Source: Hyaloraphidium curvatum
Lineage: Eukaryota; Monoblepharomycota; Hyaloraphidiomycetes; Hyaloraphidiales; Hyaloraphidiaceae
Length of the DNA: 64,000 nt
Reading direction: 5' to 3'
Assembly: GCA_025558095.1 (NCBI GenBank)
Contig: JAIVFI010000031.1
Location: forward strand, 124,001 to 188,000
Made by a program: the position numbers and the translations under genes. Positions 1 through 64,000 of this stretch are shown here, in pieces (positions within the stretch are counted from its first letter, which is position 1; every line of letters begins with the position of its first letter). Below the pieces are notes generated by a model, which searched no databases, had not been told where the DNA came from, and was given only the letters and a program-made list of their open reading frames with translations.

Positions 1-417
1 GTGCCAAAACCCAATGTTGACAGGACGTTCCATGCGCAGCAGGATGCTCCGACGGCTGGCTGACGTCAATTCGTGCGGAATGCGACGCAGCATGCGACGG
101 TCCGGAGCGGCTGGGGATCACGAGCTCCGAAGACCTGCAAAGTCGAGGCGACGATACAGATGCCGTTCCAAGTACCCTTCAAGAGCACGGGGGAATTCAC
201 AGTTGCAATTGCTGACGACTCACCGTGTCGATTTTCGGGCGGAGGTGTCCCTAGCTCGGGCCGGAATTTCGAGGATCCAGGGACGCAAAAACGTCGAAAC
301 TCATGCCAAGTGTCCCTCATCACGTCCTCAGCCCCCCGCTGCGCCCCTGTCGAAGAAACCCCACCTCGCAACAGCAGCCGCCTGCCGATAGTCGCTGCAG
401 GCACCCAACTCGTTAAC
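1..417. other. 5' flank of the channel gene; no gene seen
   Basis: No convincing coding region lies upstream of the first gene. The open frames here are short, lack domain similarity and overlap in several frames, as expected of GC-rich DNA. It probably holds the promoter and 5' UTR of the channel gene starting at 418. No clear TATA box is visible. Confidence 0.4.
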
Positions 418-1856
418 ATGGCGCCGACCTCGTTCCTCAGGCGGGCGCTGCTCGCCGCCGCCGCGTCCTTGGCCCTTGTCCCTGCTGCGGTAGGTCGCAC
501 CCCACGGCCCCTCGGCGGGCCGGCCGCGGGCATGCCATGCTCACCTTGCTTCTGGCAGAGCGCCTTCGTGGAGGGCACCTTCACCGCCGCCTCGGGCCCC
601 GCGGTCAACGCGACCACGGTGACCGTCGGCCTGTACGCCGCCAACGCCTACGAAATCCTCCCCAACTCCAACACCTTCTACTTCTCCGGCTACATGTGGC
701 TGCGCTGGCCGGCCACGCTCGAGAACGAGCCCGCGGCCTCGTTCGAAATTATCAACTCGGTCGACTCTTGGGGTCTAACACTGACGCCCATCTCGGAGAA
801 CGCCACGATCTTCTCCAACGGCGAGGCCGGCAAGCAGTTCAAAGTCCAAGGCCGCTTCTTCCAGCCGTTCCAGATGTCGTCTTACCCCCTGGACTCCCAA
901 ACCCTCGACATCGTCATCGAGGATACGGACATGACGGCCGACAAGATCTACTACGTCGCTGATCGCGAGATGTCGGGCAAGGACGTGAGCTTCCAGCTGC
1001 CCGGCTGGAAGATCACGGGCATGACGTTCGCCGAGCAACTCCACGAGTGGGTTCATCCCCCATCGGCGGCTCCCGCATGCGCTGATCAGCCTGTGATCCG
1101 CTAGCTACAAGACCAACTTCGGCGACCCGGACAACGCCAACGCCAACCTGTTCTCCGCCGTCAAGATCTCCATCGCAATCGAGCGGCAGGCACAGCTCTT
1201 TGCCTTCAAGCTCCTCATCCCGTGCGTTGCCGACCGCATGCCCCGTGATCTCTGCCTAACTCTGTTGCCGCCTGCGTCGTGTTCCATCCTTGCTCCCCCT
1301 GCACCCCCGCCCCGTAACCCATGCTCGGCTCTCTCGCTTCGAAAGCCTGATCCTGGTCCTGATCACCGGCTGGCTCGCCCTCGTCCTCAACCCCCGCTAC
1401 ATCGAAGTCCGCACCGCCATGTGCGCGACCGCCCTCCTCACCACGGTCTTCCTGCAACAATCCGCCTCGGACCCCTCCCAGACCACCAGCCTGACCATGA
1501 TGGACACCATCTTCATCGTCATCTACTGCGTCATAGTGATCACCTTTGCCCAGGTGATCTGGGACAACAATCGCATGAACAAGGTCATGCACCCCGGCGC
1601 GCACCACGGGCCCATGGCACCCACCGGCCTTATGGAAATCAAGACTGTCGACCGGAAGGCAGACGGCGAGGTTGAGGCCATCAAGAAGGACGTGGAAGCC
1701 GCCGTGAACGGGGCGCCGGCCGTGTCGGCGGCCGACGACGACTACTCGGAGCACCCCACCGTCAAGTCGATCCGCAAGTGGGACCTGATCTCGCTGGTCG
1801 TCCAGGTGATCGTGACCATCATCGTGATCACTGTTTTGGTCGTCACCTTGTCGTGA
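418..1856 (+). CDS. Cys-less pentameric ligand-gated ion channel (Cys-loop receptor superfamily)
   Basis: Predicted exons are 418-1046, 1105-1221 and 1346-1856, giving about 418 aa. The donors are GTGGGT and GTGCGT, and all joins are in phase. The ATG at 418 opens a signal peptide (MAPTSFLRRALLAAAASLAL). A beta-rich extracellular domain follows, with the family's loop motif as YPLDSQTLDI. After it come the IERQAQ element just before TM1, a TM2/TM3 region containing LNPRYIEVRTAMCATALL, and a final TM4 near the C-terminus (IVTIIVITVLVV). The two cysteines that define the eukaryotic Cys-loop are absent, as in prokaryotic channels of this superfamily. It should form a homo- or hetero-pentameric plasma-membrane channel. 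The ligand and ion selectivity cannot be read. The TM3-TM4 loop is Ala/Asp/Lys-rich and presumably cytoplasmic. Confidence 0.85.
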
Positions 1857-2088
1857 GAGGAGTGATGGAGGCGTCCGAGCGCGGAAAGGACACTTCGCGA
1901 GTGAACCATGCTTTGCGAACACTTATGCGTTATAATTTACGGAGATTATATGGGAAGGATAGTGCCGGGAAAGAAGAACGACATTGTACGTAGATATTCG
2001 GCCTGCGTATTGTAGAGGGCCGATGGCACGATGTAGCTGCAAAAGATGGATTCCCGTACCGTGCCGTTATACAAGAATTGCCCCCGCC

Positions 2089-3533
2089 TCACGACTGCTC
2101 GCTGTTGGCCTCCCAGTCCGCCAGCCGCAGCCCTTCCATAGACCCGAGCCCGCCGTCCTGCGGATCGCGCTCGATCAGCTCCAGCTCCACCTCAAACCTG
2201 CGAAACATGAAATCCATCAGCTTCCGAATACCCGGAGCACGCGAAGGGCAACCCACCCGTCGTACAGCTCCTGCTCCGCGACCCAGCACTGCTGTATCTC
2301 CACCTGCCGCAGCACCGCCTCCTCCTCGTGCTCCCGGCACGTCCCCAGCAGCGGCACGGCGAACGAGAGCCTCATCGTCCCGTCGGCATCCCACCGCCAG
2401 CCGTCGGCCCACGCCCAGTCGACCTTGTCCGCCCAGTCCGAGAGCGCCCGCCCGCGGCAGCCGCATTCGGCAGGGTACAGCCGGAGGACCAGTCTGCCGA
2501 CCGTCTCGAAGGCGCACATGACGTCGTATCGCAGGCGCTTCATCACCTCGCGGGTTTCCGCGGGGAGGCGGGAGAAGGAGGCCGTGTGCTGCAGGGAGGG
2601 GAGGGAGGAGACCACGCGCGCCCAGGCCTGGTAGCGCACCGTGGGGAGGCGGTAGCGCTCCGCGAGGAGGAGCATGGTGACAAAGTCGCCGTCGTAGGAG
2701 TAGTCCGAGACCTTGTCGTGCAAGTACTGGAAACACATTTCCAGGAGGCGGACCTGGTGCAGGCGGGGGAATCAGACATGCCCGACATCGCCGCAGAAAG
2801 CAACCCACGAAACCCTTCTTCCTGTACTCGGTGCTCCGCACGAAGCAGTCCTCCAGGTTCGTGGAGTTGATCACATCCGCCGGCTCGGCCCCCTTCAGGT
2901 ACTCCTCGCACTCGCGCGTGAGCTTGGGCGAGTCGTACCGGACGCTCAGTGCCATCAGGTCCAGCGCATTGTGGCTCGTAATCTGCGGCTGATCTGAGCT
3001 CGCCCTGCCCCGCGTCGGCGAGGAGCCTGGGTACATCCAGCGCAGGAGGGTGGCGAACCGCGCGGCGGTCTCGTCGGGCAGGTACAGGGGGGCGGTCAGG
3101 GTGGCGAGGGTATCGACGGAGCCGTCGGGGTTGCGGGGCTTGAGGGCGATGATGAGCTCCTCGAGCTTGCGGGAGTTGAGCATGAGGACGGCGCTGTGGA
3201 CCTTAAAGAGGGTCCGCTCGACGATTATGTCCTAAAAGAAGGGAGCCATTCAGCGGTTCCACCAGCACTATCCAGTCAAATGACACCCACGACGTCGCCC
3301 ATCGCGCTGTGGAACATCGGGTGCGGGGTGCATTCCAGCGGTGACGGCAGGTAGGCATCCTTCGCCTTATTGTCCCCGTGCTGCGGCGACGCCCGCGACA
3401 GCAGCCCCGAGCCGTGAGCCGACCGCGACGGCGGCGAGCCCCGCCCGTTCGGAGTGTGGTACCCGGCGTGCGCCGGACGGTCAGCCGCGTCGCCGTTGGC
3501 GGAGCCCGAGTAACTGGTGCCCGAGCGGGACAT
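2089..3533 (-). CDS. BTB/POZ domain protein
   Basis: Exons are 3533-3291, 3231-2809, 2753-2257 and 2197-2089, about 423 aa, all with GTGGGT donors and in-phase joins. The Ser/Gly-rich N-terminus (about 80 aa) is followed by a BTB core. Across the first splice this reads FHSAMGDV then DIIVERTLFKVHSAVL, and it continues with LLRWMYPG and a helical segment (NALDLMALSVRYDSPKL). BTB domains mediate dimerisation and often bind Cullin-3 or transcription cofactors. The C-terminal 200 aa (LLEMCFQYLHDKV onward) resemble a BACK-like helical extension but contain no Kelch, MATH or zinc-finger motifs. The partner and role are unknown. Convergent with the channel gene, with 232 bp between the stops. Confidence 0.75.
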
Positions 3534-4080
3534 GTCCGTTTAGGGAGGGGAGAAAGGAGGCGCCAGGCCAGTGGGAAAGCAATAGGAGGAATTCCAGGCA
3601 GCGAATGCCGGCAGGCCCGGGCAGAAGCGTCCGCCGAGGCACCCCAAACTGGCGTGCGCGGCGGAGTGCCCGGGCAACTGGTGTGCGCCGAGAAGTCGGC
3701 CAACTCCAGAGTACTGCGGCGGCAGGTGCTGTGTCGGCTTTAGATGCCCCTAAATCATCGCAGTTGGGCCCTCAGAGGCCCGCAGGGAGCTCAGGGGAGG
3801 GTCATGTGAAGACGAGTCGCTCCCGTGCGTCTGCCCCAGCCCGCTTCCGTTCACAGCGGCCAGCTGGCCCAGCAAAAGGGACGCAAGTGCGGTGGACTCC
3901 GATTCTCTGTAAAAGCACTTTGGCTTCAAGGTCCAAGCTATTCGAGCATGGTCCGAGGGAGCCCGATCGGACAAGTGTCGCATGTCCTCTATCGCTTCCT
4001 GCTCCCCACCGATGCCTGATAGGCCTCACTGACGTCGCGCCGGCAATCCAGGTTGTTTTGCTTTCCGTCTGATCGGCCCG
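3534..4080. other. Intergenic, no gene seen
   Basis: Between the BTB start and the stop of the next minus-strand gene. Only short, unsupported open frames are present. It probably contains the BTB promoter and a 3' UTR. Confidence 0.35.
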
Positions 4081-4591
4081 TCAGCTCCTTCCCTGGGGCG
4101 GAAACCGGCACGTTACCGCCGATCGACCCACGTCTTTGCTGGCCCTCTCCTTCCTCTGCCTGGCTGCCTCCCCCTTTCGCCTGACCGCCTCCTCCTTCTG
4201 CCTGGCCGCCTCCTCCGCCGCCGCCTTGGCCGCCTTGATCGCCGCGCGATCCCTCTTCCCGGGCTTGGGCTTCTTGATCTTGGGCTTGACGACGCCGGAC
4301 GCGGTCACCTTCCAGGGACGCGGGGCGGGTGCGTTGTTGAGAGGAGAATAAGGATAAGACTGTCGGAAAGACGGGACTGAATGAGCGGCGCTGCCTGGCC
4401 ATCCCGTTTCTAGGCCGTACCGTTTCGCCGTGGCTTCCAGCATGGTACGCGACCCCCTGCCCCACGAAGTCCTCCGATCCGCCCACTGACGCCCACGCCT
4501 GGTACTTTTCCGCACCCCAGTAGCCCTGCTGTCCGGACCACGGCGCGTACGCGGGGTCGAACGCCCAAGCTGCGCCGTGCGGCTCGGGCAT
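4081..4591 (-). CDS. Small basic Lys/Ala/Glu-rich protein, unknown
   Basis: Two exons are proposed, 4591-4421 and 4359-4081, about 149 aa. The donor is GTACGG and the acceptor CGACAG, joined in phase 0. The N-terminal part is rich in Gly, Trp, Tyr and Pro (GQQGYWGAEKYQAWASVGG). The C-terminal half is strongly charged, with KPKIKKPKPGKRDR and then Ala/Lys/Glu/Arg helix-formers (EEAARQKEEAVRRKGEAARQ) that would form a single long helix. No known family is recognised. A second in-frame ATG at 4672 gives a compositionally similar Gly/Trp/Pro stretch, separated from the called start by an in-frame TAG, so the true 5' end is uncertain. Nucleic-acid binding is possible from composition only. Confidence 0.4.
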
Positions 4592-4673
4592 GGCCCACTA
4601 CCCGTGCGGGCCGGGCGGGCCGCCGTTCCAGCCGCCGAAGGAGCCGTAGTGCGGCCAGGTTCCGCCGTTCATT

Positions 4674-5358
4674 TCGGGTCGTCGGGTCGTCGGGAGGAGG
4701 GCAGTCGAGTCACGATTCGTGGAGATGAGTGGGATCCGCGTCCCACCATCACTTGTTGCGACTCAAGGCGCTGGCGACCGCAGCGAGGCCTCAAAGACCA
4801 AGGAGAATTGTCGGACGAGCGTCGGCATCCACACATGGTTGGCAATTTGAATCTCTCCCATCAGTCTTGCCAAAGCGGGGCCGATCAAGGGTATAGCAGG
4901 TGGAAAACCCGGGACCCATCTGCTCGAGCTTTCAAGCGGAATGGCGCTCGGTCCGGTGATGCCGAAGCACTCGCTATCGGCGGAGTGCAAGCGAGAACGA
5001 CCGAGCGATTTCCATTTCGGATTCGCGTCCGTTTGGAGGCGACGGATTGCGCGGCGCAAAAGGGGCAGTTGACTGGACCCGTCGATCCCCCTCAACCCGC
5101 CCGCAACGCCATTACGGCATCCGCCAGACGCCCGCAACGATGGCACGCGGCGCGCGGCCGCTCCTCGCCCTCGGCCTGGCCGCGCTCCTCGGATGCGCAG
5201 CGGCCGGCTGCCCCGCGCCCGGCACGAAGCTTCTCCCCGCGTCCGATCCTCGGCCGCGGCCGGGGGTCCATCTTGGACACAACCGTTTACGGGCCGGGAT
5301 CGGGGAGGCGGCGGCTGCGGCGTTGGCTAAACTCCATGATGTCGCAAACCGAAAAGGT
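4674..5358. other. Intergenic; only a weak signal-peptide-like ORF
   Basis: No supported gene. A plus-strand frame opening at 5141 begins with a hydrophobic leader (MARGARPLLALGLAALLGCA) but has no downstream exons and runs into the PSF3 3' end. It is not called as a gene. Confidence 0.3.
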
Positions 5359-6325
5359 CTATTCCGGCAGGGTCTGCGAGAAATCCGAGCGCACGAGATC
5401 CGCGTCCCGGTCCGACCCCGTCCAGCGCTTCATCGCCTCCGCCGCCGCCATCCCGATCCTGTAGACTTGTCGCCGCCGACGCGCTCGTCAGCACGATCAC
5501 GGCAACCGGCCCCGGAGGCGGCGGACCCACGTTTGAGCTCCGTCTCGTCCAGGTAGTTCTTGAACCTGTCCTGCACCGCGTCCGAGGCGCCCAGGCCGCC
5601 GTACACGCGGGACTGGGTGTAGTCCATGATGAGCTGGGCGCGGGAGGCGAACGAGTCGACGAGGAGCTTGCTGAGGCTGCGCTCGTCGAGGCTGGTCCGC
5701 GGGCGGGGCCGTGAGACGGGCGGCGAAGTCGGGCCGCGAGAGACACCCACAGGCCAAAGACCTTCATCCCGAACTCGTAGAAATACGGGCACAGCTTGCG
5801 CAGCTCGACCGTGTTGGGGTTCGCCAGCAGGTCGTTCCTGCTCCGGCTGCTGAAGCACCGCGGCAGCTCCACGTCAACGTACTCGCTGTTCAGGGGGCAA
5901 GTGCCCGTTCAGCCCCAAGAACAAGTCAAAAGGACAGGCAAGGAACAGGCAACCCACTTCAGAGCCAGCTCCGAGGCCATCCAGAAGGGCAGCTCGATCC
6001 TGCTCCGCGCCGGCAGCTTCGCCCCCGTCAGCACCTCCCGAGGGCCCCGACACGCGCAAACCTACGCTCCCGCTTGCGTCCCCTCTTAAATGCCCGTATG
6101 TCGGCACGTCGTCGCGGAAGAAGCACGAGAGTTTCTGCGCAAGCGGTTCCGTGTCGGCCGTCCCGTCCCCTCGAGCCCCGACTGCGGCGGCCGACGGCGC
6201 ACCTGGTGGTCGGCCAGGATCGCGTCGAGGTCCCAGTACTCGCCGCCGCCGGCATGCGGCTCCTCGGGCTGCGCGGGGTCGCGCACGTGGTACCCGCCGT
6301 CGTGGCCGAGCGAGTCGTCCTCCAT
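5359..6325 (-). CDS. PSF3: GINS complex subunit PSF3
   Basis: Six exons (6325-6203, 6134-6066, 6016-5958, 5885-5751, 5691-5531, 5465-5359) join in phase to about 217 aa, the usual PSF3 length. Family landmarks appear in order: EYWDLDAILADHQ at the N-terminus (GINS B-domain start), IELPFWMASELAL, VELPRCF, the signature ELRKLCPYFYEFG, and the helix LLVDSFASRAQLIMDYTQ. PSF3 is one of four subunits of the GINS tetramer, which with CDC45 and MCM2-7 forms the replicative CMG helicase in the nucleus. The gene starts 312 bp from the divergent IMP3 gene, so the two may share a bidirectional promoter. The second exon is only 69 nt, so this gene is easily misannotated. Confidence 0.9.
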
Positions 6326-6637
6326 CGGCGACGCGCGGCGGTCAATGCGGGGAGCGGGGAGAAAAGGGACGCGTCCCTCCGCGGTCTGCTGCCGGGGAAT
6401 AGGCGGGTTATCGGGGGGCTAGGAGGCCATGAGCGGGGGTGGATTTGAAACGGCGGTTGGAGGGGGTCGCCCGACAACAACTCAACACAGACCGCCCCGG
6501 GCCCCATCGCGCCCGTTCGGGCGGTCCAATCCACCCCTCTCCCATCTGTTCCCGTTCTTCCTCCTGCAAAAGCCCACCTCCGGGGCGGCAGCCCCTTTCC
6601 GCACGCCGCCCGTCTCCCCCCCCCCCCGCAACCGACC

Positions 6638-7296
6638 ATGGTCCGCAAGCTCAAGTACCACGAGCAGAAGCTCCTCAAGAAGGTCGACTTCCTGCAATGG
6701 AAGAGCGACCAGTCCCTCCGCGAGATAAAGGTCATGCGGCGGTACCACGTCCAGAAGCGGGAGGACTACGTCAAGTGGGCCGTCTTGCGCGATGTCTCTC
6801 GCACCTTCTGACCCGCCCGGCGGAAAAGGTACAACAAGCTCTGCGGGCAGATCCGCAAGCTCGCCAACCGCCTCTCCCTCCTGGACCCCCGCGACCCCTT
6901 CCGCGCGGCGCAGACCGACGCCCTCCTCAACAAGCTCTACGCCCAGGGCATCCTCACCGTCGACCGCACCCTGAGCCAGTGCGAAAAGGTCACCGTGTCG
7001 GCGTTCTGCAGGCGGAGGCTGCCGATCGTCATGGTGCGGCTCAAGATGTCGGAGACGGTCAGGGAGGCCGTGACGTTTGTGGAGCAGGGCCGTGGGTGGA
7101 CCTTCCCGGCCGTTTCGTTTTCTGGGCTCATTTGCTCGCGCGTTCAGACATCCGCGTCGGTCCGGAAGTCGTCACGGACCCCGCCTTCCTCGTCAGCAGG
7201 TCGATGGAGGACTTTGTGACCTGGGTCGACACCTCCAAGATCAAGAGGAAGATCCTGGCCTACGCCGACCGGCTGGACGACTACGACCTCATGTGA
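6638..7296 (+). CDS. IMP3: U3 small nucleolar ribonucleoprotein IMP3
   Basis: Exons 6638-6774, 6829-7091 and 7148-7296 give about 182 aa, the family length. The start [19 protein letters not shown] is diagnostic of IMP3. It continues with [36 protein letters not shown] and an S4-like RNA-binding segment ([20 protein letters not shown]) that crosses the last splice into [10 protein letters not shown]. The end, [17 protein letters not shown], is also typical. IMP3 binds the U3 snoRNA and stabilises its pairing with pre-18S rRNA in the small-subunit processome (nucleolus). A run of 13 C lies just before the ATG. The second donor is GTGGGT. Confidence 0.95.
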
Positions 7297-7836
7297 TTCC
7301 CGGCTTGTACCCCCCCGACTGCGTCTCGCTGCGATGCCCAATATACCCGAGTACCAGGCGGGCGGGAGAGGCGGCCCGGGTGCTTGGAATGTCGCGCCCA
7401 GCGTATCCGCCGCCCCATCTCGAGCGGGGCGGGGATTAAAGAGGGCGCTTCTTGCCGAACAAAGACCGCTCTTTCTTGATGGCGTCCGCCATGCACCGTC
7501 CGATGCTCCTCGGTTGGCGTGGAAAGGCGCTGAACCGTTCGCGGTTCGAGGTCCGCGGCCCGGGGACGGGAAAAGGTCCACGGGGAAGCGCATCGCGCCG
7601 CTCGCGCGCTCGACGGCGTAGATTGTCGATCGAGGAAGTACATGCATAGAGCGGCAGACGACCGTTGCGGCTCGCAAGGCGGTCCGCACGTGAGATGGCC
7701 CGGCGCAAAATTGGGGCGCCACGCCGCCGCCGCAGTCAGCCGCGCGGAAACGGAAAGGATGCCGGTTCTGCCGGCATGTCGCCGCCGATAAACACCGAGC
7801 CTGCCGCGCAGCCATTCTAGAGCTCCCGGCTCCGCG
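7297..7836. other. Intergenic, no supported gene
   Basis: Overlapping short frames on both strands give arginine/proline-rich translations without recognisable motifs or consistent splice joins. A short minus-strand gene cannot be excluded. The right part is presumably the promoter of the sugar transporter. Confidence 0.35.
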
Positions 7837-9375
7837 ATGCCCGCCGACGGCGCTTCCCCCGTCGATGGGGAACCTCCCGCGCCCGACGGAGATTCGGGCG
7901 CCCCCGGCCCCGCAGCCCGGCCACCGGCCCCGGACAAGCCGGAGCCCGACCGGCAACACAGTGCCCTGCAGCTCTCTGTCCTCACGTGCGCCTTCGTGGG
8001 CGTGAACGTGCTCTGGAACTACATCATCCTCTTCGCGACCCCCTTCTTCATCTCGCTGGGCGTCTCCAAGCCCGTGGTGCCCCTCCTGTGGCTCGGCGCC
8101 CCGATTTCGGGCATCGTGGTGCAGCCCTGGATCGGCGCATTCTGCGACGAATCGACCTCCCGCTGGGGCCGGCGCCGCCCGGCCCTGGTCTGGTCCATGA
8201 TCCTCGCGCTGGCCTCGCTGGCCGCCATGGCCACCTCCCGCGCCATCTGGGCCGTCGCCGCGGCGTTCCAGCTGCTCAACGTGGCGGCAAACGGGGTCGA
8301 GGCGAGCTGCCGCGGGCTGGTGATGGACTCGATCTCGCCGGAGCAGCAGCCGGCCGCGTGGGCCTACGTGGGCATGGCGAGCAACGTCGGCACGCTGCTG
8401 ATTAGCGTGGCCGGCGGGATCGATTTTGTCTCGCTTGCGCCGGGGACCATGTCGCAGTTCCAGTGGATGACGGCGCTTTCTGGCCTCTTCCTGGTCGCGA
8501 CGGCCGTTGTCACTGTCTTTGCCGTCAAGGAGACGCCGTACCGCCCGCTGCGCCGCGTTCCGACATTCATGGCCGGGGAATCGGAGCCCCTGCTTTCACT
8601 GGCCCCCCTCCCCGAGCTCTCGTGGGGCTCGCACCTGCAACGCTCCTTCGTCAAGGCCTTCCGCTCCCTCGTGCTCCCCGTCCCGCCCATCCTCTCGCTC
8701 ATCAACACCGCCAGCTTCTGGGGCTGGGGCGCCGGCTCCCTCGTGAGCATGTTCGGCACGGCCTGGGTGCAGCTCCACGCGCCGGACCCGGACCTGGGCC
8801 TCCGCGTGGCCAGCCTCTCGAGCGTCGCCGGGACCCTCCTCGCGACCGTGTGCACCCTCACCGTGCCGCCGCTGGTGCGCCGCCTCCGCGTGCCGATGAA
8901 GTGGGCCTGGGTCGCGGGGAACCTCACCGGCGCGGCGCTGCTCGCCGCCGGCCCCGCGTTCGCGGGGGACATGTTCGCCTCGGCGGCGGTGCTCGCGAGC
9001 ACGGGGTTCTACTGGATGGCGCTGGTCTGGGTGCCCATGGCGCTGCTAGGCGAGTTCGTGAGCGCCAGGACGGCGAGGCCGGGGGAGGAGGAGGTGCTGG
9101 ACTACGACGCGGAGGAGGGTTCCATTGCGGACGTCGTGGACGGGGCGTCGACGAAAGAGCCCCCGGAGGAGCGGGTCACGGCCGGCGGCTCCATCGGCGT
9201 GCTCAACTTCTACCAATCCTTCCCCAACCTGCTCACGATCGCGCTCAGCACCGTTATTTTCGGCGTCGCCGATGACGGCGCGGATACCATGGCGGTCGTG
9301 GGCACGTCCTTGCAGGTCGGGGGGGCCATGGCGCTGATCTCTGCCTTCTATGCCGCACGGATACCCAACGAGTAG
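7837..9375 (+). CDS. SUT-type sugar/proton symporter (GPH/MFS family)
   Basis: A single exon of 512 aa with multiple predicted membrane helices. The hallmark of sucrose-type carriers, RWGRRRP, lies in the loop after the second helix (about residue 110), preceded by WLGAPISGIVVQPWIGAFCD. Other membrane segments include LTCAFVGVNVLWNYIILFAT and VGTSLQVGGAMALISAFYAA. Plant SUTs and fungal homologues import sucrose or maltose with protons across the plasma membrane. The exact sugar cannot be read. The long loop after helix 6 and an acidic insert around residues 405-445 (EEEVLDYDAEEGS) are moderately unusual. No introns, unlike most neighbours. Confidence 0.88.
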   Translation: MPADGASPVDGEPPAPDGDSGAPGPAARPPAPDKPEPDRQHSALQLSVLTCAFVGVNVLWNYIILFATPFFISLGVSKPVVPLLWLGAPISGIVVQPWIGAFCDESTSRWGRRRPALVWSMILALASLAAMATSRAIWAVAAAFQLLNVAANGVEASCRGLVMDSISPEQQPAAWAYVGMASNVGTLLISVAGGIDFVSLAPGTMSQFQWMTALSGLFLVATAVVTVFAVKETPYRPLRRVPTFMAGESEPLLSLAPLPELSWGSHLQRSFVKAFRSLVLPVPPILSLINTASFWGWGAGSLVSMFGTAWVQLHAPDPDLGLRVASLSSVAGTLLATVCTLTVPPLVRRLRVPMKWAWVAGNLTGAALLAAGPAFAGDMFASAAVLASTGFYWMALVWVPMALLGEFVSARTARPGEEEVLDYDAEEGSIADVVDGASTKEPPEERVTAGGSIGVLNFYQSFPNLLTIALSTVIFGVADDGADTMAVVGTSLQVGGAMALISAFYAARIPNE

Positions 9376-9651
9376 ATAACTTGTTTCTAATGCGATGGTA
9401 GAGCTGGTTCATCACTGCGTCGTTCGACGAGCTGATCGAGGCCAGCGGCCAGCGGGCGAATGATGAGGCAGTGGACCTCGACGCGTCGAACTTCCGTCCA
9501 ATCTTCCCGGCCTCACCGCGCCGAATCCACCTCCGCTTCTCCTCTCTGGAGGGAGAGAGGTTGGTTAACTCCTCCGTGAATGCTCAGGACCCGAGAAAGC
9601 CCTGCCCGAGAGCAATCCACACTCACCCATTCAGGTTCACGCCGGGTCGTT
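9376..9651. other. 3' flank of the Fanzor gene, with a hairpin
   Basis: No gene is seen. It contains a perfect 7-bp inverted repeat with a 6-nt loop at 9541-9560 (cctctct, ggaggg, agagagg), about 92 bp past the stop of the Fanzor-bearing gene. In Fanzor loci the guide-RNA scaffold is commonly encoded at or past the 3' end, so this is the place to look for one. The assignment is speculative. Confidence 0.3.
9541..9560. repeat. Perfect inverted repeat, 7-bp stem and 6-nt loop
   Basis: The arms cctctct and agagagg are exactly complementary, separated by ggaggg. It could be an RNA hairpin in the 3' UTR of the minus-strand gene ending at 9652 or part of a guide-RNA scaffold. The pyrimidine/purine-rich composition makes chance occurrence plausible. 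Confidence 0.4.
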
Positions 9652-10723
9652 TTATCCGGCAGTTCCGCGCAAAGCAGCGGGGTGGGTGAAGGTGGCAGGC
9701 CGCTGGCCGGTGGCGATGATGTGCAAGAACACTCGAATGAGGCACAGCGTCGCCGACCGATTCTTGTTGACTTCGAGCTTGTCCTTGAAGCCGTGCTTGT
9801 CCGAGCGGCCGGTACAGGACGGGCAGACCTTGTGCTCGACGTCGCCCTTGCGCAGAGGGTACGCCTTGAGTTCCGAGAGGCACGTGGGGCACCGCTGCGA
9901 CGTGTTGTGCTCGCCGAGCATCACCACCAGGAAGTGGCGCGAGAGCAGCTCGGCGATGCCGCCGCGGTACGGCATCTTCGACGACGAGCCCTGGCCAGCG
10001 CCGCAGAGAACAATGGGGTTGGGCACGGCGGCGATGCGGTCGACGGCCTGCTCCGCGGCCTCGCGCGCCGCGCGCTCCGTGATCCTGAGCTCCTCCGCGG
10101 TAGGCTTGCGGCCACCGTGCGCGCCCTGGGCCTGCCGGACGGCGGCGTTGTAGGTCTCGACATACGTCTTGCGCCGCCACAGGGCCTCGCAGGCCTCCGT
10201 GATCCAGTTGACGATGGCGTTGCTGCGGGCCTGGAAGGCGCGGAACCGGTAGGCCTTGGCCAGCTGGGTTTTGCGGCTCTGCGCGTGGTCGAGGAGGGGG
10301 CCGGCACTGCGGAGGAAGGCGGCACCTGGGCACGGGAAAGAGGTTAGCACTGCGGCGCTCAGAAACGCGGACGACAGCTCGCGCACCGGCCATGACGCCG
10401 TCCATGGGGTACGGCGACCTGGAGATCCCGCGCAGCCCCTGCGACATCGCGCCATGTGCCTCCCACCAGGCCGCCGACCTCGCCTCCTCGTCGCGCGCAC
10501 GGTACCCGGCGGACGAGAGGGGCTCGAACTTGCGGTGCACGGTCAGCTGCTCCAGCTGGCCACCCTCGCCGCGGAAGTGAACGGTGACGCTGATCGTGTG
10601 GCCGCCGGTGCCGGGGTCGACCGCGACCAGGATCGCCTCGAGGGCGAGGCTGTCTGCCGCCTCGACGGTCGTCGAGTGCCTGAAGAAGTACGGCACGTCC
10701 TTGCCATCCGTCTGCAGCTTCTG
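9652..10723 (-). other. Fanzor/TnpB-like RuvC nuclease domain with zinc ribbon
   Basis: This is the C-terminal part of the giant gene. A TDG motif (about 10703-10711) precedes RuvC-I, LVAVDPGTGGHTISV, with the catalytic Asp codon at 10616-10618. After an intron come a helical segment and the RuvC-II-like NPIVLCGAGQGSSSK. The canonical Glu position there is occupied by Gly/Ala. A Glu sits just before the TS motif in GEHNTSQRCPTC (codon 9910-9912), matching the relocated Glu known in Fanzors. A CPTC/CPSC zinc ribbon follows. RuvC-III reads EVNKNRSATLCLI, where TnpB and Fanzor proteins have Asp after the basic residue. Here it is Asn (codon 9760-9762). Fanzors are eukaryotic RNA-guided DNA endonucleases derived from transposon TnpB. 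Confidence 0.75.
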
Positions 10724-13700
10724 ATATCGGTGGCCGCCGGGGCCGGATGGATGGCGACAGCAAAGCTGTCCTTCCAGGACCACGATTCGCGCGTGGTCAT
10801 GCGTGCCGGCGGCTCCGGCGCGAACGTGGCAGCACGACGAGGAGCAGCGGCTGGATATCGGGGTCGAGCCGCAGGCCGGGGGCCCGCGCGGGGCGGGAGG
10901 AGAGGGAGGAGTGGGTGGAGGAGCAGGAGGGATGCCGGCGGTCGCGCTCGCGGCCTCGTTGTCCGCCGCCGGCGCCGTTGCCGTGGTCGCGGCCTTGATG
11001 TGCCGATGCCCGGCGAGTTCGGGCAGCGTGCGGCGAAATGCGTTGCTGGTCACCTGCGCATATTGCTCAGGCTGCGCGACGGACCACGTGCACGACGTCG
11101 AGCTGGCGGAGCAGTGGCTGCGCGGCACCGGATGGCGTGAGACTCTGGCGCCGGCACGCACATCAAAGCTGGAGACGCACCCGCAGGTCGGCATGCATCC
11201 GTCGCAGTCTCGCTTTGCCGCCTCGCAGGGCTTGCATGTCGGCAGCTCGTACACGCACGCGCGGTTGGCCGCGGCACAGTCGCTGATCGCGGGCGTCAGC
11301 AACTCGAGATTAGGCATATCGGCGTCGTTGATCGTGCTTGACACCTACGAGCAGCCGGGGTACAGCCGATCGCACTTGCCCTTCTTGCAGCCCCTGCAGT
11401 CGATTGGCCACCGCGGGTTGTCGCCGAGGATCGGATCTCCCGCCTGCCTTTGAGCGGTCGTCAGCATCTGCCCGCAGTCAGCTGCCGCTGCGCCAAGTGA
11501 CCCACCGCAGTCTTGGTCCGCACGCCGCCGAGTTGGTTGTAGCGGTGCGGATGGCGCTGGTTGGTCACAAGTATCCGCGTTTCTGTGCCGTTGGACTGGA
11601 AGTGGTTAGACTTGTAGGGCTCGAACCTGTCCACGTGCGCGTCCCCGCGGTCCATCGCCTGACCGCGTACGACGCGGGCAAGGCCGGGGATCATCTTGTT
11701 CATGAGCGCGGGGAGGCCGGGTGCCGTGGCGGTGTCGATCGATGTTTGCTGATTCTGCTTGTCCAGGGCATCCTCGACGGCCTTGATGCGCGGCACTTTC
11801 CAGCCGCGAACGACGTCGGCAAGGGCAAACGCGACGGGCTTGCCGTCCATGTCGGTGCCGCCCTCCTTCAGCCGATGCAGATGTCCGATATAGGCGGAGA
11901 TCCAGCGCCCGAACGCCGAGTTGTCCACGGGCTGGAAGCGGTCCCCGGCATGGAGCCGTGGCACGACGTTCTGGCGCAGCTCGCCCGCCACGACCCCGCG
12001 GCGGACCATCACCAGCTGCTCCACCAGAGTCTGCTTGGTGAGCTCGGTTGCGCCCAAGCCGACCTCGGTGCGCACGTCGTCCTTGTGCTTGGCCGTGCGG
12101 ACACCTCCGTCCGCAACCGTGAGCAGGTTCAGGAACAGGTCGAAGGCGGCCTCGATCGGCCCGCGCTTCTCTGCCGACAGGTCCGCGGTGAAGCGCTCTC
12201 GAAGACCGGCAACGTCGCCCTCCACCTCGCCGACCAGGATGGTTGCGCGGGCGTAGATGTCCAGCACCGTCTCGGCGGGCGTCTCGTCCGCCACGGCCCC
12301 GGCAGTGTCCGCGTCGTCGTCGCCCGTGGCCTGGCGCACCCCGGCGAACTCGACCTCCTCCGCCTCCTCGTCTCCCTCTTCTTCGGTCGCGACCGCGCGC
12401 GCGCCGCGCTTCGGCGGAACGAGGACGCAGCGGAGGCGGTAAGCCAGCGCGTTGATGAGCCCGCGCGGGACCCCGGGCGCGAACGCCTTGGAGAGGTAGG
12501 CGTGCGCCTTGTTGTACACCAGGCGGCGGAGACCGTCGCGGGCGAGGCGCGTGAGGGTGGCGAAGAGACGGCCGGAATGGATCTGCCCGAAAGCACCGGG
12601 GAACAGCTTGTAGGAGTGGTGAATGGTCTCGTGCTCGATGAACGAGTCCGAGATTGCCAGCGACGCGGCGGCGAGCGAGACCATGAGCGGGGTTCCGGAG
12701 GCGTCGGAGTCGGGAAAGTTCGCGTAGGCCCGCGGGAGCAGGCGCTCGATCGCCAGGCGCGCACCCTCGTCGACGTTTGCCGCGGCGCGCCAGGAAGGAC
12801 CGACGACGGCGGCGTCGCCCGGCACGAGGGAGGGGTCCGGGATGAGGTTGATCGCGGTGATGGAATCCGCGAGGTGCGACGGGAGCTTGACCCCCGAGAT
12901 CGGGTGCGGGGCCATGGCGACCTCGACGTCGGTCTGCCGGATGAGCTCGTCGTTGGTGACGGGCTGCAGCCGCAGGCTGGCGACGCCACCAGTGGAGAAG
13001 GGAAGCGGGGTGGTGGAGACGTTGCGGCCGGCAGAGGCGGCATCTAGCACCTTGCGCATGTTGACGCCGAGGCCCACGAGTAGCGCGGGGCGGAAAGCTC
13101 GGAGCTCGTGTCGCAGGAACTCGAGCTGCATGCGGCGGTGGAGCGCCATCGCGCGGCGAGCCTCGTCCTTGGTGAGCTCGGGGGCCTTGTCCCGACCGAC
13201 GCGGAGCATTAGGGGGAGATCGCAGCAGCAGCACTCGTCGCCGTCGTTCTGCGCGGAGGCGTCAGTCGAGTGCTCGGAAGGTTAAGGCAATCAACACCCA
13301 CGAAGAGCATCGGGCACATCCTGTTGACGTCCGCGAACACGATGTTGCCCAGAACGCGGCAGCGCGCGGCGGTCGCAGCCTGCCAGTGAGGGTCCTCGGG
13401 GTCCTTGAGGGGCACGATCTCCTTGATCACGTCGATGTCGGCCTTGATGGCCATGATGTCCTTCTCCAGGACCTCGGCGGGGTACCGACCGGGATCGCCG
13501 CGCTGCGTCGATGTGTCAGCACGGGTGAGGGTGTGTGTGCTTCCGAGCGACGGGGAGCCCACCTTGGCGCGCTCGAGGGCGCTCTGCAGCCGGTGCAGGG
13601 CGACGACGTCGAGAACGTTGAACAGGAGCTTGTTGGTCGGGTTGAGGAAGTGGCGGCGGGAACCAAGGAGCACGTCGAGCTTGGGGCAGTTCCCAAAGAG

Positions 13701-16700
13701 CAGCGTGACGGGAAGCGAGGGGTCAAAGGCCGGCGCCGACAGGTCCCCGTACACGAAGCGGCGGGTGGGATCGTCCAGGGCGCCGCCGCGGTGGAAGGCC
13801 AGCCCAGGCTCTCGGGCGAGCACGCGGAACCTGGCTTCCACGAAATCAACAAAGGCAAGGCCGCGCAGCTGCCTGCCGGCGGCTTCTTGCATCGCGGTGA
13901 GGAGGCGATCGCTGCCCATTGCGATGCTGGTTTCGCGCATCGCCTGCCGATAATCGCGCCGGAGGTCGGGGTCCACGGGCTGCGGCGCCGGGATCTCGGT
14001 GCGGTCGGGTCCCGCATTCTCGTCCGTCGCAAATGCCAGCTCGGCAGGCAGCCCGAGGATCTCGTCCGCGCGGTCCTGGCCATCCGCCCCGCGGGGACTC
14101 CAGGATCTGAGCGGCGCCAGGCGGAGTATGTTGCGTTGCAGAAACAACCTCTTCCTTCCGTCCTCCTGGTCGGTTGAAATGGGCTGGTCCAGGTACTCGC
14201 GCGCGAGGTCCGGGAAAATGCGGCACAGAGTTCCGACCTCCATCTCCGCCGCCCGCTCCAGATGCGGGTTGCGCTGCCGCGGCGGCTTGCCGCTTTTCGC
14301 GAGATCCTCTGCGTAGGCAGCCCCCGCGGCCGCCTTCTTCAGCTTCAGCCACTCCTCAAAGCCACTGCGGATTCGCACCGGGTCCTCGTCCGCTTGCAGG
14401 CCGATCCGGGTTAGTTCGGCATCCAGCTCCCTGAGGAAGGCGCGGATCTCGGGGATCCCCGGACCCATTCGAGCTGGATCTCCGCCGCCCTCGAGCCTCA
14501 GCGCGGTGGCGACCGCCGCGTACGTATTATCAATTAGGGCTTCCGGATCGGAGCAGTTGAGAGACGGAGGCACTCCCGGGAACCACGCAGCCCGCTGCTC
14601 TTCGTTCAAGTGCAGGTACGTGTCCAGGACGACGCGGAATGCGGCATTGCCGGCCATCAGCAACCTCTGCTGCGTGCGGAACGCCAGCGCCATGAAGTCG
14701 CCGAACTTGCGCCTCTCCGCGAGCTCGACCTCGGCCTGCTTCTCCGTGCCGACCATAGCATGCTGCTTCCGCATAAAGTCCTCGATGTCCGCGTCCGACG
14801 GCCTGCCGTTGCCCTGCCGCACCTGCGCCCAGATGAAATCCTTCACAGGGCCCGACCAGGGCTGCACCAGGTGGTCGAGGACGGGGCCAGGGATCGTGAC
14901 GGGGCTGCTGCCCGCGCCGCCGCCCTTGCGCGCGTCTTCCTCCTCCTCCTCTTCCGCCTCGTCCATCTTGGCGTCCTTCGGATCCAGCTTGAAGCCCTCG
15001 TCGGCCTTCCCGCGGCCGCGCTTCTGCTTCTTGGGCGCGGGCGCGGGAGCCGAATCCTGGCGACCTGCGCCCCGCGCGTTGCCCGACGCCGGCGCGTGAT
15101 CGCCGGGAACGTGCTCCCAGCGCAAGCCTTCGGCGTCCACTTTGCGCAGCCTAACCAACAGGCGCGGCCATTCGGCCCCACGACCCTGCTCCGGTGCTCC
15201 CTCTCGATCGCCCGCGGGTTCCCCTGCACCAGACGTCTCCTTGGTCGCGCTCCGGGGATCCACAGTCGCGTGCAGCGGGTCGAACATCGGTTCGGCCCTC
15301 CCCTTGCCCTTGGCCTGCCTCGTTCTCTGCCTAATCTCGTCGTCCTCTGGAGCTTCGTCGTCGTCCTCTTCCGGATCCGGACCCGCCGCGGGCGCCTCGT
15401 CCATCGGCACGTCGTCCACGGCAGTCGCGGCGCCGCCGGCGGGGGCGTCCTCCATCATCGCCTCCTGAGCCGGTTCGGGCGATGGTGAAGCCTCGGGAGG
15501 GTCCAGCTCCATGGGCGCCGGCGCGGCAGCTCCCGCTGCGGTGCCTCCGGGGGGTCCTGCGTCCGCGGCAGCTGCCGCACTCCCGCCCGAGCTCCCGCTA
15601 GCAGACCCGGAGGCGGCTTCCGCCGCGACTGCCGCGCACACCGCGTCCCTAGCGGCGCCCGGCGTGGCGGTCGAACGGATCGCGGTGCTGCCGACAAGGA
15701 AGATGTAGCCGTCCCCGTCGGGCTCCTCCTTGGCCGCGTTCCAGGCGTGCTTGCCGACGACCTCGCGCCTTTCCTCCTCGTTCTTGGCCCGCCGCTCGAA
15801 CGCGGCCTGGATGCCCTCGCCCATCTTAATGGCGACCTTGACCGCGGCGTCTCGCTCCGGAGTCATGGCCTGACTGGACGCCGGTCCCGACGACGATCCC
15901 GAAGTCGGGCCCGCGCTGGCCGATGCCGATGCGCCGGCCGAAGGGTCGGCCGTCTGCTGCGGGTCCACCGGTGCCGGGGAGGAAGGACCGGGCGCGGCAG
16001 CGGCGGGCAAAGGCTGCGCGAGCGCGGCCTGGCGACGGTTGTGCGTGAGCTCGATGTCATCAACCGCCGCCGTTCGCTCCCCACCTTCAGGCTCACGTAC
16101 TGGTGCCGCCGTCGGGGCCTCGGAGACGGGGTCCCGGCGATGCTGCCCGGAACGGGCCGCTGGCCGAGCTTCTCGAGCACGTCGATGAGCTCCTCCTTCA
16201 TGCTCTCGCGCGTCTTGGCGTCCGCCTTCGTGAGCTTCTCGCCCGGGTCGTACCGCCCGTCGAGCCTCCGAAGACCGCTGCGCAGCTCGTTCCGCCGGGC
16301 CTCCAGCGCCTCCCGGTGGTCCGCAGCGAGTGGATCCATGGCAAAGACCTCGGCCAGGGGCACGAGGAGGGGAAACATGGCCTGCGCCGACGGCGCGACG
16401 TCGAGCGGAAGCCGGAGACGGCGCTGCGGCGTCCCGTCCGCCCGCTTGCCCTCGGTCTCGTGGTAGATGCGGACCAGCTCCTCCTTGTCGGCCGCGATGA
16501 GATCGCGGGGTTTGGGGGTGACGAGGTTGTTCTGCACGACCATGTCCAGGCACGTACGGATCCAGCCGGACCCCGGAACAGCTTCCCGCGCCTGGAGCCA
16601 CGCGGCGTCAATGATCGCCTTGTTCGCCCGCAGCACGTCCCGGAACCGCTTGGCGCCCTGCGGGGAGGGACAGTGAGCCGCCGTTCCCTTCAGCCTGATC

Positions 16701-19700
16701 GCAAAAGCTCCGAATCAACGACACCCACGATGAAGTGGCTCGTCGTGTTGTGGCTTCCCGCCACGAGCACCGATGCCTTGAGCTCCTCCGCGGTCACGTC
16801 CAGGTGCGCCAGGATATCCTGCTTCAGGAACAGGCTCGGCGTCGCCCCCTTGACGTCGGTGAACAGATCGGCGATCCCGTGTATGGCGCCCTCGCGGACG
16901 GCCATGTACAAGGGGTCGCGGTCGCTCGTGACGACCAGGCGCAGCTCCTGTTCGCCGTGGGAATCCAACCGCAGCTCCGCGTCGCGGACAAAATGGCCGT
17001 CAGCCTCAGCCACCACGAGCTGAACATCCGTCGCGCCGAACATGGCGTGCGCAGCCCGGAGGCGGTCGCGGACGAGGCGCGAGAGAACGAGCATGAGGCC
17101 GGGCCCCAGGCGAGCGGAGCTTGCAACGTGGCCGGCGCGAGCCGTTGCTAGACCTGGATGGAATGAGATGAAGGCGGTGAGCGGGAGCCGTTTTCGGGGG
17201 GTGGTCCCTTGTGAGACCCACGATTGGCACCGGTACGATCGTCCGGCCGGTCGAAGGCCTTGCGCACGCCGTCGGCGCCCGGCTTGCCCGCGACCTTGAG
17301 GAAGCCCTTGAGGGCGCCGTTGAAGCTCTCCGAGTTGGCCGTCCCGCGCTTCTCGGCCTCGTGCACCTGCTTCCGCAGGGCGTAGAACGCGCCTCCTTGC
17401 TGCTGCTGCTGCTGCTGCTGGCCGTCGAACACCTCCGGTACCAACTGCCACGGCTCTGCATCCGCTGCCCCGGGCAACGCGATCGGGTGCTTGCCCGCGC
17501 GGGCCTGCTGTGTTCCCTGCGCGGACGGCTTGGGCGCCCCGGTCTCGAAGTAGACGACAACGGTGTCGCCGCGGGCGCGAGACGCCGGCGTTGCCCTGAG
17601 CAGCCGCTTAAGCTTGTCCACGAACGCGCGCGCGAGCTCCCCCAGGCTGTCCTCCACCCAGGGGAGGGTCTCGTCGGCCGGCGGCAGGGTCATTGAGTCC
17701 GCACGCCCAAAGAGGAGCGGCGCCAGGGCCTGCCGCGCCTTGGCCTCGTAATCCGAGCCGAGGATGGAATGCAGGATCACGGAGGCGTCGACGTAGAAAC
17801 AGATCCGGTTGAAGGGAATGCGCTGCCGGGCGAGGTGGTCGTCGATCTGCAGGCGGTACGATGCGCCGCCGTGCAGCTTCATCGCCACGGGCCAGATCTC
17901 CTTGTTGGTCGCGGTCTTGCCGCCGCCGTGCTTGCCGCCGATGGTCTGCACCTCGCCTTCCGTCAGCGTGCCGGTGAGGCCGCCGCCGGCCTTCTTCTTG
18001 CCGCCCTTGCCGCCTGCCCGCGCCGTCGTGCCCTCGGGGGTGTCCATGGCCGGCAGCTCGACGCGTGGGCCGCGCGCGGGGGTTGCTGCAGCAGAAGTTG
18101 CCGCGCGAGAGGGCTGGGACGGAGAAGGCCCGGAGGAAGCGGGCTCGGAGGGAGACGGAGCCGCGGCCGGGGTGGAGTGCGCGGGCGAGACCGAGGGGCC
18201 GGGCGCGGCACCAGCATTGGCGTTCCGCAACCCCGCCCTGCGCGAGGTCCGTTCCGTGCCCACCCCCCTGCCGCCAGTCGTCACCTCCGGATCCGGGTCG
18301 CTGTCCTTGTCGTCGCCCTCGTCCTCGTCCTCCGACCGAACCCGCTTGGGCGTCTTGGGCACCTGGCCGCCCCTCCCACCCCGACCACCGCCCCTGCCTC
18401 CCCTCCCCCGCCTTCCTCCGCTCGAAGTCGCGTTCTTGGCCCCGCCGGGTAGGCGGACGGTGGCCAAGAGGGTGGCCTCGTTCCAGAGCAGGTCCCCGAC
18501 CTGCTCGTCCCCGACCTGCCCGTCTTTCTCCAGGACGAGGCCGCTCCGTGTGCGTAGGTAGAAGGACGTCTTGGGGACGCCGAGGCGGGCTGCGACGGAT
18601 TTCTGCGCGCGGATTGGGAGGTCAGCAAGACAGCCGGGTGCCATGGTGAGAATTTGGCCCACCTTGAGCGCCGAGATCCGCAAGTCGGAGCCCACGCGGA
18701 CCGTCAGGGTCTTGTTCAGCGAGTGCAGGCCGTCGCTGAGGGTGATGGGGAAGGAGGAGACGAATAGGGTGAACTTGCGAAGCCGGCGGGCAAAGACGGA
18801 GCTGCCGGCCTGGATCCCGCACTGGCCCAGCGACGCTGCGGGGCAAAGTCGCCTGCGCCGATGGTGGTCGGAAAAGAGGTCGACGGCAGAGACACGGCAG
18901 CCGATGCGGTCTGCGACGAGGACCTGTCGCGATCGGGAATGGGCGTAGGAAGGGCGTCAACTGCTTGCGCCTCGACAGGAATGGATCGCGACGAACCTGG
19001 AGATCAGACACCGTATCCGAGGCGCGCATCGAGATCTCAACCCCGCGCGAGGCGTTGTGCCCAGCCACAACGTCGGACGGGAGGTGCAGAATGAAGAGCA
19101 CCTCCGGCTCGTCGACCTCGCCCGCCTCGGCGGCGGTCCACGGGCCGGCCAAGGTGAACCGCGAGAGCGGTCCATTCCAAGGGACCCGGGGAGCGGGCTC
19201 GTCGTCGGCGCCACCCGCAACAGGCAGAGAGCGCGCGCCGGCGTCATGAAGAGGAGGTCCGCTGGGCGGCGCCGCCTCCGACGCGACTGCGGGGCTTCCG
19301 CCCTCTCGCCAAGCGGACGACGACGGCCGGGTGAGGGGCGTCGGGGGGTCGTCGTCTCCGTCGCGGCGCTCTGGGCCTGCCGCCACGACCGCAGAAACGG
19401 CGGGGTTGGGGGAGGGAGGTCGGGGAGCTGGTCGAGAGGCTGGGGTCCAGGGCGCGGGCGCATTGTCGACAGCTCCGGCGACGACCTTGGCCGCAACAGC
19501 GTCGGCAGCCAGTGGCCCGGGCCCTGCGGCAAGCCCGGCATCGGCAGCGCGCGGTGCGGGTTCGGCGGCGGAGGCGTCCGGCTCGGAGGGAGGGTGGATG
19601 GTCAACGACGGAGCCGGGATGAGCGCGGCGCCCGAGGCCGGCCTGACGGGGGGTGTCCACGAGGCCGGAGGCGTCTCCATCACACCACACTGGTGGTCGT

Positions 19701-21228
19701 GTGCGGTAGCATCGGCGACGGCGGCGGAGGGCGCCGCGGAGGCCGGACGCCAGGGGCCCGACATCTTGAGGCGCCAGGTGAGCGCGGCGCCGACGAACGT
19801 TCCCCATTCGGAATCTGAACAAAGAGAGGCGGCACGTCAGAGATGGCACCGAAGGGCCCACATGGCAGCTCACCGGTCAGGTAGTCGAGCTTGCCAGGAC
19901 GGTCGCACATGCGGTCCCTGAGCTGGAAGGCAATGACAGCGTGGCGGAGCTGGGTGCGGGCAAGCTCGGCCTGCGCGCGCCTGGCGAGCTCGGCATCGCA
20001 CATGGCAACGACGTCTGCGCCAGCGGACGAGTGGGGAGCGTCAATGCTGCGAGCTCCATGCGATCCGGAGCGATCAAAACCCACCGGCTGCGGTGTGACG
20101 CCCCAGCAACTTCTCGGCGGCGCGCGCCGCGCAAGGAGACCCGAGGCGTTGGGCCGGGCGAGACCGTGATGACGGCGCCGCAGACGGCGCGACATCTTTG
20201 GCGCCGGCCCCTTGCACTTCGACAGGCTGCGCCGGGTGCGCGGGTCCCGGGCCGCTGGCAGGGGTCGGAGCGACGCGGCGAACAAGGCGCACCCCGCTGG
20301 CGTCCCCATGCAACGATGCGGATGGTGAGGACGGCCGGGCGACGTGAGCTCCGAGGCGGTGCACAGATCTTGTCGACTTCGGCAACGACCCAGAGATTCG
20401 CGCAGGTAAGGCGGGGAAGTCGCTCGAGCGGCAGTCGGGGCTCCCGTGTCCGACGAGAAAGACGGCGACCAGAAGCGCGACGACGGCCAGGAAAGCGGCG
20501 GCGACTCGCCGGGTAACGAGAGCCGTCCAAAGACCCTTGGCAGCGGCGGCGACCCCTTCGAAGGCTCCCTTGGCCACTCCCTTGGCGATGCCGGCAACTG
20601 ACTGCATCGTGATATCCAAGAACGCCGCGAAGCCGAGCAACACGCCTAGGGCCATGCACAGACCCACAGCCGCGGTCGAAGCATCGTAGCTAACGCGTCG
20701 CGGGTGATGCTCAGGGTGCTCCACCTTGCCCGCGGCGACATCCTCGACCCTGGTGGATCTCCTCGCGTCCCGGGCCTCGGCCTTGAGCTGCCTCGCGAGT
20801 TCAATCTGCACCCTGCGTTCGGTTCTCCGTTCTCGGGCAATGTACTGAGCCACCCGCTTGTCCAGAACCGCGGCGCGGACCCGGCAGTAAGTCTGGAACA
20901 GGCCCTCGTAGTCGCACTTGCCGCCGTCGTGGAGGGCCGACGCTCGCTTGGCGGCGACCTCCTCGTCGGCCGTCTTGCGCGCGCGCATGTTCATCTTGCT
21001 TGCCTTCCCCCGGGGAACGGCCCTGCGGGGCGACGTGCCGTCTTCGGGGTCGACGAGCTCGCAGATCTCGAGCCGCAGCGCCGCGGCCTCGGACGTCTTG
21101 TCGTACATCTCGTCGAAAAAGCCCAAGATGACGGACGTCGGCGCCCCCTGAAGCGCCGCGCTTATGTCCTCGGGCGGAACAGCACCCGGGTCGGGCAGGT
21201 CGACTGCGGCCTCGGCGGCCCCGGCCAT
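9652..21228 (-). CDS. Giant multidomain protein: membrane segments, ubiquitin-like module, FEN1/XPG-like nuclease and C-terminal Fanzor (TnpB-like) domain
   Basis: Proposed exons are 21228-20085, 20014-19874, 19814-18997, 18923-17222, 17153-16729, 16657-16097, 16028-13302, 13248-11506, 11443-11349, 11282-10387 and 10325-9652, about 3,640 aa. Every join agrees in phase, mostly with GTGGGT donors. Approximate domain order: charged helices; two hydrophobic segments (about residues 186-205 and 235-253); a Pro/Ala-rich linker; a ubiquitin-like module ending RLPGG (about 862); a FEN1/XPG-like nuclease (about 1,060-1,450); an acidic/Ala-rich linker; helical regions; a possible UDG-like segment; a Cys-cluster; and the Fanzor RuvC/zinc ribbon at the C-terminus. 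It looks like a mobile-element or domesticated nuclease. One caution is that it could be two or three adjacent genes. The Pro-rich stretch near 10800-10950 may hide another intron. Confidence 0.6.
16640..17810 (-). other. FEN1/XPG-like 5' nuclease fold inside the giant gene
   Basis: The domain spans exons four to six. Its N-part has the metal-binding strand ICFYVDASVILHSIL. The next conserved acid appears as VVVYFETGAPKPS, followed by basic residues; FEN1 has VFDG there. The I-part has VVAEADG (FEN1 uses GEAEA) and VVTSDRDPLYM (FEN1 uses SxDxD). It ends with a helix-turn-helix-like VLVAGSHNTTSHFIG, which corresponds to FEN1 GSDYxxGIxGIG but lacks the Asp. Most metal ligands are therefore present, with one Asp-to-Glu and one lost Asp. 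A poly-Q insert lies between the N- and I-parts. FEN/XPG enzymes cut branched DNA. The match is by motif order read by eye. Confidence 0.65.
17397..17420 (-). repeat. CAG/CAA repeat coding eight glutamines
   Basis: Eight Gln codons (seven CAG and one CAA on the minus strand) sit in the linker between the two halves of the FEN/XPG-like nuclease. This is the largest triplet repeat I noticed in the window and is likely length-polymorphic. Confidence 0.8.
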
Positions 21229-23384
21229 GGTCAGAATCCGGAAAAGATGAGATCAGAACACGGTGAAGAGCACGAGGTCGCAGAGATCTGGCGCGGGAAC
21301 GGCCGTGAGCAAAGGCCGGCGAAAGGTTCTGCCGGCTGGGCCCGAGCGCCGGCTGCACGGACCGCCGCGGCCGAGGGAGCCCCCGCAAACCGCAGCTTGC
21401 GACCCAAAGGTCGCAGAACCGGGCCAGACCGGGTCTCCGCCGGCGGCAGGCGCGGATGGCCGGGGCATAAAGTGCCCGAGATGGAGGTCGCCCCAGGCCA
21501 ACCCCCCCCCCCTCCGCGGCGCTGCCCGGCCGCGCCAGTCGCAGATCAAGACAAAAAAGCTCGGAAACTTACGCGACTGCTGGCGCCGGAGGTCTGGTGC
21601 GTGAAAGACGACACGGGGGGAGTCCTTTGTTGACCTTGTTTGCAAGAGGCGTCCTGGTCCCACGAGCATCAGGTCGCCACAGGCGCGTCCGAGCTACATG
21701 CAAGCCGCTTCCGAGGCAAAAGATCCTCCCTCAAAACAAAGAAACGTCCTAGAATTCGAAACGAAGAAGATCCGCCGCATGCGAGAGAGCGACGCCCGCC
21801 ACGTCACCCGTCCAGCTACCGTTTCAGAGACTCAGGCAAAACCACTATTCCATCGATACAATGGCGAACAATAGCAAGAGAGCATGCGAGTAGACGAGGA
21901 CCGGATGACACCGCCGTCGCGGCCGCTGAGCTGCCCCTAGCTGGGGTTTGCCCGTTGGCCTTGCCGGCGGCGGCGTCCCGTGCCGCTTGCGCACGGACGG
22001 AAGAAATGGCAGTGTGTCCGATCCGGTGGCACGCGATGCCGGCCGCCCGAGGCAACGAGTTTGACGACGGTCCAGGCATCCAAATGGTTCCGGGAATGAG
22101 CAGCGGGCCGCAACACCGAGGAATCGCGAAAGGGGCGGATGCGGTTCCTAGCGACGACGAGTCAGCCGACACCGCGGATAGCATCGCGGCGCGGACACTC
22201 ACATTGGCGGTTCACGGGCACTCTGCTGCCGATATACGCCAACGCCAACGCGTGGGGGAGTAGAGGGCGCTCTGCCGGATACGATCGAGGTCCTCGGCGT
22301 GCCGTCGCAGGAGCCGCGCTCCGCAGCGCCGCGTCAGAATCGTGCCCGGGAGACGCCGACTTATAGCTAAAAGAAAAGAAACGGTCCCGCAGAAGCAGCG
22401 CAACGCGCTCCCCAGCGTCTCGCCGCCGCCAGAGACGGTGGCACGGAGCCCCCTCGACAGGGTACCTCCTCGCAGCCAAGAACAGCAACGCAAGCGCGGC
22501 CATCCAACCACCGCCGGCGGCGACGAGGCCGCACAGGCAGGCGGTCGAACCGGCGGCGCTCAAAGCTCCGCAGGCAGCGACAACTGGCATCGGGCGCACA
22601 CCCCATCCGGCGGCACAGGAACAAGGCGCCCAAGACAAATCCACGCCGACATTCTTCCTGAGCGGCCCCCAAAAAGAAATCTCCGAGCAATAAAACGACG
22701 GGAGAGCCGCGCCGACGGCCCGCGCCCGACCGCCGTCTGCCCGGGTCAGCTGCCGTCGCGCAAAACACCCATCGACGGGCACCACGGGGCTACGCGATGC
22801 CGCCGAGGTGTGTGCAGCCACGTCGCTTGGTCGAACACCGCCGGCAAGGCCTGCCGCCGCCGACGATCGCTCCTGACCGCGGTGGGGCCCAGCGTCCGCG
22901 ACACCGCCCCGCGACCGAATCCCGGCGCCATCGCCGGTAGAGGCGCCGAGAAATGAACCAGCTGAATGAAAACCGATGCACAGCGTGGCGCGCCGTGCTC
23001 TGCAGCGCGTGTGAGGGGTTCGGAGGTTTGGCTGTTTGCGCGAGTCGTATATTGCCGTTTCTCCAAAGCTTGCCCACCCGGCCCCACCCCGCACACAAAA
23101 CTGGGCGCCGAATCTCCCATCCCCCAGGCCACGGCAAAAGCAGGAACCAATAGGAAATACCCGGTAAGGGGGAAGGGGGAGGGGGGGAGGGAAAAGGGGG
23201 GGGGGAAAGAAAGGGGAAGGAAAAGAAGGGGGGAAAGGAGAGAGGGGGGAGGGGAAGGGGGGAAGAGAAGGAGAAAAGGAAGGGGGGAGAAAGAAAGGGG
23301 AAAAGAAGAAAGGGGAAAGGGGAGGGGGAGAGGGGAAAAATCTCCGCTTCTCCTCTCTCTGTCGCACCTCTTTCCTCGGACGAT
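21229..23384. other. Gene-poor 2.1-kb flank of the giant gene
   Basis: No supported coding region. Short frames on both strands are Arg/Pro/Ala-rich. One minus-strand stretch (about 22430-22620) translates to two hydrophobic segments (VAACGALSAAGSTACLCGLV, MAALALLFLAA), but no start, splice pattern or homology supports a gene. The segment probably holds the promoter of the giant gene and, at its right end, that of the Maf gene. The homopurine tract is listed separately. Confidence 0.35.
23161..23340 (+). repeat. Homopurine (G/A) tract of about 180 bp, G-quadruplex prone
   Basis: The plus strand is almost exclusively G and A, with many runs of three to eight G separated by short A-containing spacers. 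Such mirror-like purine tracts can form G-quadruplexes or triplex DNA. It ends about 45 bp upstream of the Maf ATG, so it may lie in that promoter or 5' UTR. Confidence 0.9.
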
Positions 23385-24114
23385 TTGGAACGCGTGTCGC
23401 CCTCCGGAATCGCGATGCTCCCCGCCCGCCTGGCCCACACGCGCGTCGTCCTGGCGTCGGCCTCGCCGCGCCGGAAACAGATCCTGGAGGGCATCGGGAT
23501 CGCCGCCGAGGTCGTCCCGAGCACCTTTCCCGAAACTCTCGATAAGGCAGCGTTCGCGTCGCCCGCGGGATACGTGCTGGCCACTGCAGAGGGCAAGGGG
23601 AAGGAGGTGCTGGAACGCGTCGCTGCGGCGGGCGGGGAACCGCCGTTGGTCGTCGCAGCGGACACGATCGTGGTGCTCGGGAACGAGATCCTGGAGAAAC
23701 CGGAGTCGCCCGAGGCGGCAATGGACATGCTCTCGCGGCTGAGCGGGCGTTCCCACACGGTGCTCACGGCCGTCGTGCTGCTCCACCCGGATCCGCGGGC
23801 GCCGGGCGGGCCGCCATTAAAATCGGCGTTCGTGGAGGAGACCGAGGTGTTTTTCGCCGAGCTGTCGGAGCAGGAGGTCGAGGCGTACGTCGCGACGGGC
23901 GAGCCGATGGACAAGGCGGGCGGATACGGTGGGCTCCTTCGACACGTGCCTCGTAACACGGAACTGATTTTCTTATCTGCTTTTGCCAGGCTACCAAACC
24001 GGCGCGGGCTCGCTGCTGGTGGAGCGCATAAACGGCTGCCACTACAACGTCGTGGGATTCCCTACGCACCGGTTCGCGCGGGAGCTTCGGCACTTCCTCG
24101 ACAAACTACCGTGA
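23385..24114 (+). CDS. Maf-like nucleoside triphosphate pyrophosphatase
   Basis: Exons 23385-23928 and 23990-24114 join in phase to about 222 aa. The Maf signature is complete: VVLASASPRRKQILEGIGI near the N-terminus (catalytic/phosphate loop SxSPRR), the conserved Asp in VVAADTIVVL, GRSHTVLTAVVL, and the KAGGYG/YQTG loop created by the splice, followed by LLVERINGCHYNVVGFP. Maf enzymes hydrolyse dTTP/UTP or modified nucleotides to monophosphates (house-cleaning). The ASMTL-type C-terminal methyltransferase domain is absent. An alternative start is the Met at 23415, eleven codons in, which matches the usual family start better. Confidence 0.93.
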
Positions 24115-24448
24115 AGCTATTCAAGCCTGTTACGGCGTGTTCAGTCAGCAGGATCCCGGACGGCCACGGCTAGCCACGGTCGACGACGCGGAATCCAAGC
24201 TCATGTCAACGGTAACCTCGCACGAGGGTCTCGTTTGCTTGGCATGTAGGGACTGGAGCTGGCCCTTCACATCGAGACATCGAACTTCTGGGCAAGAGGA
24301 CCTCCAAGTCCTCGGCGCCGCTGGACAATCCTGAGCACTTCAGCATGGAGCGTTGTGGGGCCTGCACGGACCGGCGATTGGCAACGGTGTGATCGTGAAT
24401 GAAACCACCGAAATGTCACATCGCACAGCTGCCCTTATCATGTACAAT
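24115..24448. other. Intergenic between convergent genes, no gene seen
   Basis: About 330 bp between the Maf stop and the stop of the zinc-finger gene. Base composition is less GC-rich than the coding DNA. No RNA gene or repeat was recognised. Confidence 0.4.
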
Positions 24449-26020
24449 TCATCCTCTCTCAAAGTCAACGAGCGATTGCAACTCCTCATCCCTCACTAGC
24501 TCACACCTCCCACAAGTGCGCGGCTTACGCGCAATGTAGTGCTCCATGATGGCCAAGTTGAAGTCCGGGTCCCCAGCCGCGTCAAGGTTCTTCAGCCACT
24601 GCGTCCGCGGGGTAACGACCCTGAGCGAGTGGATTTCATCGATCCCATCCATGGAGAAGGGCAAATCTCTCGGCAGCTCCTGCATGAAGCCCTGCACGAG
24701 GCAAAGTTGCTTCCTCACGTCGAGATCTGCAAGAACGCCGGTCAATATAATGGCTTACACGTCGTTGCAAGACACGCTCACTTTCCAGGTGTTGTTCGTC
24801 TTCAAGGATCGACTTCTTGTCGAGCTTCCTTGCTCCCATACGCATTGCACGGCACCAAAACAAGAACAGTTCCGCCGTCTTCTTCTTATACTGTTCCCAG
24901 ATCTTGGGAAGCGTGAAGGCCACCCGGCCCAACGAAAGCCACGTGGCCCAAATGGTCTCTTGGAAGTTGTGGTCGAAAATGCAACGGAGCTCAAGGCACC
25001 AGTCGGCCCACGACCAAAGCCAATCATCATAGCGAGGCAGCGGTCGCTTGTGCACGTTGTGGTTACGTTCCTTGAACTCGGCCAAAGTGCGGGGCGTGCC
25101 CGGTGCGGCGAGAATATGCGATTCAGGCAAGATGGGAGCATGGTACGTTTCGTCCACGTAGTCCAGCAGTTTCTCGACATCGTCAAAAAGAGCTCGAAAC
25201 TCTGTGGCACGCCGCCGGATTTTCTCTAGAAGCAGTGTCAGCGTGGAAATGCGCTGACCAAACTTGACAGCTTACGGATTTCTTCGTGCGCGGCAGAGCA
25301 CAAGGCGCCCCATTGAGGGGCGCTGCTAAAGTTGTTGCTGGCCTTCATTTGCATCAGGTCCATCACCAAGGCCGGGACCTGGGCCTCGGGAACTTCCGCT
25401 TCCCCGTTCCCTTCGCTCAGCGGTGCCACGTTCCGTGTGCGAAGAACCTCCAGGCAACCATTAATGAGCACTTCCAGTGGCGCGTTCAGCAGCTTGTCGA
25501 CAGCATCGATACTGGGGTCGCAACGCAGCCATTCGATGGCGGCAGTCGCAACGGCATCGTGCTCAGCCGTCCACGGAGCAGACTTTGTGCGAGCGACGAC
25601 TTCGGCTCCGAGGTTGTCATAGTATCTCACAACAAGCACGGCGCTATGTCCTTCCAAATGAAGGGCGACTGACGATGGGCTCTCGTACTTGATTGCTTTT
25701 CCACATATCCTGCACATGAAGACCCGATTGCCTCCTCCGTCGAGGTACGACTCCTGGGACTCGCAGCCCAGTAGAACGTCCTGGTGCCCACCATCATCGT
25801 TGCGGAGGTAGAAGCGACGAGTTGCGATCCCCCCGAGGCCCTTCACGACAAAGTCCCGGCCGATGGGCCACCACCCAGCAACGGGGAGAGCAGTTTCGTC
25901 GTTCGGTGCCACCACTCTCTTGCCCGTAGACCGCTTGCGCGCGTCGGCCGGAGCGACGGGGTTCTCCCCAGATAACTCAATGGACCGCTTCCGCGACACG
26001 CTCTGGCCGTGACGCGACAT
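24449..26020 (-). CDS. Zinc-finger (C2H2/BED-like) protein of unknown function
   Basis: Exons 26020-25276, 25225-24776 and 24726-24449 join in phase to about 490 aa, using GTAAGC and GTGTCT donors. The N-terminal 40 aa are basic (KRSIELSGENP, RKRSTGKRVV). A single zinc-finger-like motif appears at FMCRICGKAIKYESPSS followed by LHLEGH, i.e. C-x2-C and H-x3-H with a spacer longer than a classical C2H2 finger. The remainder is helical and rich in Trp/Leu (DDWLWSWADWCLELRCIFDH), ending with a second Cys pair, CGRCELV. BED-type fingers are common in hAT transposase relatives, but no transposase core is visible. A DNA-binding role is possible; the family is unknown. Confidence 0.65.
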
Positions 26021-26327
26021 TATTTCCCAGGCAGTGAGGGTCTGAGAGCATGGGAATGCTGCTACACGACTTACAGTAGATCGTCGATCGATTCCGCGGA
26101 TCCGCATGAATCTCCCTTCAAAATGACTTGTCTTGCTTCTTCTTGCTGTTTTGCTTTGGTGTCGGCTGATGTCCTGCCCGAGAAGCGCCGTACCGCTCGG
26201 GAACGTTGCATGCGAGGAACCTGCCAGGTTCCAACCTGCCAGGTTCCGACCGCAGCGCTTCCCGTGGACCCTTCCGAAACGCAAGCGACCTCTCTCGCAA
26301 GAGACACTCTCTTGCTTTCGCGACAAC

Positions 26328-27132
26328 ATGGCCGCAGCCGGCGTGAACATGGCCCTCACGATTCCCTACGTCAGTCGCCTCAACGACCTCCAGTACATCG
26401 CCGGTCGTCGCGACGATCCCACCAAGACCATTCGCGATGGGCTGATCACCCTTAAAGCCGGCAACCCGGTCTTCAACCTCTACACGGCCAAGGCTGCGAC
26501 TAGAGACTTTGGCCTGTACCATCTTGGGGCCACTCATGCCGTTGTCGTCTTCCGCGGGACGGACCTGGGAAACGGTGTGCCCCAGATCTTGCGCGACGCA
26601 CTGCACGACGCACAGCTCTTCTTCAACTCGGTTCCGACCCGCACCGAAGCTGCGCGCCTCTTTATCACCCAGAACTGGGCTCACTGGACGAATGGCCGCA
26701 CTCTGGTCTTCGTCGGGCACTCTCTCGGTGGTCGTATCGCTGCGGAGCTGACCGCCCACTTCCCGAACTCTTCGGCCCACATTTTCAAGTGAGCGTTTCC
26801 TCTATCTCAAGGTTTCCCCCCACTGAAGCAGTGAATCGCCAGCCCCGCGTACCCAATCCATGACGGCAGGCCTCCTGCACCCCACCTGCAGCGTGTCGTC
26901 GCCTATTGCATCAAGGGCGACTGGGTCTGGCAGTCCTTCAACGGGCCCCACCGTTTTGTTATCCCCGTCACGCAGAAGGACAAGCACGCCCTTTCCAACT
27001 TCATCAGGTAGTGTGCTTCAGATGCGCTCGTGGTATGTGCTGCGTACCGGTCTGCATTCCCGCACGCCCTTGACACTCTTTGTCTTACGCAGTTCGAATA
27101 AAGGAAACGAAGCAATGGGAGCAGGCGGATAA
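26328..27132 (+). CDS. Class-3 lipase-like alpha/beta hydrolase
   Basis: Exon 1 (26328-26789) encodes an N-terminal region with THAVVVFRGTD, the conserved strand before the oxyanion site, and the nucleophile elbow TLVFVGHSLGGRIAAELTA (catalytic Ser in GHSLGG). The GTGAGC donor joins 26844 in phase, giving IFNPAYP, the typical post-elbow strand, and then RVVAYCIKGDWVW, where the catalytic Asp is expected. The frame either stops at 27011 or splices again (donor GTAGTG at 27007) to 27132. The predicted length of 210-230 aa is short for fungal lipases, and there is no signal peptide, so an intracellular lipid hydrolase is likely. Divergent from the zinc-finger gene (308 bp apart). Confidence 0.78.
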
Positions 27133-27871
27133 CGAAAGGACCCTATTCGGTGGGCAGGGGGAACCGAACTCTATCCGGAAACATGGAGAAGCCCAGACAT
27201 AGGGGTATTGACTTTGATGGTGATGTCTACTAGCGGACGTCACCTGATCTGTCGCGATTTTGTTGTACAACATTGGGGAAAGCACTACAGTTGCAGTTTC
27301 AACTCCGCGATCAGCGATTGCCCCGTGTCACCGGGTTCGACACCGGTCACCGGTACGTCAGGCTCACCTGACAACCAGGTTAGCATCTTTGCCTGGCCCG
27401 TTCTGTCCATCAATGCGTGTCCGCTCACCCCAACGGTGGGTCGGTTGGAATCGGAGAAACAACAATAAGCATTCTGGGCGGACAACTCTCGGCAAGATCA
27501 AACTCACGCCTAACCTCCTATCTTGTCTTTCATTGGACCGCAGGTTGGATTCAAACTCATCTGCAACCATACGAAAAGAGCTTGATTTCGGACTGTAAGG
27601 TCACCTGCAGCTTCCAATCCAAGACACGGATGTAGTGAGCCTGGCCCAAAGAAGGAGAGCCACTGGCGTGCGCGACCGACAATCCGTCCCGCGCGGATGC
27701 GACGTGCCTGAGCCAAACTGCACGCCTCCCTTGGAGAGTGGACACGGTCGGCACCAGAAGCATCACGGCAAATTCGTCCGTCGCATTAAACCAGCAAAGA
27801 CGCAGCCTACTAACGTAGAGAGTTATCGGGGTATCGCATCCCGCCCGACCCGGCCTTCCGCTTCCCGCCGC
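27133..27871. other. Intergenic between convergent genes, no gene seen
   Basis: About 740 bp of lower GC content. Small open frames are scattered and unsupported. A T-arm-like sequence near 27331 was examined and rejected as a tRNA. Confidence 0.45.
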
Positions 27872-30337
27872 CTAGTCCTTCCTCTTCCCCTTCCTCTTGG
27901 GGGCCATGGGGTGCTCCCCCCTTTCGATCCAGTGCGCGTGCAGCCGCGCCGCGTACTGCGAAAAGGTCGACTTGGCGGTGCCGACAAAGTGCGCGCCCGA
28001 GGCGACGGCGATCTGGTCCACGAGGGGGACGAAGAGGTGCGCCGTGCGGCGTGTGAAGACCTCGGCGGGGACCAGGCGGCCGTCGGGGAAGGCCACGTCC
28101 TTGGCCTTGGCCAGGCCCGAGGGCTGGTGCATGAGGTCGCCGAGGACAAAGGTGCAGGGGTACTTGTCGAAGAGGGCGCGGAAGGAGGGGTTGTTGCGCG
28201 CGTCCAGGGCGTCGGTGGCCACGTAGACGATGGGCACCGACCAGGGGTCCTTGGCCGTCGCGTGGAGGTGCTTGCAGATCTCGAGCAGGGACTCGGGGTC
28301 CGAGACCGTGCTGGGGTCCGCGGGGAGGTAGGGAGAGAGCGGGTGCGACGCCGGCCCGGCGGCTGGGGCGTCGGTGGCGTTGGCGGGCGCCGCCCCGTCC
28401 GCGGCGGCGGCCTCCTTGGCCTCCTCGGGCGCCTTGTCCTCCTCCCCCTTGGCGGGCTCGGCAGCCTCGACGACCTTGTCCGCATCGGCGTGCTCCGCCG
28501 GCGGCGCCAGCGCACCGCCGATGTTGTTGAACTTTGGCGGCCTTGCCTCGTCGAGCTCGGGCGCCTTGGGCGGCGCCTTCTCGGCCGCCGCCGCCGCCTC
28601 GCCCTCCTCGTCGGCGGGCTTCCTGTTGCGCGGCGCCGGCACCGACCCGACCGCAATCATCCCCCCGGGCTTGCCCTTGCCCTTCTTGCGCTTCTCGACC
28701 GACCCCTCGGTCACCTTCTTCCACAGCCCGCCCAGGTTCTTGGTCCCCTGCCCCTTCTTGGGCTTCTTGCCGTTGGCGGTCGCGTTGCGCCTCGCCCCCT
28801 CCACCCACGCATCGAGCTCCGCCACGGCGGCCGCGATCGTCTCGTCCGGCTTGCTCGAGAACATCTCGCCCCCGCCGCGGGCCTCGCCGATGCGCAGGTG
28901 CAGCCCGAGGAAGCTCCCCCGCCCGCCGAGCTTGCCCACGACGCCGTCGGCCAGCCGGTGCAGGACCGGGTTGGCGTACAGCATCGCGTCCTCGACGGCC
29001 TTGGCCAGCTCCAGGCCGCGCTTGGATGACATGACGACGCGGTCCGAGCCAAAGACGGAGCCGAAGTGGAGGATGCGGAAGTCCCCGTGGGCGTCGAGGT
29101 CCGCGCGGAGCTGGGTGAGGTTGAGGAGGGGCCCGCGGTACTTGCCCAGCGTGACGGGCTGCCGCGGGCCGGGCGGCTTGTTGGAGCGGTTCTTGGACGT
29201 CTTCTTCTGCCACGGCGGCTTGTACCCGTTCTCGGCGAAGCGGTACGCCCACACGTGCTCGTCGTCCTCGAAGACGACGGTCTGGTTGGCCCGGCGGAAG
29301 GGCTCCAGCCAGTTGTGGTCGCGCACGTCGGCGCCGACCTCGTCCATGAACTGGTCCATCGAGATCCACCGCATGCCGAGCTTCTCGAGCGAGTCGAGGC
29401 GGAACAGCTCCTCCCAGGGGAGCACGATGCGGTTCCACCGCCCGCTCTTGTCGACGCACGTGAGCAGCTTCATGTCCTTCCACTTTTTCGGGCGCTTGAC
29501 GAAGCGGCACTTTACGGGGTCGATGTTGGAGAGGTGCGTCTCTGCGAGCAGGCGCTGCTCGACGGCGAACGGCCGGTGGGGTATCGGGTCGCCCAGCATG
29601 GCGGGCGGGACGACGAGGGTGAGGTTGAGGGTGTGCGCGATGAGGAGGGCGTTGGCGAAGGCGACCCGCTGGTTGTTGAGGCCTGTAACGGAGCGAGAAG
29701 AGCGAGCGAGGGGTCAGTTTCCGGGAAGCCGGCCGGCGGGGAGCCACGCACCGCTGTGGTACATGTACAGCATGTAGCGCCGGCCGTCGGGCACCGACGG
29801 CGCATCCCGCCTGCGCAGCCGCTGCTTGAGCACTGCCCTGCCGGCCTCGACGTTGCGTGCCACGGCGGCGTCCGCCTCGACGTCCGCGTCCGAGAAGGGG
29901 ATCCGGTACGGCGGACGGCTGCCGATTGCGGGGGCGGGGTCCGGGGGGGCGTCGGGCGGCGCCTGTGCGCCGTCCCCGGTGTTTATGGGGTTATTTGCGG
30001 GAGCCTGTGCATTATTTTTGATTGCGGGGGCGGCGGAGAAGGGGAGCGGCGCGCGGGCGTAGAGCAGCAGGGCGAGGCCGGCCAGCAGACAGAGCAGGCC
30101 GACCCGCCGCGGGCCCCAGCCGGCCGGCAGGCCCCGCGGCGCCTGCGGGCGGAGCAGCTGCAGCCCGCGCGGTCTGAGACCGTTCAGAGTGTCCAGCGCC
30201 AGCCGGTTGGCGGCCTTCCGCAGCGGCGACGGCGCGCCGTGCGGCCGCGCGACCGCCGGCGCCGGCAGCTCGCCGTGCACGCGCGGCGCCGGCAAATCGC
30301 CCTCGGGCGTCGCCGTGCGGGCCACCGCGCCGTGCAT
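27872..30337 (-). CDS. O-fucosyltransferase-like type II membrane glycosyltransferase
   Basis: Two exons, 30337-29752 and 29682-27872, about 798 aa. A cytosolic Arg/Pro-rich tail (about 75 aa) precedes one membrane anchor (VGLLCLLAGLALLLYARA). The Ala/Pro-rich stem is followed by the lumenal domain. Across the splice lies YMLYMYHS then GLNNQRVAFANALLIAHTLN, the GDP-fucose-binding N-motif of the O-fucosyltransferase superfamily, followed by LTLVVPP. Later segments include ILHFGSVFGSDRVV, FLGLHLRIGE (the conserved HxRxGE/D element) and, near the end, VDQIAVASGAHFVGTAKSTFS, the C-terminal family motif. A low-complexity Lys/Ala/Glu-rich insert of about 180 aa separates the last two. The acceptor (protein or wall glycan) is unknown; the site is probably the Golgi. 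Confidence 0.8.
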
Positions 30338-30877
30338 GGGCGATCCGCGGCTGCCGGCTCGGCCGCTGGCCGGGTGTTGGTCGAGTTTGGTCGTGTTGAT
30401 TGGGCTCTTGTCGGTTTTCCAGTTTGGGACACCCCCTGCCTATTGGGGCCCAACCCGCTTGAACGGTCCCTTCCGTGATTCATGGCCCTGCCGGCAGCGC
30501 GATGTTGGCTAATCTGCCGGCAGAAGGCCGTCCGTGGGTTCGTGCGCCCTAGGGACCGGGATGCTCTTCCGCCGGCCATCCCTCAACCCCGAGACTGTCC
30601 GACCGATCCATCCGCAGATCGGAGCAGCCTCGATGGACGCTACGGACCTGCCTTTGCTGTTTGCAGCGGCAGAAGAGGGATTCGCTGGGCCTCACCGTCC
30701 CACGCCTCTGCGACCCTCGCGGCCGGACCGCCAACAACCATTCACGTGCTCCGATCGGACCCGCAACCGACACCAAACCACCGCCAGCATGCCGCTTTCG
30801 AGCAGGGAAACACCGGCCTCGCGGACGCCGGCCTCTTTTCTATTGCCCGGCCCGGTCCGTCCCGCCGCGGGGCCCGC
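30338..30877. other. Intergenic, no gene seen
   Basis: Between the start of the glycosyltransferase and the stop of malate dehydrogenase. Frames here are short and lack motifs. It presumably contains a promoter and a 3' UTR. Confidence 0.4.
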
Positions 30878-32177
30878 CTACTTCTTGACGAACGCCACGC
30901 CCTTCTCGATGTTGCCCTTGAGCTCCGGGATGCACTTGGCCAGCAGCTCCTCCTCGTAGGCCGAGATCTTGCCGATCGGGTGGATCTTTTCGGCGCCCGA
31001 GGGGCCCAGCTCGACGCGCGAGGAGAAGAAGGCGACGCCGGGCTGCACCGAGGACTCGACGTAGGTGCACTCGGAGGTCTTCTTGCCGCCGACGACGGCC
31101 TCGAGCAGCGAGTTGGCGAAGCTGTTTGTCGGAAGGCGACGGTGGAATTGTTTGGTTCGGAGCGGCACGCAAACGCAAAAGACAGCGGTCAGATAATCCC
31201 CCCTTCCCAACGTGCGAACGACCCACCGCTCGGCGGCCATGGCCATCGACAGCGTGGCCGACCCGGTGCCGTCCTTGGCCTTGACGACCTCGTCGCCGCC
31301 AAACTGGATGCGGTGCGTCAGCCTGTCCAGCTCCTCCTTGGTGAAGCTCAGCCCGGTCTGGCTGAGCAGCGGCACGATGGTGGCGCCCGAGTGGCCGCCG
31401 ACGACGTTGACGTCGATCGCGGTGGGGTCGGAGCCCTTGATCTCGGCGACAAAGGTCGCGGCGCGGACAATGTCGAGGGTGGTGATGCCGAACAGGCGCT
31501 TGGCGTCGTAGACGCCTTTGGCCTTGTAGGTCTCGGCGAAGATGGGCACCGTCGAGTTGACGGGGTTGGCGATGACGCCGACAAAGGCCTTGGGCGAGCC
31601 CCTGGCAGGAAGGCGGGCGTCAGACCTCCGGCCGCCGGCACACGCCCCGCCGGCGGACGTACTTAGCGCAGGCCTCGGCGAGCCCCTGCACAATGCTCGC
31701 GTTCTTGTTGAACAGGTCGTCGCGGGTCATGCCCGGCTTGCGGGGCAGCCCGGCCGGGATGAGGATGAGGTCGCACCCGGTGACGGCCTCATCGAGCTGC
31801 TCGGGGCCCTTGAAGCCCTTCACGGGGCGGGCGCGCGAGTTGATGTGGCTCAGGTCGGCGGCGACGCCGGGGGTGTTGACGACGTCGTAGAGCGAGAGCT
31901 CCGAGACGTGCGGGTTCAGCTTCATGAGCAGGCTGCGTCGGGACGTTCCCTCCGTCAGCAACGCCTCCATCGCCGTCCCAATTGCTGCAATAATTCACCT
32001 GAGGGGCTGGCCGATGCCGCCGGCCGCGCCGAGCACGGCGACCTTGGCGCCGGACTGCCGGGGGGGGTCGATTCAGCGCGCGCCGACGCGGCACCATCCG
32101 GCCGCGCCCACCTTGCCGCCGACGTGGCCGACGGCGTAGCCACGGATGGCGGTCTGGAGCTTAAGCGAGGCGGCCAT
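30878..32177 (-). CDS. MDH: NAD-dependent malate dehydrogenase
   Basis: Five exons (32177-32112, 32054-31999, 31932-31663, 31601-31227, 31121-30878) give about 336 aa, the family length. The Rossmann glycine motif is [16 protein letters not shown]. The NAD-contacting Asp follows in LSLYDV, the substrate-binding arginines are in [14 protein letters not shown], and the catalytic His is in [12 protein letters not shown]. The [11 protein letters not shown] segment also fits. This is the mitochondrial/glyoxysomal MDH class (malate and NAD+ to oxaloacetate). The N-terminus [15 protein letters not shown] lacks acidic residues and could be a short mitochondrial presequence. The second exon is only 56 nt. 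The last intron (105 nt) is longer than most here. Confidence 0.95.
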
Positions 32178-32322
32178 CGATGCGGTTGTTTGGGTCGCGG
32201 GAGGCGGTTGGAATGAGCCGAGCCGGCGCGGCGCGTCGTGGCGTTTTTCTGTTTCCGGCCCGCCGATCCGTTCGGCCACACAGAGCGGACATCGTCCGGC
32301 TTTCCATGCCGTGCTTCAATCT

Positions 32323-33102
32323 CTATTCATCAGCCTCCGCACCGTCCTCGAACGCGAACCGCGGATCGGCAGACTCGTAGTTTGCCAGGCAGATAAAGTC
32401 GTTGCTCAGCCTGCCTCCCTCGTGGGCAGGCCGGAACCGCGTGACGCGCAGCTGCGGCAGTATCCGCGCGAGGAAAGGCTTCATTACGGCGCCCGTGCAG
32501 ACGAGGATTTTGGCGCCGGGAGCGGAGAGGAGCCGGATCGCGAGCGCGAAGCGGAGCCAGCATTCCTCGGAGAGGAAAGGCGGGTCGACTGAACGGCGGC
32601 CTAGTCAGACGACAGAATACCATGCCCAAGCAGAGTACTGCTCACCGACGAGCATGTCCATGGCCCCGCGGCACCGCTCCGGTAGCGCGTTCGGCTCGGC
32701 ATAGTCGTACCGGACAAACTCGTCCCCGGCGCCGACCGCGAACCTCGCATCGTACTCGAACAGCACCGCCTCCCCGCCCCCGGCCCGCTTGTAGGCAAAG
32801 TACGGCCCCGGCGTCGACAGGAACCCCACCGTCCCCTGATGCGCGGCCAGGCACTCGCCCGCCAGCGCCTCCCTCGTGGGGACGTCGTACCAGAACTGGC
32901 TCAGCTGGTAGTCCTCCGCAAAGTCCTCGATCCCCGCGCGCGCCGCGAAGCCGGCCTCGGCGGCGGCCTGGAGCTCGGCGAAGCGGCGCTCGGACTGCTC
33001 CTTCTCCGAGAGGAAGGAGGCGAGCGCCGCCAGCGTGTCGGCGGGGAGGCTCGGCGGCTCGTCGTCCGAGCCGGCGTCGGCTATTCGCGAGTCGGCATCC
33101 AT
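32323..33102 (-). CDS. EFM5: eEF1A lysine methyltransferase (EFM5/EEF1AKMT1 family)
   Basis: Exons 33102-32646 and 32588-32323 join in phase to about 240 aa. Family landmarks are the N-terminal helix TLAALASFLSEKE, EDYQLSQFWYDVPTREAL, FLSTPGPYFAY, FEYDARFAVG, and the catalytic N6-MTase-type motif DPPF created at the splice (MDMLV then VDPPFLSEECW). Later, KILVCTGAVM and RFRPAHEGGRLSNDF complete the fold. These enzymes use SAM to methylate a lysine of elongation factor eEF1A; the family was once annotated as N6-adenine DNA methyltransferase 2. A start at 33135 would add eleven residues, but the Met at 33102 is preferred. Translation-linked, like several other genes in the window. Confidence 0.9.
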
Positions 33103-33242
33103 CGTCCTCGGACCAACAGAGACGAGAGCGCACAAGAACGAGGAAATATGTCGCCGCGGTTCTGACAGGTCTCAATCAATCGGCATCGCCCTGCCGGCAA
33201 CCCATCCTCTGCTTTGGGACGGCGCCGCAAGCCTTAGGACGA

Positions 33243-34501
33243 TGCAGAATCTTCGGGTCGACAACTGGAAGCCCGCCGATGTGTCGTTCGACCCCGTCAC
33301 CGTCCGCGTCCGGGGCCCGAGACCTCGTCATCCCGGGCCTCGCCTTCGCGCCGCCTCCAACACCGTCCGCCTGTTGCTCACTCCGGACGACGGCAGCGCA
33401 GCGCACATTGCTATGCTCCGGGCGTCGGCGCCGCGGCCTCCGCGGACCCTGACACTGCCCCCGCCCGCGGAGGACGAACGGCTCGCCGATTATCGATCTC
33501 AGGAGGAAGGAGCACGGTTACGTGGCCGGTGCTCCGCGGATCATCGCGTTTTCCAGGGGGTGCCCGTCGATGGCTCCCAATCCGAGCCGGGAGGGCGGGA
33601 CGGACCACTGCTGGGGCTCGTGGTCCTTCGAGTACAGCAAACTGCGCGTGCGGGTCGCCGGCGTGCCCGGGACCGAGCTGTGGGCCATCTATGCGCGGCC
33701 CGGGGTGGTCGATTACCGCGGCCATGTCGGCGATGCGGTGGTGTGGCCGACGCCCAAGGACAAGGGCGAGATCAGGATAGCGCTCTTTGAGCGGACGTGC
33801 GAGATGGGGACCTGGATTCCTTCTTCATCCTGGTCCGCCAGATTGAGGACTACGTCGCGATGTTCCCGAAGCTGAGGCCGCGGGCGCTCGCCGCGCTCGA
33901 GAAGATGTTGCCCGTCATTCGGGCCACGAGCATAGTTCAGGACGAGGCGTTCCTACTCTGGACCCTCGGAGAGCAGCTCGAGGCGGTGCAGGACTACGAG
34001 GGAGCTACTCTGCGCTACTACGACGCCTTTGTGCTGTGCCGGAAAAGGCCGGAGGAGGTCGCTTGGGGTTCGCTGGCGCTGTCGACCAACTTCCTCGGTG
34101 CGCACACCGAAGGCGTCCGCTGCTTCGGGCTGCGCTGACCCGCGACCGTAGGCCTGGCTCCGAAGCGTGCCGATCATTTGGACGCGGCATCGGCGTGCTA
34201 CCGCCTCGGCGCCGCGACTGACGACGGCTCTGCGGACTCGAACAGAACGTTCCCGGACCTCCTTTTCACCCTGTTGAACCAGCGCGGCATGGACGCCGCT
34301 ACAAGGAGCCAGCAGAACAGGGAATCGGTCAGGAGGCACCAGGGAGGCGCGGTGCGGGCAGTCGCTACGTGCGCATTTTGCGGCTACCCGGACAGCGCCC
34401 ATGCAGCTTGTACCGAGGAGAAGAAGCAGCTGAAGCAGTGCTCGAAGTGCAAGACCCGCATGTTACGCACAAGGCCGAGTGCAAGAGACTGCAGGAAATG
34501 A
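33243..34501 (+). pseudogene. Degenerate MYND-family paralogue with several frameshifts
   Basis: Translations in alternating frames match the intact gene at 38557-40068 in order. NLRVDNWKPADVSF (frame 1) continues as RDLVIPG after a shift near 33320. HGYVAGAPRIIAFSRG lies after another shift near 33490. ALFERTCEMG and then GDLDSFFILV are split by a one-base deletion at about 33807 (gagatgggg here, gagctcgggg in the intact copy). The 3' part keeps SACYRLG and CSKCKTRM. The middle of the MYND finger (second Cys pair, Gln and Trp) is missing before HKAECKRLQ-like remains. Spliced correction cannot restore one frame, so I call it a pseudogene. Assembly errors at several sites are the alternative. 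Confidence 0.75.
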
Positions 34502-34720
34502 GGTCCCAATCTTGAGGTCGGATTTGCGCGCATTATCTCATCGTGGTGGAGGATTGCGTTTGATTGGCTCCGCGTGGATGATCGAGGAAGAGCGGGGCCA
34601 CGGATTTTGATAGCGAAGCTAAATCCTGTGCGTCTGTTGTGCAAAGGAGGGTGAATCCACTGCGTCACTTTGTAGGTTGTTCGATGAATGATAGTTATGT
34701 TTGCCCCGTTCGGCTATGCA

Positions 34721-35376
34721 TCAGACAACAACCCGACTGCGATCCACCATGTGCGCCAATATCGTTGGCAAGACGTACAGCGGGATCGAGTACAGCGACA
34801 TGTCGACCGCGCCGGAACGGGCCGCGGGGTCCGGCGGCGAGGCGTTGAAGTAGACGGCGTAGCACTCGGCGACCATCACGATGCCCAGCGCCCAAACCCA
34901 GCCGTTCCCGAGCTTGGTCGGCCGCGTGCGCGACAGATAGACGTAGAAGGTGCCGAACGTGACGGCGAGCTCGACGGCGAGGGAGAGCATGGGTCGGTCC
35001 CACAACGCCCAACCATACTTGGTTCCCCAGTCCAAGACAAGCGGGAGGTCGGCCCGATGGAAGGGGAGGTCGAGGAACCAGTGGGAAAGGACCAGGGCGC
35101 CGACCATCATCCCGTCTTTGTCGGCAGGCGCGAGCTGCGCCGCGGCTAGCGCCCAGGTCGCGCCCGCGGCCAGGCTGTGTAGTAGTATATGTCGAGCGGC
35201 GTCGCAAGTCCGCGCGCGAGGAGATCCTTGTCGAGCCTGGCCTTTTCCACGCCCGCGAAGACGAAGTTCATGTAGCCGAGGTCGACCAGCGTGACGGCGG
35301 CGAAGCAGGCCGCGAGGGAGGGCGAGCCGCGGAGCGCGCGGACGAGGAATGCGGGGCCAAAGTGTCCGATGAGCAT
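34721..35376 (-). CDS. Multi-pass membrane protein of the metal-dependent-hydrolase-like family, probably frameshifted
   Basis: The ATG at 35376 starts MLIGHFGPAFLVRAL, a typical opening for a family of small integral membrane proteins widespread in bacteria. Then come a helix with a conserved Asp (VTLVDLGYMNFVFAGVEKAR) and ATPLDIYYY. Family members continue with Pro-Tyr-Ser/Thr-His-Ser-Leu, but here HSLAAGATWALAAAQ is in a different frame beginning about 35184. The Pro-Tyr codons are missing, consistent with a small deletion in a TAC repeat. Downstream are VLSHWFLDLPFHRADLPL, then two more hydrophobic helices and the stop at 34721. The reaction is unknown. The gene may be a recent pseudogene, or the assembly may be wrong at one spot. 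Confidence 0.55.
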
Positions 35377-35802
35377 CGTGCTGACTCGTGAACGATGCGA
35401 GGTGTGTGTGTGTTGGATTCGTCGCGCTACGGCCGCGACACCCTTGAACTTCCGCAGAACGTTCGACGACCGTTCGAAAGAATGCATGCGCACGTGCCGA
35501 CCCCATCAGAAAGCCTTATATGCTGCAAGGTTGATGCGTCATCAGTTCTGTCTCCAGAGTTGGATGCTGGGACGAGAGGAAAGCGGATGCGACCGGCGTG
35601 TTGACAACAAGCCACTCGCCGCCGCGCTGTCCTGCAGTTGTCCCGTCCACGGCTCCTGCGGCACGCCGAACAAAACCAGCATTCCGGCGCCGGCGTGAAG
35701 GTGTCGCACTCAGGCTGTAGCAGTGCTCGCGCCTTGCGCCGCCGTGGAGATCCGGCTGCAGCACAGCGCACGCCGCCAACCAACGTCGGTGGAGCAGCAC
35801 CC
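35377..35802. other. Intergenic, no gene seen
   Basis: Probably the divergent promoter region between the membrane-protein gene and the small hypothetical gene. An upstream in-frame extension of the latter (Met at 35638) is possible but is Arg/Ala-rich and unconvincing. Confidence 0.35.
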
Positions 35803-36144
35803 ATGCCGGACGGCCCCCTCCCGCGCATCGAGTTCCGCCGCTCCGACGGCACCGTAAACACATTCCTTCCCAGCTCCGGACCCGGCGTCGTCCCGCCCGA
35901 ATGGACGCGGCAAACCCCGGACGGCGGCACCATCGCGCTCCGGGTCGAAGCGGGCAGCGGCTGGCGGATCCGGGCGGCGGACGGGGTGCTGCTCGGGATC
36001 CCGTGGGATAGGGAGCACGAGGAGAGGGAGATGCCGGGGGAGGGGAAGTGGGTGTCGTCCAAGGGGGACAAGGCGTATGTGTACGAAATGCACATCGTGC
36101 AACACAACGACCCCAGGAGGAATGGGGCGCTACTGAAAGAATAA
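35803..36144 (+). CDS. Small hypothetical protein (113 aa)
   Basis: A single-exon frame beginning MPDGPLPRIEFRRSDGTVN. The translation alternates short beta-type segments (GGTIALRVEAGSGWRIRAAD, GVLLGIPWD) with a charged loop (REHEEREMPGEGKWVSSKGD) and ends with a strand (AYVYEMHIVQ). The composition is protein-like and unlike the Arg/Pro-rich shadow frames, which is the main support. No family is recognised and no signal or membrane segment is present. It converges on the Cys-rich surface-protein gene, with only 62 bp between the stops. Confidence 0.45.
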   Translation: MPDGPLPRIEFRRSDGTVNTFLPSSGPGVVPPEWTRQTPDGGTIALRVEAGSGWRIRAADGVLLGIPWDREHEEREMPGEGKWVSSKGDKAYVYEMHIVQHNDPRRNGALLKE

Positions 36145-36206
36145 ACACCATTGTGCAGCTTCCACTTGGCTACGCAGCATCCGTCCTTACCATCCAATAG
36201 TGGCGA

Positions 36207-37785
36207 TCATGCCGCTGCCCAAAGTGTCCCCGCTCCGGCCACCAAAGCGAATTGCACGAAGCCGGCTCTGGCACGGCGGCCGGCGGAGGGCCTCGAAGTC
36301 GTCGACGGGGCGGGCGAGAGGGTGGCGAAGGAGGTGGCTGTAGCCGAAGTCGTGGGTTTTGTCGCGGCCGTGACTGTGGCCGTCGCCAAGGTGGTCGCGA
36401 AGGCGGAGGTGGTCAAGACGACGCTTGTGGAAAGCCCCGCCGTCACGCTCGTGGATAGCCCCGGCGTCGCCGTCGTGGGAATCGCCGTCGAGATAGCCAG
36501 CGTCAGCACGGTACCCGAGCTCGTTGCGGCCGGGCACAGCCCCGGCGGGATCCTGGAGCACGGGAAGCACTCGCCCTCCAGGCATCCCTCCCCCGCATCG
36601 CACGCTGTACCACATCCGCCGCAGTTCTTGGGGTCGGAGGTGGTGGGGGCGCAGACGCCACCGCAGGGCGTGAGGTTGCCGGGGATGGGGTTTACTGAGT
36701 TGGGCGGGGTGCAGGTGCATTTTCCTGGCGAGTCGATAATGTCGGGGCTGCCGGCAGCAAGGAAACGTGTGGGACACACCTCCGACGCAGAAACCGGGGT
36801 AAGGGTAGTCATCACTCCTAACAGGACAGCTCGATCCACAAGCACCGCAATTGCTCGCGTCGTTGTTGAGGTCCACGCATGCAAACACCGTCCCGTTGGC
36901 GGCAGGGCAGGAAGCGTACCTGTTGGGCGACGCCTGCCCGCCAAAGGGAGGGCATCCGCACGAGCCCGAGATGCACGACTGCCCAGGGGAGCAGATAGTG
37001 CCGCAAGAGCCGCAGTTGAGCGGGTCCGAGGAGAGCTGGGCGCACGTGCTGCCACAGAGCGTGAAGGTGCCCTCTATCGGCGGCACCGCGGAGCACGCGA
37101 CGCAGGCGCCCGAGGAGCAGACGGTCCCGGCGGGACACTCACTGCCACACTTTCCGCAGCTGGTGTCGTTGAAGTTGAGCCAGACGCAGCCGATCCCGGG
37201 GCAATACGTGTCGTAGCTCGCCTCGCAGATGATGGGGCGGCAGGTGGGGTTCAGCCCGTCGTCGCCGCTCCTGCACTGCGTGCCGTTCGTGCACGCACTT
37301 TCGCACGAGCCGCAGTTGGCGTCGTCGATCGGCACACAGCGCCCGCCGCACTTTATCTGGCCGAACTCGCACTCGGCGCAGGTGCCCGAGGTGCAGAACG
37401 GCTTGGAGGCCGGGCACGCGTCGCCGCAGGCGGAGCAGTCCTGTGGGGTCCCCGTGCAACGCGTCGGGTCGCCCGTGCCGCAGAACGAGGCCCCGCCGGC
37501 GTATTCGCGGCAGCACTGCGGGCCGCTGATGCACTGCCCACCGCGACAGACCGTGGCGTTAGAGCAAAGAGCACTGCACGCGCCACAGTTGGCGTCGGAA
37601 GACGAAAGAAAGACGCAGACGCCGGTGGCCTCGTCGGGGCACCACGTGCAGCGCTCGATGAACGGGGGCACGGAGCGGGCCGCGAGGGCGGCGCTGCCCG
37701 AGGAGGTGCGCGCGCCCGAGGCCTGCGCCGCCATCAAGGCAATCGATGAGATAATGAGGAGGAACTTGAGTGCGGTGGAGGGCAT
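36207..37785 (-). CDS. Secreted Cys-rich repeat protein with GPI-anchor-like tail
   Basis: The start at 37785 gives a signal peptide (MPSTALKFLLIISSIALMAA). About eight Cys-rich repeats of the pattern NCG-x-CG-x2-C-x4-C-x3-C follow, for example NCGSCGTICSPGQSCISGSC and NCGGCGTACDAGEGC, resembling STIG1-like or adhesive Cys-rich modules. An intron near 36800-36740 (best donor GTTTCT, acceptor CGCCAG) is needed to join YPYPG to KCTCTPPNSV. The C-terminal 110 aa are Ser/Thr/Ala-rich and probably O-glycosylated. The end is a short hydrophobic tail (FVQFALVAGAGTLWAAA) typical of GPI-anchored fungal wall proteins. Likely a cell-surface or wall protein; the ligand is unknown. Confidence 0.75.
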
Positions 37786-38065
37786 TTTTCGGTGTGGAAC
37801 GCGAGAGAAGCGGCCAGGATTTGGCGAAAGGGACAGCACCGCCACGATTTGTCCCCCAATCCGGATTTTCCGCTGACGTCCTCCACGAAGCCGGCTTTCA
37901 AGTTCTTACGGCGCTCTAGCCGCATTGACTGCATGAAAGCCATCTTGGGCTGTTCCATGCGGGGAACAATGAAATCGATTAAGGTGGGAGGGCCGAGGAA
38001 GCGAGGGTGATCGGCCACCTGCGAGAGGATCCGGAGTATGTTTCTATGTCGCCGGGAAACCTAGG

Positions 38066-38395
38066 ATGTTGTTGAATCGGGCCGGGGCCTGGAAGCAGTT
38101 CAGGTCCACCAAGAGACACCTCTCGACCTGTGCAGGCTGCGGATACCCGCGAGGCACGCCGGACAGCGAGCGCAAGGGGGAGCCTGAGAAATGCCCGATT
38201 TGCAAGACGGCGCTGTTCTGCAGCGTATGCCGCCTCCGATGTCAAACAGCGTGCTCATCGCCTACGTGCGCCAGCCGGGAGTGCCTTGTGGAGTACTGGC
38301 GGAAGCACAAGGGCGAATGCAAGCTGCTGCAGGAGAAGAGGATGCTTGCCGCGGCGTCGCCTGCTGAGGCTGCGTTACATACGGCTCCTATCTGA
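38066..38395 (+). pseudogene. Truncated MYND-finger copy (3' fragment)
   Basis: The frame matches only the C-terminal end of the intact paralogue at 38557. It starts at a LLN remnant, then CAGCGYPRGTPDSE, EKCPICKTALFC, and RECLVEYWRKHKGECKLLQ, the MYND ligands. In the intact gene an intron with donor GTGGGT follows the codon pair TTC TGC AG. At the same point this copy reads CGTATG, so the donor is lost. The 51-nt former intron stays open in frame, adding 17 Cys-rich residues in the middle of the finger. With the whole N-terminal domain missing, it is best regarded as a decaying fragment of a duplication, although an ATG and a stop are present. Confidence 0.65.
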
Positions 38396-38414
38396 TGCCC
38401 GTGTGCATTGCATG

Positions 38415-38420
38415 TATAAA
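38415..38420 (+). promoter_or_regulatory. TATA-box-like element upstream of the intact MYND gene
   Basis: The hexamer tataaa lies in an AT-rich stretch 137 bp before the ATG at 38557, just after the truncated copy. The spacing is compatible with a TATA box and a roughly 100-nt 5' UTR. Seen by eye only. Confidence 0.35.
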
Positions 38421-38556
38421 TACGATCTCGAATCTGTATTAAAAGGTCGGATGCTGCCACGCCGGCTTCAGCGTAACGGAGAGAGCCAGCACGTCGATCG
38501 TCACCGCGATCGTCCGCCTTGTTTGCCTCACCGTTTCCCTCACCACGCAGAGCGCG

Positions 38557-40068
38557 ATGGACATCCGAATCCTCGGCAAACAGAACCCGGGCCCAAATGA
38601 TGCGAAGGATTTCATTTTCCAGGCCAAGTGGAAGCCTCAAGAGGTTTCATTTCCCGAGCTGAACATCAGGATCCGCGACCGCGATTTGACCATCCCCGGC
38701 CGCGACTTTGGCCCGAAACCGCCCCCGGGCATCATCAGCGTGGAGCTCAAAACGATCAAGCGCCTCATGAAGCGCCACGTGGCCCTTTTCCGGGACCCGC
38801 CGGGCCCGGGACCGGCGCGTGTGGTCCTGCTCCCGCCGCTGGAAAGGGACGAGCCCCTCGTGGAGGTCATCGAGGGCCGCGACGGGTTCCGCATCGAGAA
38901 GCAGAAGCAGCGCGGGTACATCGCCGGCGCGCCGCGCGCGGTCAAGCTGCACCGCGGAATGGCCACCGTGGCGCCCAACCCGGACCCCAACTCCAGCGAT
39001 CGGCAGTGCCGGTGGGGCCAGTGGGAGTTCGACTACGTGAACGTACCGGTGCCGTACGTCAGCGGCAAAGGCACGGAGCCGCGGATGGTCAGGGCGGTCC
39101 CGGGCCTCGTGCAGATCGACCAGATGGCCGTGAAGTCGGCCCTGATGCCGAGCCGCAAGGAGATGGCGGAGATTCACGTCACGGTGTTTGAGCGCGTGTG
39201 CGAGCTCGGGGACCTGGACTCGTATTACGTCCTCGTGACGGGCGCCAACGGGAACGCCAGCATGTTTCCGCGGCTGGCGCCCCGCGCGATCAAGGCGATC
39301 GAGAAGATCATGCCTGTCATCGAGGCAAACGCTCCCGTGCACGACAAGCTGTACGCTCTCATCATGATGGGGGAGCTGCACGAGGCCATGGAGGATTTCG
39401 AGGGCGCGATCCTGCGGTACTACGACGGATTCCAGATTTGCTTGGAGAAGCCCGAAGAGGTGGGGCGGGGTTCCCTGTCCCAGCTGCTCAACTTCCTTGG
39501 TGCGGTGGCTCGCGATCCCTATCTGCCGCCCCTGGTACTGATCATGTGCCGTTTATGCAGGCCTGGCGTTCAAACGCGCGGACCATTTCGACGCGGCGGA
39601 AACCTGCTACCGCCTCGGCTTCGTCGCCGGCGACGGCTTCCCCAAGGCCCAGGATCTCTTCCTGGACCTCATGCGGGCGCTCTCGGACGCGCGGGGCAAC
39701 GACGCCGCGACCAGGAGGGTGCGCAACCTCGGCGGGCTGACGCACCAGACCACGGGGGCGATGCGTGCCATCGTCCGGTGCTCGGGTTGCGGGTACGTTG
39801 CGCCCGGTCGACCGGCTGCACGGGCGGCTGATTGTCTCGCCCGAAGTTACCCTCACGGGCGCGAAAAGGAGATCGGGGACAACACGCCGCCGAAGGAGCT
39901 CAAGAAGTGCTCGGGGTGCAAGACCGTCGTGTTCTGCAGGTGGGTCCGCAGCGCGGAGGACGGTATGGCGGCATCTGACTGCACGTCAGCCGCGAGTGCC
40001 AGGTCAGCTTCTGGCCCGAGCATAAGGAGGCGTGCAAGCTGTTTCAGCAGGAGAGGCAGAAGGCGTGA
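38557..40068 (+). CDS. MYND zinc-finger protein (intact copy)
   Basis: Exons 38557-39499, 39561-39939 and 39990-40068 join in phase to about 466 aa. The N-terminal 270 aa have no known domain (WKPQEVSFPELNIRI, RDLTIPGRDFG, GQWEFDYVNVPVPY). A central helical segment, EKIMPVIEANAPVHDKLYAL and AILRYYDGFQICLEKPEE, looks TPR-like. After the first splice, GLAFKRADHFDAAETCYRLG continues the helical repeats. The C-terminus is a complete MYND finger: CSGCGY, CSGCKTVVFC, then across the last splice SRECQVSFWPEHKEACKLF. MYND fingers mediate protein-protein contacts. Sel1/TPR-plus-MYND proteins are abundant in some chytrid genomes. Two degenerate relatives lie just upstream. Confidence 0.75.
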
Positions 40069-40312
40069 TTATACCACCAATCGGATACCAGTTGCTGCAT
40101 TGCGGCAGAAGCAGTCAGGTACCGTTGCGGCAGGAGCGACGAAAGTCCTGGCCGTCTCGGCAACCAGATCGGCTGACCGAGCAACTCGATTATCGATGTA
40201 ACTTGTGTAATTGATCTGATCTTAGCCAAGAGCCGCCGGATTGGTTTGGACGCCTCGGTCTGCGCAGGCGGCTATCAACAGACGCGAGGACCAACGAACG
40301 TCCACCGCCGCG

Positions 40313-41266
40313 ATGAACGGCTCCAGCTCCTCCTCCCCGGCCATCAAGATCAAGCCCGAGCCCGGCCTCGTCCCCGTCAAGCCCGAACCCGGGCTCGCCG
40401 CCAAACCGGACGCGAAACCCGACGCGAAACCCGAACCCCGCCGTCGCCCGCTGCTGCAGTTCCCGCCCACCGCGGAGCTCGACGCCGCCCCGCTCCACGC
40501 GGGCAAAAAGCTCTGGCTGGTCAAAGTCCCGCGCTTCCTCTCGCAGCACCTCTCGTCGCACCCCCCCGGCGCCGACCTGGGCGAGCTGGTCGTCGAGAAG
40601 GGCGCCGACGGGAAATCGCGGATCAGGATCGAGGTGCCCTCGGCGCCGCAGGGCACGCCCTCTTCGTACGAGTGCGCGCTGCGGGAGGGGCAGCCGGCGG
40701 GCTACGCGTTCGCGGAGGACGGCAGGGGCGCGGGGACGCGGGTCGCGGGCAGGATCGTGAGGGAGCTCAACGCGCGGCCGGCGCTGGGGGAGGACTACCT
40801 GAGCATGATCCGGGCGCGGACGGCGCTGAAACCCGAGTGGGAGACGGGGTTCATCGGGGACGAGGAGGCGAACCGGATCGCGGCGGTGGGGATGCAGGTC
40901 GGCAGGCGGGACGACGGGTTCACCAAGGCGCGGCGGCCGGCGCCGAGGAACGTCAATGCGCGGGTGGAAGATGTGGGGGAGCTGTTCGAGATGATCATGG
41001 GGGCGTTCAGGGACGCCGAGTACTGGGCGTCGGACTCGCTCGCGGACACGCTCAAGCAGCCCAAGCAGTTTGTCCGGGAGAACCTGCCGACGATGGCGGT
41101 GCAGGAAAAGGGCGGGCCGTATGCGGGCATGTGGAAGCTCAAGCCCGAGCACAGGGCGTTTTTGAACGGGGAGCAGGAGCAGCCGGCCATGCCGGAGGAG
41201 GAGGACGAGGACCTGGAGGACGACGACGAGGAGGACCCGGACGACGAGGATCCCATGGAGATGTAG
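40313..41266 (+). CDS. TFG2: Transcription initiation factor TFIIF, beta subunit
   Basis: A single exon of 317 aa. Residues about 70-185 form the TFIIF-beta dimerisation region (KKLWLVKVPRFLSQHL, the classic start, then ADLGELVV and YAFAEDGRG). The winged helix lies near the C-terminus (VEDVGELFEMIMGAFRDAEY through LKQPKQFVRENLPTMAV and YAGMWKLKPEHR). An acidic tail (EEEDEDLEDDDEEDPDDEDP) ends the protein. TFIIF-beta binds RNA polymerase II with the alpha subunit and suppresses nonspecific initiation. The N-terminal 45 aa contain the tandem IKPEPG and VKPEPG, each fitting a SUMO-acceptor consensus (hydrophobic-Lys-x-Glu). Intronless, unlike most neighbours. Confidence 0.92.
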   Translation: MNGSSSSSPAIKIKPEPGLVPVKPEPGLAAKPDAKPDAKPEPRRRPLLQFPPTAELDAAPLHAGKKLWLVKVPRFLSQHLSSHPPGADLGELVVEKGADGKSRIRIEVPSAPQGTPSSYECALREGQPAGYAFAEDGRGAGTRVAGRIVRELNARPALGEDYLSMIRARTALKPEWETGFIGDEEANRIAAVGMQVGRRDDGFTKARRPAPRNVNARVEDVGELFEMIMGAFRDAEYWASDSLADTLKQPKQFVRENLPTMAVQEKGGPYAGMWKLKPEHRAFLNGEQEQPAMPEEEDEDLEDDDEEDPDDEDPMEM

Positions 41267-41461
41267 CGTCGGGCCTCGTGCTCGAGGGACTGGCGGCAGA
41301 GACGGTGCGAAGGATATGTCTGAACCCTGGTCATTACGCGGCCCCTGCCGCACCGTGTACAAGCGATCAAGAAACAAACATTACCCGTATTCTTCGCATG
41401 GCATTCGTAGGTATCCTTCCCGTCCGTGCCCAAGACCCCCTTCCATCGAGCAAGCAAGAGT

Positions 41462-43462
41462 TCACGCCTCGCCGCGCCACCGCATCCCCGCTTGGTCCCA
41501 CCACCCCAGCACCGCATCCCTCGCCGAATCGAACCCCCAAATCACGAGGTTGCGCGCCTGGTACGCGCGCTCCCGCCACGTCCACGGCAGCGCGAACCCG
41601 TCGTCCCGCCCCGGATCCGGCAGCCCCGCGAGCAGGTCCCCGACCGGCTCCCCGGCGCACGCGCGCGCCCACACCCCCCTCAGCACGCGCTTGGCCGGAT
41701 CCCCGGCGGCGAACTTGCGCGCGAACTGCGCCCGGGACCTGACGACCCCCGGCAGGTCGTTCGTCCCGAGCGTGCACGGGGACCACCCCCACGGCGCCGT
41801 CGACCTGCGGGAGAGGCACCCGTTCCTGCGCTCCGAGTTCCACACGACGTGGATGAACGGTCCCGGTGCGAGCTGCGACGTGCCGTTGAACGGCGAGTCC
41901 ATGAGCAGGGTCGGGAAGAACATCTCGTCCGACGCGTGCGAGCCCGACTCGAAGTAGGCCAGCCACAGGCGGGAGCGGTGCGAGTTCGCGGCGAAATACG
42001 CGAACTCCCGCGAGAGCAGGACCCACTGCGGCCCCTTGTACACGGGCGCGCCGCCGGGAGTGTGCGACATGGTGCTGCAGGAGGGGTCGAGGCACCGCCC
42101 GCGCTGCTTCTTGCAGTGCTCGTCCGCGCGCGTGGACCCCCAGCGGCACACCTTCCACGGGCGGTCGTAGAACACGATGTTTGCCCGCGGGTCCAGCCGG
42201 GAAAGCCATTTTTCGCGCTCGCAGGGGGGTTGGGACGGGTAGCTCGTCCCGCTGGCCACGACGGCGAACCGCCATCCCGCCCAGGAGGTCTCGGCGGCGC
42301 GGAGCGCGAGCAGCTCGGCGCGGACCATGCTCGCCGCGCCCCAGTCCACGCGCACGCGCGGGTATACGAGGTTGGCGGCGCCGGCGGGGAACCGCGCGGC
42401 GATCCCGTGCAGGGCGAGGAGGGCCGCGGGGGCGGCCTTGGCGTCCAGGTGCACGTAGAAGCGGGTGAGGTTGGGGTGGGTGTAGACGGCGTCCATGAAC
42501 TCGCCGGCGCCGAGGGCAGAGTCGAGGTCGTGACAGAGGAGGATGTAGGCCACGGCGACGCCCGACGGGGTGACTGGGGTAACGGGGGTCGAGGCGTCGG
42601 GCAATCGGGGGAAAAAGGCGTCGTCGACCGGTCCTCGGTCAACGACAGGGTATGCGGCGGTGCCGCGGAGGTACCGCAGCGAGGAGCGCAGCGGGACCAG
42701 GGGCGCGAACGGAGCGCGGTCCGGGTTGGCCGCGTCGGGCGCGTAGGCCGACAGCGGCAGCGTCAGGAACGGCGGGCTGCTCTGCAGCGCGACCGTTGCT
42801 GGGTTTCCGGCGCTGTGAACGAGCGCGTACGGGCCGCCGGGGGGCAGCAACTCTGCGGCGACCGCCACGTCAACCCCGGGCGATCTCCGCGAGACCGCGT
42901 CCGGGAGGGGCAGAATCGAGAAGGGGAGGTAATCCGGTGGCGCACGATAGGAAGGAGCGTCCGCGGATCCGTTGGAGAGTGTTTGTGCGGCGGCGACCGG
43001 GGCAGCGGCTTCCGGCTGCCGGGGTGCCTCGGGCGCCCACGCGGCGCCTGCGGCCTGCTGCCCGGCGAATCCACGGCGCAGACCCGTTGGCGACCCGCGA
43101 GGACGCCCCCCGCCGTGGGGCGCCGCGTGCGGCGGGCCGTGCGGCGCGGGCTTGCCGTTTCGCCCGCCGACGAGAGCCGACAGCGCCAGGCCGGCGAGCA
43201 GCGCCAGCCCGAGCAGCAGCGGCCCCGCGCGGGACAGCAAAGCAAACAGCGGCCGTCTGCGCCCCGGCAGCGCCGCCCGGCTGGCCGCCCTGCCGTCCCC
43301 GGCCGCCTTGCGATAGCGCCAGGCGCCGCCCGCCGCCGCGCCCCATTCGTCGCCCGGGGCTCCGAGCGCGCCCACTTCTTCGACCAGCGCCGCAGCGACG
43401 AGCGCCGGCGGCAGAGAGAGGCGCCGCTGCCGCAGCATGGCGGCGTGCGGGCGGGTCTGCAA
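41462..43462 (-). CDS. Core-2/I-branching (xylosyltransferase-type) glycosyltransferase, type II membrane
   Basis: A single exon of 666 aa (or 658 from the Met at 43438). A cytosolic tail of about 85 aa precedes the anchor LLLGLALLAGLALSALVGG. A Pro/Ala-rich stem follows. The catalytic region begins VAVAYILLCHDLDSALGAGE and continues with FYVHLDAKA, VDWGAASMVRAELLALRAA, and FAVVASGTSYPSQP, the hallmark of the Branch (GT14) family (W-G-x2-S-x4-E and the xSGxxYP element). Later, PGGAPVYKGPQWVLLSREFA, ESGSHASDEMFFPTLLMDS and FIHVVW complete the family pattern. It transfers GlcNAc, Xyl or GlcA to glycans in the Golgi; the specificity is not readable. With the O-fucosyltransferase-like protein and UXS it could serve surface glycan synthesis. 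Confidence 0.88.
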   Translation of the reverse strand: MQTRPHAAMLRQRRLSLPPALVAAALVEEVGALGAPGDEWGAAAGGAWRYRKAAGDGRAASRAALPGRRRPLFALLSRAGPLLLGLALLAGLALSALVGGRNGKPAPHGPPHAAPHGGGRPRGSPTGLRRGFAGQQAAGAAWAPEAPRQPEAAAPVAAAQTLSNGSADAPSYRAPPDYLPFSILPLPDAVSRRSPGVDVAVAAELLPPGGPYALVHSAGNPATVALQSSPPFLTLPLSAYAPDAANPDRAPFAPLVPLRSSLRYLRGTAAYPVVDRGPVDDAFFPRLPDASTPVTPVTPSGVAVAYILLCHDLDSALGAGEFMDAVYTHPNLTRFYVHLDAKAAPAALLALHGIAARFPAGAANLVYPRVRVDWGAASMVRAELLALRAAETSWAGWRFAVVASGTSYPSQPPCEREKWLSRLDPRANIVFYDRPWKVCRWGSTRADEHCKKQRGRCLDPSCSTMSHTPGGAPVYKGPQWVLLSREFAYFAANSHRSRLWLAYFESGSHASDEMFFPTLLMDSPFNGTSQLAPGPFIHVVWNSERRNGCLSRRSTAPWGWSPCTLGTNDLPGVVRSRAQFARKFAAGDPAKRVLRGVWARACAGEPVGDLLAGLPDPGRDDGFALPWTWRERAYQARNLVIWGFDSARDAVLGWWDQAGMRWRGEA

Positions 43463-44062
43463 CCGTTTGTTTCGGCGATGGCGTTGCTCCCGGCCCGGCC
43501 ATGCTGATTGGGCTGAGCTGCTCAGCCCGGAAACGCACCGTCATGCCTCGATCGCCCGGGGCACGGTGCGCACGCGCGTGCCGGCGGCCTTCTTGGCCTC
43601 GGAATCAGATCAGTTTGGCGCAATTGATCCATTCGATCCGTGGGGCTTGGTCTTCCCGTACCAAGCTGCACCGCACCCGGAGCACCGGTTCGGAAGCTAC
43701 AGCCGAGGACTACCAGCAGGGTAAGACGTGCGAAGGGCGCTACGCGCGGGAGAGAGGTCGATCTTCTGATGAATCTTGCCAGAAGCAAGGAAGATGGGTC
43801 TTTGACACGGCAGGTCGCTACCTCTTGAAACTGGCCTCAGTCATGCTATCGAAAAGCATGACGGGAAGTAAAGTCCCCTTCCCTCCGGTTCTGGCACTTC
43901 GCTCGACTCTCATGACTCTGTCTCTGCCCGGATCATGCCACACGTAGAAAGACGGCCGACGATATGAGTTGCTGCCCTCGTTGCTGGCCTCATACAACGT
44001 GCTCAAGAATGACCTCTATTCCCACCCGAGTTCAGATTCCCATTCCATCCCACCGCATGATA
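43463..44062. other. Intergenic, no gene seen
   Basis: Contains the promoter of the glycosyltransferase and the 3' flank of the p24 gene. Small frames on the plus strand lack support. It is less GC-rich toward 43700-44060. Confidence 0.4.
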
Positions 44063-44813
44063 TCAGATCTTCGTCTTCGGTGCCCTGAAGAACATCCGTA
44101 TCACGCCGACCTGCACCGCCGACATTGCAACGATCAGGAAAGCAATGATCCCGTTGAACCAGAAGATCCTCTCGCTCGTCGAGACCACCGTGCTTTCGTT
44201 CCGGTTCTGCCGGGTCCTAAAGTACTTTTGGTTCCGCACGATGTTGGCCATCCCGTTGCCGACGCGGTCCAGCGCCTCGGTGAGCTTTGTGTCCTCCTCC
44301 CCGCCCTTGCCGCCCTTGCTCTTGTCCAGGTCGTGCTCCACCGTGATGTCGAAATCCACCAGCTTCTCCGCAAAGGTGCTCATCACGTTGGAGAAGCAGA
44401 AGGAGTACTCCCCGATGACGGGGGCGCTGAACACAAAGTCCCCCTGCCGCTCCTTGGACCCCGAGATGACCTCCTTCCCGTCGGGGCCCGTGACGGTATA
44501 GTCCAGATCGAAGGAGCCTCCGGATTGCACCTGTGAATGGGGGGGGAGCGGAACACGTCGGACGCGTCGCGCGGCGTGGCAGCCGGTGTTAGCGCCGGCT
44601 TGGGCCTGGTGTCGGCGGCGGAGCGGCACGCACGGCGTAGTAGAATGCGATCTTCTCGTCGGCCTTGACGGCGTTGACGTAGAAGCACGCGTTCTCGTTG
44701 GGCTGCATCTTGTACGTCAGCGTCACCGCCGACGCGAGGGGCAGCGCGGCCAGGAGGAGCAGGGCGAGCGCGGCGCCGGCCGCGGGCCGCCGCGCGGGTC
44801 GCCGCGGTTGCAT
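44063..44813 (-). CDS. p24/TMED family cargo receptor
   Basis: Exons 44813-44634 and 44530-44063 join in phase 0 to about 215 aa, the p24 length. A signal peptide (AALALLLLAALPLASA) leads to a GOLD domain beginning VTLTYKMQPNENACFYVNAV, the usual strand with a conserved Cys. Then come GSFDLDYTVTGPDGKEV and GDFVFSAPVIGEYSFCFSN with the second Cys. A coiled-coil (DTKLTEALDRVGNGMANIVR) precedes the membrane helix (IIAFLIVAMSAVQVGVIRMF). The tail RMFFRAPKTKI carries the FF motif for COPII and a lysine-containing end. p24 proteins cycle between ER and Golgi and select GPI-anchored and other cargo. Divergent from RPS3 (about 220 bp between ATGs). Confidence 0.93.
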
Positions 44814-45035
44814 GGCCGGGAGCGCTCCCGCGGAGGTGTCGCGGAAGCGGCGAGTTTTGGTCGGGGAGCTGGGAGCGGTGCTCTAAACCTTGAATAATTC
44901 CGGCAAGGTTTCGGAATTGTAAACAGCCATCGCTCGCGCGCGCTCTACACCAACTCGCGTCCTCCTCGCACCGGACTCTTCGACGAGTCTCTGCCTCCTC
45001 TCGTCCCTCTCTCTCCGGAGTCGATTGTCTCAGAA

Positions 45036-46159
45036 ATGGCGAGCGTATCAAAGAAGCGGAAGGTGACTGTCGTGGAGACGCGGACCACCGCCCGGACGCC
45101 CAACCGCGCTCGCTGTCGGCCTCTTGATGAGTCCGACGCATCGGCCTCCACTTTCTGACACCTCTAGTGTCAACCGGCGGCCTTGCTGCCGGTAATGCAC
45201 GGAGCATCGATTCTGAAGACGACCGCGGGCCGCTTCCCGCGTGGCGGGCGCGGGGCGGCGTGGGCCGGGGCGGGGCTCACGGGGCTGCTGCCGAGGAACA
45301 TCGCTGACCATCTCCTTTGCTTGCCTCTCTCGCACCTCGCCGTCTCGTGCGCAGTTTGTCGCCGACGGTGTCTTCTACGCCGAGCTCAACGAGCTGCTGA
45401 CGCGGGAGCTGGCCGAGGACGGTTACTCGGGCGTCGAGGTCCGCGTCACCCCCGCGCGCACCGAGATCATCATCAGGGCCACGCGCACTCAGAGCGTGCT
45501 GGGCGACAAGGGCCGCCGGATCCGGGAGCTCACTGCCATCGTGCAGAAGCGCTTCTCGTTCCCCGAGGGCACCGTCGAGCTGTACGCCGAGCGCATCCAG
45601 AACCGCGGTCTCTCCGCCATCGCGCAGGCCGAGTCGCTCCGCTACAAGCTGCTCGGCGGCCTCGCCGTCCGGAGGGCCTGCTACGGTGTGCTGCGTTTCA
45701 TCATGGAGTCGGGTGCCAAGGGTGCCGAGGTCGTCGTTTCGGGCAAGCTGCGGGCGCAGCGTGCCAAGTCGATGAAGTTCACGGACGGGTTCATGATCCA
45801 CAGGTTGGTTTCCGCCGCGGAAGAGTTTTGCACAGTTTGCTCAACTCCCCCATCTACAGCGGTCAGCCCGCCAAGGACTTCGTTGACTACGCCGTCCGCC
45901 ACGTTCTGCTCCGGCAGGGTGTGCTCGGCATCAAGGTCAAGATCATGCTCGACTCGGACCCGACCGGCAAGGCCGGCCCGAAGAAGCCCCTCCCCGACAG
46001 CGTCACCATCCTCGTGAGTCTCAAACTCCCACCGAAACGAGGCATATCGCTGACTGGGTGTTGCTTCAGGAACCCAAAGAGGAGGCCGAGCTCCCGATCC
46101 CCCTGCCCGAGGTCCCGCAGGCACCCGCGGCCGTGCAGGAGCCCATCGAGTCGCTGTGA
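45036..46159 (+). CDS. RPS3: 40S ribosomal protein S3
   Basis: Exons 45036-45062, 45355-45803, 45860-46013 and 46070-46159 join in phase to about 239 aa. The short first exon MASVSKKRK joins [19 protein letters not shown], the uS3 opening. The KH domain follows ([20 protein letters not shown], then [19 protein letters not shown]). [16 protein letters not shown] and [12 protein letters not shown] are also diagnostic. The C-terminal extension ([20 protein letters not shown]) is the usual low-conservation tail. S3 sits at the mRNA entry channel and has a conserved side role in DNA damage recognition. The first intron (292 nt) is unusually long for this genome, as in many ribosomal-protein genes. 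Confidence 0.97.
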
Positions 46160-46249
46160 TTGGGCAGTCTGGACCCGTGTACATTCTTCGACGCGGCAAT
46201 GTGATTTGCAGTCCGCTACATATGTCTATTGTCGCCTCAGTCAGTCCAC

Positions 46250-48572
46250 TTAGACTGGAACGTCAGTCCCGGGTCAAAACCAAACAGCAACGGGCGGCAG
46301 CAGCGAGACTCACATGCAGAGATTGCTCTTGCCGAGAAGTACTTGACGTCGATGTCGCTGTCGTCGTGGAGCCGCATCAGCGTCGGCTTGATCTGGTCGT
46401 TGACGAGGGACGAGAGCTCGGGCACGTTGAGGACCGGGCTCAAAGTCTCGATGGATTTCGCGACGTTGAAGCGGATGTTGGGTATCGGGTCGCTGCTGAG
46501 GTTGAGGACCGTGGGTATGATGACGTCGTTCAGCACTTGGGGCGTCGAGACCTGTGCGAGCGTCTGGAAATCGATCTCAGATTAGAACCCTGTCAATACG
46601 CCAAACGAGCGACTCACCGTCAGGGCAAAGATGGTCGTTATCCGGTAGAGGTAGTTCTGGTTCGTCGCCAGCTCCAGGACCCGCGGGATGATGGCCTTCT
46701 TGGCCCAGTCGATCCCAAAGACCTCGGTCAGCCGCCGCAGGTTGCCCGTCGCCGCCTCCCGGATCGAAAACACCGCGTCGCCCAGCCACTGCATGCACAG
46801 CACGCCCAGCTTCTCGTCGAAGAAGTCGACGCCGAGCTGCTGCGCCAGCAGCGGGATGTTCTCGATGATGGCCAGCCGCACGCGCCACTGCTTGTCCTCG
46901 GCAAGCTCGACGATTGCGGGGAGGAGCGATTGCGAGAGGAGGTCGATGCCGATGACTGTACAGACATGAGTCTCGGTGACTTGCCAAAGGCGGGCCTATC
47001 GTACCTTCGTTCACGCGATCCAGCTTCGAAATGATGTTCAGCCGAACCTCGGGGGCCTCATCCTTCAGCAACTGCAGGAACATGGGGAGGAGCTGCTCGA
47101 TCGTGCTGCAAGTGCTGTTCAGTGAAGCCCCGTCTTCAACAGCGAAGAAGACTCACGCTTGCTTGCCGAGCAGCGGTGCCAGACCGCTGATGTGCGTGGC
47201 GAGCGCGGCACGAACGTACTGGGACTGGTCGACGGCCAGGTCCTTGACGCACGGCAGGATGTTCTGGACGATTGAGTCGTAGCCGATGGATTCCGAGAAA
47301 CCAGGAACCTGGGTCGATGCTGCCGTGCGCACCTCCGCCTCCGTGTCCCGAAGGAGGCGCACGTACGCCGCCAGCAGTTCCTCGCGCACCATTTCTTTCC
47401 CGACCGCGCTGCTCAGCTGCGGAATCACGGGTTATTGTCATGGCCTTGCTGCCGCAACTGGAAAGGAACCCACAGAAACAAACTTGTCCGCCACCATGTA
47501 TCGCACCCTCCACGACTTGTCGGTGCACATCGTCTTGAACACCTGCATGACGTGCTCCGCATTCTCCTCCGGCGTGAGGATCTCGGCGATGACGATCAGG
47601 TCCTCCACGGCGAGCAGCCGGACCGAATCCTGGTCGTCCTGCGCGATGATGTTGAACAGCGGGATCATCTCCGAGATGATGTGGGCCTTGTCGACGACCT
47701 TGGTCAGTTTCTTGAAGGTGAAAAGGAGGTGAGCGGCCAGGAGAATAGTGACGAGCAGTTGAAGCTCACGCCAAGGTTGCTGGCGGCTGCGCGCCGGACC
47801 ATGGGCATCTCGTCCCGGCACAGCTGACCGTACAGCCTGCAGAACGCGGAATCAATAACCAATCCCCATCCAGAACAGAAAAGAAACCTACTTGCGAAGC
47901 TCGTCCTGAGTTGCAGGAGCGCATTTGGAGTAGACCGGCGCGTACAGCCCGCACGCGCTCGTCCGGCTCGTGAACCATTCTCCTCCTGTCAGCCGCTTGA
48001 TCAGGGGCATGAAATATTCCTCGACCTGTTTTTGGCTCAGGACGGCGACGATTTTGCCCAGAGAGTCGACCGCCTGCGTCCGCGTCGCGTTGGCCAAGAG
48101 CACCATTTCACCGGGGCCGGTATGCCCACCTTCTCCCGAACCACGGTCTCCTCCACGGCAGCAAGATTCTCCAGAGGTCCCAGAAGAATGTGCGCGTACT
48201 CCGGCCCGCCGACAAAGTCGACGAAACCGCCCAGCTCGTCCGCGAGCGCGAGCAGCACCTCGTCCTCGTCGTCGATGGATTCTGCCGCGACCGCGCCGTC
48301 AGAGCTCCGCAAAGATAGCCTCGGCCGCCGGCGCCGGCCCGCAGCGCCCCGGAGCCCGGGCAATGCAAAGGGAAATCACCATCGAGGAACGGGACCAGCT
48401 CGTCGCGGGTGCGCTCCACGCCCAGCGCCAGCGCGATTGTCGACAGCCGGCGGATCGCATTGAGGCGCAGCGCCACGTCGTCGTGCTTCAGCTCGTCGAT
48501 GAGGACCGCGATCGGGTATAGCGACTCCTGACCGCCGTCCCCGGACACGTCCATTGGCTGCGCGGCCTCCAT
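46250..48572 (-). CDS. TPD3: Protein phosphatase 2A scaffold subunit A (PR65/TPD3)
   Basis: The ATG at 48572 starts [14 protein letters not shown] followed by [20 protein letters not shown], the first HEAT repeat of PR65. The gene is cut by about nine short introns. Recognisable repeats in order are [143 protein letters not shown] and [20 protein letters not shown]. This order matches PP2A-A rather than importins. It scaffolds the catalytic C and regulatory B subunits. The last intron (donor GTGAGT at 46313) gives a stop at 46250. The 15-repeat length fits the roughly 590 aa family. Confidence 0.93.
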
Positions 48573-48781
48573 GCCGGGCGGCGCTCGGCGCGCCTCCGCG
48601 CACAGGTGACCAGAGCACGAGCGGGCGCGCCTCGGACGGACGCGCGGATTCCGGACCCGCGCCTCTACGCGCGAGCGAGTGTGGCGCGTTTGTCGCACCT
48701 GAGCCGTTCACGCGCAGAAACGCTTTGACCAGGGGTGTTCCAACACTGTCTCGACGACCAATAGAGAGCTTGAGCGCGGCA

Positions 48782-49299
48782 ATGTCGGAGCCGGCGGCGT
48801 CCGTAATCTCGCACACGACTCCAAGCGTGGTTTCGGAGGCAGTCTCTTCGAGCACCGCGCCGCAGACTGCCGGACCTTCGGAACCCCAACCTCCCTTGGA
48901 CGATCCGGACGCGTTCCCGAAAGATCAGTTCCCGAAGGACACTGATACCGAGGAGTTTTACGCGAAGCTCGACAATATCCGGCAGCAGCAGCTCGCTCTG
49001 GCCGCCGAGCACCTGAAGCTGACGTCGATCGAGCCCGAAGGCTTGAACCTGAAGGACATGATGGCGGAGGACGAGGAGACGGCGGCAAAATATCAGCGCA
49101 ACAACGAGCAGTTTGCCAAGAAGGAGGCCGAGGTCGCTGGACTCATGGACAAGGTGGGACGTCGCAAGGCAGATGGCAGAGTGGCTTCCTGACCCCGATC
49201 GCCACGAAGCTGGAAGCTCTCGCGCAGTCTATGGACGAGCTCTTCCAGAAGCCTCTCGGCGCGACGGATCCGAATCCTCCACCGAAGGCCCCGCCTTAG
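48782..49299 (+). CDS. Small coiled-coil protein, unknown
   Basis: Exons 48782-49153 and 49210-49299 join in phase 0 to about 153 aa. The N-terminal 50 residues are Ser/Thr/Pro-rich and disordered. A helix follows (EEFYAKLDNIRQQQLALAAE), then a conserved-looking acidic element (LNLKDMMAEDEETAAKY) and a coiled-coil that continues across the splice (KKEAEVAGLMDK to LEALAQSMDELFQK). The end is Pro-rich. Size and helix pattern are reminiscent of small subunits of vesicle or lysosome adaptor complexes, but I cannot assign a family. Divergent from the PP2A-A gene, with about 210 bp between the starts. Confidence 0.6.
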
Positions 49300-49511
49300 G
49301 GCGCGCAGAGTTGTCTTTCGCAGTCTTCCCATTCGCAGTTCGCCCGCTCGGCGCGTTACTCCCCCATCGGTTCATACCGACACTCCTTGGCTGCCGCCAC
49401 TGTAGCTGGGCAATATGTCTCGCGCTCGATCGGCACCATTAGCGGGGAGAGGCGTCGCGGCAGTGATGGGCGAGACGCGACAACCAATCAAATAGAGTTG
49501 CCCTCGTCCCG

Positions 49512-52500
49512 ATGGGCAAGGGCGGCAAGCGGAAGGCCGACCCGAACAAGGCCTTCCAGAAAAAGAAGCAGAAAGTCGGCGGCCCCAAGGGCCCGCGGCC
49601 GAATGAGACCAACACGTCCTTCACGGCGAGGAGTGGGTCTCCCATCCCGGCTTCCGGAGCGCGAACCGACCCTCGGCCACAGCCGTGCTGGTTCCGACCC
49701 AGAACCTGACGACAGCCAGCGACGATGAGGAAGAGAACGGGCTGCAGGTGGCCGATTTGGTGGCCCGGTGTCACCACCACAAGGGAGCCGCCAAGAGAGG
49801 TCGGCTCGCCTGTCACCTTGGCTGTCTCACATCTGACATATGGACCGTGGGATTAGACGCCGTCGTGGCGCTCCACAAGCACGTGGTCGGCAACGCGGAC
49901 GTCGTGGCGAGGGAACTCGGTGCTATCGTCGAAGGACTGGCCCCATTGGTCGTGGACGACGTTGGTTGCTGTCGGAGCTCCGTTCATGACCGCCTCGTTA
50001 ACCATTCAACGGCTGGACAAAGGATGCCGAAGTGCGCAAAGCCGTTTGTTCTTTCCAGGAGGCGCTGCTGGAGACTTTGCCTCGAGTAGGGGCATCGAGT
50101 GACGTCTCGCGAATGAGGCCAACGTTCTACCCCGACAGGACACGGTGCGCGCGATATCCAAGCTTCTCATTATGTACGTGGTTTCGGCCATGACCCACAT
50201 CGACGAGGACATTCGGGTGGACGCCTTGGCGTCCGTCAGGATGTGGCTGGAAAGCAACCTCTTCGACGACGTCGAGTTGCGGGAAAAGGCGAGTGCTACA
50301 GAGAGGAGGATAACTTGCAGGACGCTTATCTGAGGACGTTGCAGATGTTTCAGAACCTTGTGGCGATGATGTCGAAGGATGCCAAGACGTCCCACGGAGC
50401 ATGTTGGTGGATGTCCTGGTGCAGCTGACTGGCCCTTACCGTTCCGAATCATAGCTCTCAACAGCCGTATGCTGTCTCCCAAGAGCCAGTTGGAAGCACT
50501 GGTCTGCTTCCGCCTTTCCCTCGAGTCGTCAAGCACCCCGGTGCTGCTGAATGGCCAACGGCGATCGGGTGTGAGGAAGTGGCCAGTAACTGTTGGTTCT
50601 CCCTACCTCTCGTCCTTGCTTCAGCTCACGTGGCTCTGCTGCTTGCCAGGAGGGTCAAGTTTGCCAAGTGCCAACTGCTGACGATCTCTACAAGATTGTG
50701 GGTGCACATACGGAAGGGCTCGCACATCAGGCCTGGTCTGACACTCCGCTTCAGGGCAACGACAATTCGTCGCGTGGAACCCTCGCGAGCAAGATCGATA
50801 AGAGCCTGGCCGAATCCGTTTGGTCCTTCCTGATCGACTGCTGGATCGAGAGTCTTCCCGAGGCAATGAATCCTTCAATTCCGAAAGGAGCCATCCGGTA
50901 CAACATCCTGGTCGAGATCCTGAAGGTGATGGATCGCCTGTGGAGGCTTGCTTTCGCTTCGGGTGCCGATGGCGAAGCCGTTCAGACCCGGCTCTGGACT
51001 GCGGTGAACAAGCACGTGGCTTCCGTCTTCCCTGTCGGTTCCAAATCCGCGACCAAGGTGGTGGCATCTGCACCTGCGCCTCCAATTCGTTCTCACTCGC
51101 TTTACCAGGACCAAACGCTCTTCCGCGATCTGAACTTTGCCTTCTGCGAGCTCGCCGGATCTTTTTCGGAGTCTTTGGCGGGACCGGAGGTGGAGCAGGC
51201 GTTCTTGAGCGCGGCAAACTTCCTGAAACGCTCTCTTGCTGCCGAGGTGTGCTCGATCGTGCTGCATTTGTGGCTCTTGCTCATTTGCTCCTAGGTCACG
51301 GGCTGGACTTCGGTCACCGCTACGGCCAGGAACCTGATGGGAGTGCTGGAGAAGGCCATCGGTCTCGTCGATCTTGAGGTGGCGCAGTCGCTCCTTGAGG
51401 TTTGCCTGACGACATGTGCCCGCAATGGCGCAAACTCACGTGCACCCGCAGCCTTTCATAACAGCTCAACGAGAGATCCATTACTCGACACCGGCGCGGT
51501 TGGAGTCGACCCGTTTCCTTGGCAATCTTTTCCATGCTTTTGCCGCTCGACACGGTTATGCCGCCGCGTTCGGCGCTTTCCGAGCTTGGATACTGTCCCT
51601 GCCAGAGCTGCTCTGGCAGATGCGATCCAGCAACTCCCACGATTCCTTCGCGGTACGCACCGCCCGCCTGTGGCATCACTTGTTGTTGCTAAGGACTGTT
51701 GTCTCAGGCCATTGTCGACGTTTTCGGGCGTGTGATCAGCAGCCTGCCTTCCAAAGAAGGTTTCGCGGATGCCGACTTGACCGCAGCTCTAGACAAGGCC
51801 TTCACCCCGCTCTTTACCGTGAACGTCCCCAAGAAAGGTTCGTTGATCACGCCGAGGGAGTATTGGCAATCATCTCACTCCGTTACTGCTGCCAGGGGTC
51901 ATTCTCGGTCCCTTTGTCCGGCAGCCCGATGATGTGCAGAGGACACTCATCGCGATCGCCTTTTGCCACGGGCTTCCGCAAGATAAAGTATGCCGTGCTC
52001 TTGTCTACTGCTGCAACAGTGAGTTTACCGCGCTTGGACGGTGCGTTGTCTTGACGCTGCTCCTATCAGTTCCGACTGTGTCTCTATCGACCGTTGATTT
52101 TGCGCTGGACTTGCTGGAAGCGGCGGTCGAGGACGACAACGCTGCAATGCCCACCTATCTCGGCGCGCTGCTGTCGCTCCTCGTCGGATACTTCTCGGCG
52201 GATTTGCGCGCGCTTTCAGAGGGCAACGCTGTCTTGGACGTTGATGTGGGCTTGCGGGAGAAAGTGCAGTCATGGGAGGCAAGTCTTGAAGTGCTTTTCT
52301 TCGCTACATCAAGCTTGACGGATAGAAAACGTTCGCAATCCTACAGAGAAGCGGCTACAAAGCTTCCGCTACTCGGGACGATGCGCACGCGCGCCTCGCG
52401 GCCATGACTACGGCGGACTTTGTGTCGTGGCGTTTTGAAGTCGCCAAGGTGGGTTGGATCGGACACAGCAGAGCACTGGGATGCTAATCGGACGAATCTG

Positions 52501-53123
52501 CAGCTTGTCATCAATCACCTCGGCAGGCTGGCGCCCGCGGAGCTCCAGCGTGCTCTTCGATCCTGGGCTGCGCCTATTTCTTCATGGGCAAAGCTGCCAG
52601 CACCTGCAGACTCTTTGGCGGCGGTCCTGCTCGCCCTCTGCACCTTTCCGCTTCCGGACGAACTTCATGGTATCGTTCTCGAGCGGGCAATTGCCTTGCA
52701 CATTCACGACCGGCTCAAGCACGGAGCACGGGAGGTTCGTTGACCTCGGAGCCACCAAATTCATTCGAATGACTTTTGATCTCACAGGTTTCGTGGATCC
52801 GCGATGCCGTGGATCTTGCTTTCCGCTGGATAGTGCGCTCCTGTCTGCCTCTCTTTGCGGACGTCCTGGAGATTGTCGTCACATCTCCGGACACGGCGGC
52901 GGACCGCCTGCTCGGGCACCTCGATTTCGCGCAGGACCTCTTCGATTCCGGCCACATGGCGGGCGCATCCCTCGATGCGGCGGTGACAGCCAAGCTCCGC
53001 GGCGCCTTGGAAAAGGCGCGCGCCGCTGACCGCGGCTTTTCCCAAGCCGACAAGCTGCAGATCGCCCAGACGGCCTCGCGGGCCGGGGCGCTGCTGGGCT
53101 CGATCATTCTTCGGACAGGGTGA
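49512..53123 (+). CDS. IPI1: TEX10/IPI1-like pre-rRNA processing protein (Rix1 complex)
   Basis: A multi-exon gene (about 10 exons). The start KADPNKAFQKKKQKVGGPKG and, across the first intron, SFTART to VLVPTQNLTTASDD followed by VADLVARCHHHKGAAKRDAV match the TEX10/IPI1 N-terminus (basic leader, then HEAT-like repeats). SAMTHIDEDIRVDALASVRM corresponds to the conserved N-terminal block. FLIDCWIESLPEAMNPS matches the family's central CWIE motif. The rest is helical to the stop at 53123. IPI1/TEX10, with RIX1/PELP1 and IPI3/WDR18, matures the 60S pre-ribosome (ITS2 processing). Several splice sites in the middle (50100-50600, 51280-52450) are only approximately located. With IMP3 and eIF6 it adds to the ribosome-biogenesis genes here. 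Confidence 0.85.
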
Positions 53124-53198
53124 GGCAGGACCTCGCGTCGGCATTGTCCATCTCCTGCGCGCTCCCTGCGGTGGCCATCTCCGGCGCGCACCGCCGCA

Positions 53199-54327
53199 TC
53201 AGGGCTGTTTGTGGTCGAACGTTAGCCGTTGTCGCTTGCGACTGCGGTTCGGCGCACCCAGGAAAGGTTTGTAGCGCTGCTCGGCCGGTTCGTCGTCCGC
53301 GAGCCGCCTTTGCTCAGCCGCTTCCTCCTCAGCGCCGCCCGTTTTCCTGCGGTCCGAGTCAGCCGGGTGCTGCAAGCAACCAAGGAGCAACGCACCAGAC
53401 CCGCGCCAGCCTCCGCTCCTTGTCCGAGATCGGCTTCTTGTCGAGCGACGTCAGCCCTCCCAGCGCGGCCAGCACGGCTTTCCGGTAGCCGCGGACGTTG
53501 CGCACGATGGGGTTCTCCTCCAGCGAGAGCACGGCCTGTTGGCGGCGTCAGCCGGCGTTGGGAGGCGGCACGTGGTCGGCGTACCAGGCTCGGCATCCGC
53601 GCGAGGATGTCGATCAGCTCTTCGCCGGCCAGTCTGTTGTACCCCAGCTCCAACACGCTGCACGCACGGGAATCAGCCGCGCTTCCCGGCATCCCCGCAT
53701 CTCCCGCACCTCAGCTTGGCGCACCCAGCGACGCCCTCCACGTCCTCGGCCCGCGCCAGCATGTTCCTCGACAGATCCAGCGTCTCGAGGCACGGCAGGT
53801 AACCCAGATCCGGCACTTTGCAGACGAGGTTGCCCGAGAGGTTCAGCGACGTCAGCTTCGCCAGAAAGTCCAGCCGCGGGATGTCGCGGATCGCGTTGCA
53901 CTGCAGGAAGAGGCAGCGGAGCTCCGCGAGCGAATCTGCCCCGGAAGCACGTCAGCTGCCATCTCTTGCGACCGGCAACCAAGACAGACCGAGTCCCTCG
54001 ATGTCGCGGATGCAGTTGTTGTCCAGGAACAGCGTCCTCACCCCCGTGTACGGCTCGAGGTTCCTGATCTCCCCGAACCCTTCCCCCGGCAAATCAGCAC
54101 CTTCGTCCGGGCCGACCGGCGGAGAAAGCACCTTGGTAGTGCAGGAACAGCCTGTCGTTGAGCTCCGGCACGGCGTACAGCCCCTGCGCGCGGCACAGCT
54201 CGCGGAGGAGCCGGGGGGTCATGAGCGTGCGCCCGAGGGAGTCGAGCTCCCGCGCGCGGAGGGGCTTGGTGGGGAGCTGGATGGTGCCCGGCGGGCCCGG
54301 CGAAGGAGCGGGGTCCTCGGGATCCAT
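53199..54327 (-). CDS. DNAAF1: Dynein axonemal assembly factor 1 (LRRC50/ODA7)
   Basis: The start region MTPRLLRELCRAQGLYAVPE followed by LNDRLFLHYQG is diagnostic of DNAAF1. Leucine-rich repeats of the SDS22 type follow across short introns: LEPYTGVRTLFLDNNCIRDI, LRCLFLQCNAIRDIPRL, LTSLNLSGNLV, YLPCLETLDLSRNMLARAED, VLELGYNRLAGEELIDIL. The LRR-cap motif is NPIVRNVRGYRKAVLAALGG with LTSLDKKPISDKERRLARVW. An acidic/basic tail ends at 53199. The protein acts in the cytoplasm to preassemble outer and inner dynein arms. Only lineages with motile cilia keep it, so this organism (or a very recent ancestor) is flagellated. The predicted length of about 300 aa is shorter than the animal protein. Confidence 0.9.
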
Positions 54328-54453
54328 CGGAATTGCAGTTCGAAGTCCGATTTGCCAGGGTGACGGTGGCGATCAGGGACAGTCAGGGGGCCAGCTCGCA
54401 AGCAGTGGAACCGCACGACCGCGCCGCGCGACAAAGCCTCGCATTCTCTACAT

Positions 54454-56719
54454 CTACCGTGCCCTCAAGCTCGCCCCCGCATCCAGCACCTCCTCGGTGC
54501 ACCCCCCCAGGTCCAGCGCGTCCAGCGCCTCCCAGTCCGGCTCCCGCGGCTGCCCCGCGCCGGGCCGCCGGCGCTCGTAGAAGAGCACGTACACGTTCTG
54601 GCTCGCCACCACCTCGGGGGTCGTGGGGAGCGCGACCGAGTCGTTCATCTCGAACCACGCGTCGGCGCCCGAGTTGTAGACGTAGGAAACGTAGTGTCCC
54701 GATCCGAGCTGCCCGTGGTGGACCACGGCGGCGTAGAGATCGTAGAGGGTGTTCTTCACGTGGTCGCTGAAAGGGGCGGGTTGCGACGTCAGCGGCGTGG
54801 CAAATCTCCCGCCGGCCGCGGCTTACCTCGTGAACGGCGCCATGTCCAGCCCCACGAGCGGGAACTGCACGTACGTGTCGATTTTTGCCCTCGAGCTGCG
54901 CGAGTAGCGGAACCGCTTCACGTGCAGGCACAGGATCTCGGGCAGCCGCTTGATGAGGAACTTCTTCGTGATGCGCTCCATGTCCTTGCAGTTTTCGCAG
55001 CGGTACCGCTCGCTCTCGGCGAGGGTCTCGAGCTCGGTGAAGGACTGGAGGCAGTCTGGCGGCGCGGGAGCGTTCAGCGACCGGCCGACCTTTCCACCGG
55101 TCCCCCAAAGACTTACCGACGATGGTGCAGGGGTACAGCTTCTGCTCCAGCTTGTTCCTCCTCGCCACGAAGCGCTCCGGGATGGTCAGCGACATGTCCA
55201 GGAAGGGGTCCTCCTTGCTGGACACGCGCGAGCACCGCAGGCACGTGACCTGGTTCCACAGCACGCCGCGGAAGGTGCGCATCATGATGCCCTCGTCGCC
55301 CGCGCTCAGCTCGTTGTGGAGGCGGTCCAGGAGGTAGCGGAGGAATTCCTGTGCGTCCTGTGGGGGCACGTCAGCGATCCCTACCCAGTGAGAAGCCCGC
55401 GCCGGGCAGGTACCTGCTGCTGGTAGCCCTTGAACATGGGCACCACCTTCCAGACCGACTGCAGGAAGCTGTCCGGCGACAGCGAGAGGCTCTCGGAGGA
55501 CCACATGTCCTTGATGAGCGCGGCAAACTCGGCCGAGAGCGAGACGCCGCCCAGGTTGGTCATCCTCCGCGTCAGCGGGCGCGGCTGCGGGCCGCCCGGG
55601 GCCGACGTGGGGCTGGCGGACGACGAGGCGGGCACGGAGGGGGCGGCGGAGGGTGCGGAGGAGGGGAGGGGGGGAGGGGTGTAGTTGCTGAAGTAGTCCT
55701 TCAGCAGTTCCGTCGCGCTGGCGGGGTGAGGCGTCAGGCGAGGGAACCGGCAGCGGCCGCCGGCGGTCCCACCTGAGCGCCTGGAGGATGGCGTTCATGA
55801 AGCACGTGTTGCCGAGGTTCATGAGTCCGGTGATGCCGCGGTGCTTGACCAGCTCCAGCTTGCGCTTCTTCCGCGCGCGCGGCTGGACGGCGCCGCCGCC
55901 GCAGAGGTCCGCCTGGCGGTGCGCGCGCAGGCTGTCGCGTTGGCCGAAGCGGGGCGGGAGGTGAGCGGGCGGCGCCCGGGGTCTGCCGCCGGGGGTCACC
56001 GACAGCGGCCGCCTCGGCAGCGCGGCGCCCTCGGCCACGACGGCCACCGAGTAGTCCGAGGCGCGCGACAGGTCCGACAGCGTCTCGTCGTCGTCGCCAA
56101 AGTCGTCTGGGTCGATTGCGCGGCGGATGACCTGGCGCACGGGGTCGAGCAGCTCGTCGTGCGAGCCGACGTAGTCGTCGCACTCGTAGCTGGGTTGCGG
56201 GGGGTGGGCGGGTCAGGGGAGCGTCCCCGGGGTGCCGGCAGCAGGGGTACCAGAATGTCGACAGGTCCAGCGGGTTGATTGTTGCTGCGTGGCCTGTCAG
56301 CTTGTGGTGCGCCAGGCCGTGCGCCGCCTCGTAGCTGGGCGGGGGTCAGGGCGGGCCGGGCGGGGCCGGCGGGCCACCCACCGGCCGCAGAAGGTCTCGC
56401 CGCACGCGAGGCACGTCCACAGCGACGGCCCGTGAGCGCGGCAGTCTGCGCGGGTCAGCCTCGGGGTCGCGGGAAACGGCGGCGGCGCACCTCGGCACAC
56501 AATGTCCCGCGCGCGCGCCACGCCTCTGAGCCCGGCGGCGACGCGGGCGGCGTCGATGGCCGGCGCGCCCGGCGCTGCTGAGAGGTGCGGGCACTCGCCG
56601 GCGGACGACACGGGCGACGGCCTGCAAAGGGTCAGCGGGGCTCCCCCAAAGCGCCGCCGCACGCACCACGGCGACACCACCGCCGACGCCGCGCCGCCCA
56701 CGCGCGCTGGGGGCTCCAT
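54454..56719 (-). CDS. ZnF-UBP ubiquitin carboxyl-terminal hydrolase (C19; USP22/USP3/USP44-like)
   Basis: Split by several short introns. The N-terminus carries a UBP zinc finger (ECPHLSAAP, SLWTCLACGETFCGRWV, then YECDDYVGSHDELLDPVRQV). The Cys box is ITGLMNLGNTCFMNAILQAL, with the catalytic Cys in NTCF. QDAQEFLRYLLDRLHNEL, WNQVTCLRCSRVSSKEDPFL and YRCENCKDMERITKK supply the USP fingers. The His box is GQLGSGHYVSYVYN, followed by WFEMNDSV. All catalytic residues are present. Homologues remove ubiquitin from histones (SAGA module) or act at mitotic checkpoints. The exact orthology is unclear. A Ser/Pro/Ala-rich insert lies between the Cys box and the SAEFAALIKDMW segment. Confidence 0.9.
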
Positions 56720-57417
56720 CGCCGCGCCCGCGGCCGGGGAGGCCGACGGGGTGCCGGTCGAACCGGCTCAGAGAGGCCGAAACCAAAAGCGGGTGGTGCT
56801 GGCAGGTGGCTCCCTGGGTCACGTGAGACAATCACCCCGTCCCCGCACCGACGGGGGCCGCCGAATCAATCCATCACGGACTAAAATTCGCCGGGCAGGC
56901 CGGCACCTCGCTGTTCCGCATGTTTGCGGCGGTCCGCTGCCTCCGTGGTGCCATCCGGCAAGGGTCCCGTCCCTCATCCCGCCAGCCCAGATCAACGGCC
57001 AATGCAGCTTGTTTCTGGCTCTCCGACCTTCGACTAATGCTGCTTAGAATGTTTTCTCGGTCTCCTTGAGAGACCGCGGATTCGCCGGACCACTCCCTCC
57101 GGCGCCTCGCCACGCAAGCCCGAGATCGCGCTGCGCACCGGCAGGCTCTCCTACCCCCGGCAGAAACGTGTTCAAAAGCTGAAAAATCCAACGATGTCGT
57201 AGGGATGCGGGATTGGTCGGTGGGGAACCCGCGATCAGTCGCAGCGAAAGGAGAAAGCTGACTCAGCAAGTCGGCTTTGCCCCCCCGACCGAGCCCTGGC
57301 GGACGGGGGACGTACCGAGTCTCCGAAGACTCCGAAACGACCAGAACCCCATTCCTTTCCATCAAACGCTATCTCTTATGGCACACGCGACCATCTGGCA
57401 CCCTTCCGGCACGCCCG
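56720..57417. other. Intergenic, no gene seen
   Basis: About 700 bp between the deubiquitinase start and the methyltransferase stop. No supported coding frame, repeat or RNA gene was found. Confidence 0.4.
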
Positions 57418-58295
57418 CTACTGCCTGGCGACCACCAGCCTCAGCGACCCCACCCACTCCGCCGTCCGCCTCAGATGCCCGTGCTTCCGATCCCATTCCC
57501 CGCTCTCCAGATCCCTCCTCAGCGCATCGACGCACCGCTGCTCCTCCTCCCTCGTCACGAAGCTCCACGACGACTGCGCCCGCCTCGCACCCTCGTCGAG
57601 GAACATCTCTGGCCGGCCGTAGTACGCCTCCACGAACCCGTCGCCACAATTAAGCGGGATCGGCACCTCCACGACCTCGGCGTCGCCTCCCAGCCCTTCC
57701 ACGAGGGTGCGCAGGGAAGGGAACCGCGGCACCTCGTTCTCGACGAGGGACGGCGTGTACTCGGCGAGCCAGAACTTCCCCAACCCCTCCGGATCGCACG
57801 TCAGCAAAACGATCCTGCCGCCGGCCTTGGTCACCCTCCTCATCTCCGCCAACCCCGCCGCGAGATCGCGCCACTGGTGCACGGTGAAGGAGCCCATGGC
57901 GGCGTCGAAGCCGGCGTCGGGGAACGGCAGCGCTTCGGCGGCGGCGTCGACGGCGGGCGGCAGGTTCGGCGGGCGTTGCGCGCGCATGGAGGCGCTGGGC
58001 TCGACGGGGACCACCTCGATGCCTTGGAAACGGCGTCGTGAGCGCGTGCCGGCGGCATCATCGGAGCGGGGAACGCACCGGGACCTTCGGGTTCGTAGCT
58101 CCCCGCCCCGGCGCCGACGTTGACCACCCTGCACGGCTTCCCGGCTTCGATGCCGAGGTGTTCCCACAGCATCTTCGCGATGGCCGGCTCCGGCCTCCTG
58201 TAGCAGCCGTAACCGGTCCCGTGGGCCGCATAGTCGACGTCACCGGCGCTGCCGTCCGCGGCGCGCGCTTGCGGGGCGGCGGGTGCGGCGGCCAT
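57418..58295 (-). CDS. Class I SAM-dependent methyltransferase
   Basis: Exons 58295-58085 and 58022-57418 join in phase to about 271 aa. Motif I is CRVVNVGAGAGSYEPEG, across the splice from the acidic loop GIEVVPVEPSASM, where the Glu would bind the SAM ribose. Post-motifs are ALPFPDAGFDAAMGSFTVHQ and MRRVTKAGGRIVLLTCDP, typical of Methyltransf_11 enzymes acting on small molecules. The C-terminal half (GFVEAYYGRPEMFLDEGAR) resembles bacterial and fungal proteins of unknown substrate. No targeting signal. The bacterial-like sequence could reflect transfer, but base composition matches its neighbours, so this is not claimed. Confidence 0.85.
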
Positions 58296-58594
58296 CTTGC
58301 GGAGCGTGGACGGCGGGAGCGGGGTTTTGAAGGGACGGTGGTGAAGCACGGCGCGTTGTTCCGCCCGATGTCATCCGCGCCGGGCTGCGGAGGAAACCAA
58401 GTGCGGAAATGCAACGTTCCGAAATCGAGGAGCGATCGCTTTCCGGAGTTCGACGGACTTGTTCCGACGTTTTGGGATGATTCAGCGCGCGCCTCAGATC
58501 GTTAGGGTCGGGCGTCGCGCTCACCGTCGCGTCGCGGCGTCCTCAACCGACGCCCAACCGCTCAACCCCCCCACCGAACCCCGCGCATTCCACA

Positions 58595-59513
58595 ATGGTC
58601 CGTCGGCGCGCCTCCCGCCCGCGCGCGCGCTCACCCCCCATTTCCCGCGCGCAGGGCAAGGCACCGGCCAAGGACAAGGACGCCGCGCCCGGCAAGAAGC
58701 CGCGCAAGCCCGCCGAGGCCAAGGAAAAGGTGGCGGCCGCGGACGTGGACGGCGTGGTGCTGGCGTACCTGCGGAGGCAGAACAGGCCGTACAGCGCGAT
58801 CGTGGGTGGGCCGCGCGGGCGGTGCGAAATCGCGGCTGACACCGAACTGCTGATACAGGACGTGTTCAACAACCTCGGAGGTGCCGTCTGCATGGTTTCC
58901 TCCGTCCGTCGCGATGCCGATCGGCCCCTTTTGCGCGCGCAGGCACGATCCCCAAGGCGCAGGTGGTCAAGTCCCTCGCCGGCCTCTTCTCGTCGAACCA
59001 GATCCACGGCAAGTCGTACAGCAAGAGCTGGATCTACATGGCGCGGCAGGACGAGGGGGAAGCGCCGAGCCAGGCGGACCTCGAAGCGCTGGACGCGAAG
59101 GTGGCGGGTGAGTTGCCCGCGCGAGAGGTGCGATCGGTCCGCGCGATCGCTCACGGCATGGGATGCCGCCAGACCTCGAGAGCAAGCGCGACGATGCGCG
59201 GGACGAGAACAAGCGCAGGGTGCACGAGCTCCACGCCGCGCTGGCGGAGCCCACGGACGCTCAGCTGGAGGAGCTGCTGCCCAAGCTGCGCGCCGAGACG
59301 GAGGCGCTCGCCGCGCGGCTGGCGGCGCTGCGGAGCAACGCGGTCGCGGGTCCGAGCGAGGCCGAGAAGCTCGCGATCGCGGAGGAGGAGGCTAGGTGCC
59401 TGGGGAGGAAGAGGGCGTACGCGAGGCTCGAGGCCGACGTCGTGGGGCAGCTGTGCGACGCGACGCAGAGCAAGCCCGCCGCGTTCAGGGAGCAGGTCGG
59501 GCTCGAGGACTGA
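58595..59513 (+). CDS. HOP2: Meiotic recombination protein HOP2 (PSMC3IP/TBPIP)
   Basis: Exons 58595-58801, 58859-58880, 58943-59107 and 59173-59513 join in phase to about 244 aa. The second exon is only 22 nt. The winged helix reads VVLAYLRRQNRPYSA, DVFNNLGG, PKAQVVKSLAGL and SYSKSWIYMARQD, the HOP2 signature. The leucine-zipper coiled-coil begins LEALDAKVADLESKRDDA, and the C-terminal segment ends AAFREQVGLED, as in other HOP2 proteins (FFEEVGIE in animals). HOP2 with MND1 stimulates DMC1/RAD51 strand exchange in meiosis. A first intron just after the ATG codon (donor GTCCGT, acceptor CGCGCAG) is a possible alternative, removing an Arg-rich leader. Confidence 0.9.
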
Positions 59514-59635
59514 TACCCAAGGCAGTGAAAGCGAATGGTCCGAAGTACGTATCGTGTTCCTGGTATCATGCAGCAGCAAAACACAACCTCGATCGAGCCC
59601 ATCCGACTCCCAGCCGGGCCTCGTTTCCGGCGCCC

Positions 59636-62187
<2,552 letters not shown>

Positions 62188-62353
62188 ACGGGCGCGAGGC
62201 AGCTCTGATTTTGGCTGAGCTGGCTCTGTTTACGGCGACGCGCTCCGGCACAAAAGCTGCTCCACTTCGCATTCTTCATTCCACGCGTCCCGCACACCGT
62301 CTAGCCGCCGAATCCAGCGCATCGCATCGTCCACATCACCATCCGAGAGTACC

Positions 62354-63204
62354 ATGGCAGTCCGTGGGTCCTGCCGGCCCCGCAAGCCGCGGCACATCGC
62401 CGACATTCCTTCCTCCCGCCAGGCGCCCAGTTCGAAAACAGCAACGACATCGGCGTCTTCGCCAAGCTCACCAACTCCTTCTGCCTCGTCGCCATCGGCG
62501 GCTCCGAGAACTTCTACTCGGTCTTCGAGGGCGAGCTCGCGGACGTGATCCCTGTCGTGCACACCTCCATAGCCGGCACCCGCATCGTCGGCCGCCTCAC
62601 GGCCGGCAACCGCCACGGCCTGCTGGTCCCCAGCACGACCACGGACCAGGAGCTTCAGCACATCCGCAACGCGCTGCCGGACAAGGTGGCCATCCAGCGG
62701 ATCGAGGAACGCCTCTCGGCGCTGGGCAACGTGATCGCGTGCAACGACTACGTCGCGCTCGTGCACCCGGACGTGGACCGCGAGACGGAGGAGATCATCG
62801 CGGACGTGCTGCAGGTCGAGGTGTTCCGCCAGACTATCGCCAACAACGTGCTCGTGGGATCGTACTGCGCCATCAGCAACCAGGGCGGGCTCGTGCACCC
62901 GAGGACGTCGGTCGAGGACCAGGACGAGCTGTCATCGCTGCTGCAGGTCCCGCTCGTCGTGGGTATTGGCCCGTTGGCACTGCCTGTTCATCTTGCTGAC
63001 CGGATTCGACCGCAGGCCGGGACAGTCAATCGCGGCTCCGACGTCATCGGCGCCGGCCTCGTGGTCAACGACTGGTCCGCATTCGCGGGCATGGACACGA
63101 CCTCCACCGAGCTCTCGGTCATCGAGGGCATCTTCAAGCTCCAAGCACAGGGTCCGGGTTTCGTCGTCAACGAACTCCGCGACAGCGTCGTCGACACCCT
63201 GTGA
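62354..63204 (+). CDS. EIF6: Translation initiation factor 6 (60S anti-association factor)
   Basis: Exons 62354-62363, 62423-62958 and 63016-63204 join in phase to about 244 aa, the exact family length. The 10-nt first exon MAVR joins [20 protein letters not shown], the invariant eIF6 opening. The pentein repeats follow ([60 protein letters not shown], and across the last GTGGGT intron PLV to [19 protein letters not shown]). eIF6 binds the 60S subunit, prevents premature joining and is needed for 60S biogenesis. The micro-exon will be missed by automatic annotation. Converges with glycogen phosphorylase (130 bp between the stops). Confidence 0.98.
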
Positions 63205-63334
63205 GCGGGCCCGCCCCGATCCCCTTCCCTTGCCCCGCCGGCCCTCGGCCGCTTCGGGTCGGCGGCTACCCGGCTTATCGGCGGGCCGTGCCTGCGCCGC
63301 TGCCTGGGCGACGCTCGCCTCGCCACGCACCGGT

Positions 63335-64000
63335 TCAGTACGGCACCGAACACCGCTCGATGCCCCATATCCGGCTCGCGTATTCCTGTATGGATCGGTC
63401 GGAGGAAAACTTGCCCATACTGCGGATGGGTCAGCCTTCTGCGGCGCGCCGGCGATGCGGACTGCGCACCTGAAAGCGGCGGTGATGACCTTGCGCGCCC
63501 AGCCCTCGCGATCGCGGAAGGCGGCGTCGACGATTGCCTGCGTGTTGATGTACGAGTCAAAGTCGGCGTTGACGATGTAGTAGTCGCCGCCGTTGGTGAT
63601 GGTGGCTGAACACGGCGGATCAGGGGAGCTGTTCTGCGCGCGCCCGTCCGGCTCACCGATGAGGGGTTCGAAGGTGTTGGGTTCGCCAAAGGTGCCGTGC
63701 TCTATGAGGTCGACGACGACCCGCAGCTTGGGGTCCATGTCCATACGTCTATATCTGCGGGCGCAACTCCGCCTCAGGTCTGCAAAGCCCCGCGCAAAGC
63801 GAAGGACCCACCGGTTGCCGTGCCGCACATCCTCCACCTGGTCGGCCTTCTTGCCAAAGAAAAAGATGTTCTCCTCGCCCACTTCCTCGCCGATCTCGAT
63901 GTTGGCGCCGTCGATGGTGCCCAGGATCAGGCCGCCGTTGAGCACAAACTGTGGCGAACGTCGGTGTAGGGCGCAGGAGATTGGACCGACCGACGTACCT
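63335..64000 (-). CDS. GPH1: Glycogen phosphorylase, C-terminal part (cut by window end)
   Basis: Only the 3' end is present; the gene continues past 64000. The first visible exon reads FVLNGGLILGTIDGANIEIG, the segment just before the pyridoxal-phosphate lysine region in phosphorylases, and then EEVGEENIFFFGKKADQVED. After introns come DPKLRVVVDLIEHGTFGEPN, TITNGGDYYIVNADFDSYIN, and DREGWARKVITAAFS joined to MGKFSSDRSIQEYASRIWGI, the family C-terminus. The stop is at 63335. The enzyme releases glucose-1-phosphate from glycogen by phosphorolysis in the cytosol. N-terminal regulatory phosphorylation sites lie outside the window. Confidence 0.93.

Follow-up and report, generated by a model that had tools for sequence, protein, structure and literature searches.

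Fanzor1 elements have been described from Chlamydomonas as CRe-1, CRe-2 and CRe-3 (Bao and Jurka 2013, PMC3627910). Most copies keep their 3' end, others are truncated at the 5' end or deleted internally, and the variable target-site duplications (TSDs) are approximately 7-19 bp long. For the Fanzor proteins, the available portion of PMC10711439 gives the search pattern DPG-x(120,160)-E-x6-CxxC-x(12,18)-CxxC-x(4,8)-D. According to the available portion of PMC10432273, the omega-RNA of some Fanzors overlaps the stop codon, and that of SpuFz1 extends 14-15 nt past its conserved part.

The locus described here lies in a 64,000-nt stretch of Hyaloraphidium curvatum DNA, referred to as the window. 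All coordinates below are window positions unless a contig is named, and all features lie on the minus strand. Our preferred reading, which we hold to be somewhat better than evenly balanced, is that the locus is a large CRe-like mobile element, copied from its 3' end, whose single gene encodes a giant protein with a FEN-like and a Fanzor part. The GC content of the window varies from 0.57 to 0.71 in 2-kb steps.

Gene structure and conservation in other copies

The gene was rebuilt from its splice sites and runs from 21228 to 9652, the same outer coordinates as in an earlier note on this DNA. Spliced translation joined 11 exons in phase (21228-20085, 20014-19874, 19814-18997, 18923-17231, 17153-16729, 16657-16097, 16028-13302, 13248-11506, 11467-11349, 11282-10387 and 10325-9652) to give 3,646 aa with one stop, at the end; the protein of about 3,640 aa from 11 in-phase exons proposed in the earlier note was thus reproduced. 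The ten introns are 38-77 nt long. Among the donors, GTGCCA of intron 4 is the one most open to doubt, because an alternative in-phase donor lies six bases away.

From 23040 as far as the 3' end, a second copy (C8, on contig C8 at 319067-332501) is approximately 95% identical in nucleotide sequence to the copy in the window, W. Its GT and AG are intact at all ten introns, no stop was found across the 3,639 codons compared, and its dN/dS against W is 0.284, in agreement with the earlier argument that chance agreement of the junctions is unlikely. Indels within the coding span of C8 are multiples of 3, save one pair of 4 and 2 which sums to 6. When the comparison was divided into nine segments, dN/dS was below 1 in every one. 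It was lowest, at 0.056, for aa 1041-1420 (the FEN-like part), followed by 0.107 for the RuvC part, and the remaining seven segments gave 0.19-0.72.

Two more diverged copies are colinear with W at approximately 26-62% identity per segment, C14 from residue 30 to the C-terminus and C8b from residue 687 to the C-terminus, and C5 keeps the same order across its surviving 3' part. Exon 1 (20085..21228) contains two hydrophobic stretches. A single C14 ORF matches both W 30-157, within this exon, and W 627-702, and therefore exon 1 is tied to the rest of the gene. Further upstream a conserved noncoding 5' region (22160..22577) is common to C14, with 73-83% nucleotide identity in the copy alignment.

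Between the nuclease-like parts lie regions which are conserved but contain no known domain. These are H2 (aa 1961-2503; 13302..14930) and H3 (11506..13248), a single exon of 581 aa. An SNG stretch in H3 we take to be possibly the end of the Fanzor/TnpB WED domain. Downstream of H3 there is a cysteine-rich, Zn2Cys6-like cluster (11177..11398) which is complete only once intron 9 is removed; its Pfam match (Zn_clus, E=0.0022, below the cut-off) crosses the intron 9 junction. The cysteine series was found in C14, C5, C8b, C17 and C8, but not in C2. NCBIfam gave nothing relevant, and Rfam gave only two sub-threshold microRNA matches, both outside the gene.

The Fanzor part and the candidate FEN/XPG-like part

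At the C-terminus of W, copy alignment and a pattern scan placed the DPG motif of RuvC-I at aa 3346-3348 (10610..10618). The Glu of RuvC-II, the C4 zinc finger and the following Asp occupy aa 3561-3598 (9799..9912), beginning EHNTSQRCPTC and ending CPSCTGRSD, and are the sole match to the Glu-finger-Asp pattern when the window is read in all six frames (127,996 codons). Over 20 loci (385,920 codons) this pattern gave five matches, all in element copies. It was not matched in C17 or in family 2 (C2, C13, C30, C11 and C6), where the Glu and the finger are present with the Asp at x3. In W the alternative Fanzor Glu, six residues ahead of the C4 finger, is found together with an Asp at x(4,8). DPG is present in W, C14, C8b and C5 and reads DVG in C2 and DFG in C30, the family 2 copies where that part was visible, so that the motif was found in family 1 only.

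Two features depart from the published signature. W has 212 residues between DPG and Glu, where the pattern as given in the available portion of PMC10711439 allows 120-160; the wider pattern D-X(125,275)-[TS][TS]xx-C4, from the portion of PMC3627910 available, matches W with a spacing of 217. At RuvC-III, RDxNAA is replaced by NKNRSA in family 1 and EKNVSA in family 2, ie (N/E)KNxSA in all seven copies aligned, and RD was found at an earlier position in C14 and C5 only. Pfam matches to the W C-terminus were zinc ribbons and a Cas12f1-like TNB, all below the cut-off, and the best among four copies was Zn_ribbon_TFIIB (E 1.2e-5). The structure model of the RuvC part (pLDDT 41) was too poor for use, and Foldseek with this model returned nothing at E<=0.001, the top matches being glucokinases at a non-significant E of 0.007. 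A protein database search found no relatives of the C-terminal exon, and none of the RuvC alignment or of region H3 among at most 8,000 candidates each. The assignment of the C-terminus to Fanzor, made from its sequence, is largely supported, as most of the published signature is present. The RuvC and zinc ribbon of the earlier note stood as regards the DPG, Glu, C4 finger and Asp, but not as regards RDxNAA and the spacing.

The order of acidic motifs in the upstream part is that of the FEN1/XPG/EXO1 family of 5' nucleases: VDAS, VVVYFE, EAD, TSDRD and GSHNT. The candidate N-lobe (17232..17957) contains VDAS at aa 1079 and VVVYFE at aa 1156, and the candidate C-lobe (16729..17151), placed by its motifs and by a weak in-register profile comparison, contains EAD at aa 1315, SDRD at aa 1342 and GSHNT at aa 1398. 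The D and the E of the N-lobe, together with EAD, SDRD and GSHNT, are retained in C14 and C8b. Measured against the seven metal-binding acids of FEN1/XPG, one D is replaced by E in family 1 and the last D by H. The corresponding motifs of family 2 (IVDFSW, HELT, GEFD, TVDTD and GGTDNT) offer a candidate for each of these acids.

Profile and structure searches of this domain, which the earlier note had proposed, gave an hhalign probability of 1.6% (P 0.032). A profile built from five sequences of XPG type (loci L001, L002 and L004 of the host and L052 and L053 from metagenomes) scored 23.6 against the two-family alignment, in register with the C-lobe motifs, compared with at most 21.4 for 100 column shuffles. 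Against family 1 alone the score was 18.9, below the 19.3 of the unrelated RuvC1 segment; the comparison segments were family-1-only alignments, unlike the two-family FEN-like alignment. HMMER with the FEN profile gave a best E of 0.09, off the motifs. No relevant match was obtained with Pfam XPG_N or XPG_I when the exon pieces were searched, or with any chain in a PDB sequence search. The domain is split by an intron, and the AlphaFold model of the C-lobe, folded alone, had a pLDDT of 34.7 and was too poor for use.

Two alternatives to a fused nuclease have to be weighed. That the locus is merely two or three neighbouring genes in a row, as the earlier note had allowed, we regard as very improbable. 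The absence of a C8b match upstream of W residue 687 would fit it, but it does not accord with ten in-phase junctions whose borders are kept in C8, with the lack of stops and a dN/dS below 1 in all nine segments, with the common order of C14 and C8b and the C14 ORF linking two N-terminal stretches, or with a Zn2Cys6-like match that crosses a splice junction. Separate genes were rejected on the colinearity of C14 and C8b and the selection profile. A single fused gene, with purifying selection apparent along its length, is supported by the in-phase splicing, the selection and the colinearity in diverged copies. The identity of the upstream domain is less secure, and we consider it reasonably probable that it is a nuclease of the FEN/PIN type; our estimate is no higher because the family-1-only control does not beat the RuvC1 segment. 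It is less likely than not, but well within reason, that the domain instead binds nucleic acid or has some other conserved role, its FEN/PIN likeness arising from chance or convergent motifs. The failure to match FEN/XPG in databases or structures, the weak hhalign result, the family 1 score and the two altered acidic positions in family 1 all point that way; against this, the order and spacing of the motifs, a family 2 candidate at every acidic position, the conservation of EADxH and SDRD, a dN/dS of 0.056 and a two-family score above every shuffle favour a FEN-type domain. The motif order, the conserved acids and the lowest dN/dS make the FEN1/XPG-like nuclease of the earlier note plausible, while Pfam, PDB and AlphaFold lend it no support.

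Copies and ends of the element

End-to-end alignment of W with C8 defined an element of approximately 13.5 kb (9546..23040). Its 5' start at 23040 is common to C8, and its 3' end, ...CTCCAG at 9546 (uncertain by one base), is common to C15. In the genome (31.9 Mb, 55 contigs) a search with the C-terminal exon found relatives on nine further contigs, and a pattern for the 3' stem-loop gave 12 sites, every one an element copy, with none for the reversed control. Nucleotide probes taken from the 5' end and the FEN-like part matched W and C8 only. The 3' part alone is retained in C15 (470 bp), C17 (2.6 kb), C5 and C6 (about 165 bp), and internal deletions were found in C11 and C30. Introns are retained in C8 (all ten) and in C17 (intron 9). 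A 45-bp exact shard of the element occurs on C1.

Nine copies were inspected for TSDs, of which two were clear. That of C6, read from the printed sequence, is (G)AGTAATTTCGTACGGA, 16 bp or 17 with the shared G, and that of C30 is (G)GAATCCGTCCCAT, 13 bp or 14 with the shared G; both are flush with ...GTAG. In C2 there is a candidate of 10 bp, displaced by 5 nt, and nothing convincing was seen in the other six (W, C8, C15, C17, C11 and C5). The 5' junction of C30 carries 60 additional pyrimidine-rich bases, and the 20 bases from the TSD to the stem-loop in C6 are also pyrimidine-rich and align loosely. The bases ahead of the 5' TSD are GAAT in C6 and GAAC in C30, rather than a T-rich tetranucleotide. 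A kept 3' end with 5' truncation and internal deletion, and TSD lengths within the range of about 7-19 bp, are shared with the CRe elements. Terminal repeats of at least 30 nt were sought between 5000 and 30000 and gave only low-complexity or chance pairs, and no relatives were found among viral contigs.

A giant-intron (lariat) model was discarded, since no donor stands at the start of the 5' end that the copies have in common. Dispersed copies, TSDs and truncated copies support a multicopy mobile element, judged on these sequence features, and bear out the mobility in one of the two suggestions of the earlier note. The other, a domesticated DNA-processing machine, is unsupported because the element is multicopy with decaying copies.

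The 3' end of the gene contains a conserved stem of 5 bp with a 10-nt loop (9641..9660), which overlaps the stop codon. In an alignment of ten of the 12 copies (nine distinct) all 45 cells are paired, and two of the five pairs are altered on both sides; both double changes fall between the two families and so represent few independent covariation events. Of five measures compared with 500 shuffles, three exceeded them (0/500 reached the observed value) and two did not (304 and 476 of 500). In single-sequence folds, with z-scores of -2.1 to -2.6, the stem-loop was present in W, C2 and C14; the minimum-energy fold of C8b lacks it.

The stem-loop is followed by CTGA and then a donor in all 12 copies (GTGAGT in 11, GTACGT in C8b). 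In W this donor, at 9626, opens a terminal intron-like stretch (9546..9626), recognised by copy alignment, which includes GTTAAC (9569) and a pyrimidine tract and ends in AG. Six copies end in a splice-acceptor AG (GTAG in C6, C30, C13 and C11; CCAG in W and C15), and the base after CCAG is also common to W and C15. Elsewhere the ends of C2, C8 and C17 fall 4-14 bases earlier, the similarity of C5 and C14 is lost within the pyrimidine tract, and no copy is close enough to C8b to fix where it ends. With a donor after the stem-loop and an acceptor AG at the terminus, splicing could link the scaffold of a guide RNA with the adjoining host sequence. The overlap of some omega-RNAs with the stop codon and the extension of that of SpuFz1, as given in the available portion of PMC10432273, led to this idea of a scaffold and guide linked by splicing.

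Proposed mechanism and relation to known elements

If the locus is a CRe-like element copied from its 3' end, the stem-loop region may serve as both transposition end and omega-RNA scaffold. The Fanzor part, with RNA running into the flank as its guide, would direct cutting of the empty site, and the FEN-like part would trim or nick branched DNA when the 3'-primed copy inserts. The copying could be done in trans by either a LINE reverse transcriptase or a Helitron-like Rep; both routes are possible because three Helitron_like_N and at least 152 RVT_1 matches are present in the genome. In a variant which we think improbable, the last catalytic acid of the RuvC domain would be gone (Asp replaced by Asn in the seven aligned copies), the fused FEN-like nuclease would cut instead, and the guide RNA would be spliced; since the element terminates in the two bases of the acceptor, splicing would join the scaffold directly to the host flank.

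The two ends of this scheme meet separate alternatives. The stem-loop and terminal intron could serve mRNA 3'-end formation alone, by splicing into the host and polyadenylation, and make no guide RNA. This we rate a serious possibility, a little short of even: the donor lies 26 nt after the W stop codon and is found past the stem-loop in every copy, but the compensatory changes and conserved loop fall at a place, the stop codon, that certain Fanzor omega-RNAs also overlap (PMC10432273, portion available). As for the copying, target-primed reverse transcription by a LINE enzyme in trans, from an unspliced RNA ending at the AG, is possible but in our view less likely than not to be the route. 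The 5' truncation, the TSDs of 13-17 bp, the additional 60 bases in C30 and the abundance of RVT_1 matches are as it would predict, whereas the kept introns of C8 and C17, the lack of poly(A) at the element ends examined, the presence of Helitron_like_N matches and the ascription of a similar CRe pattern to one-ended Helitron2 copying (PMC3627910) weigh against it.

If our preferred reading, a CRe-like element encoding a fused FEN-like and Fanzor protein, is true, an RNA-guided nuclease is joined to a branched-DNA nuclease inside one transposon protein, and target choice, cutting and processing are combined in one natural polypeptide chain. The conserved donor next to the stem-loop, together with the AG that closes the element, gives a testable proposal for how a eukaryotic element makes its guide RNA. 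No FEN-Fanzor fusion was described in the literature searched, which comprised titles and abstract openings with few subscription papers; the claim of the earlier note that no described Fanzor is known to have a flap-nuclease partner stood to this extent, while the FEN identity itself is plausible.

The upstream domain resembles FEN1, XPG and EXO1 in the order of its acidic motifs, the family pattern being compared here with loci L001, L002 and L004, and differs in that it has no significant Pfam XPG or PDB match and that the last Asp is His in family 1. The Fanzor-encoding repeat of Auxenochlorella, compared by description only from the available portion of PMC12636532, is likewise a multicopy Fanzor element in a eukaryote. 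With Fanzor1 and TnpB the C-terminus shares DPG, a Glu six residues before the C4 finger and an Asp after it (PMC10432273, PMC10711439), and a candidate structured RNA which lies at the 3' end and overlaps the stop codon (PMC10432273); it differs in NKNRSA for RDxNAA, the longer DPG-to-Glu spacing, the long upstream regions and a length of 3,646 aa, compared with 633 aa for SPu-1-1p (PMC3627910), each as far as the available portions of these papers go. The closest likeness is to CRe-1, CRe-2 and CRe-3 (PMC3627910), which have a multi-exon Fanzor, a kept 3' end, 5' truncation, internal deletions, variable TSDs and additional bases at some 5' junctions. The present element lacks the T-rich tetranucleotide before its two clear TSDs, and a giant protein or nuclease fusion is unmentioned for CRe in the available description, on which this comparison is based. 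With it, the puzzling one-ended Fanzor1 elements seen in Chlamydomonas would come to include a far larger kind.

Flanks and 5' region of the element

The 13.5-kb element (window 9546-23040, minus strand) is flanked by an ORF on either side, an MFS transporter ORF at 7792-9372 and a Maf-like ORF at 23154-24170, both on the plus strand. The GC content of the window falls to 0.57-0.58 at 24001-28000 and 50001-52000, below that of most of its length. The non-coding 5' region of the element (window 22160-22577) is 73-83% identical to its counterpart in C14, a diverged family 1 copy which carries two copies of one part of this region. It is possible that the region constitutes a regulatory or RNA element.

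Possible tandem arrays and an element fragment in the host genome

On contigs C11, C12, C36 and C37 of the host assembly, reverse-transcriptase matches recur at even intervals of about 11.1, 2.03, 1.24 and 2.01 kb respectively, a regularity that suggests tandem arrays. A 45-bp stretch on contig C1 (L049, 1157782-1157826) is 100% identical to the 3' end of the element (window 9573-9617); it is solitary on that contig, and the element sequence is broken off internally at both its ends.

The second family

L044, L043 and L041/L042 represent family 2, a very remote second family of the element. They have the same 3' stem-loop as family 1, and also a putative FEN-like part and a Fanzor-like end. 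In family 2 an intron-like gap of 51 nt separates the RuvC-II Glu motif from the zinc finger, whereas family 1 has no such gap between them.
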